A stretch of 64,000 bases of DNA from Shimia sagamensis (lineage in GTDB: Bacteria > Pseudomonadota > Alphaproteobacteria > Rhodobacterales > Rhodobacteraceae): the NCBI RefSeq assembly GCF_900182745.1, contig NZ_FXTY01000001.1, forward strand, positions 620,001 to 684,000, read 5' to 3'. Positions 1 through 64,000 of the stretch are shown piece by piece. Made by a program: the position numbers and the translations under genes. The notes beneath the pieces were generated by a model. It saw nothing but the letters and a program-made list of their open reading frames with translations, was not told where the DNA came from and made no database searches. Positions within the stretch are counted from its first letter, which is position 1. Each line of letters opens with the position of its first letter.

Positions 1-22
1 CAGAGAAAAGAAACGAACGTTT

Positions 23-2122
23 GTGGAGGGCGCAAGTGATCAACCTGATCAGCGCATTCTTGTAAGCGGGATTGGTCGCTCAGGCACCACCATGATCTAC
101 CAACAATTGGCGAAGCTTCTTCAAATTGATGGTAAGGAGCGGATCAATTTCCGTTATGAACCCTATTTGTGGAGCATCCGCAGCGGAACGACCAAAGGCA
201 ACGCATTTGGTATGGAGCAACTTCATCAGTTTGGCCTGCATACCCACCTTGAGACTCCACTTCTCCTGAATGAAAAAAGTGCCCTGCACGACAGCTTCTT
301 AGACAGTTTATTTGCAGGGCCAAGCGATCGTGACCCTGAACAAGGGCCGGACGCCTGCCTCACCAAAGTTATTCGCGGGTCCGGTCGACTAGGCAGCTAT
401 ATTGATCGGTTTCCTGATCTAAAAGTGGTGGCTTGCCTCCGCAATCCGTTTGACACAATCAACTCTAGTCTTGGCATGTTCTCGTTCTTTGGCGAAGAGT
501 TCCATGAGAATGATCGGGAACGCTTCCTTGCCGAGCTGAACGCACGAGGATTGCCCACAGAGCACCTGTCACTTGACTCGCCGCGCTCCATTGAATGGAG
601 TGCCGCATGGTGGCAAACTTTTACGGCTGAAACTTTGGCCGTTGCCCGTCAATACCCGGACAATGTTTTTCTGTTTTGCTACGAAGACTTTAGCCGCGAC
701 GGCGCGCGCGTCATGCAAAACCTCCAGGATTTTGTCGGCATTCAAAACGATGGTATTGCCATGGGGCTCAGCAAACCTGCGGGCCCCTCAATCAAGGCTA
801 CCAGCTTGAATGCTTGGGATGTCGCCTACCTGCAGGATTGCCACGCTTTCTACGAAGAAGAAGTTCTCCGCCCCTTGCTGGGGGGAACCGGCGTGACCGA
901 GCAACGCCAAGCTATTGCCAAGAAATACGCGCAAGGCAAGTTTTCATTCCCGATTGCAGGTGCCGACCTCGGCCGTCGCGCGCCTATCCAGCTGCGCGGA
1001 ATGATGTTGCATGATGGCAAAAGCCCGTTCCTGACGCTTGCCAAGAGCGCCCGGACGCCCATCGATTTGCCAGCCTTGATTAACACATACGCAAGTGAGG
1101 ATCAGCTGACGCCAACAGCACAGACACTCGAAACCGATCTGCGCGCTTTGAAAAAGGGCAAACGATTTGGCGCCGTGATCACTTGTCACAACAATTCGAC
1201 CACAATTGTTGGGGCCGTCTTATCCTGCTTGAACCAGACCGTGCCTTATGATCGCATCATTGTTGTGGATGACTGTTCGACAGACGATTCAAAAACCAAA
1301 CTGGCCGTTTTGGAAGAAATGTACAGTGCGCTCCAAGTCATTCCGCTTGAAAGCTCTCTTGGTCCGTCCGGTGCTCGCCATATTGGTATTTCGCGCCTGG
1401 ACACCGACTACTGGACTCAGTTGGATGGTGATGATCTGTTTTGGCCCACCAAAAACCAAGCAGAAATTGTTGCCATAGATGGCGACGACAACGCCATCGC
1501 ATTTAGCGATATTCTGTTGGTTAACCCGAACAATACTTCGTTGCAGCCTACAAAGACTTATGACGGAAAACACCCAAATGCGTTTGAGTGTTTGCTGTCG
1601 AGGATTGTGCAAATACCACGCGATATGACCATGTCCAAAGAATTATACTTCCGTGCCGGCGGATATAATCTCGTTGGGCATCTCTATGAGGATTGGGATT
1701 TCAAGTTGCGTCTTGCCGCCTTGACTAACAGTGAGTGGCGTCATTCAAAGAGCCAAATCGGTACGGTTTACAATCGGTTGACACCGGGCCTTTCTGGAGT
1801 GGATGCAGGCCTGCACGCCCGTGCTCTTGTTTTATACTTCTTTAAGGCACTTGGGCATCATTGCCCCGCGCCCGGGGCGGTTCTTGATCATTTTGAGAAG
1901 GCCGTTGCCCCGTTCCAGGACCGCCATATCGTGACCGAAGCCCGCAAATGGCTGAAAGCCGCAGTGGGTACCAACAGCTTTGATCCCAAGCCTTTCTCTG
2001 ACCTTGCTACGTCTCGAGACACACACACAGCAAGCAACACCACACTCGCCGAAACTTTTCAAAAACGGGCGCAGTCTCTGATCGGCGGCCACAAAAAAGA
2101 AACTCTGGAGGTGGCACGGTGA
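23..2122 (+). CDS. Sulfotransferase-glycosyltransferase family 2 fusion
   Basis: The N-terminal half looks like a PAPS-dependent sulfotransferase: a 5'-phosphosulfate loop (VSGIGRSGTT, about residues 14-23) and a 3'-phosphate-type segment (RNPFDTINSS, about residue 140). From about residue 380 a GT-A family 2 glycosyltransferase begins (FGAVITCHNNS), with VVDDCSTDDS and a metal-site-like LDGDD near residue 468. One protein may therefore both add and sulfate a sugar, probably in the cytoplasm during polysaccharide assembly; that is inference. The start is GTG. The frame is open to the left edge, so the true start could lie outside the window. It overlaps the next glycosyltransferase by 4 bases, indicating co-translation. 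Confidence 0.8.
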   Translation: MEGASDQPDQRILVSGIGRSGTTMIYQQLAKLLQIDGKERINFRYEPYLWSIRSGTTKGNAFGMEQLHQFGLHTHLETPLLLNEKSALHDSFLDSLFAGPSDRDPEQGPDACLTKVIRGSGRLGSYIDRFPDLKVVACLRNPFDTINSSLGMFSFFGEEFHENDRERFLAELNARGLPTEHLSLDSPRSIEWSAAWWQTFTAETLAVARQYPDNVFLFCYEDFSRDGARVMQNLQDFVGIQNDGIAMGLSKPAGPSIKATSLNAWDVAYLQDCHAFYEEEVLRPLLGGTGVTEQRQAIAKKYAQGKFSFPIAGADLGRRAPIQLRGMMLHDGKSPFLTLAKSARTPIDLPALINTYASEDQLTPTAQTLETDLRALKKGKRFGAVITCHNNSTTIVGAVLSCLNQTVPYDRIIVVDDCSTDDSKTKLAVLEEMYSALQVIPLESSLGPSGARHIGISRLDTDYWTQLDGDDLFWPTKNQAEIVAIDGDDNAIAFSDILLVNPNNTSLQPTKTYDGKHPNAFECLLSRIVQIPRDMTMSKELYFRAGGYNLVGHLYEDWDFKLRLAALTNSEWRHSKSQIGTVYNRLTPGLSGVDAGLHARALVLYFFKALGHHCPAPGAVLDHFEKAVAPFQDRHIVTEARKWLKAAVGTNSFDPKPFSDLATSRDTHTASNTTLAETFQKRAQSLIGGHKKETLEVAR

Positions 2123-2925
2123 CCAAGTTTTCCATTATCACGGTTGTCTGGAATGACTGCGTGGGCGCGACCAGGACAATGCAAAGTGTGTTTTCTCAAA
2201 CGTATCAAAACTACGAGGTAATTGTTCAGGACGGAGCGTCAACGGATGGGACATCTGAGATGCTGAGGTCCTTTGGCAACTGGATCGATTCACTGGTCAT
2301 CGAAGAGGACGGTGGCATCTATGATGCCATGAATCGGGCCACAATGCGGGCAACAGGCGATTACCTCGTATTCATGAACGCCGCCGACTATTTTATTAAC
2401 CCAAAGGTTCTGGAAGACGTTGCCGCAGCGATTAATCCAGACGAAGATGATATCTTTACTGGTCAAGCTTTTCGCGATGAAGATGGCGGCCTGCATAGGT
2501 ACCGCCCACTTGAACAATTCTGGGCCGGGTCTACGCTTGACCACCAAGCCAGCTTTATTCGCCGCGAATTGATGCAAGACCTGAAGTATGACGAGCGCTA
2601 CAAAATTGCAGGGGATTTGCACTTCTTCACCCGTGCGCGCCTACAGGGTGCAAGATACCGGTCCGAAGATTTACCAATTGTCCGGAAGCCTTTCTCCGTT
2701 GGAGCGTCCACAAGTTTTGTCAGCCGCATCAATGATCGGCTTAACATGCTCGACGAGGCCTGGGGAGACAGCTATCCAGTGCGCGACACGATCACCAAAG
2801 AGATGCGTCACTATGCGGCAAAAACCTTTGATGTTTCGGTCGACCGGTTCGCCGATATGCCAATTGAGGAAATGCTTAAGCTGTTCGAAACTTGGGAAAA
2901 ACGGCTGCAGGCTCTCGCTGCATAA
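2119..2925 (+). CDS. Family 2 glycosyltransferase (WcaE-like)
   Basis: A 268-residue GT-A enzyme. It starts FSIITVVWND, has a nucleotide-sugar loop QDGASTDGT, and a DGGIYDAMNRATMRATGDYL segment typical of WcaE-like transferases that use GDP- or UDP-sugars. The usual acidic metal site appears as FMNAADYF, with one Asp instead of a DxD pair. It starts with GTG overlapping the upstream stop, so it is translationally coupled to the fusion gene. It probably transfers one sugar to a growing lipid-linked oligosaccharide; donor and acceptor cannot be told from sequence. Confidence 0.85.
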   Translation: MTKFSIITVVWNDCVGATRTMQSVFSQTYQNYEVIVQDGASTDGTSEMLRSFGNWIDSLVIEEDGGIYDAMNRATMRATGDYLVFMNAADYFINPKVLEDVAAAINPDEDDIFTGQAFRDEDGGLHRYRPLEQFWAGSTLDHQASFIRRELMQDLKYDERYKIAGDLHFFTRARLQGARYRSEDLPIVRKPFSVGASTSFVSRINDRLNMLDEAWGDSYPVRDTITKEMRHYAAKTFDVSVDRFADMPIEEMLKLFETWEKRLQALAA

Positions 2926-3021
2926 CTCATCCAGTACATTTATGGCCTCAATTCTCCCCAACTGTTTTGGAGCCGCCTCGTGCATGAGTATGCAAGCAAA
3001 TTTTAGATAGTGGACTTAAAC

Positions 3022-4143
3022 ATGAAAAAAGCACTTATTACCGGTGTCACCGGACAAGATGGATCATACTTAGCCGAGTTCTTGCTCGAAAAAGGGTACG
3101 AGGTACATGGCATCAAACGCCGTGCTTCTCTGTTTAATACAGCCCGTGTAGACCACATCTATCAAGACCCCCACGTCGACAATGCAAACTTCAAGCTGCA
3201 TTATGGTGATTTGACTGACACCTCCAACTTGACGCGGATCATGCGAGAGGTTGAGCCCGACGAGGTCTACAACCTTGGCGCACAGTCCCATGTTGCCGTG
3301 AGTTTTGAAGCGCCGGAATACACGGCTGATGTTGATGCGATCGGTACGCTGCGTTTATTGGAGGCCATCCGCTTCTTGGGCCTAGAAAAGAAAACCCGTT
3401 TCTACCAAGCATCCACATCTGAGCTTTATGGCTTGGTGCAGGAAACACCACAGAAAGAAACAACACCGTTCTACCCACGCTCCCCATATGCTGTGGCGAA
3501 GCTTTACAGCTATTGGATCTCAGTCAACTACCGTGAAGCTTACGGCATATATGCCTGCAACGGCATTCTGTTTAACCACGAGAGCCCGCGCCGAGGTGAG
3601 ACTTTTGTAACCCGAAAAATCACTCGCGGGCTGGCCAATATCGCCCAAGGCTTGGAGCCTTGTCTCTATATGGGCAATATCGACAGCCTGCGCGACTGGG
3701 GTCATGCCAAAGACTATGTGCGCATGCAGTGGCTGATGCTGCAGCAAGAAAGTCCTGAGGACTATGTGATTGCCACCGGTGTGCAATATTCTGTGCGCGA
3801 GTTTATTACGTGGTCTTCTGAGGAGCTGGGCATCACGCTGGAGTTCTCAGGCAGTGGTGTAGATGAGATTGCCACGGTTGCGGCGATTGAAGGCAACAAG
3901 GCGCCGGCACTAAAAGTGGGTGATGTAGTGATGCGCATTGACCCGCTTTATTTCCGCCCTGCGGAAGTGGAAACCTTGCTAGGCGATCCGGCCAAAGCCA
4001 AACAAAAGCTGGGTTGGGTTCCTGAGATCACTGCGCAAGAAATGTGCTCTGAAATGGTGACTGAGGACCTGAAGGTTGCCAAACGCCATGCCCTTCTAAA
4101 GGAGCATGGGATGGAAGTGCCGGTAAGCGTGGAAATCGGGTGA
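3022..4143 (+). CDS. gmd: GDP-mannose 4,6-dehydratase
   Basis: Converts GDP-D-mannose to GDP-4-keto-6-deoxy-D-mannose, the first committed step to GDP-L-fucose. The Rossmann motif [19 protein letters not shown] is at the N-terminus, followed by the family segment [20 protein letters not shown]. The short-chain dehydrogenase catalytic YxxxK is in [12 protein letters not shown], and [16 protein letters not shown] is a strongly conserved Gmd block. The frame opens at GTG 3010, but ATG 3022 (MKKALITG) matches the usual Gmd start. The protein is about 373 residues, full length. With fcl and manC nearby it supplies activated fucose to the locus. Confidence 0.97.
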
Positions 4144-4241
4144 GCTTTCTCGGCTGCCAAATCCAAATCTGCAAGTGGATCTAGGGACAATTTCATGTTT
4201 GCTTTAGACTACTTAGAGGAACAACGGAAAGGGAGAAGGCC

Positions 4242-5099
4242 TTGCTGAAAGAAATCGAAATTGGAAATACGCTAAATTTCGCTGCCCAACCGATCTCCTT
4301 GGCAGACTTGAAATTTTTGTTCCTGTTTTGTCCAAATAACTCAGGTTCGACCGTACTCAGTCAATACTTGGCCGAGCAACTCGGAGCGTATTTGCCTCCA
4401 TTTGGCAATTTCGAAGGTCAAATGGTGCCCTCTGTGCGTGATATGATGCGAGACCAGCCATGGCGGAAAGAAACGATATTTGATTGGTCCTTCATTAGAG
4501 CCGAATGGGAAAAGAAGGCAAATGGAAGACTCTTTATTGAAGGCTCTCCGCCAAATATCGTCCGGAGTAAGGAAATTGCAAAAACTTTTGGGGAAGACTC
4601 AACCGCAATCTTGTCAATTTCGAATCCTTATCAACAAATCGCGTCCAGTGTCCGCAGGTATCATACACCGGGTGTTGATGTAGCCAAACTTGCGGCGCCA
4701 TGGCTCAGAAAAGCGAACTTGATCCGCGAAATCCGGGAACGCCATCCTCATTTCCCATTGTTCAAATATGATGACTTCACTCGCGATCCTCGGATTGTGA
4801 ACCAGTTTTTTGATATTCCTGTGCACACTTCAAAAGTCCGAGGCAAAAAAGGCTCTGACGGGGAAAACATCCGAAATATGCGAGCTGTAACCACGCTATT
4901 TCTTACTGAACAGGAGATCGACGCGATCTCAACTGAACTCTCTGCAAAGCATCATCTTGTTGAATACTTTGGCTATTCGGTACTCACAGGGAAAAATTTA
5001 CTCAGCGCCTTATCTCAAGACAAAGCTGCAGTGATAAAGGCCCGTGAGCGTCGGGTGGCGTGGGACGCTCGGCAACATCCGTCTGCGGACAAAAAATAG
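4242..5099 (+). CDS. Sulfotransferase-like protein
   Basis: A 285-residue protein with a sulfotransferase-like P-loop near the N-terminus (FLFCPNNSGSTVLSQYL, about residues 28-44) and a later SNPYQQIASSVRR segment in the position of the 3'-phosphate-binding motif. The loop has NNSGST rather than the commoner RSGTT, so substrate use may differ. It starts with TTG behind a purine-rich GGGAGAAGG. It sits between gmd and another sulfotransferase-like gene, so a role in decorating the polysaccharide is likely but inferred. Confidence 0.65.
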   Translation: MLKEIEIGNTLNFAAQPISLADLKFLFLFCPNNSGSTVLSQYLAEQLGAYLPPFGNFEGQMVPSVRDMMRDQPWRKETIFDWSFIRAEWEKKANGRLFIEGSPPNIVRSKEIAKTFGEDSTAILSISNPYQQIASSVRRYHTPGVDVAKLAAPWLRKANLIREIRERHPHFPLFKYDDFTRDPRIVNQFFDIPVHTSKVRGKKGSDGENIRNMRAVTTLFLTEQEIDAISTELSAKHHLVEYFGYSVLTGKNLLSALSQDKAAVIKARERRVAWDARQHPSADKK

Positions 5100-5114
5100 A
5101 CTAAGGAAAACAAA

Positions 5115-5828
5115 ATGAAAAAGTTAGTTTTTGTTTCGGGCGTGGCACGCTCTGGCACATCCGCATTGGTAAATGTCCTAAACAAAAACCCGGGTTTTTT
5201 GATAGGGATGGAGCGTTATTTTTTCTTGATAAAACGCGAAGAGATCACCCTTGAGCATTTCCGGGGACAACGGTTTTTGGCGGTGGAGGAAGGGGATACA
5301 CACGGCAAAGGTCTGGCGATGGAGGATCCAAAGAAAGCGCTTCGAAACGCAACCTTCATAGGCGACAAGTTTCCGCTTTTGTTTGAGCACTTTGACTATA
5401 TGCTGGATGCGTTCCCGGAGGCACGCCACATTTACATCGTGCGCAATCCCCTCTCGGTGGTGGAAAGTTACGATGCCCGCCTGCGTGACAAAAGCGATAA
5501 GTGGCGTAAATCTTGGCAAGTTGGCCTGAACGAGTGGAACACTAGTGTGCAATCCGTCATGAAACTTTCTGCGGAACAATTGGCCAAATTCTATTTTGTC
5601 TCATACGAGAGCTTTTTTGAGAGCACGGGCGAAATGAACGCATTATTCAGTCATTTTGATCTTGGCGAGGTCAGAAACGAACACTTAAAACCGTTCTGTC
5701 AAAAATTTAGAGAACTGAACGAGAATCCTGTAAAGCGACGAGACGATATTCGTCAATACGTGGCGCGCCATGCCGATTGGCAATCTTATCGTGCCTTGTT
5801 GCAGCGGATCGAGGAGCAAAAAGTTTGA
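5115..5828 (+). CDS. Sulfotransferase family protein
   Basis: A 237-residue protein with a clear 5'-PAPS loop (FVSGVARSGTSALVNVLN, residues 5-22) and a conserved VRNPLSVVESYDARL block around residue 115. This matches the compact bacterial sulfotransferases of polysaccharide clusters. It starts ATG with AAGGA upstream and follows the previous sulfotransferase-like gene by 15 bases, probably in the same transcript. The likely reaction is PAPS-dependent O-sulfation of a sugar or lipid; the acceptor is unknown. Confidence 0.8.
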   Translation: MKKLVFVSGVARSGTSALVNVLNKNPGFLIGMERYFFLIKREEITLEHFRGQRFLAVEEGDTHGKGLAMEDPKKALRNATFIGDKFPLLFEHFDYMLDAFPEARHIYIVRNPLSVVESYDARLRDKSDKWRKSWQVGLNEWNTSVQSVMKLSAEQLAKFYFVSYESFFESTGEMNALFSHFDLGEVRNEHLKPFCQKFRELNENPVKRRDDIRQYVARHADWQSYRALLQRIEEQKV

Positions 5829-5953
5829 CCCGTCATATGAAACCCTTTAGGGAAACAAAAGCCAAAACTTGTGTTGTTATTTGGTGATAGCACTATGAGT
5901 GCGGAGTCCACCCCGTTTTATTTATAATTGTTCTAGATTTTGGAGTTAATGAA

Positions 5954-6175
5954 ATGACTGTTTCTTCTCAAAAAGTTGCCCAACCTCCCGCTGTTGCTTT
6001 GGCACAATCCATGTTCCGGGCACAAAACCAAATTGCCAAGGAAAGCGGCGGAACATTGCCAGAGCTGTCTTTCCGTGATGACAAGGATAAATGGGTCTCT
6101 CTGGCGCGTCAGACGATCCGTGTACTTGAAAATCAAGGATACACACTAAGCAAGTCTGAGCCAGCCAGTTCCTAA
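5954..6175 (+). CDS. Small hypothetical protein
   Basis: A 73-residue soluble protein with no signal peptide or membrane segment and no family I recognise. It begins MTVSSQKVAQPPAVALAQ and has a central acidic/basic stretch (SFRDDKDKWVSLARQTIRVL) that could form an amphipathic helix. A GGAG lies 9 bases before the ATG. It sits alone between a sulfotransferase and fcl, with 125 bases before and 35 after, and is colinear with the operon. Coding support rests on the ribosome site and position only. Confidence 0.55.
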   Translation: MTVSSQKVAQPPAVALAQSMFRAQNQIAKESGGTLPELSFRDDKDKWVSLARQTIRVLENQGYTLSKSEPASS

Positions 6176-6210
6176 TTACACTCTGATTCAGAACGTATAA
6201 AGGACGTGCA

Positions 6211-7179
6211 ATGCGCATCTACGTAGCGGGCCATCGCGGCATGGTTGGCGGCGCAATTTTGCGCCGCCTTCAGGTTCGCAAGGCCGTGGAAGAAGATCTG
6301 ACGTTGATCACGCGTACCCATGCTGAACTTGATCTCACCGATCAGGTTGCTGTGCGCGACTTTATGCAGGGCGAAAAACCTGACGTGGTGATCCTTGCGG
6401 CTGCCAAAGTTGGCGGCATTCATGCCAACAACACCTATCCGGCGGACTTCATCTACAAAAACCTGATGATCGAGTGCAATGTCATTCATCAGGCCTTTGC
6501 GGCTGGTGTAAAACGGCTTTTACAGTTGGGCAGTTCGTGCATTTATCCCAAAGCAGTGCCCCAGCCGATGAAAGAAGACGCACTGCTCACCGGAACGCTG
6601 GAACCCACCAATGAACCTTATGCGGTGGCCAAGATTGCAGGCATCAAGCTGTGCGAGAGCTACAACCGTCAACATGGTGTGGACTACCGCTCAGTGATGC
6701 CGACCAATCTCTATGGGCCAGGTGACAACTTCCATCCAGAAAACTCCCACGTTATGCCAGCCCTGATCCGCCGCTTCCACGAGGCCGCTCAGAGCGGGCA
6801 GGAAGAGGTTGTGATGTGGGGCACTGGCAAACCCATGCGGGAATTCTTGCACGTTGATGACATGGCAGCGGCCAGCCTATTTGTGCTAGATCTGGACAAA
6901 GAAACCTATGAGGCCAACACGGAACCAATGTTGAGCCACATCAACGTGGGAACCGGAACAGACATTTCTATTGGCGAGTTGGGCCACATGATCGCTGAAG
7001 TGACCGGGTATTCGGGGCGGATTACACAGGATTTAAGCAAACCTGATGGAACCATGAAAAAGCTGATGGATGTGAGCCGCCTAGGTGACATGGGCTGGAC
7101 GGCGCGTGTACAATTGAAAGACGGTTTGAAAGAGACCTATCAGTGGTTTCTCAATAATCAGGATAGCTTTCGCGGATAA
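6211..7179 (+). CDS. fcl: GDP-L-fucose synthase
   Basis: Epimerase-reductase that turns GDP-4-keto-6-deoxymannose into GDP-L-fucose using NADPH. It has the Rossmann start [17 protein letters not shown], the [10 protein letters not shown] block, SSCIYPK, and the catalytic YxxxK in [27 protein letters not shown] is also typical. At 322 residues it is full length. AAGGA precedes the ATG. It works directly after Gmd, and manC follows 24 bases later, so these two are probably one transcript. Confidence 0.97.
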
Positions 7180-7203
7180 TTTTTCGACCCAAGGACTTTT
7201 CAT

Positions 7204-8652
7204 ATGACCCATATTATTCATCCCCTTCTCCTCTGTGGCGGCTCTGGAACTCGGCTATGGCCGTTGAGCCGTAAAAGTTATCCCAAGCAGTTTGCCAAGC
7301 TGACCGGCGAGGACAGTCTGTTTCAAGCCTCAGCCGAGCGCTTGTCCGGTGACGGTTTTGCGGCACCCTTGGTGATCACCGCCTCTGATTTTCGGTTCAT
7401 TGTTATTGAGCAATTGGCAGCCAAAGAAATCAGTGCATCAGCAACGTTGATTGAACCGGAAGGGCGCAATACCGCCCCGGCGATTTTGGCGTCTGCCTTG
7501 GTTCTGGAAGCCGAAACACCAGGTGCACTGATGTTGGTGGCACCGTCCGATCACGTTATTCCGGACGCTGCACAGTTCCGCGCAGCGGTTGCCGCAGCGG
7601 CCCCCACAGCCGCGGAAGGCCAACTGGTTACCTTTGGTATCCGGCCCGACCGGGCCGAAACCGGTTACGGGTGGCTGGAGCTAAGCCAAAGTCCGGAAGA
7701 TGATTTTGCGCCGGTTGCGCAGCCCCTTAAAAGTTTTGTTGAAAAGCCTGATGCAGAAAAAGCAGAAGGTTTGCTGTCCGGCGGTCAGCATCTTTGGAAC
7801 GCAGGCATTTTCCTGTTTGCCACTGATACGCTGATTGCAGCCTTTGAAAAACATGCGCCGGAGATGTTGGCCAGCGCACGTCAAGCGGTGGACGCGGCAG
7901 AGGCAGACCTGAGCTTCACACGGCTTGACCCAGAAGCCTGGGCAGAGATGGAAGATATCTCCATTGACTACGCGGTCATGGAGAAAGCGGAAAACCTGTC
8001 TGTGGTGCCATTCAGCGGCGCCTGGTCCGACCTTGGTGGCTGGGACGCTGTGTGGTTGGAAAGTGGTCCTGACAGTGATGGCGTAGTGACAAGTGGTCCC
8101 GCCACATCGATTGAGTGTGAAAACACTCTGCTGCGGGCCGAAGATGATGCCCAACAGCTGGTTGGAATTGGCCTGCAAGACGTGATTGCCGTTGCAATGC
8201 CGGATGCGGTTTTGGTTGCACATAAGGACCGGGCGCAGGACGTGAAAAAAGCGGTCGTGGCCTTGAAGCAGAAGGGTGCGTCACAGGCGGAGATTCTGCC
8301 GCGCGACTACCGCCCTTGGGGTTGGTTTGAAAGCCTTGTTGTGGGTGGGCGGTTTCAAGTGAAACGCATTCACGTGCACCCAGGCGCGGCCCTCAGCTTG
8401 CAGAGCCACCATCACCGATCTGAGCATTGGATTGTTGTAGAAGGCACCGCACAGGTCACAATTGACGAAGAGGTCAAACTGGTGACGGAAAACCAATCGG
8501 TCTACATCCCGTTGGGTGCCGTACACCGGATGGAAAACCCAGGCAAAGTGCCAATGGTACTGATCGAAGTTCAGACCGGATCCTATCTCGGTGAAGACGA
8601 CATCATCCGTTACGAAGATGTCTATTCCCGCGGGCAGGGTGCCAAAGGTTAA
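7204..8652 (+). CDS. manC: Mannose-1-phosphate guanylyltransferase / mannose-6-phosphate isomerase
   Basis: A 482-residue bifunctional enzyme supplying GDP-mannose. The pyrophosphorylase half begins LLCGGSGTRLWPLSRKSYPK with later FVEKPD and WNAGIFLF motifs. The C-terminal cupin isomerase half begins about residue 365 (RPWGWFESL) and has HVHPGAALSLQSHHHRSEHW, the metal-binding part. It is the last + strand gene of the polysaccharide locus and converges on the gene at 8715. GDP-mannose made here feeds Gmd and Fcl. Confidence 0.96.
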   Translation: MTHIIHPLLLCGGSGTRLWPLSRKSYPKQFAKLTGEDSLFQASAERLSGDGFAAPLVITASDFRFIVIEQLAAKEISASATLIEPEGRNTAPAILASALVLEAETPGALMLVAPSDHVIPDAAQFRAAVAAAAPTAAEGQLVTFGIRPDRAETGYGWLELSQSPEDDFAPVAQPLKSFVEKPDAEKAEGLLSGGQHLWNAGIFLFATDTLIAAFEKHAPEMLASARQAVDAAEADLSFTRLDPEAWAEMEDISIDYAVMEKAENLSVVPFSGAWSDLGGWDAVWLESGPDSDGVVTSGPATSIECENTLLRAEDDAQQLVGIGLQDVIAVAMPDAVLVAHKDRAQDVKKAVVALKQKGASQAEILPRDYRPWGWFESLVVGGRFQVKRIHVHPGAALSLQSHHHRSEHWIVVEGTAQVTIDEEVKLVTENQSVYIPLGAVHRMENPGKVPMVLIEVQTGSYLGEDDIIRYEDVYSRGQGAKG

Positions 8653-8714
8653 CTGGAAGGGGAACGGAGAGTTGTGGCCCACTCAGGCATTGTGGACCAC
8701 CTATCCGGCCGGTG

Positions 8715-10100
8715 TTAGAGCTCGCCGTCATCCTCATCCTTGGACACAAAACGTAAATCCACCCACCGGTTTTCTGGAATGTCCTTCGCAGCCCCTGCTG
8801 TCCAACCACCGTCCCAAGCAACATGTGATGTTGTGACGTTCAGCACCTGATCTGTGGCATCATATTGTGCATCCACAAAAACAATACGGTTGCCGTTGGC
8901 ATCCTGTGGCACTTCAATCTGCCATCCTGTGACCGCCAAAGGAGGCACATTGGAAATTTGGTACTGACCGGCGCTAAGACGAGAAAAATTCGCATTTAGC
9001 GGGTCCGCCGGCTCTTCGATCCCGGAGTTTGACAACCGCACGATCGGGCTGGCTTCTTTCACAAAACCATTGGTGTCGACCGTGGTGTTGCTTTTGTGCC
9101 AGAACTCTGTCCAAACGATCGGGTCGGTTGCAGTGCCACCAGTGCCAAACCAACACCGCTGAGACGCGAGATTGGCGGCATTACGTATGGCGATTCCTGA
9201 CAAAAAGCCATTTTCTCTGGGTGACATCATCAGGGAATGCCAATACGCGGCGGTTTCAGGTAAGCCGTCTGTGACAGAGGCTACTGCAACGTAGTTGCCA
9301 CACGCGAGATCACGTGTGTGCAGGTCCGCGCCGCCGCTGACCTGCACCGCGTTCCCCAAGACTCCACCGTCGCCGACTTTGAGGATACGCCCCTCTGTGG
9401 AGTCCATGTTGCTCTGCGTGACGGCGGTGCCCGCGATCACTCCATTTACTTCAAGTCCTTCGGGCGCAACGGGAATCCCCGTCGTCGCGTCAAACTTAAG
9501 ACCCGTGGTCCAAGAAGAGCCGTCAGGGCTGACTTTTATGGAGAACTCATCGCTGCCCGAGGTGCCAATCTCTGCACGGCCGGACCAGTTGGTCTGAAAA
9601 AGCAGGCTCGCGGTGTCAGTGTCCGTGGCCTTGTTGACTTTCACCTGATGGCCTGCGCCCTCATGGGTCAGCAGGGTGGCTTGTGACGAAACGGAAAGGC
9701 GGTTGGTGGTATCAAAGCCCGTATTCACGCCCACGCCATTCAGGTTCGAAGCTTCGGAGATTTCCGCGGGTTTCCAGATTGTTCCATCCCAGATCACAAT
9801 TTCGGTGCTTCCGCGTTCAACCGCCTTGAAACCCTCCTGGAGGGGCATAAATAGCCAAGCCCCATTGGTCCACGTGGCAAGGTGGTGGCCGTGACCCAAC
9901 CATCCCGCCGTAGGGGACACGCCAAGTGCCCATATGGTGCCATCGTCAGGCTGCAACGGCGGATCGGTGGCGTCAAACGCCTCGATAACCGGCTGAACCA
10001 GCATGTCCAAAATTTGCAGGGCTTCATTATGCGTGACATGCTTTTGGGCCTGTGAGGGCATGATAAACGGCAACGAAAGACGGGAAGAGTGTTCAGACAT
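8715..10100 (-). CDS. Phage tail-fibre-like protein with DUF2793 N-terminus
   Basis: A 461-residue protein with no signal peptide. The N-terminal 100 residues (LPFIMPSQAQKHVTHNEAL, then WLFMPLQEGFKA) match the DUF2793 type found in phage and gene-transfer-agent-like loci of Rhodobacterales. The middle is Thr/Ser/Gly-rich and beta-like. Around residue 350 is NTTVDTNGFVKEASPIVRL, closely like the C-terminal segment of enterobacterial phage tail fibres. GGAG precedes the ATG by 8 bases. No capsid, tail or lysis gene is nearby, so it is an orphan. It could be a spike or fibre for a gene transfer agent encoded elsewhere, or a domesticated adhesin. Confidence 0.7.
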   Translation of the reverse strand: MSEHSSRLSLPFIMPSQAQKHVTHNEALQILDMLVQPVIEAFDATDPPLQPDDGTIWALGVSPTAGWLGHGHHLATWTNGAWLFMPLQEGFKAVERGSTEIVIWDGTIWKPAEISEASNLNGVGVNTGFDTTNRLSVSSQATLLTHEGAGHQVKVNKATDTDTASLLFQTNWSGRAEIGTSGSDEFSIKVSPDGSSWTTGLKFDATTGIPVAPEGLEVNGVIAGTAVTQSNMDSTEGRILKVGDGGVLGNAVQVSGGADLHTRDLACGNYVAVASVTDGLPETAAYWHSLMMSPRENGFLSGIAIRNAANLASQRCWFGTGGTATDPIVWTEFWHKSNTTVDTNGFVKEASPIVRLSNSGIEEPADPLNANFSRLSAGQYQISNVPPLAVTGWQIEVPQDANGNRIVFVDAQYDATDQVLNVTTSHVAWDGGWTAGAAKDIPENRWVDLRFVSKDEDDGEL

Positions 10101-10281
10101 TTGGCGACTCCATCAATAGGGGATGATTGGCAGAGTCAGAGAAGGCGGTTGCCATGAGAAAAACGCAGCAACCGCAGGCGTTGCGCACCAAAAATCGACA
10201 TCGGTATTGCGTCTGTATCACAGCTGTTTTGCGAAGGTGCAAAATTGGAGGGAGAAAGATCCCGAACGATGCAACACCAGC

Positions 10282-13200
10282 TTAAGGGTGACGCGCGACA
10301 GTGTAGATGCGCCCGGCTTGAAACGGCCCCTTCAGGAAGCTGGTGCTGCCATCTGACCACGTTACCGACGCGCCTGTGGCTTCGGTCTGGTCACCTAATC
10401 CAAAGTGCGCGCGCGGCGCATCAAAGCTCATGAAACCGCCACCAAGTTGCAGCTCGCGCGTCTGCGTGCCGCCATCTGTCGTGGTGATAGAGACGCGAGC
10501 GCCGATGCCGTCGCGGTTACCGATGTGGTCTTCAAGCTGAAACACCACCGCAGCGCCTTGGATGTTGTTGCGGAAGGCCACCAGCGGGCCATTCACAGGA
10601 TGGGTGATCAAGTCCAGATCGCCATCGTTGTCAAAATCCATCTGCGTGGCGCTGGCGGTCATCAGGTAATCTTCGAGACCAAAGGGGCCCGATGCTTCAG
10701 CAAAGGTACCGTCGCCGCGGTTGTGGAAGAAGAGGTTAGAGGGCGAGACTTCGTTTGGCACCCATGTGCCGTTTACGATGTAGACGTCTTGCCAGCCGTC
10801 CAGGTCAAAGTCGGCAATCTTGGTGTCCCAGCTCCAGCCGCCGACGTCCAAGCCGCGGGCCTCGGCCTGATCTTCCCAACCTGCGCCAGCGCGAGCAAGC
10901 AGGACGTTGGAGCGCAAGATTTGCGGGTGCGTAAGCGCAATTTCCTCGGCCGTGGCGGTGCGCGTTGGCTGGAAATGCCAGTCACAATAGGCGCGGGGAA
11001 TAGGTTGGTCGGCACGGATCAGTTCACAGATAGATGGATCACGCTTTTGAATGGCCAGATCTTTGACCAGCATCGCCTTGCATTCCACTTGATCCCGCCC
11101 AGTCAGTTTTTGGCAGTTTTTGGCATAAGTAGGGTCGAAATTGTTGCCAGACTTGTACCAGGATTTGATGTCCATGTTCTTCTGGCAGCGGTCTTTTGCG
11201 TCCACATTCTGGATGCCATCACAGTATTGACCAAGCGGTTGCATTTTCAGAGTTTCTGACACCCCAGACGAACGTCCCGCAATCTGTGCGAAATATATGT
11301 CAGTGGAGCCGTCGTTGGCCAAATCAGCCGTCTTGATGGCCATCGTGGTGGTTGTGGTATGCGGGATCAGGCCCTGCGGTTGTGTAAGCATGGCAAATCC
11401 ACCAGAGCCATCTCCGCGGTAGAAGTAGTCTGGGATGTCGAAGTCATTGCCCACAATCAGATCTGTGGCACCGTCATCGTCAAAATCCGAGAACAGGATG
11501 GATAAGGTTTCGCCAGGGATGCCGGGCATATCCGCATAAGTTTCGCCGGTGAGGGCACCGTCGGTGTTGAGGATCAAGCGGTTGCGGCTCTCTTCACCCG
11601 GAATGCGGCGGTACCAGCCCGCCGCCCAATTGCCCAGCGCCACATCCAACGTTCCGTTGGCATCCACGTCGGCAAGCGCCACCGCAAGGGACAGAGGTGA
11701 TTGCGGGTTGTTTGGCACGGGTTTGGGCGGTTCAGAGCCGAAACTACCCTCCACATTACGCCACCAATAGTTGCCTTGCAGGTATGTGGTCATGAACAGA
11801 TCCGGCCAGCCGTCGTTGTCAATGTCTGCAAAAACGGCATTGAAGATAGGAGCGGTGGCAAGGTCGCCCAACGGTGCCGATGTCGTCACAAATTGCCCAG
11901 CGCCGTCATTAGAATAGAGATAAAGGCCGACTTCAGTGGACGCGATGGCCAGGTCAAGATCACCATCGCGGTCAAAATCCGCGCTGGACAGGCTGCGCCC
12001 TTCCCAGAAGGGTGGCCACATGTCTCGGAAGGAAAACTCAACCGGTTTGTCGATGCCAATGGTGCCTGCTTCTACACGCGTGAAGGGGCGTTCAGCGGCA
12101 GGTGAAGCGGGAGCCAAAGCTGAGCTGCTAACAGTGATCGAGGGGGCCTCTGAGGCAGCGACGGACCACATTGGGGGTGCTAGCTCCGGCGCGCGGCTCT
12201 CTAGCAGCATTTCAAGTGCCCGGCGGCTTTGCCAGTCGTGATACCCTTGCGCGCCCAAGCCTGCGACAACACCGAGCACAGCGATGGTGGCTGACAACAT
12301 CCAAGCGGCACGTGTGCCCACCGACTGCACAACAATCAGGCCGGAATAGACACTAAATATCCCCAAAGTGAAGAGAAGCCCCATGACATAGCCATGCGCC
12401 AGACCGGCAGAAAGAAGAGCGCCAGTAACGACCACATCAAACGCGATGGGGACTGGCAGAAACAGCCCTACGATGACAATTGCGATCAGCGCAACGATGC
12501 CAAAGGCCAGCCCTGTGATCAGGTCTTGCGGCAAGAGCACAGCAACAAGCGCTCCAAGAAATCCAGCCAGTAGCATCAGCGGCACGGTCATTTTCACAAT
12601 GTACCACAGGTTTTTGAGGAACCCCTGCCCCACAGCCAGGATGGCGGTGCTGAGGGGGTCGTGGGTGGCGTGTCCCTGAGAGAGTTCGTCGACACTCCAA
12701 GGCTTGGCCTCTTGCAAGGTGGGTTGGGCAATTTCCGTTTGAGGCAACAAACGACAGATTAGAGGCACCGCAATCAGGATCACCACCAGACTGAGCGCAA
12801 TCTTGGCCACAGCCATATAAAACGGCAGAAGGGAAAACAGCATGGTCAGGACAATGATGTTCAGCGTTGGCGAGGCAATCATGGCAGACAACGTGGTTTC
12901 GGCCCGCATGCCGGCGGAATACATGCCGCGCGCTATCGGGGCGGCGCAGTTCACACAGACGCCAAGCGGAGTGCCGATGGCGAGGCCCAACAGAGAATTG
13001 GCAAAGCCCCCGCGAAAGCTGCGCTGTTTGAGATAGCCGGCTGCTGTCAGGAAGGCTGCGGCAAACATAACGCCAAAAGTCATGCCCTTTTTATTGGTGT
13101 TGATCCAATTGATGGTGGTGAAGAAGATCCGCTCCAGCGTGCTCATGTCAGCTGTCAGGGGGAAGAGCGCCTCAAACCCTAACGGGTCTTCGAGCTGAAT

Positions 13201-13335
13201 GGCGCCGGACATCATTGCCTTCTCGTCCAACGCTGGGTACCGCGACCCGGTCCAGAACAGGTATGCCAACAGGGCCACGATAAGTGCTGCTAGGAAGAAG
13301 CGTTTTTGATAAGGATGCTGGACTATAGTTTTCAT
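10282..13335 (-). CDS. Permease fused to FG-GAP repeats and UnbV/ASPIC domain
   Basis: A 1017-residue three-part protein. Residues 1 to about 370 hold many membrane segments and resemble the ArsP/YraQ-type permease family, including GTPLGVCVNCAAPIARGMYS near residue 125. After a Pro/Ala/Ser-rich linker come at least seven FG-GAP-like calcium-binding blades (DRDGDLDLAIAS, DIDNDGWPDLFM, DFDDDGATDLIVG, DFDLDGWQDVYIV, DFDNDGDLDLIT). A cysteine-rich insert of about 90 residues (at least six Cys) splits the propeller region. The last 90 residues match the UnbV/ASPIC type (GIGARVSIT, ending IYTVARHP). The propeller is probably periplasmic. Substrate is unknown. Confidence 0.8.
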   Translation of the reverse strand: MKTIVQHPYQKRFFLAALIVALLAYLFWTGSRYPALDEKAMMSGAIQLEDPLGFEALFPLTADMSTLERIFFTTINWINTNKKGMTFGVMFAAAFLTAAGYLKQRSFRGGFANSLLGLAIGTPLGVCVNCAAPIARGMYSAGMRAETTLSAMIASPTLNIIVLTMLFSLLPFYMAVAKIALSLVVILIAVPLICRLLPQTEIAQPTLQEAKPWSVDELSQGHATHDPLSTAILAVGQGFLKNLWYIVKMTVPLMLLAGFLGALVAVLLPQDLITGLAFGIVALIAIVIVGLFLPVPIAFDVVVTGALLSAGLAHGYVMGLLFTLGIFSVYSGLIVVQSVGTRAAWMLSATIAVLGVVAGLGAQGYHDWQSRRALEMLLESRAPELAPPMWSVAASEAPSITVSSSALAPASPAAERPFTRVEAGTIGIDKPVEFSFRDMWPPFWEGRSLSSADFDRDGDLDLAIASTEVGLYLYSNDGAGQFVTTSAPLGDLATAPIFNAVFADIDNDGWPDLFMTTYLQGNYWWRNVEGSFGSEPPKPVPNNPQSPLSLAVALADVDANGTLDVALGNWAAGWYRRIPGEESRNRLILNTDGALTGETYADMPGIPGETLSILFSDFDDDGATDLIVGNDFDIPDYFYRGDGSGGFAMLTQPQGLIPHTTTTTMAIKTADLANDGSTDIYFAQIAGRSSGVSETLKMQPLGQYCDGIQNVDAKDRCQKNMDIKSWYKSGNNFDPTYAKNCQKLTGRDQVECKAMLVKDLAIQKRDPSICELIRADQPIPRAYCDWHFQPTRTATAEEIALTHPQILRSNVLLARAGAGWEDQAEARGLDVGGWSWDTKIADFDLDGWQDVYIVNGTWVPNEVSPSNLFFHNRGDGTFAEASGPFGLEDYLMTASATQMDFDNDGDLDLITHPVNGPLVAFRNNIQGAAVVFQLEDHIGNRDGIGARVSITTTDGGTQTRELQLGGGFMSFDAPRAHFGLGDQTEATGASVTWSDGSTSFLKGPFQAGRIYTVARHP

Positions 13336-13367
13336 GGTGCTTGGTTACTTGGCCTGGACATTTGTGG

Positions 13368-14027
13368 TTATTCATCAATTTGCGCGGGCTTTTCCCAATC
13401 AATTCCCGATAGTTTTGTACTTTTGGCGAACCGTTTTTTGATAGTGGCTTTATGCCAGTTTTTGACCATATCTGGCCTGACCAAAGCTTTTCGGGAGTAG
13501 TCAGACTTGGCCTTCGCAGTCAACTGAAAGTCAGAAACACCCAAGTCATTCATCAGGTTTTGCAAGGCGCAGGGCAATTCATCGTAGCGCAATACTCGAT
13601 CGACAACTTTGATCCCGGCAATTGCGAATTTGCGGGTGTCAATCGGGAAACGACCCTCTCTTACAAACTCCGCCCAACTCAAATTGTAAGCCCCGTCGGC
13701 ATTATGATGCGGCGAATTTCGGAGCATGTGATATTGACTGATACACTTTGAAACCGGCTCGCGTTCAACGCAGAATTTGAACATCGAGTCGAAATGCTTG
13801 GGCCCCAGTGTCTTACGCATCACTGCCGCTGTCATATGATTGTAGTAGAGCTGCTCTCCATCAGGATCACTAAAATTGCGTGGTACATGACCGGGTTCCG
13901 AGGGAATGATCGGCGTCACTATAGCATCGTCGCCTGCAATTTTACTCAGATCTACTTCAATACTTGTACCGGCCGTCTTTGTGGTTTTTAGAAATATGAA
14001 ATTATGCTCAAAGCTTACAATTGCCAA
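13368..14027 (-). CDS. Sulfotransferase family protein
   Basis: A 219-residue protein with an N-terminal loop FIFLKTTKTAGTSIEVDL that fits the Sulfotransfer_2 (HNK-1/carbohydrate type) PAPS site, where KTAGTS replaces RSGTT. A CVEREPVSKCISQY block near residue 90 fits the second PAPS motif. It starts with TTG behind AGGGA. It follows the next sulfotransferase-like gene by only 10 bases, so the pair is co-transcribed. The acceptor is unknown, presumably a surface glycan. Confidence 0.72.
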   Translation of the reverse strand: MAIVSFEHNFIFLKTTKTAGTSIEVDLSKIAGDDAIVTPIIPSEPGHVPRNFSDPDGEQLYYNHMTAAVMRKTLGPKHFDSMFKFCVEREPVSKCISQYHMLRNSPHHNADGAYNLSWAEFVREGRFPIDTRKFAIAGIKVVDRVLRYDELPCALQNLMNDLGVSDFQLTAKAKSDYSRKALVRPDMVKNWHKATIKKRFAKSTKLSGIDWEKPAQIDE

Positions 14028-14037
14028 TTTTTCGTCC

Positions 14038-14688
14038 CTAAACAGCGAAGATATCGTATCCGAAGTAAGACATATCGTCCTTAAAGACCATCTCTGTGGC
14101 GTCTCTTAAGCTTTGACTAGCAAGAAGGCGACTTAGTGTTTCGCTGCTTGCTGCTGAGCGGTTCACTATTGGCAAACATGCGACTTGCGATGGCAGTTGA
14201 AGTTGAATGCACAAATTTCGGTAGTCGCTTCTCAACCTTTCATGTCTCAGAACTATGGCTGGTGCGTATGGCACGCCGTCCAGTTTTAGAAAGTCGACAA
14301 TAGGTCTAAGTTTTTGCCCATCCGTTATGAGCGATAAGAAACTCTCCTCACTCCACACTGGTGTTTGCGATTCCCAGCTTCCCAGAGATGTTTTTTTGAG
14401 CCAACGGCCCGGTGAAAAATACATCGACAATGCTCTCGGAAAGGGATGTCTTACGGAAACCACCACGCTGTAGTTTTCCAACGGCTCTCCAAGACTGTGC
14501 TTGTAGTCCGACAATCCTGCATGTTTTCGACGCGTTCGCGGACCGGTAACCCCGAACCGATTATGCCCATCTTGGTGACCTGTAACCGACTGCGCGTCTT
14601 CGCTGATTGGCAAAAGAGCGGTTTGAATTGAGTTGCCACCCGTTTTAGGCACGTGCAGATAGATGAAACGATGGCTCGTTGAGATCAC
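14038..14688 (-). CDS. Sulfotransferase family protein
   Basis: Sulfotransfer_2-type protein of about 216 residues with the PAPS loop FIYLHVPKTGGNSIQTALL close to the N-terminus and a VSVRHPFPRALSMYF block for the second PAPS site. The longest frame starts at 14736, but that ATG lies inside a strong terminator hairpin (14721-14747) of the upstream gene. GTG 14688, preceded by GAGGATCAGG, puts the PAPS loop near the start as in the neighbouring homologue, so I prefer it. It forms a pair with the gene at 13368. Confidence 0.7.
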   Translation of the reverse strand: MISTSHRFIYLHVPKTGGNSIQTALLPISEDAQSVTGHQDGHNRFGVTGPRTRRKHAGLSDYKHSLGEPLENYSVVVSVRHPFPRALSMYFSPGRWLKKTSLGSWESQTPVWSEESFLSLITDGQKLRPIVDFLKLDGVPYAPAIVLRHERLRSDYRNLCIQLQLPSQVACLPIVNRSAASSETLSRLLASQSLRDATEMVFKDDMSYFGYDIFAV

Positions 14689-14720
14689 AAGGCCTGATCC
14701 TCTATGCCCAATATTTAGTG

Positions 14721-14747
14721 AAAAGAAGCGGGCCATTGGCCCGCTTC
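14721..14747 (-). terminator. Rho-independent terminator
   Basis: On the - strand a perfect 10-base-pair stem (GAAGCGGGCC / GGCCCGCTTC) with a 3-base loop is followed by TTTT. It lies 35 bases after the stop of the fibre-like gene at 14782 and separates it from the sulfotransferase pair. Confidence 0.85.
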
Positions 14748-14781
14748 TCGCTTTAGACTGTGTCTCTTTTAGAGAGACTTA

Positions 14782-15960
14782 TTACCCTTCCAGGTCATTT
14801 AGGCGCTCACTCAGGTCACGAATAATCTGATCCTGCTCCAATGTGTACAAGGTCAGCTCTTCGACTTTTTCCAGAAGGTTCAGCTGCATTTCAGTCATGT
14901 TCAGACCAGTGGCGTTGATCTCTCCCGCGGATGGAACATTGGGAAGGTGACCGTTTTCATCGATAAATGCACGGACTTCGCTGAGCGGCATGAGATCATA
15001 TTCATCTTCAAACACGTAGTCTGGCACATTGAGTTGGGTGCCGCTGGACGCAAAGAAGTTTCCAGAAATCGTCAGGTTGCCATCCTGATCAAGCGTCAGT
15101 TCAGTCTCGCCAGGGCCGCCAGGGAAGGTGGTCATCAGGAATTTACCCGAGGTGTTTTTCATTTTCCACGTGCGACCAGAGTTGCTGGCATCAGCCACGC
15201 TTGTATCAGTCAACTCGAAGTTGGCGCTACCGTTGTTGCTGAGAGTCATAAGAGTACGCGCCGCGGCGGTGGCGCTAGCCTCCTCTACAAACAGAGATGC
15301 TGTGCCGTCCGTTTTCCGCACGTGCAAAGCCTTGCTTGGATTGTCTGTAGACACACCCACGCGACCGCTGCGGATCACCAAGCCATCATCATTTTCACTG
15401 CCCGGGAAAATGCGGAAGGACAGGGCGCTGCCATTGGTCACGTCACGTACAAAGAAGTTGGTCTCGTTGCCGGCCATATCCCACGTTTGGGGGGTGAAGC
15501 CAGACGAGCCGTTTTGCTCTAAGCGCAGCGTTGGCGAGTCACCGTCAACGATGTGCGCCTCCACAACCGGATTGTTGGTGCCAACACCAACGTCACCATC
15601 GGCTTCGACATAAAGTGCGTTGGTTGGTGCGCCAGCTTCTACGGTGAAAGGGGTACGGCCCCCATCGATATCATCGATAGAGAATTTGTTAGCGCCTCCG
15701 TTGGTGCTGTCATTGGCGGTCAATTGCCAATCGTTGCCAGGAAAACTGGCAGTGGCCGACGTATCCTGAAACTTAATCCGGAGATTATTCTCTTTTAGCC
15801 GAAGGGTGTCGAATCCAAAGGATTCGCCGTTAACACAATCCATACCGATGCAGGCGCTGCCGTCCACGATCAGATCGTCGAGAATAACTTGGTCAGCGTA
15901 GGCGGTACTTGCCAAACCCAGCGCTGCCACACTTACGAGTAATTTTGATGATTGTTTCAT
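14782..15960 (-). CDS. Secreted fibre-like protein with terminal coiled coil
   Basis: A protein of about 392 residues with a Sec signal peptide (MKQSSKLLVSVAALGLASTAYA). The body has repeated fibre-type blocks, GDVGVGTNNP and GRVGVSTDNPSKALHV, like those of tail fibres and endosialidase-chaperone proteins. The C-terminus holds YDLMPLSEVRAFIDENGHLP and NVPSAGEINATGLNMTEMQL, then a heptad-like helix (LLEKVEELTLYTLEQDQIIR). That last block resembles the ends of many Bacteroidetes fibre proteins rather than typical alphaproteobacterial ones. ATG 15960 with AGGA upstream is chosen over 15987. Probably a trimeric surface fibre. A terminator follows. Confidence 0.65.
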   Translation of the reverse strand: MKQSSKLLVSVAALGLASTAYADQVILDDLIVDGSACIGMDCVNGESFGFDTLRLKENNLRIKFQDTSATASFPGNDWQLTANDSTNGGANKFSIDDIDGGRTPFTVEAGAPTNALYVEADGDVGVGTNNPVVEAHIVDGDSPTLRLEQNGSSGFTPQTWDMAGNETNFFVRDVTNGSALSFRIFPGSENDDGLVIRSGRVGVSTDNPSKALHVRKTDGTASLFVEEASATAAARTLMTLSNNGSANFELTDTSVADASNSGRTWKMKNTSGKFLMTTFPGGPGETELTLDQDGNLTISGNFFASSGTQLNVPDYVFEDEYDLMPLSEVRAFIDENGHLPNVPSAGEINATGLNMTEMQLNLLEKVEELTLYTLEQDQIIRDLSERLNDLEG

Positions 15961-16006
15961 AACTAGATTCCTATTCGCTAGGACCAACCGGCTTGATAAC
16001 CGTTGG

Positions 16007-16417
16007 TCACTCCTCCTTGATGTCTTCCGGGATCACGATGACCCCGCGCTCCACCAGAAAATTGCCGGTGGAGTAATAGGGCACAGCAGCAGTGTCTCGC
16101 TGTGCATCGCCACGACCCTGGTTCGTGGCGTTGACAATTTTCTTCTGTTCCTCAGTCGCAGCACGTAACTCGTACCGGTAATAGCCATCTTGAATGTCGC
16201 GGCCAGACAATTGGAACACAGGTGTTCCCGAGGCCGCAAACACCTCGATTGTTTCTCCGTTAGGCGCTGTTACAGACAGCGTTGCGTTGCTCAACCCAAT
16301 CCAGTTTTCAAACCATACTGCGTTCGAGTTGTGCAGCTGAACCGGTTCGGGGGTTGCCGCAACGGCAACTTGAAAGGAAAAACATAGTATTGCTGCGCCA
16401 GCAAAGAATCGTCGCAT
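16007..16417 (-). CDS. Small secreted protein of unknown function
   Basis: About 136 residues beginning MRRFFAGAAILCFSFQVAVAA, a clear signal peptide, followed by a beta-rich domain (WFENWIGLSNATLSVTAPNG, then GYYRYELRAATEEQ). I do not recognise the family. It lies 46 bases upstream of the secreted fibre-like gene on the same strand and probably shares its transcript, so it may help assemble or anchor that fibre. ATG 16417 is chosen because the signal peptide starts there; the longer frame to 16453 adds a polar leader. Confidence 0.6.
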   Translation of the reverse strand: MRRFFAGAAILCFSFQVAVAATPEPVQLHNSNAVWFENWIGLSNATLSVTAPNGETIEVFAASGTPVFQLSGRDIQDGYYRYELRAATEEQKKIVNATNQGRGDAQRDTAAVPYYSTGNFLVERGVIVIPEDIKEE

Positions 16418-16607
16418 TAAAACACCAAGACTTTGGTCATGAGGAATAGGCAAAGTCTCCCAACCCTGCCATCCAATTACGTTAATACAAATTCACAAAA
16501 GATGGAACGATTTTATGGTTTTCCCGACCTTTATCAGGCCTCTGAGCGGGAAGTGCGGCCAAAAAACCAACATTTTGACAGCGTGCGTTAACATTTTCAG
16601 TCAGGCG

Positions 16608-17807
16608 TCATTTGAACTGCAGAGCGCGTTCTTGAGCTTCGGTGACTTGCTCAACCGTCATTTGGGAGGCAAGAAATCGCGCTAGGTCGGGGTCACCGGG
16701 GTGGCCAAACCGAGCGCCCCTGATCAGCCACATATGCGCAAGCACGTAGTCCTGAGGCACGCCTTCTCCGCGCGCAAACAGGCCTGCCAAGTTGATCATT
16801 GCAGGCGCCATGCCAGCCTCAGCGGCGGCCTCCATAAGAGTGGCTGCTTGTATCTGATGGTTTGGCGACCTTTCGGATTGCGACAAAATCAACCACCCAA
16901 GCTGAAACTGGGCAATTGGATCACCAAGGTTGGCGTGATCCCGGAGCAATTTTAGTCCAGCTTCGCTTGTATCAGGTTGGCTCAAGCGCGGATCGTAGAC
17001 AGGGCCTGGAGGTACACCAGAGGCGGCGGGAGTAGCTTGGCCAGCCCCTTCGCGGTAAAGCTCTGCCGCTCTGGCCTCATCAAGAGGCACACCAAAGCCG
17101 TTTTCATACATGACACCCAAATTCGCCTTGGCCACATCCAGCCCTTGCTCACTTGCTGCGGCAAAAAGTTCGGCGGCTCGCGCATAGTCCTGCGACACAC
17201 CTTCGCCACGCACAAAAAGCAATCCAAGATTGTTTTGTGCGCGCGGATGGTTTTCGGAAACGGCAAGTTCATAAAGCTGCTTTGCCCGCGCTACATCTTT
17301 TGGCACGCCGGTGCCGTTCTGAAACAAGACGCCAAGGCTCACCATGGCCTCCAAATGCCCCTGCTCAGCGGCCCGGGCGTATATTTGCGCCGCCAAACCA
17401 ATATCCGCCAGAATATCCGGCGCGCTTTCCAAGGCGCTTGCATAGTCAAACATGTGATCAGGGTCGCCAGACTTGGCCGCGGTTTCCAGCCAGAGCAGGC
17501 CTGCCTCCGGATCGGCCTTGCCGCCGTATCCCGTGAAGAGATATTGGCCCAATTGGTTTTGAGCCGCCACATGACCTTGTTGTGCAGCGCGTTCAAACCA
17601 CGCTGCTGCGGTTGCAAAGTTTTGGAGCACGCCTTCACCGGCATGAAATCTCATGCCAAGGTCATATTGCTCTTCCGGAGTATACTCCTGACCAGCGTTA
17701 GAGGTTTCCGTGAGGGTCGTCTCACCCGACTGCGAGACAGCCGGTGTTCCCATAACCGCAACGGCGGACACTATACTGAGACAGAAAAGAAAACTGCACC
17801 GCCTCAT
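16608..17807 (-). CDS. Sel1-repeat secreted protein
   Basis: A 399-residue protein with a signal peptide (MRRCSFLFCLSIVSAVAVMG) and a solenoid of about nine Sel1-like repeats, recognisable by AAxWFERAAQQGHVAAQNQLG-type units and GxGVPKDxxRA turns. Such proteins act as periplasmic or secreted scaffolds for protein-protein contacts. Its start overlaps the stop of the longer Sel1 gene upstream by 4 bases, so the two are translated together. Partner unknown. Confidence 0.85.
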   Translation of the reverse strand: MRRCSFLFCLSIVSAVAVMGTPAVSQSGETTLTETSNAGQEYTPEEQYDLGMRFHAGEGVLQNFATAAAWFERAAQQGHVAAQNQLGQYLFTGYGGKADPEAGLLWLETAAKSGDPDHMFDYASALESAPDILADIGLAAQIYARAAEQGHLEAMVSLGVLFQNGTGVPKDVARAKQLYELAVSENHPRAQNNLGLLFVRGEGVSQDYARAAELFAAASEQGLDVAKANLGVMYENGFGVPLDEARAAELYREGAGQATPAASGVPPGPVYDPRLSQPDTSEAGLKLLRDHANLGDPIAQFQLGWLILSQSERSPNHQIQAATLMEAAAEAGMAPAMINLAGLFARGEGVPQDYVLAHMWLIRGARFGHPGDPDLARFLASQMTVEQVTEAQERALQFK

Positions 17808-19405
17808 TGAGACGCACCGATTGGCAATTGATTGGCCGCATCCTCAAAGAATTGGCGGGCCATGGTCTGCGCTTCAGCAATTTGTTCTGCGGTCATCAAG
17901 TCTGTGACTGTGCCACGCAGTTCAGCTGCCTTTGAGTGACCTCCCGTGGCCGCAATGTTGAGCCAAGCGTGAGCCAGCACGTAGTCCTGGATGCCACCTT
18001 CGCCACGCGTCAGCATTTGGCCCAGCCGAAATTGTGCCTCAACATCCCCAGCTTGCGCGGCCTGTTCAAAAAAGGGAACCGCGTCTTGAGGCACGTTGTC
18101 TTGCTCCGTCAGCCAAATTGCCCATGCCGTTTGCGCAGGGCGAATGCCATTTTCCGCCTGTTTTTTCAACCAATCCCGCGCCGCATTGTCTCCCTCAGCA
18201 GAGGCGGCAACCGCCCAGGGCACAACGGTGTGAGGGGCCACCAAACCATCAAGTTTGCCACTGCCTGCCATCTGTCCCAACGCAACTTGAGCGGGGGTGT
18301 ACCCCTGATCGAGCGCAGTCCGATATGTTTTCAAAGCAGCTTCCAGGTCAACTGGCCGACCGTCCCCGAGCACAAGCATCCCGGCAATCTCAGCTGTGGC
18401 ACGACCATACTCACTGTTAGAAGCTTGGTTGTACCATGCCCATGCGTTTTCGGGATCTTTGGCAATGCCGTAGCCGCCGCCAAAAGCGTCTCCGAGAAGG
18501 GTCATGGCCACCGCATCGCCACGCTTGGCTGCGGTTGAAAGCCACGTCATGGCTTCAGTTGGGTTCGCCGCAACCTCATCACCGGTCAGATAACGTCGCC
18601 CAAGTGCGCGTTGCGACAGAACGTGTCCAGCTTCCGCAGCGTGTTTCAACCACACCAAAGACTGGTCACGGTCCAAAGGCACACCACGCCCTTCGTCATA
18701 GGCCCGCGCGAGATTGAACTGTGCGGAGGTGTGACCATTCTCTGCGGCGAGCGTCAGCCAGTGCACAGCCGCGTCTGTGTCTTTTGCAACGCCTTGGCCA
18801 CGTGAGTATGCGCGGCTGATCGCAAATTGCGCTTCTTGATGATCCTGCTCTGCGGCGGCCAAAAGCCAATTGAACGCAGTTTCATAGTTGGTTTCAACGG
18901 CAATGCCGTCCCGGTGGATAAGCCCCATGTAATATTGGGACTCCGAAACACCACGCGCCGCCGCACTGGCAAATAGCTTAATCGCGCGTTCAGGCTGATA
19001 AAGATCACCATCTTGTGGCGCCGAAAGATACAGACGTGCCAATAGGTTTTCCGCAGCAACAAATCTCTGTGCCGCTGCCTTTTCCAGCCAAAATACGGCG
19101 CCCTCCAGGTCTCGCGGCCCGCCCAACGCTTCCAAGAGAACGCGACCATAGCGGAATTGGACCAAAGGTTGGTCTGTTTCTTCCACATGCCTGCGCAAGC
19201 CGTCACGCACAAAGGCATAGTTTTTATCCGCCCATGCCGCCTCGATTTCCGCCATTGAGGGGCGTGGCGCAGCTTGCTCGCCCGCTGACACCTCCGCATC
19301 GTTGGCAACGGGCTTGAAGGTAGGCGCCTGCTGAGACATTGCTGCAGGTGTCATCATTGCAAAACTAAGCAGCAAAGGGGGGAAAACGCGGAGCGGGAAA
19401 TGCAT
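17804..19405 (-). CDS. Sel1-repeat secreted protein, longer paralogue
   Basis: A 533-residue protein with an N-terminal signal peptide (LLLSFAMMTPAAMSQQ) and Sel1 repeats through most of its length, for example AVHWLTLAAENGHTSAQFNL and AYDEGRGVPLDRDQS. Its C-terminal block (GEGGIQDYVLAHAWLNIAA) closely matches that of its neighbour (GEGVPQDYVLAHMWLIRGA), showing a tandem duplication. It lies beside the prepilin peptidase and type II secretion genes; a link to that system is possible but unproven. Confidence 0.85.
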   Translation of the reverse strand: MHFPLRVFPPLLLSFAMMTPAAMSQQAPTFKPVANDAEVSAGEQAAPRPSMAEIEAAWADKNYAFVRDGLRRHVEETDQPLVQFRYGRVLLEALGGPRDLEGAVFWLEKAAAQRFVAAENLLARLYLSAPQDGDLYQPERAIKLFASAAARGVSESQYYMGLIHRDGIAVETNYETAFNWLLAAAEQDHQEAQFAISRAYSRGQGVAKDTDAAVHWLTLAAENGHTSAQFNLARAYDEGRGVPLDRDQSLVWLKHAAEAGHVLSQRALGRRYLTGDEVAANPTEAMTWLSTAAKRGDAVAMTLLGDAFGGGYGIAKDPENAWAWYNQASNSEYGRATAEIAGMLVLGDGRPVDLEAALKTYRTALDQGYTPAQVALGQMAGSGKLDGLVAPHTVVPWAVAASAEGDNAARDWLKKQAENGIRPAQTAWAIWLTEQDNVPQDAVPFFEQAAQAGDVEAQFRLGQMLTRGEGGIQDYVLAHAWLNIAATGGHSKAAELRGTVTDLMTAEQIAEAQTMARQFFEDAANQLPIGASQ

Positions 19406-19484
19406 ATGGCCATCCAGATTAGTGTCTTCGCGACCAATGGGTTGCCGCGGCTGAGAACGCCCTTTGCACCCTAGCTTCGCGGCG

Positions 19485-20354
19485 CTAGTTCAGCAATCCC
19501 GTTACACGGCCCAACCACAGAAGCACGGCAGCAAGACAAAGGGCCGTACCAAAAGGAATGGACTGTTGGCCGAGGTTGTCACCGCGCCGGTGCCGGATCG
19601 CCCCCCACAAGATGCCCAAAAGGGCCCCGCCGAAAACCAGAAGGGGTAGATCAAATGGCCCCGCAAAAGCCCCGAGTCCCGCCATCAATTTGACGTCGCC
19701 CAACCCCAAGCCCTCCCCCCCCCGCAGAGCGTGGTAGATGATGCGCAGCACCAAGAAGCTGCCGGCACCCAACGCCGCACCCAGCAAGGCCATCTCCACC
19801 CCTGATCCGCCCGGACCCATTGACGCAATCAACCCAAAAACAAACAGAAGCACGGTTAGGAGATCTGGCAGACGCATCCAGAGTAGGTCCGATACCGCCA
19901 AACCCAAAAGGAGCCAGAGAAAAACCGCCGTGAGCAGCATGGTGGCCTCGGTGTCGCTGGCAATAACGGCGAACCCAGCCACTGCAATCGCTGAGATTTC
20001 CAAGTAGAGTACCCAGGGGGGAATGCTGCTGTCACAATGGCGACACCGCCCTTTTGACCAAACAAAGCTCAAAACGGGCACGAGGTCGCCGATGTTCAGT
20101 TGTTCCCCACAGGAGCGGCAGAAGGATCGGCGGGACACCACATTTTCGCCGCGCGGGAGTCGATCCACCAAAACGCCAAGAAATGAGCCAATGGCCGGGC
20201 TGACAAGCAAAAGAAACAAAGAGGTTGGATCGGTCACAGGCAAGCTCAGACAGTTTGGACAACTCAGTTTTGCGCGCTTCAGGTTGTATTGTCCATTGCT
20301 TGCCTGTGACAGGCTCGCGTATGGGGAGAATGGACAAACCGTCCCGGCTGCCAT
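19485..20354 (-). CDS. gspO: Prepilin peptidase (A24 family)
   Basis: Inner-membrane aspartic peptidase that cleaves and methylates the type II pseudopilins. It has the cytoplasmic zinc cysteines (RRSFCRSCGEQL and GRCRHCDSS), the first catalytic Asp in AVSDLLWMRLPDLLTV, and the second in GLGLGDVKLMAGLG, with several membrane helices. ATG 20354 has GGAGG 8 bases upstream; this leaves an N-terminal stretch with an extra CPNC before the usual family start. A nine-G tract lies just before the GxGD codons. It diverges from gspG with 32 bases between starts. Confidence 0.92.
   Translation of the reverse strand: MAAGTVCPFSPYASLSQASNGQYNLKRAKLSCPNCLSLPVTDPTSLFLLLVSPAIGSFLGVLVDRLPRGENVVSRRSFCRSCGEQLNIGDLVPVLSFVWSKGRCRHCDSSIPPWVLYLEISAIAVAGFAVIASDTEATMLLTAVFLWLLLGLAVSDLLWMRLPDLLTVLLFVFGLIASMGPGGSGVEMALLGAALGAGSFLVLRIIYHALRGGEGLGLGDVKLMAGLGAFAGPFDLPLLVFGGALLGILWGAIRHRRGDNLGQQSIPFGTALCLAAVLLWLGRVTGLLN
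19715..19723 (-). repeat. Nine-G homopolymer tract inside gspO
   Basis: Nine consecutive G on the coding (-) strand spell Arg-Gly-Gly-Glu just before the second catalytic motif GLGLGDVK. Gain or loss of one base would frameshift the peptidase before its active site. Confidence 0.9.
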
Positions 20355-20386
20355 TACCATGGCCTCCGAACAGAGCGAGCCAGTTA

Positions 20387-20845
20387 ATGTCACCCACTTC
20401 TTCCGCAAATACCGAACAATCCAAGAACGACGCCGGGTTTTCCCTGCTGGAATTGATGGTTGTAGTTGTGATCCTTTCGGTTTTGGCACTGGTGATTGTA
20501 CCGCGCGTGATTGACCGCCCGGACCAAGCCCGGGCCGCACGCGCCCAGACTGACATCGCTGCGGTTGTCAGCGCCGTGAATTTGTACCGGCTCGACAATT
20601 TCCGCTACCCAACAACGGAACAGGGGCTCAACGCATTGGTCACACGGCCAACCAGTGATCCCATCCCAACAAATTGGGCCACCAACGGGTATATGGACCG
20701 TCTGCCGATCGATCCATGGGGGCAACCATACCAATATTTGTCACCCGGTGTGCACGGTGATTTTGATGTGTTCAGCTATGGCGCAAACGCTGTCTCCGGT
20801 GGCACAGGGGCGGACGCGGATATCGGGTCATGGGCCGCGCAATAA
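20387..20845 (+). CDS. gspG: Type II secretion major pseudopilin
   Basis: A 152-residue pseudopilin with the prepilin cleavage site AG/FSLLELMVVVVILSVLAL and the GspG C-terminal pattern YPTTEQGLNALV, PIDPWGQPYQYLSPG and DVFSYGAD-like DVFSYGAN. The Asn replaces the usual calcium-site Asp. It forms the shaft of the periplasmic pseudopilus. ATG 20387 is used; the frame runs further upstream but would overlap the divergent gspO. First gene of gspG-H-I-J-K-L-M. Confidence 0.93.
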   Translation: MSPTSSANTEQSKNDAGFSLLELMVVVVILSVLALVIVPRVIDRPDQARAARAQTDIAAVVSAVNLYRLDNFRYPTTEQGLNALVTRPTSDPIPTNWATNGYMDRLPIDPWGQPYQYLSPGVHGDFDVFSYGANAVSGGTGADADIGSWAAQ

Positions 20846-21279
20846 CCTCAGACAATTCTGCCGGTTTCTCATTGATCGAGCTTCTGATTGCCGTGGCGAT
20901 CATGGCTGTTTTGGCCGTGGGCGCAAGCTTATCCATTGGTCGAATGCAATCTGGCACACCTCAAGATCAGGCTCTGTTTCAGCGTAACTTTGACAGTTTG
21001 AAAGAGCTGGCCATCACCAGCGGACAAAGCCGAGGCTTGCAGATAACAACCAAGGGCCTGCAAGTGGCCATGCAAACCCCGCAAGGCTGGCGGATTTCAG
21101 AACAGGTTTTGGCGTGGCGCGGCAAGGTGACAGCCACAGTGCCTCCAACGGCTTCCAATGCACCCGATGTGGAGTTTTTGGCCAGTGGAGAGACCACCCC
21201 ATTCTCCATTGTATTCAGCAGAAAAGGCGACATGAGCCGATGCCAATCAGACGGCTTTCTGGGGCTGACATGCAAGTGA
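20830..21279 (+). CDS. gspH: Type II secretion minor pseudopilin
   Basis: 149 residues with the type III signal AGFSLIELLIAVAIMAVLAVGA and a soluble beta domain as in GspH (FSIVFSRKGDMSRCQ near the C-terminus). It overlaps gspG by 16 bases, a coupled arrangement. GspH is a minor pseudopilin joining the G shaft to the I-J-K tip. Confidence 0.85.
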   Translation: MGRAITSDNSAGFSLIELLIAVAIMAVLAVGASLSIGRMQSGTPQDQALFQRNFDSLKELAITSGQSRGLQITTKGLQVAMQTPQGWRISEQVLAWRGKVTATVPPTASNAPDVEFLASGETTPFSIVFSRKGDMSRCQSDGFLGLTCK

Positions 21280-21641
21280 TCAGACATCAAAGATCGCCAG
21301 AAGATTCGGGTCTGACGCTGATTGAGCTGGCCATCGCGATTTTTGTGCTCGCGATAGGCACCATTGCCGCCACCCGTACGGCAGATCAATCGCGCGTGGC
21401 CATTGGGGGAGAGACGCCCCGATTACTGGCACGTATTGTGGCGCACAATCGGATAGAAGAGCGCAAGTTATATGGGACTTCGGTGCCCTTGCCTGCCACG
21501 GTTTTGATGGGTGCACAGGATTTTGCGATTGAAGAAGATGTTGCTGTTACCGAAGCGGGGTTGGTCCGCGTCCAAGTGACAGCAAGAGGTCAATCCGGTG
21601 AGGGAGCGCAATTGAACGCTTACCTGAAAGGCGGGTTGTGA
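21270..21641 (+). CDS. gspI: Type II secretion minor pseudopilin
   Basis: About 123 residues from ATG 21270, overlapping the gspH stop by 10 bases. The prepilin site is SGLTLIELAIAIFVLAIGTIAA: Gly, then Leu instead of the usual Phe/Met at +1, and Glu at +5. The downstream HNRIEERKLYG region fits GspI. It belongs to the tip complex with GspJ and GspK. Confidence 0.85.
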   Translation: MQVIRHQRSPEDSGLTLIELAIAIFVLAIGTIAATRTADQSRVAIGGETPRLLARIVAHNRIEERKLYGTSVPLPATVLMGAQDFAIEEDVAVTEAGLVRVQVTARGQSGEGAQLNAYLKGGL

Positions 21642-22327
21642 TGCGCCATTTACCGACTCCGACCAACTCCGCGCATAGGGATCGCGGGCTTAGCTTGATC
21701 GAGCTTGTGGTGGCCATGGCGCTGTTTGCTTTGGTGGCGATCATGGGGGCGCAAGGCCTGTCTGGCATGTTGCGGTTGCGCGATAACTTGCACGCCCGTA
21801 GTGAGGCGTCCGCTGATCTGGCACAAGCGATCAGTCTTTTGCGACGAGATATGTCTTCGGCGGTTCCAATGCCGTTCTTTTCGCCCGACAACGGGCCGAT
21901 ACTGTCCGCTCTCATCGAAGACACCCAAGGGTTTTCCGTATCGGTTGGTGGACAGCCAACGTTGCAAACATCTGGGCGGCTACAGCCAGTTTTCCATCGG
22001 GTATCTTGGCGAATTCAGCCACGTTCGGGTCTGTTCTCTCGGCAAAGATGGTCGACACTCACTCCACTCAACAGCACGGCGCTTGGCCCGGAAGTCCCCG
22101 TGTTGAACGGCGTAATAAGCATAAGAATGCGTAGTTATTGGGGGGAACTTGGCTGGGTCAACGGTCTGCGTCCGCCGTTGCAAGCAGTGCAAAGCGCGCC
22201 CAACCAAGACGAAGACAGCGGCTCAAATGCCACGGTTGCCTATTCCAGCGGCCTGCCAGACGGGGTGGAGATCACGCTGGTCACAGAGAAACACGGTGAA
22301 TTGGTGCTGTTGGAGTCGCTGAAATGA
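21641..22327 (+). CDS. gspJ: Type II secretion minor pseudopilin
   Basis: About 228 residues with the type III signal DRGLSLIELVVAMALFALVAIM and the GspJ pattern of a long N-terminal helix followed by QAISLLRRDMSSAVP. ATG 21641 overlaps the gspI stop by one base; GTG 21638 is an alternative. Part of the pseudopilus tip. Confidence 0.87.
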   Translation: MRHLPTPTNSAHRDRGLSLIELVVAMALFALVAIMGAQGLSGMLRLRDNLHARSEASADLAQAISLLRRDMSSAVPMPFFSPDNGPILSALIEDTQGFSVSVGGQPTLQTSGRLQPVFHRVSWRIQPRSGLFSRQRWSTLTPLNSTALGPEVPVLNGVISIRMRSYWGELGWVNGLRPPLQAVQSAPNQDEDSGSNATVAYSSGLPDGVEITLVTEKHGELVLLESLK

Positions 22328-23259
22328 GCGGGCATCAGAGCACTGAAAGCGGCTATGTGCTGGTAAATGCTCTGGTGCTGGTGGCGGCATTGTCCGCGGT
22401 GGCGGTTTTTCTTTTGGCGCGGGCAGATGCGGGCCGCATCCGACTGGACGCAGGCCTGACGGCAGCACAGGTGTCTTTGAATCTGGATGCGTATGAAGCG
22501 CTTGCCAAAACTCTATTGGAACGGGACACAGGCGCGGTTGATCACAACGGTGAAAGCTGGGCCAATCCGGTAATCGACATGCCTTTGGGACGAGGCCGTG
22601 TGACCGGGCGTACAGTGGATCAACAGGGACTGTTTAACCTGAACTGGCTGTCCAATCCGGACTATGAGACAGCCCATCAAGCGTTTGAGCGCCTGTTAAC
22701 ACAACAAGGCGTACCGCAGCGGACCGCTCAGCAGATACAAGTACTTCTGAGCGTGGATGGTCCCACTGACCCAGCCACCTGGCATAGAAAAACCCCCGCT
22801 GAGGCGCCTGTTTCTGGACCAATGCTGATGGCGGATCAGTTGGCCCATGTACCCGGGATTTCAGAGCAACACTTGGCGCGGTTGCTGCCTTTTGTGGCAG
22901 CGCTTCCCGGGGACAGCACCTTGAACGTCAACACGGTGTCAGAGGAAGTGTTGCGCGCGTTTTTGCCAAACCTGTCTGCCGCCGCCTACAACCAAGTTTT
23001 TCGTGACCGCACAGCTCAACCGTTTTCATCTGTAGATGCTTTTTTGGCTGCGGTTGGTGTTTCGATCGCGGATGCAGATAATCCAGACGGGCCGCCGCCC
23101 CTATTGTTGCCAGAGCATTTATCAGTCGGGTCGCAATGGTTTCGGGCAGAGATATCAGCTTCTATTGACGGCCACTTCGCCCAGCGCAGCGTTGTGTTTC
23201 AGAGACAAAGCTTTCCAGTTGGTGTAACGACCCACTGGCGGATCACGACAAGGCCATGA
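22324..23259 (+). CDS. gspK: Type II secretion minor pseudopilin, tip
   Basis: 311 residues with an N-terminal membrane segment (SGYVLVNALVLVAALSAVAV) lacking the classic FTLIE; cleavage after Gly would leave Tyr at +1 and no Glu at +5, consistent with the GspK exception. The large domain has FNLNWLSN, HVPGISEQHLARLLPFV and LNVNTVSEEVLRAFLP, the helix-hairpin-helix-like GspK part. It overlaps gspJ by 4 bases. Confidence 0.88.
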   Translation: MSGHQSTESGYVLVNALVLVAALSAVAVFLLARADAGRIRLDAGLTAAQVSLNLDAYEALAKTLLERDTGAVDHNGESWANPVIDMPLGRGRVTGRTVDQQGLFNLNWLSNPDYETAHQAFERLLTQQGVPQRTAQQIQVLLSVDGPTDPATWHRKTPAEAPVSGPMLMADQLAHVPGISEQHLARLLPFVAALPGDSTLNVNTVSEEVLRAFLPNLSAAAYNQVFRDRTAQPFSSVDAFLAAVGVSIADADNPDGPPPLLLPEHLSVGSQWFRAEISASIDGHFAQRSVVFQRQSFPVGVTTHWRITTRP

Positions 23260-23330
23260 AACAAAAGCAGGATTGCACTCTGTGCCAGAGGTCTGCATTT
23301 TGCTGATATGTGAATTTGACAGGAGCGCCG

Positions 23331-24524
23331 GTGCTACAAGTCGCAAAAACTGCCAACCCTGCGAAGACCGGAGAGTCCTCCGCAGTTTTTGCGCGGGCGG
23401 GTGACGGAACGCAGACTGCCCGACATATTGTATTGGCGCCTGGTCATGCTGTGCCACTGATCCAGCTGGACCTCCCCAAGTCGTTGCGTGGACAAGCAAG
23501 AGAACAGGTCGCACAACGGCAGTTGACTGACCGAATGGGTCTGAATGACACGGTGCAGATGCGGCCCTGTGTCCTTGGCACCAAGGGAGAAGATTGGTCC
23601 CGTGTGTTTGTTGCAGATCACGCCCAAATGGCTGAGTGGCGGGGCTATGACTGCCGCGCGGTGCTTCCGGACTACCTGTCCTTGCCAACATCAGAAGGTC
23701 TTTGGACGTTTTCACAAGTCAAGGTGGGCGAGACTACCATTGTCATGATGCGGTTTGGTCCAAGCGATGGGGCCAGCACATCTATCGAAATGGCTGAGGC
23801 CGTGGTGTCACAGGCGTTAAACAACGGCTCCAAACCCAAGGCGGTGCTTTGGCAAGGCGAAAGCCTCACGAACATTGACGCCTTGATGAGCGCGCGGGAT
23901 GTGCCAGTTGTCACCGATCCAGATTTGCTAAAAGAGTTGGACGTAGACCATCCTTCGGTTTTGACACACGGCGAGTTGGCTTGTGATCTGCGCACGGACC
24001 CAATGGCGGCACGGACACGATTGGCACAACAGGTTTTGCCTTGGAGATGGACAGTTTTAGCCGCTGCGTTGGGTGTCACTTTGTGGATCGTCAGTCAACT
24101 TGTTGCCATTGGGCGCATTGAAGACCAGACCGCCAAAATCAGCGTCCAGACCCAAGAGATTGTCAAAGAGCACTTTGTACCGACCGGGCCCATTTTGGAT
24201 GTGCGATCCCAAGTCAGCCGCGTGCTGTTAGATTTGCGGCAATCCCATGCTGGCGGAGGCGCAACGCTGGACGTTTTGGACCTAACCGCAGAGGTTGGTG
24301 CTGTGCTGGACGCCGCAGATTCCGTGCCAGAGATGGTCAGCTACACAAGGGACAACGGGCTTCTAATTGTTGTGCGGATGCCGGATTTTGGCAGTGCCGA
24401 ACGGCTGACGGCGGCGCTACAAACCGACCACATGAGTGCCGAATTGGAAGAAAGCCGGGTCAGCGATGGACAGGTTGGTGTCCGCACTGAAATTCGGATT
24501 TCGCCCAAGGAGCCAAACCAATGA
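23331..24524 (+). CDS. gspL: Type II secretion inner-membrane protein
   Basis: About 397 residues. The cytoplasmic actin-like domain is N-terminal, a single membrane helix lies near residue 240 (WTVLAAALGVTLWIVSQL), and a periplasmic ferredoxin-like domain follows. It links the ATPase GspE to GspM. GTG 23331 has AGGAG 5 bases upstream; GTG 23310 is an alternative. A gap of about 70 bases separates it from gspK, the only break in the G-to-M series. Confidence 0.85.
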   Translation: MLQVAKTANPAKTGESSAVFARAGDGTQTARHIVLAPGHAVPLIQLDLPKSLRGQAREQVAQRQLTDRMGLNDTVQMRPCVLGTKGEDWSRVFVADHAQMAEWRGYDCRAVLPDYLSLPTSEGLWTFSQVKVGETTIVMMRFGPSDGASTSIEMAEAVVSQALNNGSKPKAVLWQGESLTNIDALMSARDVPVVTDPDLLKELDVDHPSVLTHGELACDLRTDPMAARTRLAQQVLPWRWTVLAAALGVTLWIVSQLVAIGRIEDQTAKISVQTQEIVKEHFVPTGPILDVRSQVSRVLLDLRQSHAGGGATLDVLDLTAEVGAVLDAADSVPEMVSYTRDNGLLIVVRMPDFGSAERLTAALQTDHMSAELEESRVSDGQVGVRTEIRISPKEPNQ

Positions 24525-25018
24525 GGGGCCGGTTCTTGGATTTTCTACTGCAGCTGACCCGCCGGGAGCGGATGTTGTTGGCCAGTATGGGTGTCATTGT
24601 GGTGCCTTTGGCCGTGATTTTTGGACTGATCCTTCCGCTTCAGGATCAAAGAAACGCTGCTGAACTGGCGCAAAAGGAAGCTGTGGCACTGCAGCGCTGG
24701 GTGTCCAGCCAAGCCAGAGAACAGACGGTTTTGTCCCAAACCGCACCTCAAACTGAGATTGGAAACCCCATTGGATCCGGCGGGATCGAACAGGGATTGA
24801 TAAAGGCGCAACTGCGCCAGTCCGTCACTGTGTTGGACGCGGATGGCGAAGATGGAATCGAACTTCAGTTTGAGCGCGTGGATTTTCTCAAACTGGCATC
24901 TTGGCTCAGATCGACACATCCTGAATGGGGTTACGACATCGTCGCGTTCCGGCTTGAAGCAACGAATGAGCCAGGCGTGGTGTCCACCTGGCTCGATCTT
25001 CGACCACCTAAGAAATAG
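24521..25018 (+). CDS. gspM: Type II secretion inner-membrane protein
   Basis: 165 residues with one membrane helix (LLASMGVIVVPLAVIFGLIL, about residues 20-39) and a small periplasmic domain, as in GspM. Overlaps gspL by 4 bases. Converges on the TPR lipoprotein gene 15 bases downstream. Confidence 0.85.
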   Translation: MRGRFLDFLLQLTRRERMLLASMGVIVVPLAVIFGLILPLQDQRNAAELAQKEAVALQRWVSSQAREQTVLSQTAPQTEIGNPIGSGGIEQGLIKAQLRQSVTVLDADGEDGIELQFERVDFLKLASWLRSTHPEWGYDIVAFRLEATNEPGVVSTWLDLRPPKK

Positions 25019-25033
25019 GCGTTTTGGGTATAG

Positions 25034-25540
25034 TTAGAGACGTTTTAGCCGCGAAGAAATTTTGGCTTGGCGTCCCGCCATCGCACCAAGAGGATCCAAA
25101 TCAGGGTTTGATTTGAGCACCTCCTCAAGAGCGGCATTTGCGGCACTGAGGTTTTGACGACCAGCGGCGGTGTTGCCTTCGGAAAGCTGTTTCATGCCCA
25201 ACTCATGTTGTGCAGTGCCCTGTACCGACAAGGCAGCGCTACGCGCCAAGCCGGTTTGGCTGCCGGCCAATGCAGAGGCGATTTTTGCGGCTTGTTCGAA
25301 GTTGCCTGCCCGCAGCTCAGTATGCGCATATTCAAGTTGCAAACGCGGGGCGAGTGGGCCTGCCTGCTGTAACATTTTCTGATAGCTGCGGCGCGCGCGG
25401 TCATATTGCCCGCCTTCAAGCGCGTTTCTGGCCACGGCGTATTGGCTTTCAAAGCTGTTGCGCGACACCATTTCATCGCCGCAACTGCCTACCCCAATAA
25501 ACACCAGACCGGCGAGACCGGTTCGGAGAATGGAAGACAT
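25034..25540 (-). CDS. TPR lipoprotein
   Basis: 168 residues with a lipoprotein signal (GLAGLVFIGVGSC, lipobox Cys about residue 20) and three or so tetratricopeptide-like helices (ARNALEGGQYDRARRSYQKM, then LEYAHTELRAGNFEQAAKIA). It sits inverted between gspM and gspC inside the secretion locus. TPR lipoproteins such as PilF act as secretin pilotins, so a pilotin role for GspD is a reasonable guess, not shown by sequence alone. Confidence 0.75.
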   Translation of the reverse strand: MSSILRTGLAGLVFIGVGSCGDEMVSRNSFESQYAVARNALEGGQYDRARRSYQKMLQQAGPLAPRLQLEYAHTELRAGNFEQAAKIASALAGSQTGLARSAALSVQGTAQHELGMKQLSEGNTAAGRQNLSAANAALEEVLKSNPDLDPLGAMAGRQAKISSRLKRL

Positions 25541-25648
25541 GGTTTGTACCTGCTCAAGATTGTCGTTTTTTCTTATTTGTAATAGCTTAGCATAATCGCG
25601 ACCCTGCGTCTATCTTGCAGCGGTTTGGTCAAGGGAGGGTGGGCATTT

Positions 25649-26122
25649 ATGCGACTAATCGCTGGATTCTGCACGTTGGTGTGTCTTGGGGGTGCTGCCT
25701 GGGCAGGGTGGCAACTTGCCGAGGAACTGCGCGCGTCGCAAGATCCGCTTACGTTGCCAAACAATGCGGCGCTTTCCGAGGAAGCAACGCCACCACAAAC
25801 TGCCCGGCAACCGCGCCGATGGACCGCTTTGTTTGGCGAACGCCAGCCTCCAACTCCTCAAGCAGCGTTGTCTCAGCCAAAAGAAGAGCCGCAACCTCCA
25901 AAAGCGGCTAAACCGCCTTTGTCCAGCCTCGGATACACTTTGAAAGGCATGGTACGGGATGGGGCGTCGTCCTGGGCCATTGTCGGCCATCCTACGGGGG
26001 ATCGCCTGTTGCGCGTTGGCGATATGTTGGAGCCAAACGTGCGTGTTGCCATTATTGACGCGCAGGGGCTTTGGGTGTCTCGGGACGAAGATGACCCCGA
26101 ATTGATGGCTTTCCCCGAATAG
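25649..26122 (+). CDS. gspC: Type II secretion GspC-like protein, short form
   Basis: About 157 residues: an N-terminal membrane segment (MRLIAGFCTLVCLGGAAWAG), a long Pro/Gln/Lys-rich linker, and a C-terminal homology-region-like domain (SLGYTLKGMVRDGASSWAIV, then GDRLLRVGDML). This is the GspC layout for contacting the secretin, but without the usual C-terminal PDZ domain. ATG 25649 is chosen because the membrane segment starts there. It stands alone between divergent and convergent neighbours. Confidence 0.78.
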   Translation: MRLIAGFCTLVCLGGAAWAGWQLAEELRASQDPLTLPNNAALSEEATPPQTARQPRRWTALFGERQPPTPQAALSQPKEEPQPPKAAKPPLSSLGYTLKGMVRDGASSWAIVGHPTGDRLLRVGDMLEPNVRVAIIDAQGLWVSRDEDDPELMAFPE

Positions 26123-26138
26123 GTTCTGTTGGGGTTTT

Positions 26139-27353
26139 TTAACCAGCGACCACCGCTTGCAAATCGAAGATCGGCAGCAATACGGCAAGCACAATTGTGA
26201 GCACCAAGGCGCCAACCAGCATCATGAGCAATGGCTCCAGCAGCGCGGCGATGCGCTTGCGCTCCGTTGTAAGGCGGTGTTCCACCAGCGTGGCCGCACG
26301 ATCCGTCATGCGGGCAAGGCGAGCGGAGGCTTCGCCAGCGGCAATCAATTGACGCGCGACGGGGGGCAAAAAGGACAACTGGGCCAGGGCGGACGAGAGG
26401 CTTTCACCTTGTCGCACAGCCGTTGCAACCGCGTCACCCTCGCTTTCAAACTGTGCCACCACCAGGACGTCTTTGGCGTTGACCGCAGCGCTAAGGACTG
26501 CGTGGCGCGCGCCGAGCACCAAGGCCAATGTGCGCATGTATTGCACGGCGGCGGACAGTCGCAGGAGGCGTCCTGTCACAGGCAAACGCAGAAGTGTCCG
26601 GTCCCGCAGATCGCGCAAGGCAGGGACACGCGGCGTAAGCACAGCCAAACCGACAAGCAGACCCAAGATCACGGCAATGGGGAGTGCATTGGCCTGTATC
26701 CAATCGCTGATTGAAAGCACGTACAGCGTGAGTGGCGGTAGTGGGCGCCCTGAGAGTTCAAACATGGAGACAATTTCGGGGGCAACGCTGGTCATCAGGA
26801 TGCCACAGACCAAGAGTGCCACGGCAGCGACAAAACCTGGGTAGATCAGGGCGGTGGCAATGTCTGCCTTTTCCGTGCCGAGTTGCTCCAGGTGATCCGC
26901 CAACTCTTGAAACACGGTTGCCAATTCACCGGCATCTTCACCCGCTCTGAGCGCGGCTAAATAATAGGGTGGAAAACCTGCACCAGTTTCAGCGAGGGCA
27001 TCTGACAGGGTGGCGCCCTCCATAAGTGAGGCGCGCGCTTGCGCGGCAACGGTATCCAGCGCAGTTTGGCTTTCACTTCGAACCGCCTCCAACGCAGCTT
27101 CTGCGGTGAGTTCTGCGCCAAGTAATACCGCCATTTGTCGGGTGAACACCGATTGCAGATCCGCATTGAGACGCGACCGACGTGAAAGACGCACGTTGCC
27201 CTTGGGAAGCTGCGTAGTGGTCTCTCGAACCTCGGAGACAAAGAGGTCCTGCTGCGCCAGTTGCGCGGCAACATCTGCCTCGGTTTCGGCAACAATAGTG
27301 CCTGTTTTGCGCCGACCGCTGCCGGTATAGGCGGTATAGGCGTAGGCCTTCAC
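26139..27353 (-). CDS. gspF: Type II secretion inner-membrane platform protein
   Basis: 404 residues with two repeats of the T2SSF fold and three membrane segments. KTGTIVAETEADVAAQLAQQ near the N-terminus and the C-terminal LEPLLMMLVGALVLTIVLAV are typical. It is the polytopic platform the ATPase pushes against. Its GTG start overlaps the gspE stop by 4 bases. Confidence 0.93.
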   Translation of the reverse strand: MKAYAYTAYTGSGRRKTGTIVAETEADVAAQLAQQDLFVSEVRETTTQLPKGNVRLSRRSRLNADLQSVFTRQMAVLLGAELTAEAALEAVRSESQTALDTVAAQARASLMEGATLSDALAETGAGFPPYYLAALRAGEDAGELATVFQELADHLEQLGTEKADIATALIYPGFVAAVALLVCGILMTSVAPEIVSMFELSGRPLPPLTLYVLSISDWIQANALPIAVILGLLVGLAVLTPRVPALRDLRDRTLLRLPVTGRLLRLSAAVQYMRTLALVLGARHAVLSAAVNAKDVLVVAQFESEGDAVATAVRQGESLSSALAQLSFLPPVARQLIAAGEASARLARMTDRAATLVEHRLTTERKRIAALLEPLLMMLVGALVLTIVLAVLLPIFDLQAVVAG

Positions 27354-28816
27354 GCCACGTCTCCAACAACACGCAGTGTTTCAGTCAAGCTCACATTGCC
27401 TGCGGTAGCCGCCATCAAGCCCTGACCAATCAGGGTTTCCCCAGCTGACAGCGACATGGAGGCCATTTCAGTTTCCGTTGCCCCACGATCAATCGCTGCC
27501 CGGAGTGTTTCGCCAATTTCTACCATCTCAAAGATACCCATCCGACCAGCATGGCCCGTTCCGGAACAGGCCTCGCAACCTACTGGTTCAAAGAGCTTTT
27601 CAGGGATTGGCAAACCGTGGCGGGTGAAATGGGATGTTTCTTCACTTGTCGGCAGGTGTTCGGCACAACAGTTTTGGCACAAACGGCGCAGAAGACGCTG
27701 CGCAATCACACCGCGTAAAGTGGCGGCGATGAGAAAGTTATCCACACCCAAATCACGCAAGCGGACAATGGCACCAACGGAGCTATTTGCGTGCAGAGAG
27801 GAAAACACCAAATGCCCGGTGAGGGCTGCTTGCGCGGCGGTTGAAGCAGTTTCCGGATCGCGGATCTCGCCAACAAGAATAACGTCTGGGTCTTGGCGCA
27901 ACGTGGCCCGCAAACCCGCAGCAAAGGTCATACCGATGTCTGCGTTGATCTGAGATTGGCTCACGCCGGGCAGATCATATTCAATCGGATCTTCGACGGT
28001 GACGATATTGTGCTCGTCCCGGTCCGCCAGTTGCAGCAGGGAGTAAAGCGTGGTGGTTTTGCCAGCCCCAGTAGGGCCCGTCGCCAAAATGATGCCATTT
28101 GGCAGAGAGGCAAGTCGCTGCAACAATGCCTGCTGCGCCTCGGACAAACCAAGATCCATAAGAGGCATCAGCCCGGCGGAACGATCCAGAATACGCAGCA
28201 CGATGCGTTCGCCATAGTGACCGGGCAGCGAGGACACGCGGGTGTCGATCATACGCCCCCCCAAAGAGAGCGCGATACGCCCGTCTTGCGGCAGGCGTGT
28301 TTCGGATATGTCCAAACCGGCCATGACCTTGAGGCGCGACACAATACGTTTTACCGGCACATCGGCGCGGTCCATTACTTCCTGCAAAAAGCCATCTACC
28401 CGCATCCGCACCCGAAGGCCGTACTCGTGCGGCTCCACATGCAGGTCCGATGCATTGGCCAGCACCGCTTTGCGCAGCAACCGGTTGACCAACTGAATCA
28501 CCGGGGCATCCCCTGGCTCGTCCAGCAAATCACGCTGACGCGAGGCAAAGGCCGCTTCTTCGAGATCAAAACTCAACTCTTGGTCGTTTGTGGCGTCTTG
28601 ACCAGTGTCTGAGCCGTCGTAGAGTTTTGCCAACTGGGCCTCAAACTCCGGCTGGGACAGCTGAGTGAAGATCACATCTGTGAGACCCGCACGTCTTTGT
28701 GCTTCGCGCAGCCCCACCGCGGTCACGGTGGGCCCCGCAGACACATGGGTGCCGTTCAAGAGCACTTGATTGTCACGGGCAAAGGTAAACGGCAGGCGGT
28801 TGAGAGGATCACCCAT
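27350..28816 (-). CDS. gspE: Type II secretion ATPase
   Basis: 488 residues. Walker A is LATGPTGAGKTTTLYSLL (about residue 240), followed by an Asp box, Walker B (DVILVGEIRDPETA) and the His box TGHLVFSSLHANSS. A four-cysteine zinc element (LCQNCC ... GCEACSG) is near the C-terminus. It powers pseudopilus assembly from the cytoplasm. It lies between gspD and gspF on the same strand, 47 bases after gspD. Confidence 0.95.
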   Translation of the reverse strand: MGDPLNRLPFTFARDNQVLLNGTHVSAGPTVTAVGLREAQRRAGLTDVIFTQLSQPEFEAQLAKLYDGSDTGQDATNDQELSFDLEEAAFASRQRDLLDEPGDAPVIQLVNRLLRKAVLANASDLHVEPHEYGLRVRMRVDGFLQEVMDRADVPVKRIVSRLKVMAGLDISETRLPQDGRIALSLGGRMIDTRVSSLPGHYGERIVLRILDRSAGLMPLMDLGLSEAQQALLQRLASLPNGIILATGPTGAGKTTTLYSLLQLADRDEHNIVTVEDPIEYDLPGVSQSQINADIGMTFAAGLRATLRQDPDVILVGEIRDPETASTAAQAALTGHLVFSSLHANSSVGAIVRLRDLGVDNFLIAATLRGVIAQRLLRRLCQNCCAEHLPTSEETSHFTRHGLPIPEKLFEPVGCEACSGTGHAGRMGIFEMVEIGETLRAAIDRGATETEMASMSLSAGETLIGQGLMAATAGNVSLTETLRVVGDVA

Positions 28817-28863
28817 AATAGTCTTGCTCCGACCCCACCATCACACGCATGCACACGCCTAGG

Positions 28864-30840
28864 TCAGTTGCCGTTGAACCGCAGGCGGCTCGGAAGCGGT
28901 GGGAAATTCCGGCTTTGCGCAAGCGCATCGATAAATCCAGCATCAAAAGGTTGGTTCAGGTCCGCCCCGTCATAAGGCAGCAGGCGTTGATCAGCCCGTG
29001 GATAGCCTCCCTCATCCAGCGGCTGAATGGAAGCACTGGTTGCATAGGCTTTGTCCGTCAGGTTTTTGGTGATGCGGCGCGCCTCGGCGTCATTGGAGAC
29101 AACCTGTGGGCGGAGCAACACCAGCAGAACGCGCTGGTTTTTGGTGGAGTTCTTACCGCGGAACAGGCCTCCCACAACGGGCAAATTGGAGATTCCAGGC
29201 ACACGCTGATTGACCGCGCCAGACCCATCTTCAAGCAAACCACCCAACATAATCACGTTGCCATCGCGCACCAATGCGGTGGTCGACAACGCGCGGCGGG
29301 CGGTGATTTCTCCGCCGGAAGTGGACGTTGAGTTGGTAAGGTTGGACACCTCCTGCTTGATCACCATGCGCACAGTGCGGTCGGCGTTGATCTGAGGTGT
29401 GACGTTGAGGGTCAACCCCACGTCTTGACGCTCGATGGTCTGAAATGGGTTTTCTGGGTTTGAGCCATCACCCGTGGAGGTGTAACTGCCGGTAACAAAG
29501 GGCACGTTTTGGGCAACAACAATCTCTGCTTCTTGATTGTTGAGTGTCAAAATCGATGGCGTTGATAGCAGGCGCGTTGAGTTGACCGAGGCAATGGCCG
29601 TGATCAATCCAGCAATGCCGTTGCCAGTGCTCGAATTGTAGGTGCTGCCACCCAATACGCCGGCAGGCCCCAGATCTGGCGCGTTGCCATTTGACACAGC
29701 AGACACCAGATTGATCAGGCTGGTGCGTCCCGGGAGCGCAAACTGGACGCCCCCCACCAGTGCATCATTGAGAACGGCCGCAAATTGAACAGAAAGGTCC
29801 GAAAACCCGTCCACGGTCATCTCAAAAATGACAGCTTCAACAAGGACTTGAGTGGGGCGTTGATCCAGATACTTCACGATCCGGACAATTTCAGACATCC
29901 GGTCTTGTGGCGCAAAAACCAACAACGTGTTGGTCTGAGGTTCTGGCACAATCCGCACTTTTGCCTGCGCGGCGTCCCCGCTGGCATTTACGGTTCGCAA
30001 AACAACATCGGCAATTGCAGCAGCGTCAGCGTAGTTCAAAGCGATTGTCCGGCTGCTTACGCTTTCGCGCTGGGTATCAAGCCGGCTGGCCAAAAGCCGT
30101 ACCCGCTGGCGCATTTCATCAGGACCAGACACCAGAAGCGCATTGGAGCGACGATCGATGCTTACTGAGGCCCCATCGGGCACAATACCCATGGACTGCA
30201 CCACTTGCATAACATCTCCAGCTTGCGCGTTTTGCAGTTGAATCATCTCGATTGGGTCCGCTTGACGAGGTTGATCCAGCCGTTTGATCAAGCGCGTGAT
30301 ACGGGCATGGTTTGCGCCACGGTCCGACAGAATGAGCAAATTTGCGCCTGGCACTGGGGTGATCACCGCCTCTGAAGGCAGAAGAGGACGCACAACCTCT
30401 ATTACCTCCTGCAACGGCACGTGGCGCACAGGAATAACGCGGGTTTCATAACCCGAAGACACGCCCGATGCATCGCCAGACGACAACTCTCGGGCAGTGT
30501 TCATTTGCACAATACGGTCCGCGCCAGCACCTTCGATGACAGTCAGGCGATTGAGTTCCAGAACAGACAGAAAGACCTCATACAACTCATCCGCAGTAAG
30601 TTGATTGGGTGCCAGGACGGTCACATTGCCCCGAACAGCTGGGTCCACGACAAAGCTGCGGCCGGTGTTCTCTGACACGATCTCGACAAAACTACGCAGA
30701 TCAGCATCGCGCAGATCAAGTGAAACCTGCGCTTGGGCCGTGCCAACCCCAATAGTAAAACATGCAAAAACACTGACAACCACACCGACCATCGCCGATG
30801 CCACAGCCCGACACGGGCTTAGGCGTGCAAATAGTTTCAT
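28864..30840 (-). CDS. gspD: Type II secretion secretin
   Basis: About 658 residues with a signal peptide ending GVGTAQA. N0 starts VSLDLRDADLRSFVEIVSEN, N1-N3 repeats follow (RVIPVRHVPLQEVIEVVRPL, TIALNYADAAAIADVVLRTV), and the secretin barrel has VPFVTGSYTS, LTLNVTPQINADRTVRM and VPGISNLPVVGGLFRG. Forms the outer-membrane channel. ATG 30840 is used as the signal peptide start. A 235-base gap upstream should contain the promoter, but I cannot place it with confidence. Confidence 0.95.
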   Translation of the reverse strand: MKLFARLSPCRAVASAMVGVVVSVFACFTIGVGTAQAQVSLDLRDADLRSFVEIVSENTGRSFVVDPAVRGNVTVLAPNQLTADELYEVFLSVLELNRLTVIEGAGADRIVQMNTARELSSGDASGVSSGYETRVIPVRHVPLQEVIEVVRPLLPSEAVITPVPGANLLILSDRGANHARITRLIKRLDQPRQADPIEMIQLQNAQAGDVMQVVQSMGIVPDGASVSIDRRSNALLVSGPDEMRQRVRLLASRLDTQRESVSSRTIALNYADAAAIADVVLRTVNASGDAAQAKVRIVPEPQTNTLLVFAPQDRMSEIVRIVKYLDQRPTQVLVEAVIFEMTVDGFSDLSVQFAAVLNDALVGGVQFALPGRTSLINLVSAVSNGNAPDLGPAGVLGGSTYNSSTGNGIAGLITAIASVNSTRLLSTPSILTLNNQEAEIVVAQNVPFVTGSYTSTGDGSNPENPFQTIERQDVGLTLNVTPQINADRTVRMVIKQEVSNLTNSTSTSGGEITARRALSTTALVRDGNVIMLGGLLEDGSGAVNQRVPGISNLPVVGGLFRGKNSTKNQRVLLVLLRPQVVSNDAEARRITKNLTDKAYATSASIQPLDEGGYPRADQRLLPYDGADLNQPFDAGFIDALAQSRNFPPLPSRLRFNGN

Positions 30841-31075
30841 GACCTGCTCTCTTGTCACGGGCTGTCGCCTGATCCGTTGATCGAACCTAAGCCGCCTTGC
30901 CTCTTTGGGGCTTTATAGCGGATGTGCCGACAGATTGCACTCTTTTCCACACAGTTTTCCACAGGCAGTACGCCGTGTGGCACCTAAGTGTGACAACATC
31001 GCTACGCGCGATTACAGAGCGCCCAATGGGGCTCAGGCGCAAGCGGGGAGCAATTCACGCCAAAACAGTCTCTAA

Positions 31076-31615
31076 CTAGGCTTGCGAGTGTAGTTTCCAC
31101 AGCCCCCAAGCTGCAACGTGGTGCATCACGCCAACTTCACCCGACAGGATTGCCGCCTCAATTTGACTGGGCAACAGCGCTTCGTAAGCAAACTCTTCCA
31201 AATCCCCTGGGTTGGGCTCTGTGACACGATGGCAGAGAGGCGCGACAAAGTAATGTCCCTGACACACACGTTGATTGCCATGATCCACAAACGAACCCAG
31301 TTGCACCAACGAGTCCGCCTTCAGCCCTGTTTCCTCCAAGAGCTCGCGCCGTGCGGCAGTTTCAGGATTTTCGCCTGGATCCACATGCCCAGCCGGAAAC
31401 CCCAAGACTTCGCGGGCCGGGCCATGTTTGTACTGCCGGATCATTTCCACGCGCCCATCCTCCAAAAATGGAATAACCACCGCAAAATCCATCAACCGTA
31501 TCTGATAGAAGTCATCCACCACATGCCCAGGTTTGATCTCAACTTGCTCTTGCTGCACTTCCACAAAAGGCGGCCGATTGAGCAGGCTTTTTGTCGACAG
31601 CGTTTTCCAAGTCAT
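31076..31615 (-). CDS. Nudix hydrolase, ADP-ribose pyrophosphatase-like
   Basis: 179 residues with a complete Nudix box (GHVDPGENPETAARRELLEE followed by TG), preceded by VLGFPAGH as in NudF-type ADP-sugar pyrophosphatases. Likely hydrolyses a nucleoside diphosphate-sugar or related compound; the exact substrate is not readable. It lies 47 bases downstream of ugd on the same strand, so possibly co-transcribed. Confidence 0.88.
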   Translation of the reverse strand: MTWKTLSTKSLLNRPPFVEVQQEQVEIKPGHVVDDFYQIRLMDFAVVIPFLEDGRVEMIRQYKHGPAREVLGFPAGHVDPGENPETAARRELLEETGLKADSLVQLGSFVDHGNQRVCQGHYFVAPLCHRVTEPNPGDLEEFAYEALLPSQIEAAILSGEVGVMHHVAAWGLWKLHSQA

Positions 31616-31662
31616 AAGATGTCGCCTTTCCGGCTACGGGATCCATTGGCGGCGGTGTGTGG

Positions 31663-32991
31663 TCAATCATCCACGCGTGAAAACCCGGCCCGTCCAATGC
31701 TGTCATACGCTTCAAAGCCAGCCCGTTTGGCATCCCGGACAGAATAGATATTGCGCAAATCTGCCAGGCGCGGTGTCGCCATTTTGCGGGCAATTTTCTT
31801 CAGGTCCAACGCCCGGAACTCATTCCACTCTGTCATGATCACCAAGACATCGGCGTTCTGCGCCGCCTTATATGCATCTTCCACCCAGATCACACCGGGC
31901 AGGAGCGCCTCGCCTTCGTGCCGTCCCTGCGGGTCTGTCACTTTCACTTTGGCGCCCCCGCCAACAAGCGCAGGAATGACCGTCAGACTTGGCGCATCGC
32001 GCATATCATCTGTGTTCGGTTTGAAAGTGACACCCAGAACACCAACAGTTTTTCCGTTGAAGCTGCCGCCGCACATGTCCAGCAACTTATCCACCATACG
32101 TCGTTTGATCTCTTCGTTGACCTGGATGACAGCTTCCGTAATTTGCATCGGCACGGCGTTGTCCTGACCTATGCGGGCCAACGCTTTGGTATCTTTTGGA
32201 AAACAAGAGCCGCCATATCCCGGACCGGCATGCAGAAACTTATTCCCGATGCGACCATCCATGCCCATGCCTTTGGAGACCTGCTTCACATCCGCGCCAA
32301 CACGCTCACACAGGGCGGCAATTTCGTTGATGAACGTGATCTTGGTGGCCAGGAAAGCATTGGCGGCGTATTTGATCATCTCCGCGCTTTCCAAATCAGT
32401 TGTGACGATTGGGAAGTCCCGCAAATAGAGCGGGCGATAGATGTCATTCATAACTTCACCAGCGCGGTCATTGTGCACGCCAATCACAACACGATCCGGT
32501 TTCATAAAATCTTCAATGGCGGCGCCTTCACGCAAGAATTCCGGATTGCTGGCCACATCAAAATCCAAGCTCGGGTTGGCTTTGCGCACAACTTGCTTGA
32601 CCTGGCGGTTGGTGCCCACTGGCACGGTGGATTTGGTGACAATCACCAAATAATCTGTGGCAGTGCGGGCAATTTCTTCAGCTGCCGCCATCACATAGGA
32701 CAGATCTGCGTGACCATCGCCACGACGTGTTGGGGTGCCAACCGCAATAAACACCGCCTGGGCGCCGTCCATGGCTTTCTCGAGATCCAGCGTGAAGCTG
32801 AGACGGCCAGCCTCAACGTTTTTTTCCATCAGCGCATGTAAGCCAGGTTCATAAATGGGAACGTCGCCACGCTCGAGCATCTCAATTTTGGCAGGGTCTT
32901 TGTCAACACATACAACCTCATGCCCAAAATCGGAGAAACAGACTCCGGAAACCAATCCGACATAGCCTGTGCCGATCATCGCAATTTTCAT
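31663..32991 (-). CDS. ugd: UDP-glucose 6-dehydrogenase
   Basis: Oxidises UDP-glucose to UDP-glucuronate with two NAD+. The NAD loop MIGTGYVGLVSGVCFSDFGH is at the N-terminus, the catalytic Cys is in GPGYGGSCFPKDTKAL, and GVTFKPNTDDMRDAPSL is the C-terminal binding motif. About 442 residues. ATG 32991 with GAGGG 8 bases upstream is chosen over GTG 33000. It supplies uronic acid for surface polysaccharide, possibly the same glycan as the 0-9 kb locus. Confidence 0.96.
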   Translation of the reverse strand: MKIAMIGTGYVGLVSGVCFSDFGHEVVCVDKDPAKIEMLERGDVPIYEPGLHALMEKNVEAGRLSFTLDLEKAMDGAQAVFIAVGTPTRRGDGHADLSYVMAAAEEIARTATDYLVIVTKSTVPVGTNRQVKQVVRKANPSLDFDVASNPEFLREGAAIEDFMKPDRVVIGVHNDRAGEVMNDIYRPLYLRDFPIVTTDLESAEMIKYAANAFLATKITFINEIAALCERVGADVKQVSKGMGMDGRIGNKFLHAGPGYGGSCFPKDTKALARIGQDNAVPMQITEAVIQVNEEIKRRMVDKLLDMCGGSFNGKTVGVLGVTFKPNTDDMRDAPSLTVIPALVGGGAKVKVTDPQGRHEGEALLPGVIWVEDAYKAAQNADVLVIMTEWNEFRALDLKKIARKMATPRLADLRNIYSVRDAKRAGFEAYDSIGRAGFSRVDD

Positions 32992-33141
32992 TTTTGCCAC
33001 CCTCTAATTGCTGCCCGTGGTGCCCTTTTAATGAGCGTGACAAGAGGGGCTGTCAACGAAGCAACAAATGTTGCGCCTGATGCGTATCAAGAAGACAGCG
33101 GTTTGATGTCTCGAATTCACCAATGCGTACGATCACAATAC

Positions 33142-33170
33142 AAAAACCAGCGACGTCACCATCGCTGGTT
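33142..33170 (-). terminator. Rho-independent terminator of the RTX protease gene
   Basis: Stem AACCAGCGA / TCGCTGGTT around an 8-base loop, followed on the - strand by a T run. It lies 26 bases after the stop of the metalloprotease gene. Confidence 0.8.
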
Positions 33171-33195
33171 TTACAAGTTGCTCAGACACCCAAGA

Positions 33196-35484
33196 TCAGA
33201 TGATATCAATCATACTGGCATCAAATTGTGCAGCCCAGCCTGTGATTGTGATCACATCTGTTCCAAACGTTAGAACGTAGTTGCCAGCCGAATCAGCCCC
33301 ATAGGTGTTAAGAACATCTGCTGCGGACAACACCGCACCGCCCCACAGCGCGTCATCCAATGACAGCATATCGCCTTCTGTTGAGCTAAAGTTGTTCACC
33401 ATGTTGCTGGATCCGACACCTGTCGAGAAGACAAATGTGTCAGCACCGAGACCACCGTCTCCGACGTCGTTGCCTGCGCCAAAATTGAGCGCATCATTGC
33501 CGCCTCCACCAACGAGAGAGTCGTCTCCTGAACCACCTATCAGGGTGTCAGAGCCATACCCTCCTAAAAGCGTGTCGTTGTTGGCACCGCCATTCAGGAA
33601 ATCCCAGCCATTACCGCCGTCCAGTAGGTCATTGCCATCGCCACCATTTAGTGTGTCGCCGCCAATGTCGCCATGAAGAGTGTCTTCTCCGTTACCACCA
33701 CGGAGCACATCAGAGTCATCCCCACCAAACAACCGGTCTTGACCGCCACCACCGTTCAATGTGTCTTCGCCTTGAGCGCCATATAGACTGTCATCTCCAA
33801 ATCCGCCCGATACACTATCATCACCGAGTCCGCCAAAAAGGCTGTCGGATCCATTCCCACCTTTCAAGACGTCGTTGCCGCCTCCGCCACTCAAATTGTC
33901 GGCACCAGTGCCACCTGACAACGTGTCATTGCCGTAGCCACCAGACATCGTGTCGAACCCCTTCTCACCGAAAAGCAAATCAGCGCCGTTTGACCCACCT
34001 AGAAGGTCCCCGCCGTCACCACCATAGATGGTGTCATGTCCGAAACCTCCCCAAACCGTGTCCGACCCACCTCCTGCATTCGTCCAATCATCCCCTTCAT
34101 TGGTTTTGATCAAATTCGCCACGTCGTTGCCTGTAACGTGGTCGTTACCTACACCAGTGTAAACATTCTCGATAACAGTGCCCACAGCGATGCCAAGATT
34201 GCCAATCAACCCACCAACGTCAGAGAATTGTCCTGCACGCATGTCGATACGTGAATCGTCAGTGTAGGACCGAAAGTCCATCAAGTCCGTGCCGTTCAAA
34301 TCATAAATTGTCATGGCAACAGCACTATTTACAGTGATGACCCCGTTGAAAAAATCACCGAGGTAGCCGCCGAGATTTGAGTTCATACCCCAGACCGTGT
34401 TGCCTGCAGTTGCGCTTCCTGCACCGGCAGCGCCATAGAGGTCTTGGATCGCCACGATATCCACCATCATGGCGGACATGATGTTGGCCCAACTCGCGTC
34501 TGTGCCCAAGCTATCGACCTGATCAAAATACGACATGATGGACATTTGCCAACTGTCGTTGCCAAAGTTTTCATCTGTGCCATATTCTGCCGAACCGTTG
34601 TAGCCACCCTGATGGCCCAGGCCCAAGGCGTGGCCAATTTCATGAATGTAAGTTTGGAACGAATAGCTGTTCAATGTTGTGCCAAATTGGGTCAACCAAT
34701 CCGTGGACACATTAACCGTCGAACTGAGAATTGTTCCACCCGACACGGAGGAATTTGACCACGCGCCAGCATCAGTATTCTGGAAACTGATATTGGCTGC
34801 TCCGGCAACCTCTTGGAAATCAATGTCGGCCACAAGCTCCCAGGCTTCAAAAGCCCAGCGCGCCAACTGCTGGCCTGCTGCACTTAGAGACGTAATGTTG
34901 ACAGTGATGACATTGCTCACTGACGTGTCAAAAGAGCGCGATGTGCCTCCATTATCCGTCCAATACCCAGACGTGAGATAATCAGCCATATCCTGAACCG
35001 AGCCGTCTGCAATTGGCGTGAAGGTATCAACCGAAAGACTATAACTGGAGGCAACTGCGTTGTAGCCGTTGACCGCGAAATAATAGGTACCGCTGTAGGT
35101 CGCTTCAAACGTCAGGAACGAGTCAAAATTTCCACCGTTGTAATCAATATCATCGTTGTACTCAAAAGCGTCACCGTTGCTATCAAGGACCCAGAGCCTG
35201 GGATCATCGCCGCTCACGGCAACTTGATAAAACTCACCAGCGACCAAATCGATGGCGATGTAGTCCAGATCAGTGTTGTTAATTGTCCCCTGGAAGGTGT
35301 CACCAACGGAGATTGAGTAAGGCGTGGTTATGTCGCTTGGAGCGTCAACGGTTTCGGGCACTATTGCGCCATTTGGATCCCCAACAACAGGAGTGGTGAT
35401 TGGACCATCATCGTGACCATCTCCGTGGCCCTCATGGAAAATGGGGGCATCAACAGTCGCGAAAGGTGTGTTTTGAATTGGCAT
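33196..35484 (-). CDS. Secreted M10-type metalloprotease with RTX repeats
   Basis: About 762 residues. The N-terminus is His/Asp-rich (FHEGHGDGHDDG), then a pre-peptidase C-terminal (PPC) domain around residues 50-150 (DYIAIDLVAGEFYQVAVSGD). The zinc site HEIGHALGLGH is near residue 280, followed by the Met-turn SIMSYFD: serralysin-like. From about residue 470 come many GGxGxDxxx calcium-binding repeats, then an RTX C-terminal domain. No Sec signal, so type I secretion is expected, but no type I exporter gene is nearby. ATG 35484 has AGGAGA 8 bases upstream. Confidence 0.92.
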   Translation of the reverse strand: MPIQNTPFATVDAPIFHEGHGDGHDDGPITTPVVGDPNGAIVPETVDAPSDITTPYSISVGDTFQGTINNTDLDYIAIDLVAGEFYQVAVSGDDPRLWVLDSNGDAFEYNDDIDYNGGNFDSFLTFEATYSGTYYFAVNGYNAVASSYSLSVDTFTPIADGSVQDMADYLTSGYWTDNGGTSRSFDTSVSNVITVNITSLSAAGQQLARWAFEAWELVADIDFQEVAGAANISFQNTDAGAWSNSSVSGGTILSSTVNVSTDWLTQFGTTLNSYSFQTYIHEIGHALGLGHQGGYNGSAEYGTDENFGNDSWQMSIMSYFDQVDSLGTDASWANIMSAMMVDIVAIQDLYGAAGAGSATAGNTVWGMNSNLGGYLGDFFNGVITVNSAVAMTIYDLNGTDLMDFRSYTDDSRIDMRAGQFSDVGGLIGNLGIAVGTVIENVYTGVGNDHVTGNDVANLIKTNEGDDWTNAGGGSDTVWGGFGHDTIYGGDGGDLLGGSNGADLLFGEKGFDTMSGGYGNDTLSGGTGADNLSGGGGNDVLKGGNGSDSLFGGLGDDSVSGGFGDDSLYGAQGEDTLNGGGGQDRLFGGDDSDVLRGGNGEDTLHGDIGGDTLNGGDGNDLLDGGNGWDFLNGGANNDTLLGGYGSDTLIGGSGDDSLVGGGGNDALNFGAGNDVGDGGLGADTFVFSTGVGSSNMVNNFSSTEGDMLSLDDALWGGAVLSAADVLNTYGADSAGNYVLTFGTDVITITGWAAQFDASMIDII
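33450..34090 (-). repeat. RTX nonapeptide repeat array
   Basis: About 20 in-frame GGxGxDxLx units encoded in tandem inside the metalloprotease gene. They fold into a calcium-bound parallel beta roll outside the cell. The DNA shows matching 27-base periodicity. Confidence 0.88.
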
Positions 35485-35553
35485 TCTGAAAATCTCCTGT
35501 CTCTCCGCGCTGGTGCTGGCTTCACAACACAAAACAGAGCGGACACTCTAAAA

Positions 35554-36069
35554 TTATTTTTCCCAAGGCGGCGTGCTGACTTTTAGCATTCCGTCGGCAA
35601 ACCCCTCGTACAAACGCTGTTTTGGCGCGTCATCCATTCCGTCCACCTGGATAGATGGACCTTCGTAGTTTTGTCCCGTTTCGAGGTTTCGCCACATCAA
35701 AAACCCGCTCACATGATCAGACCGAAGGGCCTGAACAACCAGTTTCCCATAGATCCCCTCACCTACAGGATGGGGCGGACCCTCAACTTGTTTTACGGCG
35801 TGGTTGGGGAAATGATTTTGCAGCTTCATCTGAAGCACGTCACACAGATTACGCACGTCCTTCTGAACCAAGCCGGTCTCCAAACTCTTGCAGCTCAGAA
35901 AAAAAGGGGGGGGTGTATTGCGTTGAGCGCTACCCATTGCTGTCGAAACCGTCAGAAGCCCAACACTCAAAATCAAACATATCGAAGACCATGACCACAC
36001 CAACAACTCTCCGATCAAATCGTTACGAGTATTCACCGCGCTTTTCCGCACAACTTGGATAACGTTCAT
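35554..36069 (-). CDS. Hypothetical secreted protein
   Basis: 171 residues with a polar leader, a hydrophobic segment (LLVWSWSSICLILSVGLLTV, about residues 22-41) ending near an AMGSA site, and a soluble domain with two Cys (FFLSCKSLE and VRNLCDVLQM). I do not recognise the family. Just after the predicted signal the coding strand has eight C then seven T, a slippage-prone tract. It lies upstream of the RTX protease on the same strand, 69 bases away. Confidence 0.5.
   Translation of the reverse strand: MNVIQVVRKSAVNTRNDLIGELLVWSWSSICLILSVGLLTVSTAMGSAQRNTPPPFFLSCKSLETGLVQKDVRNLCDVLQMKLQNHFPNHAVKQVEGPPHPVGEGIYGKLVVQALRSDHVSGFLMWRNLETGQNYEGPSIQVDGMDDAPKQRLYEGFADGMLKVSTPPWEK
35899..35913 (-). 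repeat. C8-T7 double homopolymer in a coding region
   Basis: Coding strand reads eight C followed by seven T, encoding Thr-Pro-Pro-Pro-Phe-Phe in the hypothetical secreted protein. Such tracts often vary in length. Confidence 0.85.
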
Positions 36070-36182
36070 AGGTTGGGGAAACCAGAAAAATCTTTAACGA
36101 ACTCTTAAGGAAATTGTGGGTTTGAGCTTTGCCGCAGCGTCCTCACGGTTCAGAAAGCATATCAACCCACGGAAGTGAAAAC

Positions 36183-36209
36183 AAAAAAGGCTCCCGTAAA
36201 TCGGGAGCC
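36183..36209 (-). terminator. Rho-independent terminator after grpE
   Basis: Stem GGCTCCCG / CGGGAGCC with a 5-base loop and a run of six T on the - strand, 25 bases after the grpE stop. Confidence 0.88.
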
Positions 36210-36233
36210 TCTAAAAGGTCATTGGAGACAATT

Positions 36234-36794
36234 TTAGCCCGGGTTGGAGCTCACACCTACTTGCGCAGGGCGCAACAGGCGATCGTGCAGCATAAAGCCT
36301 TGGGCAGAGACCTGAATGATCTCGCCAGATTTGGTGCCTGGCACCGGCGCCTCAAACATGGCTTCGTGCACATTGGGGTCAAACTTGTCGCCAACTTCAG
36401 GCGAAATAACCTCCATGCCGTGTTTGGCGAAAGTCTTGAGCAAACCGCGCATGGTCAGCTCGATGCCTTCGATCAACGCAGCAGAGGCCTCTTTCTGCTC
36501 ATCTGTGATGGTTTCAACAGCACGTTTCATGTTGTCAAACACCGGCAACATATCACGCGCCAGCTTGGAGCCACCATATTGCTCCGCCTCACGGCGAGCT
36601 TTGTCGCCACGTTTGCGGGCGTTTTCGGCATCAGCCAACGCGCGCATCCAGCGGTCTTTCAGCTCGTCACGTTCGGCGCGCAGCTCATCAATTTCGATGG
36701 CCTCGTCATCCAGCTCATCCAAGCTTTGAGCAAATTCTTCGGCCTCGGCATCTGCGATGTCGTCCAGAAATTCGTTTTCTTTCGGCTCAGCCAT
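36234..36794 (-). CDS. grpE: Nucleotide exchange factor GrpE
   Basis: 186 residues. An acidic N-terminal helix (EFLDDIADAEAEEFAQSLDE) leads into the long coiled coil and then the beta domain with KTFAKHGMEVI, FDPNVHEAMFE and SAQGFMLHDRLLRPAQVGVS, the GrpE signature region. It opens DnaK to release ADP. It follows hrcA by 9 bases in one transcript and is followed by a strong terminator. Confidence 0.95.
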   Translation of the reverse strand: MAEPKENEFLDDIADAEAEEFAQSLDELDDEAIEIDELRAERDELKDRWMRALADAENARKRGDKARREAEQYGGSKLARDMLPVFDNMKRAVETITDEQKEASAALIEGIELTMRGLLKTFAKHGMEVISPEVGDKFDPNVHEAMFEAPVPGTKSGEIIQVSAQGFMLHDRLLRPAQVGVSSNPG

Positions 36795-36803
36795 TTTTCA
36801 CCT

Positions 36804-37868
36804 CTAACCGCGGTCGGTAATCAGCTTCCCGACCAGTTGTGCCGTGTAATCCACAATCGGCACGATGCGTCCATAGTTCAGGCGCTTGGGTCCGATGACC
36901 CCGACAGCACCCACGATCTTACGATCAGCGTTCATATAGGGAGACACCACCAAAGAGGAACCCGAAAGTGAAAAAAGTTTGTTCTCAGAGCCAATAAAAA
37001 TGCGCACACCATCGCCCTGCTCCGCCAATTCGAGGAAATCGGCAATGTCTCGTTTACGTTCGAGGTCATCAAACAACGTACGGATGCGTTCGAGGTCCTG
37101 TTCTTCCTCGTCTTTACCCAACAGATTCGAGCGGCCGCGTACAATCAGGCGCTCCTGTTGTTCCCCCTCATCCGACCAGAGCGCGAGGCCATTTTCCACC
37201 ATATCAGCCGCCAGGCTGTCGATTTCTTGGCGTCGTTTTTTGATTTCTTCCTGAACAGCATTACCCAATTCGCTCAACGTACGGCCCTCGGCGACGGCAT
37301 TGAGGAAATTAGCCGCCTCCCGCATGGAGCTTGGTGTTTGACCAACCGGCGGTGTGAACAGGCGATTTTCAACATGGCCATCTGCAAACACAAGCACCAC
37401 CAAAGCGCGGTCCGCCCCAAGGCTGACAAACTCAATATGTTTGATCGGTGCTTCGTGTTTTGGGGCCAACACAAGCGACGCGCCCTGAGTGACACCTGAC
37501 AGGGCTGTGGACACGCGATCGAGCATATTGCCCACATCCGCACCTGTATCGCCCAACGTGGCATCGATTTTTTGACGGTCTCCCTGATCCAGATCGCCGA
37601 CTTCCAGCAAGCCATCCACAAACATGCGCAAGCCTTGCTGGGTTGGAATGCGGCCAGCGGAAACATGCGGGCTGTCCAGAAGGCCTAGATACTCCAAATC
37701 CTGCATCACATTGCGAATTGTTGCGGCGCTGACCTTTTCAGATAGCGATCTGGTCAGGGTGCGTGACCCCACCGGATCACCGGTTTCAAGATACCCTTCA
37801 ACCACGCGGCGGAACACCTCGCGGCTGCGATCATTCATTTCTTCGAGAATTTTGCTGCTGTCTGTCAT
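36804..37868 (-). CDS. hrcA: Heat-inducible transcription repressor HrcA
   Basis: About 354 residues. The N-terminal winged helix is clear (MNDRSREVFRRVVEGYLETG, then VGSRTLTRSL and SAATIRNVMQDLEYLGLL), with the C-terminal GAF-like domain ending GPKRLNYGRIVPIVDYTAQL. It represses chaperone genes through CIRCE operators. I see no CIRCE repeat upstream of hrcA itself, so the operator is probably at groESL elsewhere. ATG 37868 is used rather than 37919. Confidence 0.95.
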   Translation of the reverse strand: MTDSSKILEEMNDRSREVFRRVVEGYLETGDPVGSRTLTRSLSEKVSAATIRNVMQDLEYLGLLDSPHVSAGRIPTQQGLRMFVDGLLEVGDLDQGDRQKIDATLGDTGADVGNMLDRVSTALSGVTQGASLVLAPKHEAPIKHIEFVSLGADRALVVLVFADGHVENRLFTPPVGQTPSSMREAANFLNAVAEGRTLSELGNAVQEEIKKRRQEIDSLAADMVENGLALWSDEGEQQERLIVRGRSNLLGKDEEEQDLERIRTLFDDLERKRDIADFLELAEQGDGVRIFIGSENKLFSLSGSSLVVSPYMNADRKIVGAVGVIGPKRLNYGRIVPIVDYTAQLVGKLITDRG

Positions 37869-37890
37869 TCGCCCGTGCCTTTGTGTCCCT

Positions 37891-37919
37891 AATAAAATAG
37901 CCTCAAAGGCAAAGGTCAA
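37891..37919 (-). promoter_or_regulatory. Possible sigma70-type promoter for hrcA-grpE
   Basis: On the - strand TTGACC, a 17-base spacer and TTTATT stand 23 bases before the hrcA start. The spacing is ideal; the -10 match is only moderate. Confidence 0.4.
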
Positions 37920-37984
37920 TCGGGGTTGCGTCCAACCTTATCCCGCGGTTATCCCCAGCCCAAACCCAGAAAAGGATATTTGCC

Positions 37985-38698
37985 ATGCGCCCTTCCGGCC
38001 GTCAGCTTAACGAAATGCGTGAAGTCTCGATTGAAACCAATGTGACCAAACACGCCGAAGGCTCCTGTTTGATCAAGATGGGCGACACCCATGTGCTGTG
38101 TACCGCCTCTTTGGAAGCACGTGTGCCGCCCTTTATCAAAGGTTCCGGTCTGGGTTGGGTCACTGCTGAATATGGCATGCTGCCACGTTCGACATCGTCG
38201 CGCATGCGTCGCGAGGCGACTGCGGGCAAGCAAGGGGGTCGCACCGTGGAAATCCAACGCTTGATTGGCCGTTCTTTGCGTGCCGGCGTTGATCGTGTGG
38301 CTTTGGGCGAGCGCCAGATCACTGTGGACTGTGACGTGATCCAAGCGGACGGCGGCACACGCTGTGCGTCGATCACCGGTGGCTGGGTTGCGCTGCGTTT
38401 GGCGGTGAACAAACTGATGAAAACAGGTGACGTAACAACTGATCCGCTGATTTCTCCTGTGGCAGCTGTGTCTTGCGGCATTTACGCCGGTCAGCCTGTG
38501 CTCGACCTGGATTACCCGGAAGACAGCGAAGCCGGTGTGGATGGCAACTTCATCATGTTGGCCAATGGTCAGATGATCGAAACACAGATGTCTGCTGAAG
38601 GCTCCACCTATTCCCGTGCGCAGATGAATGAACTGCTGGATCTGGCGGAAAAAGGCGTGGCGGAGTTGGTTGAAGCACAGCTGGCAGCCACCGCATGA
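37985..38698 (+). CDS. rph: Ribonuclease PH
   Basis: 237 residues; phosphate-dependent 3'-5' exonuclease trimming tRNA precursors. [20 protein letters not shown] at the start, [18 protein letters not shown] and [18 protein letters not shown] are family blocks, and [17 protein letters not shown] carries catalytic acids. AAGGA precedes the ATG. Diverges from hrcA and overlaps rdgB by 4 bases. Confidence 0.96.
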
Positions 38699-39306
38699 CC
38701 CGCAAATTTGAAGGCGACCGCTTATTGGTCGCCACCCACAACGCGGGCAAATTGGCCGAGATCACCGAGATCTTGGCCCCACACGGGGTGTCCGTGGTGG
38801 GGGCTGGCGATATGGATCTACCGGAACCTGACGAAACCGAAGACACATTTGTCGGCAACGCCCGTATCAAAGCACATGCGGCAGCCAAGGCAACGGGTCT
38901 CCCTGCCCTGTCCGACGACAGCGGCATCACCATCGATGCGCTGGGCGGAGCGCCAGGCGTTTACACCGCGGATTGGGCGGAGACCGACACTGGCCGCGAC
39001 TTCATGAAAGCCATGACCCGCGCCAATGACGAAATCACCGCCAAAGGATCGGGTGCACCGCGTTCTGCGCAGTTCCGTTGCACGCTGGTCTTGGCGTGGC
39101 CTGACGGACACGACGAGGTGTTTGAAGGTGTCATGCCCGGTGATCTGGTCTGGCCGATCCGAGGTGAAGGTGGGTTTGGCTATGACCCTATGTTCATGCC
39201 AGACGGCTATGACGTGACCTGCGCTGAGATGCCAAAAGAAGAAAAGAACCAAATCAGCCACCGCGGACGCGCGCTGCAAGCTTTTGTGGCAGGCTGTTTT
39301 GGCTGA
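38695..39306 (+). CDS. rdgB: dITP/XTP pyrophosphatase
   Basis: 203 residues; removes non-canonical purine nucleotides (ITP, dITP, XTP). Shows [34 protein letters not shown] and [17 protein letters not shown], the Ham1/RdgB motifs with the catalytic Asp. Coupled to rph and hemW by overlaps. Confidence 0.96.
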
Positions 39307-40456
39307 GGACTGGCAAAACGGGGGCTTTGGCCTCTACATTCATTGGCCGTTTTGTCAGGCCAAATGCCCCTATTGCGACTTCAACAGTCATGTAAGCCGT
39401 GAAATTGACCAATTCCGCTGGCTTAGAACCTATTTGAGCGAGCTGGACCGTGTTGCAGCGGAGACCTCCGGTCGCGTTTTGAACACCATCTTCTTTGGCG
39501 GTGGCACGCCTAGTATGATGGACCCAGAGGTGGTTGCGACCATTTTAGAGCGGGTCCGCAAGCTTTGGCCCACCTCCAATGACATGGAAATCACCCTGGA
39601 AGCAAACCCGGGATCGGTCGACGCGGCCCGCTTTGTTGCGTTTCGTGACGGCGGTGTGAACCGGATTTCGATGGGCATTCAGGCCTTAAATGATCGCGAC
39701 CTTCAGCGCCTTGGACGTATCCACTCAGTAGACGAGGCCAAACAGGCATTTGAAATTGCACGGAAAACTTTTGATCGGGTGAGTTTTGATCTGATCTATG
39801 CGCGTCAAGATCAGACGCTGGATGATTGGCAGTCAGAACTGCGTGAAGCGCTTTCCATGGCCATTGACCATCTGTCGTTGTACCAGCTGACCGTTGAGCA
39901 AGGCACGGCGTTTGGCGACCGATACAACCGTGGCAAACTGCGCGGCTTGCCTGAAGATGATCTTGCGGCGGATATGTATGAAGTCACGCAAAACATCTGT
40001 GCCGAAGCCGGGATGCTGCCTTACGAAGTATCAAATTACGCTGCAATGGGCTCTGAATCTCGCCACAACCAAATCTATTGGCGCTATGGGGACTATGCCG
40101 GCATCGGCCCTGGAGCCCATGCTCGCGTGACCCTCAACGGTCAACGGCACGCCATCGAAAACTGGCGTAATCCAACGAAGTGGTTGGAGGCGGCAGAGAC
40201 CGGCAATGGAGAAAACCTGCGAGAAGCCGTTTCCCAAGAAGGCCAGGCAACTGAATTGTTGCTGATGGGGCTTCGGCTGAATGAGGGCGTTGACTTAGCC
40301 CGTTATGAAGCACTTGCCGGCAAGCCACTTGAGGGCGCACGTGTTGAAACCTTACGAGACATCGGCATGATTGAAATTGAGAAATCAAGATTGCGTGTCT
40401 TGCCGCAGGGACGCATGGTGCTTAACTCGGTTTTATCGGAATTGTTGGTGGACTAA
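39284..40456 (+). CDS. hemW: Heme chaperone HemW / radical SAM protein
   Basis: 390 residues. The radical SAM cysteines are in LYIHWPFCQAKCPYCDFNSH (CxxxCxxC), followed by FFGGGTPSMM and the HemW C-terminal domain. It resembles oxygen-independent coproporphyrinogen oxidases but has the HemW cysteine pattern, so heme trafficking is more likely. The start is TTG at 39284 or TTG at 39299, both inside the end of rdgB. Confidence 0.92.
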   Translation: MWQAVLAEDWQNGGFGLYIHWPFCQAKCPYCDFNSHVSREIDQFRWLRTYLSELDRVAAETSGRVLNTIFFGGGTPSMMDPEVVATILERVRKLWPTSNDMEITLEANPGSVDAARFVAFRDGGVNRISMGIQALNDRDLQRLGRIHSVDEAKQAFEIARKTFDRVSFDLIYARQDQTLDDWQSELREALSMAIDHLSLYQLTVEQGTAFGDRYNRGKLRGLPEDDLAADMYEVTQNICAEAGMLPYEVSNYAAMGSESRHNQIYWRYGDYAGIGPGAHARVTLNGQRHAIENWRNPTKWLEAAETGNGENLREAVSQEGQATELLLMGLRLNEGVDLARYEALAGKPLEGARVETLRDIGMIEIEKSRLRVLPQGRMVLNSVLSELLVD

Positions 40457-40810
40457 ATGCGCGTGCTTTGGCTTATCTGTGGACTGACCTGTGTTGCGCT
40501 CGCATTAATTGGTGTTGTGTTGCCACTTCTTCCTACTGTGCCTTTTCTTTTGCTTGCCGCCTTTTGCTTTGCCCGATCTTCTGAGCGGTTACACAGCTGG
40601 CTTCTGTCTCACAAAACATTCGGCCCAATGATTGAAGACTGGAACAGCAACGGCGCAATTCGCCTCCCGGCAAAAAGGGCAGCAACCCTGTCCATTGCTG
40701 TTGTTTTTGGATTTTCGTTGCTGGCTGGAGTCAAAACCACCGTGGTTGTCATTCAAATGGTGGTTTTGAGCGCGGTACTTTTTTTCATCTGGTCGCGACC
40801 TAATTCGTAG
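40457..40810 (+). CDS. YbaN-type small membrane protein (DUF454)
   Basis: 117 residues with three hydrophobic segments and the family core LPLLPTVPFLLLAAFCFARS followed by SERLHSWLLSHKTFGPMIED. Function unknown. ATG begins immediately after the hemW stop. Its last 11 bases overlap the 3' end of parB on the other strand. Confidence 0.88.
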   Translation: MRVLWLICGLTCVALALIGVVLPLLPTVPFLLLAAFCFARSSERLHSWLLSHKTFGPMIEDWNSNGAIRLPAKRAATLSIAVVFGFSLLAGVKTTVVVIQMVVLSAVLFFIWSRPNS

Positions 40811-41693
40811 ACGACAAAATCCTGCACAACTCGTCCAGATCATCAAGCGTCTGATAACTAATGGTAATTTTTCCGTTTTCGCCGCCAGAAATGTGATCGA
40901 CCGAAACTTTCATACCCAAATTTGCCGAAAGATCACCTTCTAGAGCAACTGTATCGGCGTCCTTACGGGTCTTTGGGCGTGGTTTTCGATTTTGCTCAAC
41001 GAGAGAGCCTGTTTTTTTGGCCAACTTTTCTGTTTGGCGCACGGACAAACCATCCTTCACCACCTTGCGCGCCAGCTCGGACGCGTTCTGAGTGGTCACC
41101 AAGGCACGTGCGTGGCCAGCCGACAATTGCCCCTCACGCAGCATACCTTGCACGTCATCCGGCAGGTTAAGCAGCCGCATCAAGTTGGCGATATGGCTCC
41201 GGCTTTTGCCAAGCGCCTCAGAAACCTTCTCTTGCGTGTGGCCAAATTTTTGCATCAGCTGACGGTAACCCATCGCCTCCTCAACTGGGTTCAGGTCGGC
41301 ACGCTGAATGTTCTCAATAATCGCAATTTCCAACACTTCCGTGTCATCATAATCACGCACAAGGACGGGCAACTCGTGCAACTGCGCCATTTGAGAGGCA
41401 CGCCAGCGCCGTTCACCAGCAACAATTTCATACCGGTCACCAGCCTTCTTCCGCACGATCAGCGGTTGAATAACGCCTTTCTCCCGAATGGAATTGGACA
41501 AGTCTTCCAATTGTTCGGGTGTAAAATCACGGCGTGGTTGATCCGGGTTCGGTTCAATGCGCTCGATTGGAACCACCAAGTCCGCACGGCGGGCAGTGGT
41601 GCCAGTTTCTGGACGGGTTGTGTCCTCCGTTACATCTGCCATAAGAGCGCTGAGGCCACGGCCCAGGCCACGCTGTTTTTTCTTATCTGCCAT
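40800..41693 (-). CDS. parB: Chromosome partitioning protein ParB
   Basis: 297 residues. RGLGRGLSALMADV near the start, PDQPRRDFTPEQLEDLSNSI, the CTPase block VAGERRWRASQMA, and a helix-turn-helix (EKVSEALGKSRSHIANLMRL). It binds the two parS sites located 1.4 and 3.3 kb away, spreads as a CTP clamp and loads SMC. 12 bases after parA. Confidence 0.97.
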   Translation of the reverse strand: MADKKKQRGLGRGLSALMADVTEDTTRPETGTTARRADLVVPIERIEPNPDQPRRDFTPEQLEDLSNSIREKGVIQPLIVRKKAGDRYEIVAGERRWRASQMAQLHELPVLVRDYDDTEVLEIAIIENIQRADLNPVEEAMGYRQLMQKFGHTQEKVSEALGKSRSHIANLMRLLNLPDDVQGMLREGQLSAGHARALVTTQNASELARKVVKDGLSVRQTEKLAKKTGSLVEQNRKPRPKTRKDADTVALEGDLSANLGMKVSVDHISGGENGKITISYQTLDDLDELCRILSSTN

Positions 41694-41705
41694 TGTGGGC
41701 CTCCC

Positions 41706-42515
41706 TTAAGCGGCGATTTTGAGATTTTTGGCAAGCAATTCTTTGGCCAGCGCGCGGTAAGCCACAGCACCTTTGGAACTTGAATCATAGTCCAATACAG
41801 CCTGTGCAAACGACGGCGCCTCAGACACACGGACATTGCGGGGAATTTTGGTTTCAAACACCAAATCACCGAGGTTATCACGTGCGTCTTGCTCCACCTG
41901 CTGTGACAAGTTGTTACGCGCATCAAACATCGTGAGGACAATGCCCTCAATCCGAAGACCTGCATTTGCAGTTTGACGGACCTCGCGTACCGTCAGCATG
42001 AGTTGCGACAGGCCTTCCAACGCAAAAAACTCGCTTTGCAGGGGGATTAGCACTGAATGCGCCGCAATCATCGCATTCACCGTCAGCAAGTTCAGCGACG
42101 GCGGGCAATCAATTAGGATGTAATCCAGATCATATTTGTCCATGGCTGTTTGGCGCAGAGCATCATGCAACAGAAAACTGCGTTTTTCATTGGACATCAG
42201 CTCAATATCAGCCGAGCTGAGATCAACAGTTGCCGGGACAATAGACATGTTTGAGGACTCTGTGGTTTGGATCACATCGTCCAACTCCACTTCACCTGTC
42301 AAAAGATCGTATGTGGTGTGGATCCGGTCTTCTACGTCCACACCTAGGCCTGTGGATGCATTGCCTTGAGGATCGAGGTCCACCAAGAGCACCTTAAACC
42401 CCTCTTCTGCCAAGGCAGCAGCAAGGTTGATTGTCGTTGTGGTTTTGCCCACGCCACCTTTTTGGTTGGCCACTGCGATGATTTTTGGCCCTTTAGGGCG
42501 TGTGGGATCCGACAC
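41706..42515 (-). CDS. parA: Chromosome partitioning ATPase ParA
   Basis: 269 residues with the deviant Walker [18 protein letters not shown], Walker A' ([14 protein letters not shown]) and Walker B ([17 protein letters not shown]). DNA-binding ATPase that drives origin segregation with ParB. Its 5' end overlaps rsmG by 23 bases on the same strand. Confidence 0.97.
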
Positions 42516-43131
42516 GTTTGAGCTCTCCGATCTTCAGAATGACCGCTTCTGGGTCCGTGATACTTTTTACCACTTCGCAATCAAATGACCACGATTTCTG
42601 TGCGGATTGCAGTTCTTTTTCCCACCGCGCGCCCTTTAGGAACACAGCGGTACCAGTTGCCGCTAGATGCCGATCTGAAAATTCCAAGAGAAGAGTGAGA
42701 TCAGCCAAGGCCCGGGCGGAGAGCACATCTGCGTTCTGAACAGCTGCTTTCTCAATACGATCAGTGACAACAGTTGCCGATACGCCTGTCTCGCGAAGGA
42801 CCGTGCGGAGAAAAGCGCACTTTCTCTGATCACTTTCGATCAGAGTGACGTTCTTTGGCGCGACAGCCTCGCCAGTAGCCAAGGCAATGACAAGGCCTGG
42901 GAAACCACCGCCGCTGCCAATATCCACCCAATGCTCGGCGCTGAGTGGAGCACACCGTAGTGTTTGAACAGAATCCAATATGTGCCGGTTCCAGAGATCA
43001 TCAATTGTCGATTTTGACACCAAATTAATGCGTGGATTCCATTTCACCAGGAGATCTGCAAGGATTTCCAGCCGCTGCAGTGTTTCACGTGAAACATTCA
43101 GATCATTTTTGAGGTGTTCTGGACAAGGCAT
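42493..43131 (-). CDS. rsmG: 16S rRNA (guanine-527-N7)-methyltransferase
   Basis: 212 residues with the SAM site [18 protein letters not shown] and [18 protein letters not shown], as in RsmG/GidB. The N-terminal [10 protein letters not shown] is encoded in part by a parS palindrome. It starts one base into the mnmG stop region, so mnmG-rsmG-parA-parB are closely packed. Confidence 0.95.
43081..43096. promoter_or_regulatory. parS: parS centromere site 1
   Basis: The exact 16-base palindrome TGTTTCACGTGAAACA, the canonical ParB site, inside codons for Asn-Val-Ser-Arg-Glu-Thr of rsmG, 5.1 kb from the predicted origin. Confidence 0.96.
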
Positions 43132-45002
43132 TATGCAGATCTCGCCTTCTTGGCTTGACGCAACTTGGCCATCAAAAGTGTCAGTGCCGCTGGTGTCATT
43201 CCATCGATACGACCCGCCTGTCCCAAATTTGACGGACGTACCGCATTGAGCTTCGTCTTGAGTTCGTTGCTCAGACCTTCAATATCGTCGAAATCAAAAT
43301 CAGATGGAATGATTTTCGTCTCATCTCGGCGCATCGCTTCCACATCACGCTTTTGACGTTCAATGTAGTTTGCATAAAGGGCATCGCGCTCCAATTGTTC
43401 CTGTATTTCTGGCTGGGCCGTTCCAAGGCGCTCTTCAAGCGCAATGAGATCCGAGAACCCAACCTCCGGAAACGACAGAACTTGGAAAGCTGTACGGCGA
43501 TTTCCGTCTTGATTCACCATGATACCAACCGCGTTGAGCTCTTTTGGGGTGTAGCTCGTACCTTCCAGCAAAGCTTTTCCGGCCACAAGCTGATCCTGTT
43601 TGTCGGAAAAGCTGGCCTTTCGCACCTCCCCAATCAAGCCAAGTTGCATGGCAACTGGTGTTAGCCGTTGGTCCGCATTGTCCGCGCGCAGAGACAGGCG
43701 GAACTCAGCTCGAGAGGTGAACATGCGGTAAGGTTCCGTCACGCCCCGAGTGATCAGGTCATCTACCATCACACCAATGTAGCTGTCGGAACGACTAAAA
43801 TGGTGTGGGTCTTTGCCTTGGGCAGACAAAGCGGCATTTAATCCAGCCACCAATCCCTGTGCAGCCGCCTCCTCATAACCCGTGGTGCCGTTGATTTGCC
43901 CAGCGAGATACAGTCCTGGAACGTTCTTAACACCCAATTCAGCGTTCAAAGCACGCGGGTCAACATAGTCGTATTCGATGGCATAACCGGGCTGAAGGAT
44001 CTCAACTTGTTCCAGCCCATAGATGGACCGGACGTAAGCTTCTTGGACATCAACCGGCAGCGAGGTCGATATGCCATTGGGATACACGGTGTCATCATCC
44101 AATCCTTCCGGCTCCAAGAAGACCTGATGTGAATCCTTGTCGGCAAACCGCACAATCTTATCTTCGATCGATGGACAATAGCGTGGCCCAACCCCATCAA
44201 TGTGGCCGCCATACATTGCGGAGCGCGCCAGATTCTCGCGAATAATGTCATGTGTTTTGGCATTTGTATGCGTGATGCCACATGCGACCTGACGGGCAGC
44301 CGGTTTCTTGTTCATGAAAGAGAACATCACCGGGGCGTCATCACCTGGTTGGCTATCGAGCAAATCCCACTTGATGGTCTTACCGTCCAAACGAGGCGGT
44401 GTACCTGTTTTGAGGCGGCCTAAGGGGAGGTTAAAGCTATCGATTCGCTCTGCCAGTTTGACCGAGGCATTGTCACCCATGCGACCGCCTGAATGTGAGA
44501 CGTCCCCGATATGGATCACACCGCGCAGGAAGGTACCTGTGGTCAATACAACCGCATGTGCCCTGATTTCAGAGCCATCAGCAAGGACAACACCACGAAC
44601 AGCATTATCCTTCATACGAAAGTCGATGGCCTCACCTTCTACAATTTTCAGGTTTGGTGTGGCTTCGATCTCTGCCAACATTTCCGTACGGTAGATTTTG
44701 CGGTCAGATTGCGCACGCGGCCCTTGCACTGCTGGACCCTTACGTCGGTTCAAAAGTCGAAATTGTATACCAGCCTTGTCTGCAATGCGGCCCATGACCC
44801 CATCAAGCGCGTCAACTTCCCGAACAAGATGCCCCTTTCCCAGCCCGCCAATCGCCGGGTTGCAAGACATGACGCCAATGCCAGACTTTTTCAAAGTTAT
44901 GAGCGCGGTGTTCGCACCCATACGGGCAGAGGCCGCGGCGGCATCGACGCCGGCGTGACCGCCTCCAACTACAATGACGTCAAAATGTTTCACGTGAAAC
45001 AC
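43131..45002 (-). CDS. mnmG: tRNA uridine-34 carboxymethylaminomethyl synthase subunit
   Basis: 623 residues, FAD-dependent partner of MnmE in making cmnm5U34 in tRNA. The FAD loop [20 protein letters not shown] is at the start, with [31 protein letters not shown] and [17 protein letters not shown]. The start [11 protein letters not shown] is shaped by an embedded parS site. Confidence 0.97.
44986..45001. promoter_or_regulatory. parS: parS centromere site 2
   Basis: A second exact TGTTTCACGTGAAACA covering the first codons of mnmG (Met-Phe-His-Val-Lys-His), about 3.2 kb from the predicted origin. Confidence 0.96.
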
Positions 45003-45016
45003 TCCTCAAATTTGAT

Positions 45017-46315
45017 TCACTTTCCGATACAAAAGCTCGAAAAGATTTCGTCCAGCAAGTTCTCTACATCGACATGACCAACAAGGGAATCAAGGGCACG
45101 AATCGCCGTGCGCAGTTCTTCGGCGCCTATATCATAGTGATCCGGCCCCAAGGCGATAACCGTGCGCGCAGCCTCCAGGGACTCCGAGGCCCGCTTCATT
45201 GCAATCCGATGACGTTCCCGCGTTGCTACGCCGGATCGCCCGGCTAGTTCAGAAAGCTTGGTAGTGATCTCCGCGACCAATTCGGACACACCAAATCCGG
45301 TTTTCCCCGATATAGCATTTTGCGGGTTATCCAGTGTGTCTGCCTTGGCAGACCGGATCACATCATTTGACAGAGGCGCAAAGTCTGGATCTTCGCCTTC
45401 AGACGTCAGAAAAACCCGAAGATCAGCCGCGCCTGCCCTTTCACGGGCCCGTTGAATACCAATGCCTTCGACGTGATCATCGGTTTCGCGCAAACCCGCC
45501 GTGTCCAGCAATGTCACAGGCAGGCCGTTCAATTCCATACGCACTTCGATCACGTCACGCGTGGTGCCGGCATATTCTGATGTGATGGCCGCTTCACGCC
45601 CGGCAAGCGCGTTGAGAAGCGTGGATTTTCCAACATTGGGAGCGCCGAGGATGGCAACTTCAAAACCGGTGCGAATGCGCTCGGCGCTATCGACACCTGC
45701 AATTTCTTTATCGAGCTCAGCGCGCACACTAGCCAGAAGGTCTGTCACTTCTGGCGTCACATCAACCGGCACGTCTTCGTCTGCAAAATCAATCGTGGCT
45801 TCGATCAAGGCCGCAGCGCGAATAAGATCAGTGCGCCATTTTCCGGCAAGATTTCCAAGATCACCTGAAAGAACACGCAAGGCTTGCCGTCGCTGGGCCT
45901 CTGTCTCCGCATCAATCAGGTCGGCGAGACCTTCGACCTGAGCCAGGTCGAGGCATCCATTTTCCAGAGCCCGACGGGTAAACTCCCCGGCTTCTGCCAG
46001 CCGCAGTCCATCCATTTCTGAAAGTTCACGCAAAACCGCATTCACCACAGCGGTGGAGCCATGCAGGTGCAGTTCCAGTACGTCTTCTCCGGTGAAACTG
46101 GCGCTCTCTTCGAAATAAAGCACCAAAGCCTTGTCCAGGCGACGCCCCTCGCGGTCTTTCAGCAGCTTGAGCGCAGCCAAACGCGGCTTTGGAAGCGCGC
46201 CAAAAAGCGCCCTGCCCGCTTCAACAACCTGCGAACCGGACACACGAACGACAGCGACCCCCGCTTTACCGGGGGCCGTTGCTAGAGCGAAAATTGTGTC
46301 AGCCACATAGGCCAT
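45017..46315 (-). CDS. mnmE: tRNA modification GTPase
   Basis: About 432 residues. [20 protein letters not shown] is the N-terminal folate-binding domain, the G domain has [20 protein letters not shown] and [10 protein letters not shown], and the C-terminal CIGK is the conserved end. Works with MnmG. ATG 46315 is chosen over GTG 46318. Confidence 0.96.
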
Positions 46316-46325
46316 CACGCATCCT

Positions 46326-47597
<1,272 letters not shown>

Positions 47598-47719
47598 GAA
47601 AATATCCTGTGCTGCCCGAATGCGGGGCAGATCATGTACTCTGTATCTGGAAGACACTTAGCCCGGACGGGCCAGTTGGCGGCAGTTCTACGCCACTTTC
47701 TTCGCCTGAGTCAAACGCT

Positions 47720-48169
47720 TCAGAACTTTACAACAACTGAGACCACAATCAGAACCATCAAAACCGTCGGAACTTCATTCATCAAGCGATACTGGCGGCC
47801 GGAGAGTTTGTTTTCATCTCGGCCAAACTTCTTTCGCATAATCATCAGCCAGTGATCAAACACTGTCATGGAGAGCACGCCAAAAGCTTTGGTGTAGGGC
47901 CAGATTGCCGACCAATCGACCACACCAGGGGTGAACACCAGCGTGAGACCTGCGATCCAAGCAACAATGCTGGCGGGTGCCATGATGTAGCGCTGAAGCT
48001 TATATTCCATAACCTTCAAAGTTTCGTCGAGTTGATCGCCCTGCTGCGCTCGTTCTGCGTGATAGACGAAGAGTCGAGGTAGATAAAAAATACCTGCCAT
48101 CCAGCTGATCACTGCGATGATGTGCAGAGAAAGCACGTAAGGGTAAATATCGACGAGAAAGTAACTCAT
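47720..48169 (-). CDS. hemJ: Protoporphyrinogen IX oxidase HemJ
   Basis: 149 residues with four membrane segments, YPYVLSLHIIAVISWMAGIF at the N-terminus and a conserved KLSGRQYRLMNEVPTVLM at the C-terminus, the UPF0093/HemJ pattern. Last gene before the origin gap on the left side. Confidence 0.93.
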   Translation of the reverse strand: MSYFLVDIYPYVLSLHIIAVISWMAGIFYLPRLFVYHAERAQQGDQLDETLKVMEYKLQRYIMAPASIVAWIAGLTLVFTPGVVDWSAIWPYTKAFGVLSMTVFDHWLMIMRKKFGRDENKLSGRQYRLMNEVPTVLMVLIVVSVVVKF

Positions 48170-48583
48170 GATGGTTTGATCCTGATCGAAGCCGGGCCCT
48201 CTCTATAATAAATAAATATATATAGAAAAGGATGATGATTAAGTAGGGAGGTCCAATCCTGTGGATTATTGAGTTTCCCTAGGACTTACCCACATCTGAA
48301 TGGTTCGCTCTGATCTGTATCAACATCTGGTGAGAAAGTTAAAAGGAGTAAACAATTTCAGTGGCTTGAGAGAAAAGTGACAGCTGTATGACTGTGGGTA
48401 ACTGCGTGGAGATACCGGTATGCGGGTGATTCCTCCCACAGGCAAAGTTTTCCCTGTCCACCGTGCAGAAAATCGGGAGATTTCCTTGAAGCGGGGGTGA
48501 GTTTCCCCAGCTTGCAAAATCCCACAGAAATTTCCAGAAAGGACTCCAAAGAAGTTCCTTCCTTTCTCCACGGAATTATCCAC
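48170..48583. other. oriC: Predicted chromosome replication origin (oriC)
   Basis: A 414-base gene-free stretch between hemJ (-) and maf (+). It starts with an AT-only-like block (about 48203-48225, TATAATAAATAAATATATAT) fit for unwinding. DnaA-box sequences: TGTGGATTA 48260-48268, TTACCCACA 48286-48294, TGTGGGTAA 48393-48401 and a perfect TTATCCACA 48576-48584. Weaker CCCACA-containing matches lie at 48430-48440 and 48518-48526. Genes run away from it on both sides and parS/parAB are 3-8 kb away, as at known alphaproteobacterial origins. Confidence 0.85.
48203..48225. other. AT-rich putative DNA unwinding element
   Basis: A stretch of nearly pure A/T in an otherwise moderately GC-rich window, next to the leftmost DnaA box in the predicted origin. 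Confidence 0.65.
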
Positions 48584-48584
48584 A
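48576..48584 (+). promoter_or_regulatory. Consensus DnaA box
   Basis: TTATCCACA, an exact match to the consensus. Its last base is the A of the maf start codon, so DnaA bound here could also block maf translation-start-proximal transcription. Confidence 0.85.
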
Positions 48585-49183
48585 TGACCGCACCCTTGAT
48601 CCTTGCCTCAGGCTCCGAGATACGGGCTCAGCTCCTATCTAAAGCCAATGTTGGTTACGAAACTGTTAAACCGCGCGTAGATGAGGAGTTGATTAAGCGA
48701 TCATTGCAGGCAGAGGGGGCTACGCCACGTGATGTGGCGGATGCTCTGGCCGAGGCAAAAGCCCGTAAGGTGAGCTTGAAGCGGCCAGAGGCGTTGGTTT
48801 TGGGTTGTGATCAGGTTCTTGATTTTCAGGGCACAATTTTCTCAAAGCCCGAAAGTGTCGAGTATGCGCGCAATCAGCTGCTGTTGTTGCGTGGTCAGCG
48901 TCATATGTTGTTGTCTGCATCTGTGATCTATCAGAATGGCGAACCGCTTTGGCGTCATGTGGGCGTCGTACGCCTGTTCATGCGGCAATTCAGCAACGAC
49001 TTTCTTGAGGGCTACTTGTTTCGCAACTTTGACAGCATCCGTCATTCCGTTGGTGGGTATAAGTTGGAAGAAGAAGGCGTGCGCCTGTTTGACAAAATCG
49101 ACGGGGACTATTTCACCGTACTTGGCATGCCGCTTGTAGAAATTCTGTCGTTCCTGACGACACGGGGAGAATTGCCACAATGA
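48584..49183 (+). CDS. Maf-like nucleotide pyrophosphatase
   Basis: 199 residues with LILASGSEIRAQLLSKANVG, KPRVDEELIK, VLGCDQVLDFQG and FDSIRHSVGGYKLEEEGVRL, the Maf/YhdE family hydrolysing non-canonical or modified NTPs. First rightward gene from the origin. ATG 48584 matches the family start. Overlaps aroE by 4 bases. Confidence 0.92.
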   Translation: MTAPLILASGSEIRAQLLSKANVGYETVKPRVDEELIKRSLQAEGATPRDVADALAEAKARKVSLKRPEALVLGCDQVLDFQGTIFSKPESVEYARNQLLLLRGQRHMLLSASVIYQNGEPLWRHVGVVRLFMRQFSNDFLEGYLFRNFDSIRHSVGGYKLEEEGVRLFDKIDGDYFTVLGMPLVEILSFLTTRGELPQ

Positions 49184-50013
49184 CATTGCCGTCCATTCCT
49201 TTGGCGGGGGTGATCGGAAATCCGATCGCGCACTCCAAGTCGCCGCTCCTGCATGGGCATTGGCTCAAGACCTACGACATCGCGGGACATTATGTGCCGC
49301 TCGAAGTCGAAGCAGATGCTTTGGGCGATGTTTTGAAGGCCATGCCAAAGATGGGGTTTGTTGGTTGCAACGTGACCATTCCTCATAAAGAGCGGGTGAT
49401 GCAGTTTGTCGATCAGATCACCGATCGCGCGACGCTGATCGGGGCGGTGAACACGCTGATATTTCTCAATGACGGCAGCATCTTGGGTGACAATACAGAT
49501 GGCTATGGCTTTATCGAAAACCTGCGTCAGGGTGCCCCAGAATGGGATGCTCCTGCTGGGCCAGCTGTTGTTCTTGGTGCAGGAGGCGCCGCGCGGGCGG
49601 TTGTGGCGTCCTTATTGGATGCTGGCGTGCCGGAGATATTGCTGACCAACCGAACACGGGTGCGTGCGGACAAACTTCGTGAAGATTTTGGTGCGCGGGT
49701 AAAAGTGGTGGAGTGGGTGCAAGCAGGTAATATTTTGGAAAAAGCTGCCACATTGGTGAACACCACGTCGCTTGGCATGGTTGGAAAATCGGAGCTTCGC
49801 GTGCCGATGGATGGTCTGCGCAAGGAAACTGTTGTGACGGATTTGGTTTATACGCCACTGACCACAAATTTCTTGCGGACCGCAAATGAAGCTGGCTGTG
49901 TGACCGTGGATGGTTTGGGCATGTTGTTGCATCAAGCTGTCCCAGGGTTTGAGCGCTGGTTTGGGCGTCGGCCCATTGTAGATGACGAAACACGTCGGGT
50001 TGTTTTGGGATGA
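49180..50013 (+). CDS. aroE: Shikimate dehydrogenase
   Basis: 277 residues; reduces 3-dehydroshikimate with NADPH. GVIGNPIAHSKSPLLHGHWL, GCNVTIPHKE (catalytic Lys), DNTDGYGF and the NADP loop VLGAGGAARAVVASL are all present. Coupled by 4-base overlaps to maf and coaE. Confidence 0.97.
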   Translation: MTLPSIPLAGVIGNPIAHSKSPLLHGHWLKTYDIAGHYVPLEVEADALGDVLKAMPKMGFVGCNVTIPHKERVMQFVDQITDRATLIGAVNTLIFLNDGSILGDNTDGYGFIENLRQGAPEWDAPAGPAVVLGAGGAARAVVASLLDAGVPEILLTNRTRVRADKLREDFGARVKVVEWVQAGNILEKAATLVNTTSLGMVGKSELRVPMDGLRKETVVTDLVYTPLTTNFLRTANEAGCVTVDGLGMLLHQAVPGFERWFGRRPIVDDETRRVVLG

Positions 50014-50603
50014 GCTTTAAGCTGGGGCTGACCGGATCGATTGGCATGGGAAAGTCGACTACGGCGCAGCTGTTTGTTGAAGTGGGCTGCGGGCTTTGGG
50101 ATGCAGATGCGGCGGTACATCGGCTGTATGACGTCGGCGGTGCAGCAGTTTCGCCCATGCAGGCTGCGTTTCCTGAGGCAGTCATTGATGGGTCGGTGTC
50201 GCGAGACAAACTGAAGGAGGCGATAGGACGAGATTCATCTGCTTTGAAGGTTATTGAAGAGATTGTGCATCCTTTGGTGGCGGAGGATCGCGCGGCGTTT
50301 ATTGCATCTGCCACCGCTGACATCTTGGTCTTTGACATTCCTTTGCTGTTTGAAACCGGCGGGAATGAGGCCATGGATGCGGTTGTGTGCGTCTCTATTT
50401 CAGCTGAAATTCAGCGAGAACGTGTTTTGGCGCGGGGCACGATGACTGAGGCGCAGTTTGAGAATATCCGCGCCAAGCAGATGCCAAACGATGAAAAAGT
50501 TTTCAAATCAGATTATGTTGTGATCACCGATACGCTTGACCATGCACGTGTGCAGGTGGAGAAGATCGTGACCACCATCAGAGGGCAGATGACCAATGCG
50601 TGA
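50010..50603 (+). CDS. coaE: Dephospho-CoA kinase
   Basis: 197 residues with the P-loop [30 protein letters not shown] and [11 protein letters not shown], the CoaE signature blocks. Catalyses the last step of CoA synthesis. Overlaps dnaQ by 8 bases. Confidence 0.96.
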
Positions 50604-51330
50604 AATCGTACTCGATACGGAAACCACCGGGTTCGATCCATTCTCCGGCGACCGGATTGTCGAAATTGGGGCGCTGGAACTCTACAACCATCTGCCAACG
50701 GGGGAGACGTTTCACGTTTACATCAACCCGGAGCGTGGGATGCCGGAAGAGGCGTTTGGGGTGCATGGGATTGGCCCGGATTTGTTGGATGTGCCGCGTG
50801 ATGCGCAGCCTGGCGAAGTCACGCTAAAAGATAAAAAGCTGTTTTCGGCACATGGTCAGGCATTTTTGGATTTCATTGGTCCAGAAAGCAAACTTGTCAT
50901 TCACAACGCCAAATTTGACATGAAGTTTCTGAATGCTGAGCTTGGCTGGATGAACCTGCCAGAGATCCCGATGGATCGGGCATTGGACACCTTGGCGATC
51001 GCACGTAAGAAGTTTCCCGGGTCGCCAGCGACATTGGATGCGTTGTGTCGCCGGTTTGGAATCGACAACACCTCGCGGACGTTGCACGGCGCGTTGCTTG
51101 ACTCCGAAATCCTGGCGGAAGTCTATCTGGAATTGATTGGTGGACGACAACCGGATTTGGTGCTCGCATCCGGTGGCGGTGGGAAATCCAAGTCTGTGCA
51201 AGCAGATGATTGGCGCCCAAGTAAGCGGGCCACACCCCTGCCCTCCCGTTTGACTGAAGGAGAGGCGGCGGCACATGACGAGTTTGTGCAGAAGATGGGT
51301 GAAAATGCTCTGTGGACTAAACTAGGCTAG
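50596..51330 (+). CDS. dnaQ: DNA polymerase III epsilon subunit
   Basis: 244 residues, 3'-5' proofreading exonuclease. Exo [21 protein letters not shown], Exo [18 protein letters not shown], and Exo [20 protein letters not shown] with its His and Asp. The C-terminal tail (ALWTKL) includes the alpha-subunit contact region. Last of the maf-aroE-coaE-dnaQ series. Confidence 0.96.
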
Positions 51331-51333
51331 ACA

Positions 51334-51366
51334 TAAAAAAAGGCGCCGCCTGAAAAGGCAGCGCCT
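51334..51366 (-). terminator. Rho-independent terminator of secB
   Basis: A ten-position stem (AGGCGCCGCC / GGCAGCGCCT, one mismatch) with a run of seven T on the - strand, 22 bases after secB. It lies between the convergent dnaQ and secB and may stop both. Confidence 0.88.
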
Positions 51367-51387
51367 GAAATCTCAAGACCGGGCCGC

Positions 51388-51873
51388 TTAGTTTGCGACA
51401 GGCTGCTCTTCCTGTGCACGACGCTGCAATTCGGAGCGGTACAGCGCCACAAAGTCGATAGTTTCGAGGTTCAGCGGCGGGAAGCCACCGTCACGTGTGA
51501 CATCAGAAACGATGCGACGTACAAATGGGAACAGCATGCGCGGGCATTCGATCAGCAGGAACGGGTGCAGCTGATCTTCTGGTACACCTTCCACGTGGAA
51601 CACGCCGGCGTAATCCATCTCCAAAATGAACATCTCAGCGCCGTCATCTTTGTTTTTGGCGGTGATGTTGAGCTTCATCGCCACTTCAAACTGATGATCA
51701 GCGTTGCGCTTTTTGGCATCCAAATTGACTTGAACCTGAACGTCCGGCTGCGGGTTACCCGCAGAGCCTTTTTGAGCCAAAATGTTTTCGAACGACATGT
51801 CGCGTACGAATTGGGTCAGTACGTTCATTTTCAGCTGCGGCGCTTGGGCAGCACCGTTTTCGTTTTCCGCCAT
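51388..51873 (-). CDS. secB: Protein-export chaperone SecB
   Basis: 161 residues with LTQFVRDMSFENILAQKG, LDMDYAGVF-like LEMDYAGVFHVEG and CPRMLFPFVRRIVSDVTRDGGFPPLNL, diagnostic of SecB. Tetramer that keeps preproteins unfolded for SecA. ATG 51873 with GGAGA upstream is chosen over 51885. Confidence 0.96.
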   Translation of the reverse strand: MAENENGAAQAPQLKMNVLTQFVRDMSFENILAQKGSAGNPQPDVQVQVNLDAKKRNADHQFEVAMKLNITAKNKDDGAEMFILEMDYAGVFHVEGVPEDQLHPFLLIECPRMLFPFVRRIVSDVTRDGGFPPLNLETIDFVALYRSELQRRAQEEQPVAN

Positions 51874-51926
51874 GGGAGTCTCCAAAATATTCGTTTGCCC
51901 TGCTTTAACAGGTCAAATTAGGTGTC

Positions 51927-52469
51927 TCAATGTTTAGTCCAACCGGATGGCTTATGCGTGTGATTTTTGGCGCTGTCCAGCTGCTGTGCCGCGCCGTTTT
52001 TGGCGGGATCAACCTCGGAAAATTCGCCATCGATCACGTCTGACTCCGCAGGATGACGGCCGTGATTTCCTGGGCCCGCATGAAAGGTCGCAGACTGAGT
52101 GCTGCCCATTGTGAAACCTTGGACGCGAACACGGCTGCGCGCAAAATTGAACATCATTTTTCGGAATAGTGGTGTCAGCAGGGCAAATCCCACAGCATCT
52201 GTGAAAAAGCCCGGGGTCAAAAGCAGAACGCCAGCGATGAGGATCATTGCGCCGTGGGCCAAAGGTTCCGTCGGATCATTCAATTCATTGAAGGATTTTT
52301 GCACATTTCCAATGGCCGCAAGTCCCTGAGAGCGGACCAAATGCGTGCCAAGGATGGCGGTGAGCAATACAATGGCAAGCGTTGGCCAAAGACCAATAGC
52401 GCCACCAACGCTGATGAACAGGGCAATTTCGATCATGGGGATCGCAACAAAGGCCAACAAGAGCCACAT
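51927..52469 (-). CDS. fxsA: FxsA family membrane protein
   Basis: 180 residues with about four membrane segments (WLLLAFVAIPMIEIALFISV, LWPTLAIVLLTAILGTHLVR, GAMILIAGVLLLTPGFFTDA) and a polar tail, the FxsA pattern. FxsA of E. coli affects phage F exclusion; here its role is unknown. Diverges from the Tim44-like gene. Confidence 0.88.
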   Translation of the reverse strand: MWLLLAFVAIPMIEIALFISVGGAIGLWPTLAIVLLTAILGTHLVRSQGLAAIGNVQKSFNELNDPTEPLAHGAMILIAGVLLLTPGFFTDAVGFALLTPLFRKMMFNFARSRVRVQGFTMGSTQSATFHAGPGNHGRHPAESDVIDGEFSEVDPAKNGAAQQLDSAKNHTHKPSGWTKH

Positions 52470-52573
52470 CTTAGCTTTACTCCAATGCTTCTTTTGGCGA
52501 GGTGGACTTGACCCCGCGCGTGACTTACATAAGTGCGAGAGAACAGTGTTTCCATGCCCAACATGAGGTTCAA

Positions 52574-53233
52574 ATGAACTCCTCCCTAATTCAACTTCTG
52601 GTTCTTGCCGGTATTGCCGTGTTTCTGATCTTGCGTTTGCGCAATGTTTTGGGGACTCGAGAGGGATACGAAGAGCCTCGTCAAGAGGGTGTATCCCCCG
52701 CGCGTCGCAAAGGCCCTGACCTCGAAGTGATCGAAGGTGGACCGGATCAAGACATTCTGGATCATGCGGAAGAAGGCAGCGTGACCGCTCTTGCTCTTGC
52801 TAAAATGAAGTCGATTGATCCGCAGTTTGGTGTGAGCGATTTCCTTGGCGGGGCACGCGGCGCCTATGAGATGATCCTGATGGCGTTTGAAAAAGGCGAT
52901 CTTGGTGAAATCAAGACTTTCTTGGGTGACGAAGTTTATGAAAGCTTTGCTCAGGTTGTAGAGATGCGGGCCGACAAAGGTTTGACCGTTGAGAGCGAGT
53001 TTATCGGCGTCCGCGAAATGGCGCTCCAAGCGGCGCATTTTGATGAGACCACCAAAGAAGGCGAAATCACTGTGCGCTATGTTGGCGAACTGACGCATGT
53101 TGTGCGCGACAACGGCGGCGACATTGTTGAGGGCAACGAAAGCCAGATTAAGCGCCAAAAGGACGTTTGGACCTTTGCACGCGCGATGGGATCAAACGAT
53201 CCAAACTGGCAGCTTGTTGCCACGGGCGAATGA
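52574..53233 (+). CDS. Tim44/TimA-like putative adaptor protein
   Basis: 219 residues with one N-terminal membrane helix (LIQLLVLAGIAVFLILRLRN) and a Tim44-like domain (FLGGARGAYEMILMAFEKGD, DVWTFARAMGSNDPNWQLVA). In alphaproteobacteria this family is tied to the inner membrane and protein export. ATG 52574 with GAGG upstream; overlaps mltA by 4 bases. Confidence 0.88.
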   Translation: MNSSLIQLLVLAGIAVFLILRLRNVLGTREGYEEPRQEGVSPARRKGPDLEVIEGGPDQDILDHAEEGSVTALALAKMKSIDPQFGVSDFLGGARGAYEMILMAFEKGDLGEIKTFLGDEVYESFAQVVEMRADKGLTVESEFIGVREMALQAAHFDETTKEGEITVRYVGELTHVVRDNGGDIVEGNESQIKRQKDVWTFARAMGSNDPNWQLVATGE

Positions 53234-54267
53234 TCCGGGCGTTTCGGGCGGCATTGGCCGCGGTCTTTGTTTTGACCGGAGGGGCAGCTATGTCCGAAAC
53301 TCATATGAAAATATTGTCTTTTGAAGACCTTGACGGGTGGGCCGCGGATGATCACGAGGCCGCCCGTGAAGTGTTTTTGAACACTTGCAATGACTTTGAT
53401 GCGCCGGATTGGCAAACGCTTTGTGCGGCGGCCACAGGCATTGAAGATGCGCGTAAGTTTTTTGAGCTTCTGTTCCGGCCGGTTCTGATTGAGGAAGCGA
53501 AAAAAGGCGCGCTATTCACGGGATATTTCGAGCCTGAATTGGACGGGTCTTTGACGCCAAGTGGCCGATATCGTTTTCCTATCTATCGTTTGCCAACTGA
53601 GGCACGAGATGGAAAGTGGATTTCGCGGCGGGAAATCGAAACCACTGGGGCGCTCAAAGGGCGTGGTTTGGAAATTGCCTGGGTGGATGACTCGGTGGAG
53701 TTGTTTTTCCTGCAAATTCAGGGGTCCGGGCGCATTCGTTTGCCCAATGGGTCCTACATCCGTGTGGGCTATGGTGGTGCCAATGGGCATAAGTATCGCT
53801 CCATTGGGGCCGAGTTGGTGCGGCGTGGTGTTTACAATGCGCATCAGGTTAGTGCGCAGGTCATCAAAAATTGGGTGAAGCGCAATCCGGTGGATGGGGC
53901 TGAGTTGCTGCGTCACAACGACAGTTTTGTGTTCTTTCGTGAAGTAAGTCGTGTGCCAGCCCACAAAGGTCCGCTTGGGGCCATGAACCGGTCGATCACG
54001 GCAATGCGGTCGGTGGCGGTGGACCCTAAATTTACACCACTTGGTGCGCCCGTGTGGGTTGAGAAAGACGGCGCAGGTCCTTTGCGCCGATTGATGATTG
54101 CCCAGGACACTGGCTCGGCCATCAAAGGTGCACAACGGGCGGATATTTTCTTTGGTACCGGCGATGCGGCGGGCAAGGCGGCGGGAACGCTCAAGGATCC
54201 GGGACGCATGGTGGTGCTGCTTCCGATACAGCGGGCGTATGCGATGCTGCCGGAGTCGGTTCTGTGA
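53230..54267 (+). CDS. mltA: Membrane-bound lytic murein transglycosylase A
   Basis: About 345 residues with a signal peptide (AFRAALAAVFVLTGGAAM), GALFTGYFEPELDGSLTPSG and the 3D domain DTGSAIKGAQRADIFFGTGD with catalytic Asp. Cleaves peptidoglycan to anhydromuropeptides. I see no lipobox Cys, so it is probably soluble periplasmic rather than a lipoprotein. Confidence 0.92.
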   Translation: MIRAFRAALAAVFVLTGGAAMSETHMKILSFEDLDGWAADDHEAAREVFLNTCNDFDAPDWQTLCAAATGIEDARKFFELLFRPVLIEEAKKGALFTGYFEPELDGSLTPSGRYRFPIYRLPTEARDGKWISRREIETTGALKGRGLEIAWVDDSVELFFLQIQGSGRIRLPNGSYIRVGYGGANGHKYRSIGAELVRRGVYNAHQVSAQVIKNWVKRNPVDGAELLRHNDSFVFFREVSRVPAHKGPLGAMNRSITAMRSVAVDPKFTPLGAPVWVEKDGAGPLRRLMIAQDTGSAIKGAQRADIFFGTGDAAGKAAGTLKDPGRMVVLLPIQRAYAMLPESVL

Positions 54268-54851
54268 CACGGCGGAAATTGAGTGAAGATGAAGTCACCC
54301 TCTGGCGGAAGGTGGCGGATACGGCTGAGCGGTTGCATCCCGGCGCAAGTTCCCACGAGTTACCGAAACCCAAGCCAAAACCGACCAAAAAGACTCGCCC
54401 ACATCTTTCCCCTGCTCTGCCAAGTTTTGAAGTTGGGGCCAAAGCACCTGTTGGACGGTCTGGCCATGACTTAATGGGCAGCGTGTCGGATCGGGTTGCA
54501 CGGCAACCAGTGCACATGGACAAAAAAGCCTTTGGTCGGATGAAGCGTGGCAAGCTTAAGCCGGAAGGTAAAATCGACCTGCATGGCATGACGGCGGATC
54601 AGGCACATGGGGCCTTGACCGGCTATATTCTACGCGCCCATGGTGAAGGAAAACGGTTGGTTCTTGTGATCACTGGCAAAGGCAAAACGAGGCGCGATGA
54701 AGGGCCAATTCCAACTCGTCGTGGCGTTTTGAAACATCAAGTCCCGCAATGGTTTGCACTGCCTCCCTTGAAAGCGTGCATCCTTCAAGTGGCTGAAGCG
54801 CATATCCGTCACGGTGGTACCGGGGCGTACTACGTCTATTTACGCCGCTAA
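54264..54851 (+). CDS. Smr-domain protein
   Basis: 195 residues. A Lys/Pro-rich N-terminal half, then a C-terminal Smr nuclease domain (IDLHGMTADQAHGALTGYIL, VLVITGKGKTRR, HGGTGAYYVYLRR). Stand-alone Smr proteins bind or nick nucleic acids. GTG start overlapping mltA by 4 bases. Confidence 0.9.
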   Translation: MTRRKLSEDEVTLWRKVADTAERLHPGASSHELPKPKPKPTKKTRPHLSPALPSFEVGAKAPVGRSGHDLMGSVSDRVARQPVHMDKKAFGRMKRGKLKPEGKIDLHGMTADQAHGALTGYILRAHGEGKRLVLVITGKGKTRRDEGPIPTRRGVLKHQVPQWFALPPLKACILQVAEAHIRHGGTGAYYVYLRR

Positions 54852-56060
54852 AGATCTGCGTGCGCGGGCGAAAGGGATCACCATGGTAGCGCTGGCAAAG
54901 GCAAAACAGATGGCAAAGGCGGCGAGCTGAGTTTCGTACAGTACGCCGCTGTCGATCATCCAACCTGAAAGACCTGGCCCAAGTGCGGATCCCAGGACTG
55001 CGAAAGCCGCAACAGTGGCTTTGATTGCGCCGAGGTGTTGCGTACCGAAAAACTCTGACCATACCGAAGCTGGCAGAGTTGCTTGTCCGCCGCCTGCCAA
55101 GCCCATGAGCACCACGCCAAACGCAACCCACCCAACAGACGGAGCCCAGGCGTGCAATGCAAAAGCAGCCACCAAAGGCAGGAGGTAAAAGGGCATCAAT
55201 CGAGATGCACCGACTCGGTCAATCAGCCAGCCAAACGTCAATGTGGATAGAGCGAAAGACAGGGTTCCCAGCGGAAAGACGGACACAAGAGCGAGATGCG
55301 ACCAGCCTTTGATCTCCGCAAAATAGGTCTGTTGAAAGAAAAACACTGTAGAGAATGCGGGAAAGACCATCATTGCGGGAATAGCCGAGAGAAAGACAGG
55401 GTGCCGGATGGCCTCCCAGCGCGTCCACGACCGGCAGTCCATGCCCAAAGTGCTGTGCTCTGTGGCTATGTGTTGAGGGTCGCGTTCCTGTCGCAGTAAC
55501 ACGTAGATCACAGGGGCCATCAGGAGGCAGAAACACGCTGCCGTCACCCAAATGAGATGCCAGTCCATTCTGCTTTTCAGCCAGACAACAGTGATTGGCA
55601 TCGTGGCCTCTGCAAGCATGAACCCCATGGTGGCAAAGGCCAATGCGCGACCGCGAGAGACGGCAAACCAGCGGGCCATCGCAACGGCAGAAATATGCGG
55701 CAGCATGCCTTGTGCAGTGAAACGCAATGCGAGAATGACAAAGGGAAGTGCCCAGACCCAAGACAGAAAAGCCAAGGCGACACAGGCACCGGCAAGGCAT
55801 ATCAACATGATTGGGCCAAGAATGCGCACACGAACATGATCTGCCAGCGTCCCAGCCCACAGCATAAGGAGTGCTGAGGTGCCGGTGCCAAGCATATAGA
55901 TTGCCCCCCATTGGCTATGGGACAGTTCAAAGGAAGCCCGGATGTCAGCGGCAAACGTGCCAATAAAAAAGGTTTGGCCAAAACAGGACAGGAACATCAG
56001 CATTGCGCCGGGCAAAAGGTAGCGGCCATTTTGCCGAAGAAATGTGCCTGTCGAAATCAT
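54840..56060 (-). CDS. Major facilitator superfamily transporter
   Basis: 406 residues with about twelve membrane helices (LLPGAMLMFLSCFGQTFFIG at the start, ISRGRALAF-like VSRGRALAFATMGF loop). Substrate not readable. Its 3' end overlaps the Smr gene by 12 bases on the other strand and its ATG overlaps the hydrolase gene by 4. Confidence 0.88.
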   Translation of the reverse strand: MISTGTFLRQNGRYLLPGAMLMFLSCFGQTFFIGTFAADIRASFELSHSQWGAIYMLGTGTSALLMLWAGTLADHVRVRILGPIMLICLAGACVALAFLSWVWALPFVILALRFTAQGMLPHISAVAMARWFAVSRGRALAFATMGFMLAEATMPITVVWLKSRMDWHLIWVTAACFCLLMAPVIYVLLRQERDPQHIATEHSTLGMDCRSWTRWEAIRHPVFLSAIPAMMVFPAFSTVFFFQQTYFAEIKGWSHLALVSVFPLGTLSFALSTLTFGWLIDRVGASRLMPFYLLPLVAAFALHAWAPSVGWVAFGVVLMGLAGGGQATLPASVWSEFFGTQHLGAIKATVAAFAVLGSALGPGLSGWMIDSGVLYETQLAAFAICFAFASATMVIPFARARRSLAA

Positions 56061-57154
56061 GATCCGCCGGGTGGGCCGGAGACCTGAATGGCGATTGCCT
56101 GATTGGAAACGCGGACTTTTTCAGCTTGTCGCAGAAGGAAATTTGGATCGTCTGGTGCAAGCAGTTCATCAAATGTGCGCGCATCACGCAGCAGTGCAAT
56201 CAACGCAGGGCTTTCGGCAAACGTCATGTGGTTGCTGCTGCCGTCAGAGAAACTGGAGACATCAAACACAATCACCGGTAAGTCCGCGAGCAGGTCTGGG
56301 TTTGAGAGCTGCCCCAATCGTTGCGTTGAGCGGTTGATCCGACTGGAGAGGCGTAGGGCGCTGTCTTCTGTCGAAGTCAAAATCACGGTCGATTCAGGTA
56401 GTGATTTTATGGGCTCCAGGTTACGCAGGAACAAATCAACAGGCATGTCCGGTGAAATCAGTGCCAGCGCATCGATGTTGCGTGCGGTCCAGCCGGGCTC
56501 CTTGAGCTCGATCTGCCTCAGCGTTTCAGTGATCAAAAACGTGCCAAGGGAATGTCCAACGAGTAAAAGGCGATCAGATTTGGATTTTGCAAGGGCACGC
56601 AGCGTGCGCTCAAGATCGTCGCGTGAGAACAAGGCGCTTTCCCGGTCGTGCGCATATCCCAAGGGACTGCCCGCGCTGGCCCAGGCGAAATTTACCACGG
56701 TGCCAGGCATATTAAAATCGGTCTGAAGCTGGGCAATGCGGAACAGGCTATCTTGGTAGGTGTTGTAGTACCCATGCACAAAAACGGTGACTTCGCGATT
56801 GCGCCGGAGTTGGTCCGATAGGCTGGAAGACACCCTCTTTGCCAGCTCAGGCAGGGAGGCAATTTGAGCTTCTTTTGCGATTACAAAGTGCTTTTGTGGA
56901 TCCGGGCGGGCATGGAACGTAGGCGCTTCGCCGGCTGAGTGTTCAGGTGGAATAGACACTGTTGTGTCCAGGAAAGTCAGCTCTGAATTACGCGTGTTTG
57001 CCAGATACCCCTGCGCGTTTTGCTGTCGGTTGGTGACAACAAAAATCTGGCGTGTGTTGGGGGAAGCTAATGCCTCAGGTTGAACTGGCGCCGTGATACG
57101 ATCTGCGCAGGCGGACACAAGGCAACACGTGAGTATGATAATAAGGCGGCGCAC
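56057..57154 (-). CDS. Alpha/beta-hydrolase lipoprotein (DUF900 type)
   Basis: 365 residues. Signal with lipobox RLIIILTCCLVSAC, then a DUF900-like hydrolase: VFVHGYYNTYQDSLF and the nucleophile elbow LLVGHSLGTFLITE. Likely an outer- or inner-membrane-attached esterase. Translationally coupled to the MFS gene. Its start lies next to the hslU terminator. Confidence 0.87.
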   Translation of the reverse strand: MRRLIIILTCCLVSACADRITAPVQPEALASPNTRQIFVVTNRQQNAQGYLANTRNSELTFLDTTVSIPPEHSAGEAPTFHARPDPQKHFVIAKEAQIASLPELAKRVSSSLSDQLRRNREVTVFVHGYYNTYQDSLFRIAQLQTDFNMPGTVVNFAWASAGSPLGYAHDRESALFSRDDLERTLRALAKSKSDRLLLVGHSLGTFLITETLRQIELKEPGWTARNIDALALISPDMPVDLFLRNLEPIKSLPESTVILTSTEDSALRLSSRINRSTQRLGQLSNPDLLADLPVIVFDVSSFSDGSSNHMTFAESPALIALLRDARTFDELLAPDDPNFLLRQAEKVRVSNQAIAIQVSGPPGGS

Positions 57155-57186
57155 AAAAAAATCCCGGCAATGCTAAGTTGCCGGGA
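57155..57186 (-). terminator. Rho-independent terminator of the hslVU operon
   Basis: Stem TCCCGGCAA / TTGCCGGGA, 7-base loop, then seven T on the - strand, 35 bases past hslU. Confidence 0.9.
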
Positions 57187-57221
57187 CTATGCCGAGGAAC
57201 GATAAAAGCTGCTAGGGGAAA

Positions 57222-58532
57222 TCAGAGCACGTAGCGGCTGACGTCCATAGATTTTGAAAGCTCGCCCAGATTCGTGTCTACAAAGGCGGAATCGACTGTG
57301 ATTTCATCGCCAGAGCGGTCCGGGGCGGTGAAGCTCAACTCCTCAAAAACGCGTTCCATAACTGTGTAAAGGCGGCGCGCACCGATGTTTTCAATCGATT
57401 GGTTTACGTCTGCTGCAATTTTGGCCAGGGCTGCGATGCCATCTTCGGTGAAGGTGACGGTAACTTCTTCGGTGCCCATCAGTGCAGTGTATTGGCGGGT
57501 CAGGGCATTGTCAGTTTCGGTGAGGATGCGCACGAAGTCTTCTTCGGTCAGCGCGCGCAATTCTACTCGGATTGGCAAGCGACCTTGCAATTCTGGCAGA
57601 AGGTCAGATGGTTTGGCGATGTGGAAAGCGCCGGAGGCAATGAAGAGGATGTGGTCAGTTTTTACAGGGCCGTGTTTGGTGGAGACTGTGGTGCCTTCGA
57701 TCAGGGGCAGCAGATCGCGTTGCACACCTTCGCGGGACACGTCACCACCCCGGGCTTCCTGACGGGCACAGACCTTGTCGATTTCGTCCAAGAACACGAT
57801 ACCGTTTTGCTCCACGGATTGAAGCGCAGCCGCGTTGACGGTTTCATCGTCCAGAAGTTTGTCTGCTTCGTCAGAGATCAACACTTCGTAGCTTTCAGAA
57901 ACGGTCATGCGTTTCTTGGTGGTACGGCCGCCCATGGCTTTGCCAAAGATATCACCGAGGTTCATCATACCCATCTGCCCACCGGGTTGGCCGGGCACGT
58001 CGAACATGCCGCCCAATGGGTTGGAGCTGTCCGCAACTTCAAGTTCAATGATCGTATCATCCAGCAGACCGTCTTTGAGTTTTTTCCGGAACATTTCCCG
58101 GGTGGCTTCGCGGGCCTCTGTGCCAGCAATGGCCTCGATCACGCGCTCTTCGGCGGCGGCGTGGGCTTTGACCTTCACGTCTTCGCGCATGTGTTCTCGG
58201 GTTTGGATGATGGCGGCATCGACCAGATCACGGATGATTTGCTCCACATCGCGGCCGACGTAGCCGACCTCAGTGAACTTGGTGGCCTCAACTTTGATAA
58301 ATGGGGCGCGGGCGAGTTTGGCCAGACGGCGGGAGATCTCGGTTTTGCCCACTCCGGTGGGGCCAATCATCAGGATGTTCTTGGGATAGACTTCATCACG
58401 GATGTCATCAGACAGCTGTTTGCGGCGCCAGCGATTGCGCAGAGCCACGGCCACGGCGCGTTTTGCGTCGTTTTGGCCAATGATGAATCGGTCAAGTTCG
58501 GAAACAATTTCACGAGGCGTGAGATCAGTCAT
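57222..58532 (-). CDS. hslU: ATP-dependent protease ATPase subunit HslU
   Basis: About 436 residues. [20 protein letters not shown], Walker [19 protein letters not shown], Walker [13 protein letters not shown], and the C-terminal DVSRYVL that docks into HslV. The hslV gene is 2.1 kb away, with two unrelated genes inserted between. ATG 58532 is the usual start. Confidence 0.95.
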
Positions 58533-58544
58533 AGGGGTGTCCAA

Positions 58545-59609
58545 TCAGTGAGAGGGCGGTAGGCGGTGCAGCGGCAGAATGCCGGACAAAGGCGCAAGAA
58601 GGGCCGCGCGGAAGCGGGACCAGAACGCGCCGAGCACCACCAAGAAGATGCCGAGGAAGAGGATGGTGAACGCTGCGCCCTCGCCGTCAAAGACGATGCT
58701 GGCCAGGGCAACGGTGTAGCCGATGGCCGCAATCAGGAAGGAGCGGCGGTCGATGATGATAGCGATGGCGGCAAAGCCAAGCAGGAAGAGCATGAGTGCC
58801 ATGTGGGCGCTGTTGCCGCCAGCTTCGAGAAGCGTCAGAGCGACTGTATTGATCAGGGCTGGTGCGGCGACAACGTGTAGCCAGAAGCCTTGCGCACTGC
58901 GACGGGTGACACGGTGCGGGTCGGACATGTCGAAAAACATGGCGACGGCGAACACGGCAATGCCAACGCCCAACGTGATAAAGGCAAAAGGTCCGCCTGC
59001 AGAGAGCAAGAACAGGTCTTGAGGGCTGGTCGGGGTGCCGGATTGGTTGGCGCCAAGCATCAGCGCGATGCCAAAAACGCCAAGCGCGATCAGCGCCATG
59101 GCAAAAGGCACGCGGAAGCGCAGCCAGAAGATGAGCGTCGCCAGGGTGGTGAGCGCGAGCGGCAGCGGCAGGCTTGAGAAGTCTTCCTGAGCCAGCATGA
59201 ATGGCTGCGCGAAATAAGCGGTGATGCCGGAGCCTGCGTTGATGGCCCAGAGGATGGATAGGGCGATGGCCGGGGCCACCATGCGGCGGCGGCGGATGAA
59301 GTACTCTGACAACACCCAGATGACCCCAGCCGAGATGGCAGTCATGCTTACAATTTTGGCTTTGTAATTTACAATCTCAGTGGCCATGGCGATACCGTTC
59401 ACCGCGGCCCATCCGCTGGCGAGGATCAACAGGCCAACAACGATAAAAATCTCGTTGAAGCCTTTGAACAGCTCAAACGGTTCGTCGCCAACGGCGAGCT
59501 CTTCACGTGCGCCACGGCGACTGTCTGCTAGCGCAGCCAGGGACGCGGCCTGTTGTTCATTCAGCAGGCCAGAGCCAACCGCGGCGCGAAGATCATCTTT
59601 GTTAATCAT
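58545..59609 (-). CDS. DUF2157-like multi-pass membrane protein
   Basis: 354 residues with a short cytoplasmic N-terminus (INKDDLRAAVGSGLLNEQQA) and nine or ten membrane segments, for example IFIVVGLLILASGWAAVNGI. Function unknown. It sits between the aldo/keto reductase and hslU, 12 bases from the latter, and probably shares their transcript. Confidence 0.8.
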   Translation of the reverse strand: MINKDDLRAAVGSGLLNEQQAASLAALADSRRGAREELAVGDEPFELFKGFNEIFIVVGLLILASGWAAVNGIAMATEIVNYKAKIVSMTAISAGVIWVLSEYFIRRRRMVAPAIALSILWAINAGSGITAYFAQPFMLAQEDFSSLPLPLALTTLATLIFWLRFRVPFAMALIALGVFGIALMLGANQSGTPTSPQDLFLLSAGGPFAFITLGVGIAVFAVAMFFDMSDPHRVTRRSAQGFWLHVVAAPALINTVALTLLEAGGNSAHMALMLFLLGFAAIAIIIDRRSFLIAAIGYTVALASIVFDGEGAAFTILFLGIFLVVLGAFWSRFRAALLAPLSGILPLHRLPPSH

Positions 59610-59626
59610 GACGTGTGGGTCTCTCG

Positions 59627-60661
59627 TTACGCGAGCACTTTGCTAAACAACTCGTCTTTCATCATGTCATCAAACCACTCGGGATAACGACGGCCTGGGA
59701 CTGCTGCGTCATCCAGCGCGGCCATCTCATCTTCGCTGAGCGCGATATTGGCGGCGGCGATGCCACTTTCAAGCTGGCTCAGCTTGGACGCGCCGATGAT
59801 GACAGTGTGATCGCGGCGTTTGTTCAAGATCCAGGCTTGGGCAATTTGGGCCGGTGTGGCGTTGTGCGTCTCAGCGGCTGATGTCAGCGCAGAGATCGCG
59901 GCGATGGCTTGATCCTTGGAGACTTGCAGGAAGTCACCTTCAGCCAGACGACCATCGCTGTCTTCCAGCTTGTTGAGGTCGTATTTGCCCGTCAAAAGAC
60001 CGCCAGCGAGCGGGGACCACGCCATCAAACCGAGGCCAAACTCTTCACTCATGCGCAGGACATCCATTTCGATGTCACGGCCTACAGCGTTGTAGAGATA
60101 TTGTCCTGCCACAAACTGGCTCATTCTGTTGTCACGCTGGAATTGCACCGCTTGCGCAACTTTCCATGCGGGCCAGTTGGAGACACCGATGTGGCGGACC
60201 TTGCCCGCGTCGATCACGGTTTGCAGGGTTGCCAAGGTCTCTTCCATCGGGGTGGTGAAGTCGGTTTTGTGCAGAACCAGAAGGTCGATCCAATCAGTGT
60301 TCAGCCGTTTTAGGCAGCTGTCGACGGACGACAGAATATGGCCTCGTGACAGGCCTGCGTCAGTGACGCGATCGCTTTGGCGGAACCCAAGTTTAGTGCA
60401 GATCACCGCATCGTTGCGCTTGCCTTTGAGGGTTTTGCCAAGGATGTCTTCAGCTTCGCCACTGGAATATCCATCTGCCGCATCAAAGAAGTTGATGCCA
60501 CAGTCAAGCGCTAGATCAACCATGTTCTGGGCATCTTCCAGACCGACTTTGGCGACACCGGGGATCCAGTCGGAGCCGTGGGTGAAGGTCATGGTGCCAA
60601 GCGCCAAGCGGGACACCACAAGCCCGGAGTTGCCCATGCGTGTATAGGTCATATCACTCAT
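59627..60661 (-). CDS. Aldo/keto reductase
   Basis: About 344 residues with the family layout: [14 protein letters not shown], catalytic Asp and Tyr in [20 protein letters not shown], Lys in VICTKLGF, His in [14 protein letters not shown]-dependent reductase of the Tas/YdhF type; substrate unknown. ATG 60661 overlaps the hslV stop by 4 bases. Confidence 0.9.
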
Positions 60662-61215
60662 TTGGAGATTTTCTCCACGGTGAGATTGCCATTGGTATAG
60701 ACGCAAATATCGCTTGCGATGGCCATGGCCTTGCGGGCTACTTCCTCAGCGGACAAGTCAGTGTCCATGAGCGCGCGCCCTGCGGCCAAAGCGTAGTTGC
60801 CGCCCGAGCCGATGGCGGTGACGTCGTGCTCAGGTTCCAGCACGTCCCCTGCCCCGGTGATCACAAAGATATCGGTGCCGTCGGAGACAATCAGCATTGC
60901 TTCGAGCTTTTGCAGGTATTTGTCTGTGCGCCAGTCTTTGGCGAGTTCGACAGAAGCGCGGGCCAGCTGGCCTGGGGTGGCTTCGAGCTTGGCTTCTAGG
61001 CGCTCCAGAAGCGTGAAGGCGTCGGCGGTGGAGCCTGCAAATCCAGCAACGATGTCATATCCACCTGGACTCAGACGGCGGACCTTGCGCGCGGTGCCTT
61101 TGATCACTGTTTGGCCCAGAGAGACCTGTCCGTCTCCGGCAATCACAACTTCGTCACCCTTCTTCACACCAATGATGGTAGTGCCGTGCCAGCCGGGGAA
61201 TTGGTCCTCAGACAT
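60658..61215 (-). CDS. hslV: ATP-dependent protease peptidase HslV
   Basis: 185 residues. Catalytic Thr follows a short propeptide-like leader ([20 protein letters not shown]), longer than the E. coli form, as seen in related alphaproteobacteria. [20 protein letters not shown] and [18 protein letters not shown] are family blocks. Pairs with HslU. First gene of the hslV-akr-membrane-hslU run. Confidence 0.95.
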
Positions 61216-61315
61216 CCAAATGCTCCTTCTATCCTTCGCTCTATATGAGCCTGCGGCAAGAAAGGCACAAGGGTATGGCTTGCGGGCGTGATTGCAAGGG
61301 CTTAGCGTCCGCCCT

Positions 61316-62224
61316 ATGAGCAGTGAAACACAGGCCCGTTTTTACATTCCGTGGCCACATAGACAGCGCGCGGAAGCCGGGGATCACAATTTTATCAACA
61401 AGGTGGCCGATGTGGCCCGCTCTGCGGGCATGCAGGTCAGTTATGTCGATCCTAAGGAGGCTGACCCACGTCTTGGCGGATATTCCGTGTTCTATATGCG
61501 CGATCCGTTTGTGCGCAATTCGGTGACTTTGAGGAAAGCCTACCACTACCCGTTTTGGCATATCGAGCACACCAATGAACGGTGGCACTGGGAAGTTGCG
61601 CAAACGGCTTTTGATCCGTCAAAGATTGATGAAGCGGAAGCGCGAAAATTCTTTCAGGCTTGGCGACGACGGATTTATGAGCCTTTGCTGAAGTCCGTTG
61701 AGAAAGGTGATTTTGTCTATGTGCCGCTGCAGGGGAAGTTGCTTGAGAAACGCTATTTTCAGCACTGCAGCCCGGTTGAGATGGTGCAGCACGTCTTGGA
61801 ACAGGAGCCTGATCGGGAGATTTGTCTCACACTGCACCCTGGGGAGAGCTACTCAGATGAAGAGCTGTTAGTTTTGGATAACATGGTTGCGAAGTATGCG
61901 CGCCTGTCTTTGCGTGCCGGCGGCATGGAAGAGCTTTTGCCAAAATGCGCCTACGTGGTGACGATGAATTCCAGCGTGGCTTTTGCCGGGTATTTCCTGA
62001 AAAAACCAAGTGTGCTGTTTGCTGGCATCGATTTCCACCACATTGCGGCCAATGTTGGTGTTTTGGGTGTCGACAGAGCTTTCGAGGCAGTGCGCGGTAT
62101 GAAACCACCCTACCCTCAATATCTGTGGTGGTTCCTTCAGCAGATGTCGATCAATGCGGGACGGCCGGAAGCAGAAGACAAAATCAGGGCGCGATTGGCA
62201 GGGCTTGGGTGGCCTGTGTCTTGA
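61316..62224 (+). CDS. Capsule polysaccharide synthesis-like protein
   Basis: About 302 residues, soluble. [20 protein letters not shown] opens the protein; [20 protein letters not shown] and [20 protein letters not shown] resemble the KpsS/LipB-like capsule Kdo-transferase family. An exact role is not certain. ATG 61316 is used; it diverges from hslV and shares a two-way terminator with trxA. Confidence 0.65.
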
Positions 62225-62234
62225 CCTTTAGAGC

Positions 62235-62263
62235 AAAAAAGGCGCCCCCATTGGAGCGCCTTT
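62235..62263. terminator. Two-way rho-independent terminator
   Basis: Stem GGCGC / GCGCC between convergent genes, flanked by six A on one side and TTT on the other; strongest for trxA on the - strand. Confidence 0.75.
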
Positions 62264-62285
62264 CGAAATCGGTATTTTGACCGGA

Positions 62286-62606
62286 TCAGAGGGCGTCTTC
62301 GATCCAGCTTTGCAGAGCAGCCTTAGGGGCGGCGCCTGCACGGTTGGAGATCACCTGACCGTCTTTGAAGATGAACAGCGCAGGAATGCCACGCACACCC
62401 AGAGCAGCGGCTGCGCCCGGGTTGCTGTCCACATCAACTTTGGCAATTTTGATCTTGCCGTCCATTTCGGCGGAGAGCTCTTCGAGCGCTGGGCCGATTT
62501 GTTTACAAGGGCCACACCATTCGGCCCAGAAATCCACGACGACAGGCACGTCGGCGTTTTTTACTTCTTCGTCAAAGGTGGCATCGGTGACAGCGACGGT
62601 TGCCAT
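62286..62606 (-). CDS. trxA: Thioredoxin
   Basis: 106 residues with [20 protein letters not shown] (active site CGPC) and the cis-Pro segment [13 protein letters not shown]. General disulfide reductase. GGAG lies upstream of ATG 62606; the longer frame to 62699 overlaps addA and is not used. Confidence 0.96.
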
Positions 62607-62655
62607 TTGGAGGTCTCCTGAAAGAGGGTGCTGGTAAGTGTTGGTTCGAGGGAAC

Positions 62656-64000
62656 CTAGGTTTGCGAAGCGGGGTCGTCAAGATATGGTGTGGCTGCAAG
62701 CGATTTTGTCACAAGATCGTGTGGCAGTTCCATCAACTCAGCTGTGGCCGTCCAAAGGATGGCGGTTCTGATGGGCGTGTCAAAAATCTGTTCCAAAGCA
62801 TGGGTGTATGCCCCCATTTGCCGCAGAATGCCGTCTGGTGTTGCTGTTGCAGAGCTTGGAACCGTGGCATTTGTTTTGAAATCAATTGCCCAGACGCAAT
62901 CGTCCTGAACGACCAAGCGGTCGATGATGCCATGAAGACGGCTCGCGCCAAGATCAGCGGTGACAGGAACTTCGGCAAGCGCTGTCGGATCAAATATCCA
63001 CGTAAGTTCTGGTTTGGTTAGGGCGTGTGTGGCTTCGGCTAGAAGGTCTGAAAGTTGACCAACGGGCATATCGACAAGATCGTCCTGCAATAAGGATGTG
63101 GCAATGTCTTCCCATTTGGATTGTGGATAGGTTGGCAGGTGTTCGAGAAGCAGATGCAGCCATGTGCCGCGTTGCATGGCGGCGTCTTGGTCCAACCCCT
63201 GCGCACCGCCAAGAGCTTTGGCACCACCCAAATCCGACGGGCTTAGCGTGGTGGAGTGAGGAAGTGGTGCCGTGGTTGAGGTTTTGAGAAATTCTGGGAC
63301 GTTTGTTTTGGGTGAACTTGCGGTTTTTGGTGAATTAGTGACGGTTCCAGCCCAATTGCCGTGGTCGATACGCAGACCTTCGCCACCTTCAAACTGACAC
63401 GGCGCAGCGTCTGAAGCGATCATGGCTGCGCGGATGGTGTCATACCAGCTTTTGCCGTCTTTGCCCAAATCACCCGCTGCCGCAACGATCAGCCATTTCT
63501 CGGCGCGGGTCATGGCCACATAAAGCAGGCGCATCCGCTCCGCAGCTTGTGCTTCAGCCATGGCTTCCCGTGCGGAGGCCAGTGGCACGGGGGCAGTATC
63601 TGCGGGCATATTCCAAAGCGCGGTGCTTCCAACGGGAATAATAGGCGCATCCGTTTTGATCAGTCGCTTTCCGGTATCCGGCATGATGACGATGGGGGCT
63701 TCGAGACCTTTGGAGCCATGCACCGTCATCACACGGATACGGTTGGTCGCGTTGTCCATCTGGCGCTTGATTTCCAGATCGTCAGTTTGCATCCACTGTA
63801 AGAAGCCGGTGAGGCTAGGCACGGAGGATTTTTCGTAAGCCAAGGCCTGAGACAGCAGCGCGTTGATGCCGTCTTCCGCTTCCGCTCCTAGGCGGGCGAG
63901 AAAGGCATGGCGGCCGTTGTGACGGGTGAGTACCCTTTCAATGAGATCATAGGGGCGCAAGAAATCCGTATTGGCGCGCAGGTCATTCAGGATAGTCATG
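62656..64000 (-). CDS. addA: AddA helicase-nuclease, C-terminal part
   Basis: The last 447 residues or so of an alphaproteobacterial double-strand-break repair helicase; the 5' part lies beyond the right edge. [20 protein letters not shown] is a UvrD-type helicase motif and the C-terminal [10 protein letters not shown] with [13 protein letters not shown] is the PD-(D/E)XK nuclease core. Works with AddB. Confidence 0.9.

Follow-up and report, generated by a model that had tools for sequence, protein, structure and literature searches.

A Permease, a Propeller and a UnbV Domain in One Chain

What is the role of a protein in which a polytopic permease continues into an FG-GAP propeller and a UnbV/ASPIC domain? 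Such a protein, here called PPU (permease-propeller-UnbV protein), is encoded in the window, a stretch of 64,000 nucleotides from Shimia sagamensis, by a single ATG-initiated and uninterrupted ORF (Table 1). Pfam searches upheld the original prediction of a permease, a propeller, a cysteine insert and a UnbV/ASPIC domain in a single 1017-residue chain, and placed the gene on the minus strand, which had been left unstated. The match to ArsP_1 reaches 66.2 bits against a cut-off of 32.3, which assigns the permease to this family (37.8 bits at locus L103). Six stretches match FG-GAP_3 (118.7 bits), and the C-terminal UnbV_ASPIC match lies well over its cut-off of 23.4 bits, so that PPU is also a member of the FG-GAP/UnbV_ASPIC proteins. 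D-x-D-x-D-G type calcium-loop motifs match at residues 453, 504, 556, 617, 842 and 900, and a degenerate seventh loop (DLANDG, at about 671) was read by eye, which together give seven blades. From these motifs alone, the propeller is predicted to be of the calcium-binding type.

Table 1. Features of the PPU locus, with positions in the window. Counts of loci refer to the best 80 of 110 relatives.
Feature	Positions	Strand	Basis
PPU, 1017 aa	10282..13335	-	Single ORF; Pfam; AlphaFold model (pLDDT 85.3, pTM 0.68)
UnbV/ASPIC C-terminal beta domain	10291..10554	-	PF07593 at 943-1003, 59.5 bits
FG-GAP propeller with internal insert, about residues 415-925	10561..12093	-	PF13517/PF01839; top Foldseek match CRTAC1 (9etn), E 2.0e-19
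Six-Cys helical insert, Cys 705-784, read as three Cx10-13C helical hairpins	10984..11223	-	Alignment; model; spacing
ArsP_1-type permease domain, PPU residues 1-375	12211..13335	-	PF03773 at 113-360; modelled helices to residue 375
C127-V-N-C130 motif at a helix break, in place of the CxC of canonical ArsP_1	12946..12957	-	Alignment; model
Sulfotransferase-like gene (variable slot)	13368..14027	-	PF03567, 13.3 bits, below cut-off 22
Sulfotransfer_2 gene (variable slot)	14038..14736	-	PF03567, 38.4 bits
Putatively secreted, fibre-like protein	14782..15987	-	Invariant N-terminal C46/C51 (CxGxDC); relative in 65/80 loci
small148, signal-peptide-like start, predicted beta sandwich	16007..16453	-	Relative in 68/80 loci; model pLDDT 82.6
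Sel1-repeat protein a	16608..17807	-	PF08238; 64/80 loci
Sel1-repeat protein b	17804..19405	-	PF08238; 64/80 loci
A24 prepilin peptidase	19485..20540	-	PF01478/PF06750; 43/80 loci
T2SS pseudopilin (N_methyl) and GspJ, K, L, M	21114..25018	+	Pfam; T2SSJ just below cut-off (27.4 vs 28)
T2SS GspF, GspE and secretin GspD	26139..30858	-	Pfam

A frameshift, an assembly join or a chance fusion of two genes is a vanishingly improbable origin for PPU. Although the propeller occurs alone in two species, these lone forms nest inside the fused family, and PPU lies in one open frame of at least 900 aa at 92 of the 98 loci with a match (some of which represent one genome through two collections). Of the remaining six, three have their match in the UnbV end alone, a contig end truncates one, and two are the propellers without permease. 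PPU was also found on eight plasmid records of the Roseobacter group (coverage 97-100%), and is intact on seven of them; in the eighth (H8, Parasedimentitalea marina), the match had to be put together from three segments spread over as many annotated features, and this copy may therefore be broken. Since the same architecture recurs in the Rhodobacterales, the Maricaulales and others, the homologues rule out an assembly join or a frameshift, and the concern that they might always be split was not borne out.

Invariant Cysteines in the Permease and the Propeller

The conservation of cysteines was examined in an alignment of 67 rows, made up of the window protein and 66 loci drawn from the best 80 of 110 relatives; the other 14 loci comprise L083, L091, L099 and L100, which are partial or propeller-only, and ten near-copies of rows aligned already. 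Both cysteines of the CVNC motif in the permease, as well as N129 between them, are invariant in all 67 rows. The first of these cysteines aligns with the first of the CxC motif of ArsP_1 proteins, which is present in eight of the nine proteins compared, whereas PPU carries CxxC at this place. As L176 also lacks CxC, this motif may not define the family.

The insert between blades five and six, whose helices are modelled between residues 711 and 787, carries cysteines at 705, 717, 741, 752, 770 and 784. All six are invariant in the 67 rows, and the numbers of residues between them are exactly 11-23-10-17-13 in 75 of 77 rows, so that the spacing is conserved, as the original prediction had proposed to check. 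In a wider set of 92 rows (the matching ORFs from the 98 loci after exclusion of six under 900 aa, with the ten near-copies and L091 included), all eight cysteines, two in the permease and six in the insert, are kept in every row. The hairpin pattern is absent from all 17 other UnbV rows.

PPU Is Linked to a Fibre-Like Protein and Type II Secretion Genes

PPU closes a co-directional run of genes that starts at the prepilin peptidase and has gaps of 155 bp or less. Promoter and terminator scans were no richer than shuffled sequences (6 against a mean of 6.4 and 16 against a mean of 14.5, respectively). The labels "fibre" and "secreted" for the product of the gene directly upstream of the transferases are readings by eye, which also suggest a signal-peptide-like N-terminus; this product has no Pfam match over cut-off and no NCBIfam or PHROGs family. 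NCBIfam and PHROGs likewise gave no family for small148, and its Foldseek matches are weak, many of them to FnIII folds and none at E 0.001.

Linkage was counted at the best 80 of 110 relatives, with flanks of 8 kb at most. At least two of the four partners (small148, fibre, Sel1a and Sel1b) lie near PPU at 72 of these 80 loci, all four do at 51, and at least one T2SS or A24 gene stands in the flanks of 50. In seven loci, mostly from Maricaulis, the order is changed, with GspF and GspD upstream, and Sel1b, Sel1a and the fibre gene downstream; the linkage thus survives rearrangement. The fibre gene was not found at 15 of the 80 loci: ten of them keep other partners (L029, L039, L044, L045, L048, L052, L058, L065, L073 and L082), and at the other five (L031, L033, L047, L083 and L084) the available flank contains none of the four.

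The association also holds at the level of genomes. In 248 genomes of the same family, taken as one set for the PPU, fibre and GspM searches, PPU was found in 14 and the fibre in 13, all of which have PPU (Fisher p 9e-21 if each species counts as independent, which species of one family are not). GspM is over cut-off in 23 genomes, namely in all 14 with PPU and in 9 of the 234 without it. The fibre gene lies on the same contig as PPU, at most 15 kb away, in nine of the 13 genomes, and on a different contig in four (G064, G099, G126 and G133), while G152 has PPU and no fibre was found in it; GspM is within 25 kb of PPU in nine of 14. Outside the family, neither PPU nor another partner was found in the 20 kb that surround a fibre gene in G397. 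Other fibre matches outside the family are a partial, N-terminal one in G520 and a weak one in G242. By linkage and by co-occurrence with T2SS genes, PPU belongs to a T2SS-linked cassette. This T2SS and fibre context, the strongest clue to the function of PPU, was absent from the original prediction.

A Variable Transferase Slot Lies Between the Fibre Gene and PPU

The original prediction had pointed to sulfotransferase genes beside PPU, and two sulfotransferase-like neighbours are indeed present, one of them under the Pfam cut-off. However, the slot that they occupy is variable: among 50 loci with the fibre gene upstream, ten have no ORF in it, and glycosyl- or methyltransferases are found in others. 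Ten of 84 slot ORFs, chosen as gene-like, were examined, and eight of them have a Pfam match. Since the content of the slot varies, the transport of a sulfur compound, which had been read from these neighbours, was dropped. Such variation in the transferases beside the fibre gene hints at a surface that changes, with possible consequences for attachment or for contact with phages.

The Membrane Domain Is Exchanged Among Relatives

Two Thalassovita species (L099 and L100) lack the permease but retain the propeller, in a locus of the same kind, and both propellers apparently begin with a signal peptide. A search for a separate permease in the two genomes, whose completeness is not given, gave nothing in G633 and no more than a weak match (E 3.1e-6) in G634; split genes with a close ArsP_1 elsewhere were thus rejected. 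In a tree of the propellers, L099 and L100 nest inside PPU (support 100/98), so that they are read as losses of the permease. The tree also holds 16 of the other UnbV proteins and one peroxidase fusion; branches are long in several rows, including L103. In a sister class (L102), an NQR2_RnfD membrane domain is fused, according to Pfam, to the same kind of propeller, and the tree joins this class to PPU weakly (88/65). The expectation that UnbV proteins are normally not attached to transporters finds no support in that form in view of this class, and the Thalassovita forms count against a transporter core for which the propeller would serve as sensor. Taken together, the sequences suggest that the propeller is the constant part of PPU-type proteins and the permease an exchangeable one.

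Three other explanations were weighed. In the first, which is close to the idea of the original prediction, PPU exports a metal or metalloid in the manner of the ArsP/SO_0444 transporters, the periplasmic calcium propeller of the same chain serves as sensor or acceptor, and the neighbourhood is incidental or stress-linked. The ArsP_1 domain over cut-off, the position of CVNC where canonical ArsP_1 proteins carry CxC, and the best NCBIfam matches, SO_0444 Cu/Zn efflux (NF033936) and SaoE (NF040736), speak for it. SO_0444 itself is required when cells are stressed by Zn or Cu (PMC3219624), and a selenoprotein form of it carries UxC (PMC13188914). In L150, the annotation places RND efflux genes about 17 kb away from PPU, and in L142 the RnfD-UnbV gene adjoins a gene that looks, by eye, like one of the RND type. 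We nevertheless consider efflux unlikely: the NCBIfam scores are far under the equivalog cut-off of 300 for SO_0444 (37.9 bits) and the cut-off of 325 for SaoE (33 bits), so that membership of either was rejected; the neighbours seen to recur, in comparisons of the flanks with the genes of the window and among themselves, are fibre, Sel1 and T2SS genes; and two species without the permease retain the propeller.

The NQR2_RnfD partner of the sister class would fit a redox or thiol relay, in which the membrane domain hands reducing equivalents to the periplasmic cysteine hairpins, as would the CxxC of the permease, the six cysteines of the insert and a UnbV protein (L140) whose N-terminal part resembles, by eye, a di-haem cytochrome c peroxidase. 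Such a relay is very unlikely, since the constant spacing of the six cysteines along a helical stretch looks structural, no SGAT, the FMN-attachment motif, is visible by eye in L102, and to our knowledge the ArsP fold is not known as an electron carrier.

In enediyne clusters, UnbU and UnbV help to make or export a small modified product. This might be the general task of UnbV proteins that have a membrane partner, the fibre system being a secondary recruitment. No partner of the window type was found around L104, the most distant permease-fused relative; it is flanked by Asn_synthase, Transglut_core3, ABC transporter, NTP_transf_5 and sulfotransferase genes, and L105 has Asn_synthase, sulfotransferase and ATPgrasp_ST genes as neighbours; the sulfo-, glyco- and methyltransferases in the slot of the main family point the same way. 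However, this setting was seen at two distant loci only, in an analysis that compared the 80 main-family flanks to the genes of the window and to one another. A small-product role is distinctly improbable.

A Proposed Role for PPU

As PPU is accompanied in its relatives by the fibre-like protein and by a T2SS, it is probably part of an undescribed surface-fibre system. Our leading, still tentative, reading is that PPU is a membrane-anchored periplasmic assembly or receiving factor of this T2SS-linked cassette, which would consist of the fibre-like protein, the FnIII-like partner, two Sel1 proteins, the T2SS and variable sulfo-, glyco- or methyltransferase genes. PPU would sit in the inner membrane, held there by the permease domain, with the calcium-loop propeller, the cysteine-hairpin insert, presumably stapled by disulfides, and the UnbV domain facing the periplasm. 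The signal-peptide-like starts in two relatives, the invariant cysteines and the loop charges of the membrane part (N-terminus and loop 99-109 positive, loop 31-66 acidic) favour a periplasmic propeller; a further acidic loop, 196-227, was assigned to neither side of the membrane. The face formed by the propeller and the UnbV domain would most likely bind the putative fibre or the small partner before its presumed export by this T2SS. Where present, the permease may move a small ligand, possibly a soft metal or a thiol-reactive species, through a CxxC/Asp site, and may couple the periplasmic step to that ligand.

More broadly, and rather doubtfully, marine Alphaproteobacteria may possess a surface-fibre system in which a T2SS exports a fibre tailored by changing transferases, a permease fused to a disulfide-stapled calcium propeller loads, folds or licenses this fibre in the periplasm, and the propeller core serves as a general module that has become joined to one membrane domain or another. 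The PPU family ties an FG-GAP/UnbV protein to defined partners (fibre, FnIII-like protein, Sel1 pair and T2SS), and its near-perfect co-occurrence with them in the sampled family turns a vague domain into a genetic system testable in culturable roseobacters; Tateyamaria omphalii (L028) and Pelagimonas phthalicica (L030) are two that carry the cassette. Other membrane-fused proteins annotated as "FG-GAP repeat protein" may share a role in the handling of secreted proteins.

Comparison with Known Systems

At the level of titles, a literature search returned no described bacterial function for FG-GAP/UnbV proteins, and the papers on UnbV together with permease were, by their titles, genome papers. 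No paper was found that joins permease, FG-GAP and ArsP, UnbV with UnbU, enediyne with UnbV, or type II secretion with Sel1, tail fiber and Rhodobacterales, and none covers three of FG-GAP, type II secretion, Sel1 and Roseobacter. In PMC10090131, one mention of T2SS was found in the text and one in a reference.

With the ArsP_1 permeases (PF03773; NF033936, NF040736), PPU shares the profile, a cysteine motif at the same place and, in most rows, a conserved ASP motif after it. PPU differs from them in CVNC for CxC, in PVPIAFD for the second-half motif of the compared proteins, and in its large C-terminal domain, which is predicted to be periplasmic. With CRTAC1, its top match in sequence (4.1e-13) as in structure, it shares the propeller and the C-terminal ASPIC domain, but CRTAC1 (551 residues in 9etn) has no permease. 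The NQR2_RnfD-FG-GAP-UnbV fusions (L102 and L142), which resemble the UnbU-UnbV pair, have, like PPU, an N-terminal polytopic membrane domain followed by a propeller and UnbV, and carry a cysteine-hairpin insert in the propeller too, with four cysteines instead of six. Their membrane domain is unrelated to the ArsP_1 domain of PPU, which is thus not an UnbU-UnbV pair, and partners of the window type were not found at L105. Finally, the cassette adjoins the prepilin peptidase, pseudopilins and GspJ-M, F, E and D of a type II secretion system, whereas PPU, the fibre-like protein, small148 and the Sel1 pair are not core components of such systems.

PPU Is a Single Chain with a Conserved Cysteine-Rich Insert

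The gene of the permease-propeller-UnbV protein (PPU) is an uninterrupted open reading frame (ORF) with an ATG start, which confirms the single chain of the original prediction. Its three domain types are also borne out, with ArsP_1 (residues 113-360), six stretches of FG-GAP_3, FG-GAP and UnbV_ASPIC (943-1003) all above the Pfam cut-offs. The top NCBIfam matches, SO_0444 Cu/Zn efflux (37.9 bits, cut-off 300) and SaoE (33 bits, cut-off 325), were rejected as equivalogs, so that PPU lies inside the superfamily but outside both. The host genome encodes one PPU, one further ArsP_1 protein and one further UnbV protein.

Six calcium-loop motifs (residues 453, 504, 556, 617, 842 and 900) and, by eye, a degenerate seventh (about 671) were found, and the cysteine insert (Cys 705, 717, 741, 752, 770 and 784) separates blades five and six. 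The AlphaFold model (67 sequences; mean pLDDT 85.3; pTM 0.68, too low to trust how permease and propeller are placed relative to each other) has helices to residue 375, later beta blades, the helical insert (711-726, 736-743, 746-764, 767-772 and 778-787) and a C-terminal beta domain, with low confidence at 40-45, 201-222 and 377-397. Foldseek matched the model best to mouse CRTAC1 (9etn, E 2.0e-19), then to integrin headpieces, and CRTAC1 was the sole match below E 0.05 in a PDB sequence search (4.1e-13).

Relatives were sought in 84,980 species genomes, and the best 80 of 110 were used. By record titles, these 80 are mostly from Rhodobacterales, but include Maricaulis, Marinicauda, Robiginitomaculum, Hellea, Breoghania and a few MAGs with other labels; the closest full-length relatives are from Shimia (89-90% identity). 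C127, N129, C130, P294, P296, D300 and the six insert cysteines are invariant in a 67-row alignment, and the eight cysteines among them are conserved in 92 of 92 rows of a wider set. The cysteine spacing, which the original prediction had named as a check, proved to be exactly 11-23-10-17-13 in 75 of 77 rows of another alignment, the exceptions being the divergent L103 and L094, which has a longer second gap between paired cysteines. From the spacing within a helical stretch, 705-717, 741-752 and 770-784 are predicted to form disulfide pairs.

Features at the PPU locus and at related loci (locus names are ours)
Feature	Locus	Coordinates	Strand
DUF2793/Phage_tail_C_2 protein	window	8715-10100	-
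PPU, 1017 aa	window	10282-13335	-
Variable slot, two sulfotransferase-like genes	window	13368-14736	-
Fibre (reading by eye)	window	14782-15987	-
small148, FnIII-like small protein	window	16007-16453	-
NQR2_RnfD-propeller-UnbV protein	L102	337-3213	
NQR2_RnfD-type propeller-UnbV protein	L142	6098-8980	
UnbV propeller with peroxidase-like N-terminal part	L140	6038-9304	
Ig-like protein, 2828 aa	L150	23269-31755	
Surroundings of divergent permease-UnbV gene	L104	2368-13213	

PPU Is Linked to a Fibre-Like Protein and Type II Secretion Genes

On the minus strand of the window, an A24 prepilin peptidase gene is followed by two Sel1-repeat genes (Sel1b, Sel1a), small148, the fibre gene, the two sulfotransferase-like genes and PPU, with gaps of at most 155 bp (from first possible starts). 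The type II secretion (T2SS) genes GspJ-M, F, E and D all end less than 11 kb from the A24 gene. At the 80 loci of the best relatives (flanks of up to 8 kb, some shortened by contig ends), small148 was present in 68, fibre in 65, each of the two Sel1 genes in 64 and A24 in 43, the Sel1 counts being the softest because these repeats are promiscuous. At least two of small148, fibre, Sel1a and Sel1b occur in 72 loci, all four in 51 and none in five, and one or more T2SS or A24 genes are present in 50 loci. Fibre was not seen within these flanks in 15 loci, ten of which have other partners. Since seven loci, mostly Maricaulis, keep the partners in a different order (GspF, GspD, PPU, Sel1b, Sel1a, fibre; small148 in six), the linkage is more than inherited gene order. 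On a Tropicibacter plasmid (L150), PPU adjoins the Ig-like protein and T2SS genes, GspG among them, and RND efflux genes lie about 17 kb away. Separately, eight loci have a downstream cluster whose median-length member is 2543 aa long, and the DUF2793/Phage_tail_C_2 protein directly downstream of PPU, which has tail-fibre PHROGs, has relatives in 7 of the 80.

Among 248 genomes of the host's family, full-length PPU was found in 14 (the UnbV end alone matched in four more) and fibre in 13, all of which have PPU (Fisher p 9e-21, under an assumption of independent species that does not hold). Fibre lies within 15 kb on PPU's contig in nine of these 13 and on a different contig in four. GspM exceeded the cut-off in 23 genomes, comprising all 14 with PPU, nine of them with GspM within 25 kb of PPU, and nine without PPU. 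In G152, the PPU genome lacking fibre, the locus carries Sel1 and TPR relatives. Two or three fibre matches occur in 5 of the 13 fibre genomes (G133:C172, G064:C104, G126:C45, G099:C13 and G098), and one G200 match has an internal TAA.

The slot between fibre and PPU was surveyed in the 50 loci, among L021-L100, with fibre upstream of PPU, yielding 84 ORFs, some likely spurious. Sulfotransferase-like clusters had eleven, six, six and five members (the first two called by likeness to the window pair, the others by one member's Pfam match), and five ORFs encode further fibre-like proteins. Ten picked genes gave Pfam matches to Glycos_transf_2, Sulfotransfer_3, Glyco_transf_25, TylF, RMNT_CmcI, GSCFA, Methyltransf and Sulfotransfer_1, with no match for two. 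The sulfotransferase neighbours originally noted are present in the window, but slot content differs from locus to locus and ten loci have no ORF there; hence, the window pair is one state of a tailoring slot.

The Propeller Also Occurs Without the Permease or With Another Membrane Domain

In Thalassovita gelatinovora (L099) and T. aquimarina (L100), propeller, insert and UnbV follow a signal-peptide-like N-terminus, and neighbouring genes are related to fibre, small148, Sel1 and A24. By eye, the L100 N-terminus is still PPU-like (MKNIVQSRSEKR vs MKTIVQHPYQKR). A close permease was sought in both genomes, with no match in G633 and only E 3.1e-6 in G634; T. autumnalis (L047) has the fused form. 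Since L099 and L100 nest within PPU in the propeller tree (support 100/98 for the clade that joins them to L021 and the window protein), permease loss in this lineage is most likely.

Contrary to the original view that UnbV proteins are normally not joined to transporters, two other genomes of the phylum fuse an N-terminal NQR2_RnfD domain (43.0 bits, cut-off 27.7, in L102; assigned by sequence similarity in L142) to a propeller with UnbV and a PPU-type insert with four cysteines. This insert pattern was found in none of 17 other UnbV rows. The NQR2_RnfD class joins PPU with support of just 88/65; we take one propeller module to be shared by two membrane domains without regarding this as proven. 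Other features of UnbV proteins and their surroundings were also noted: an RND-like gene (by eye) directly upstream in L142, an N-terminal part reading as di-haem cytochrome c peroxidase in L140, and multihaem-looking proteins (by eye) close by in L141 and L149.

Possible Function and Comparison with Known Systems

The constant association is that of propeller, fibre-like protein and T2SS. On this basis, we favour the reading that PPU may be a membrane-anchored periplasmic factor that would receive, assemble or license the fibre for export. Among permease-fused relatives, the most divergent is L103/L104 (33% identity), flanked on one side by Asn_synthase, a PEPCK/ABC-like match and Sulfotransfer_1 and on the opposite side by an ABC transporter, Transglut_core3 and NTP_transf_5; at L105, Sulfotransfer_1, Asn_synthase and ATPgrasp_ST are present. 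These sets resemble lasso-peptide clusters and prompted an alternative reading, which we consider unlikely, in which UnbV proteins with membrane partners would serve the synthesis or export of a small modified product, the fibre system being recruited secondarily. Two collar-type proteins, one of them scored, also lie near the L104 gene.

Besides its possible role as a fibre factor, PPU probably moves something through its permease domain, because this domain is strongly constrained where it exists. When nine ArsP_1 proteins of relatives were aligned to PPU, eight had CxC, C127 aligned with the first cysteine and C130 fell one position past the second, whereas the second-half motif of PPU is unlike theirs. 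Both motifs lie at helix breaks in the model and may resemble the substrate site of a repeat-built transporter. Published reports describe SO_0444, a distant relative of this permease, as needed under Zn or Cu stress (PMC3219624), a UxC form of it (PMC13188914) and the induction of a gene of its family by Cd and Cu in Nitratiruptor (PMC10092412). Because of these reports on distant kin, a soft-metal or thiol-reactive ligand would be the most likely cargo of the PPU permease.
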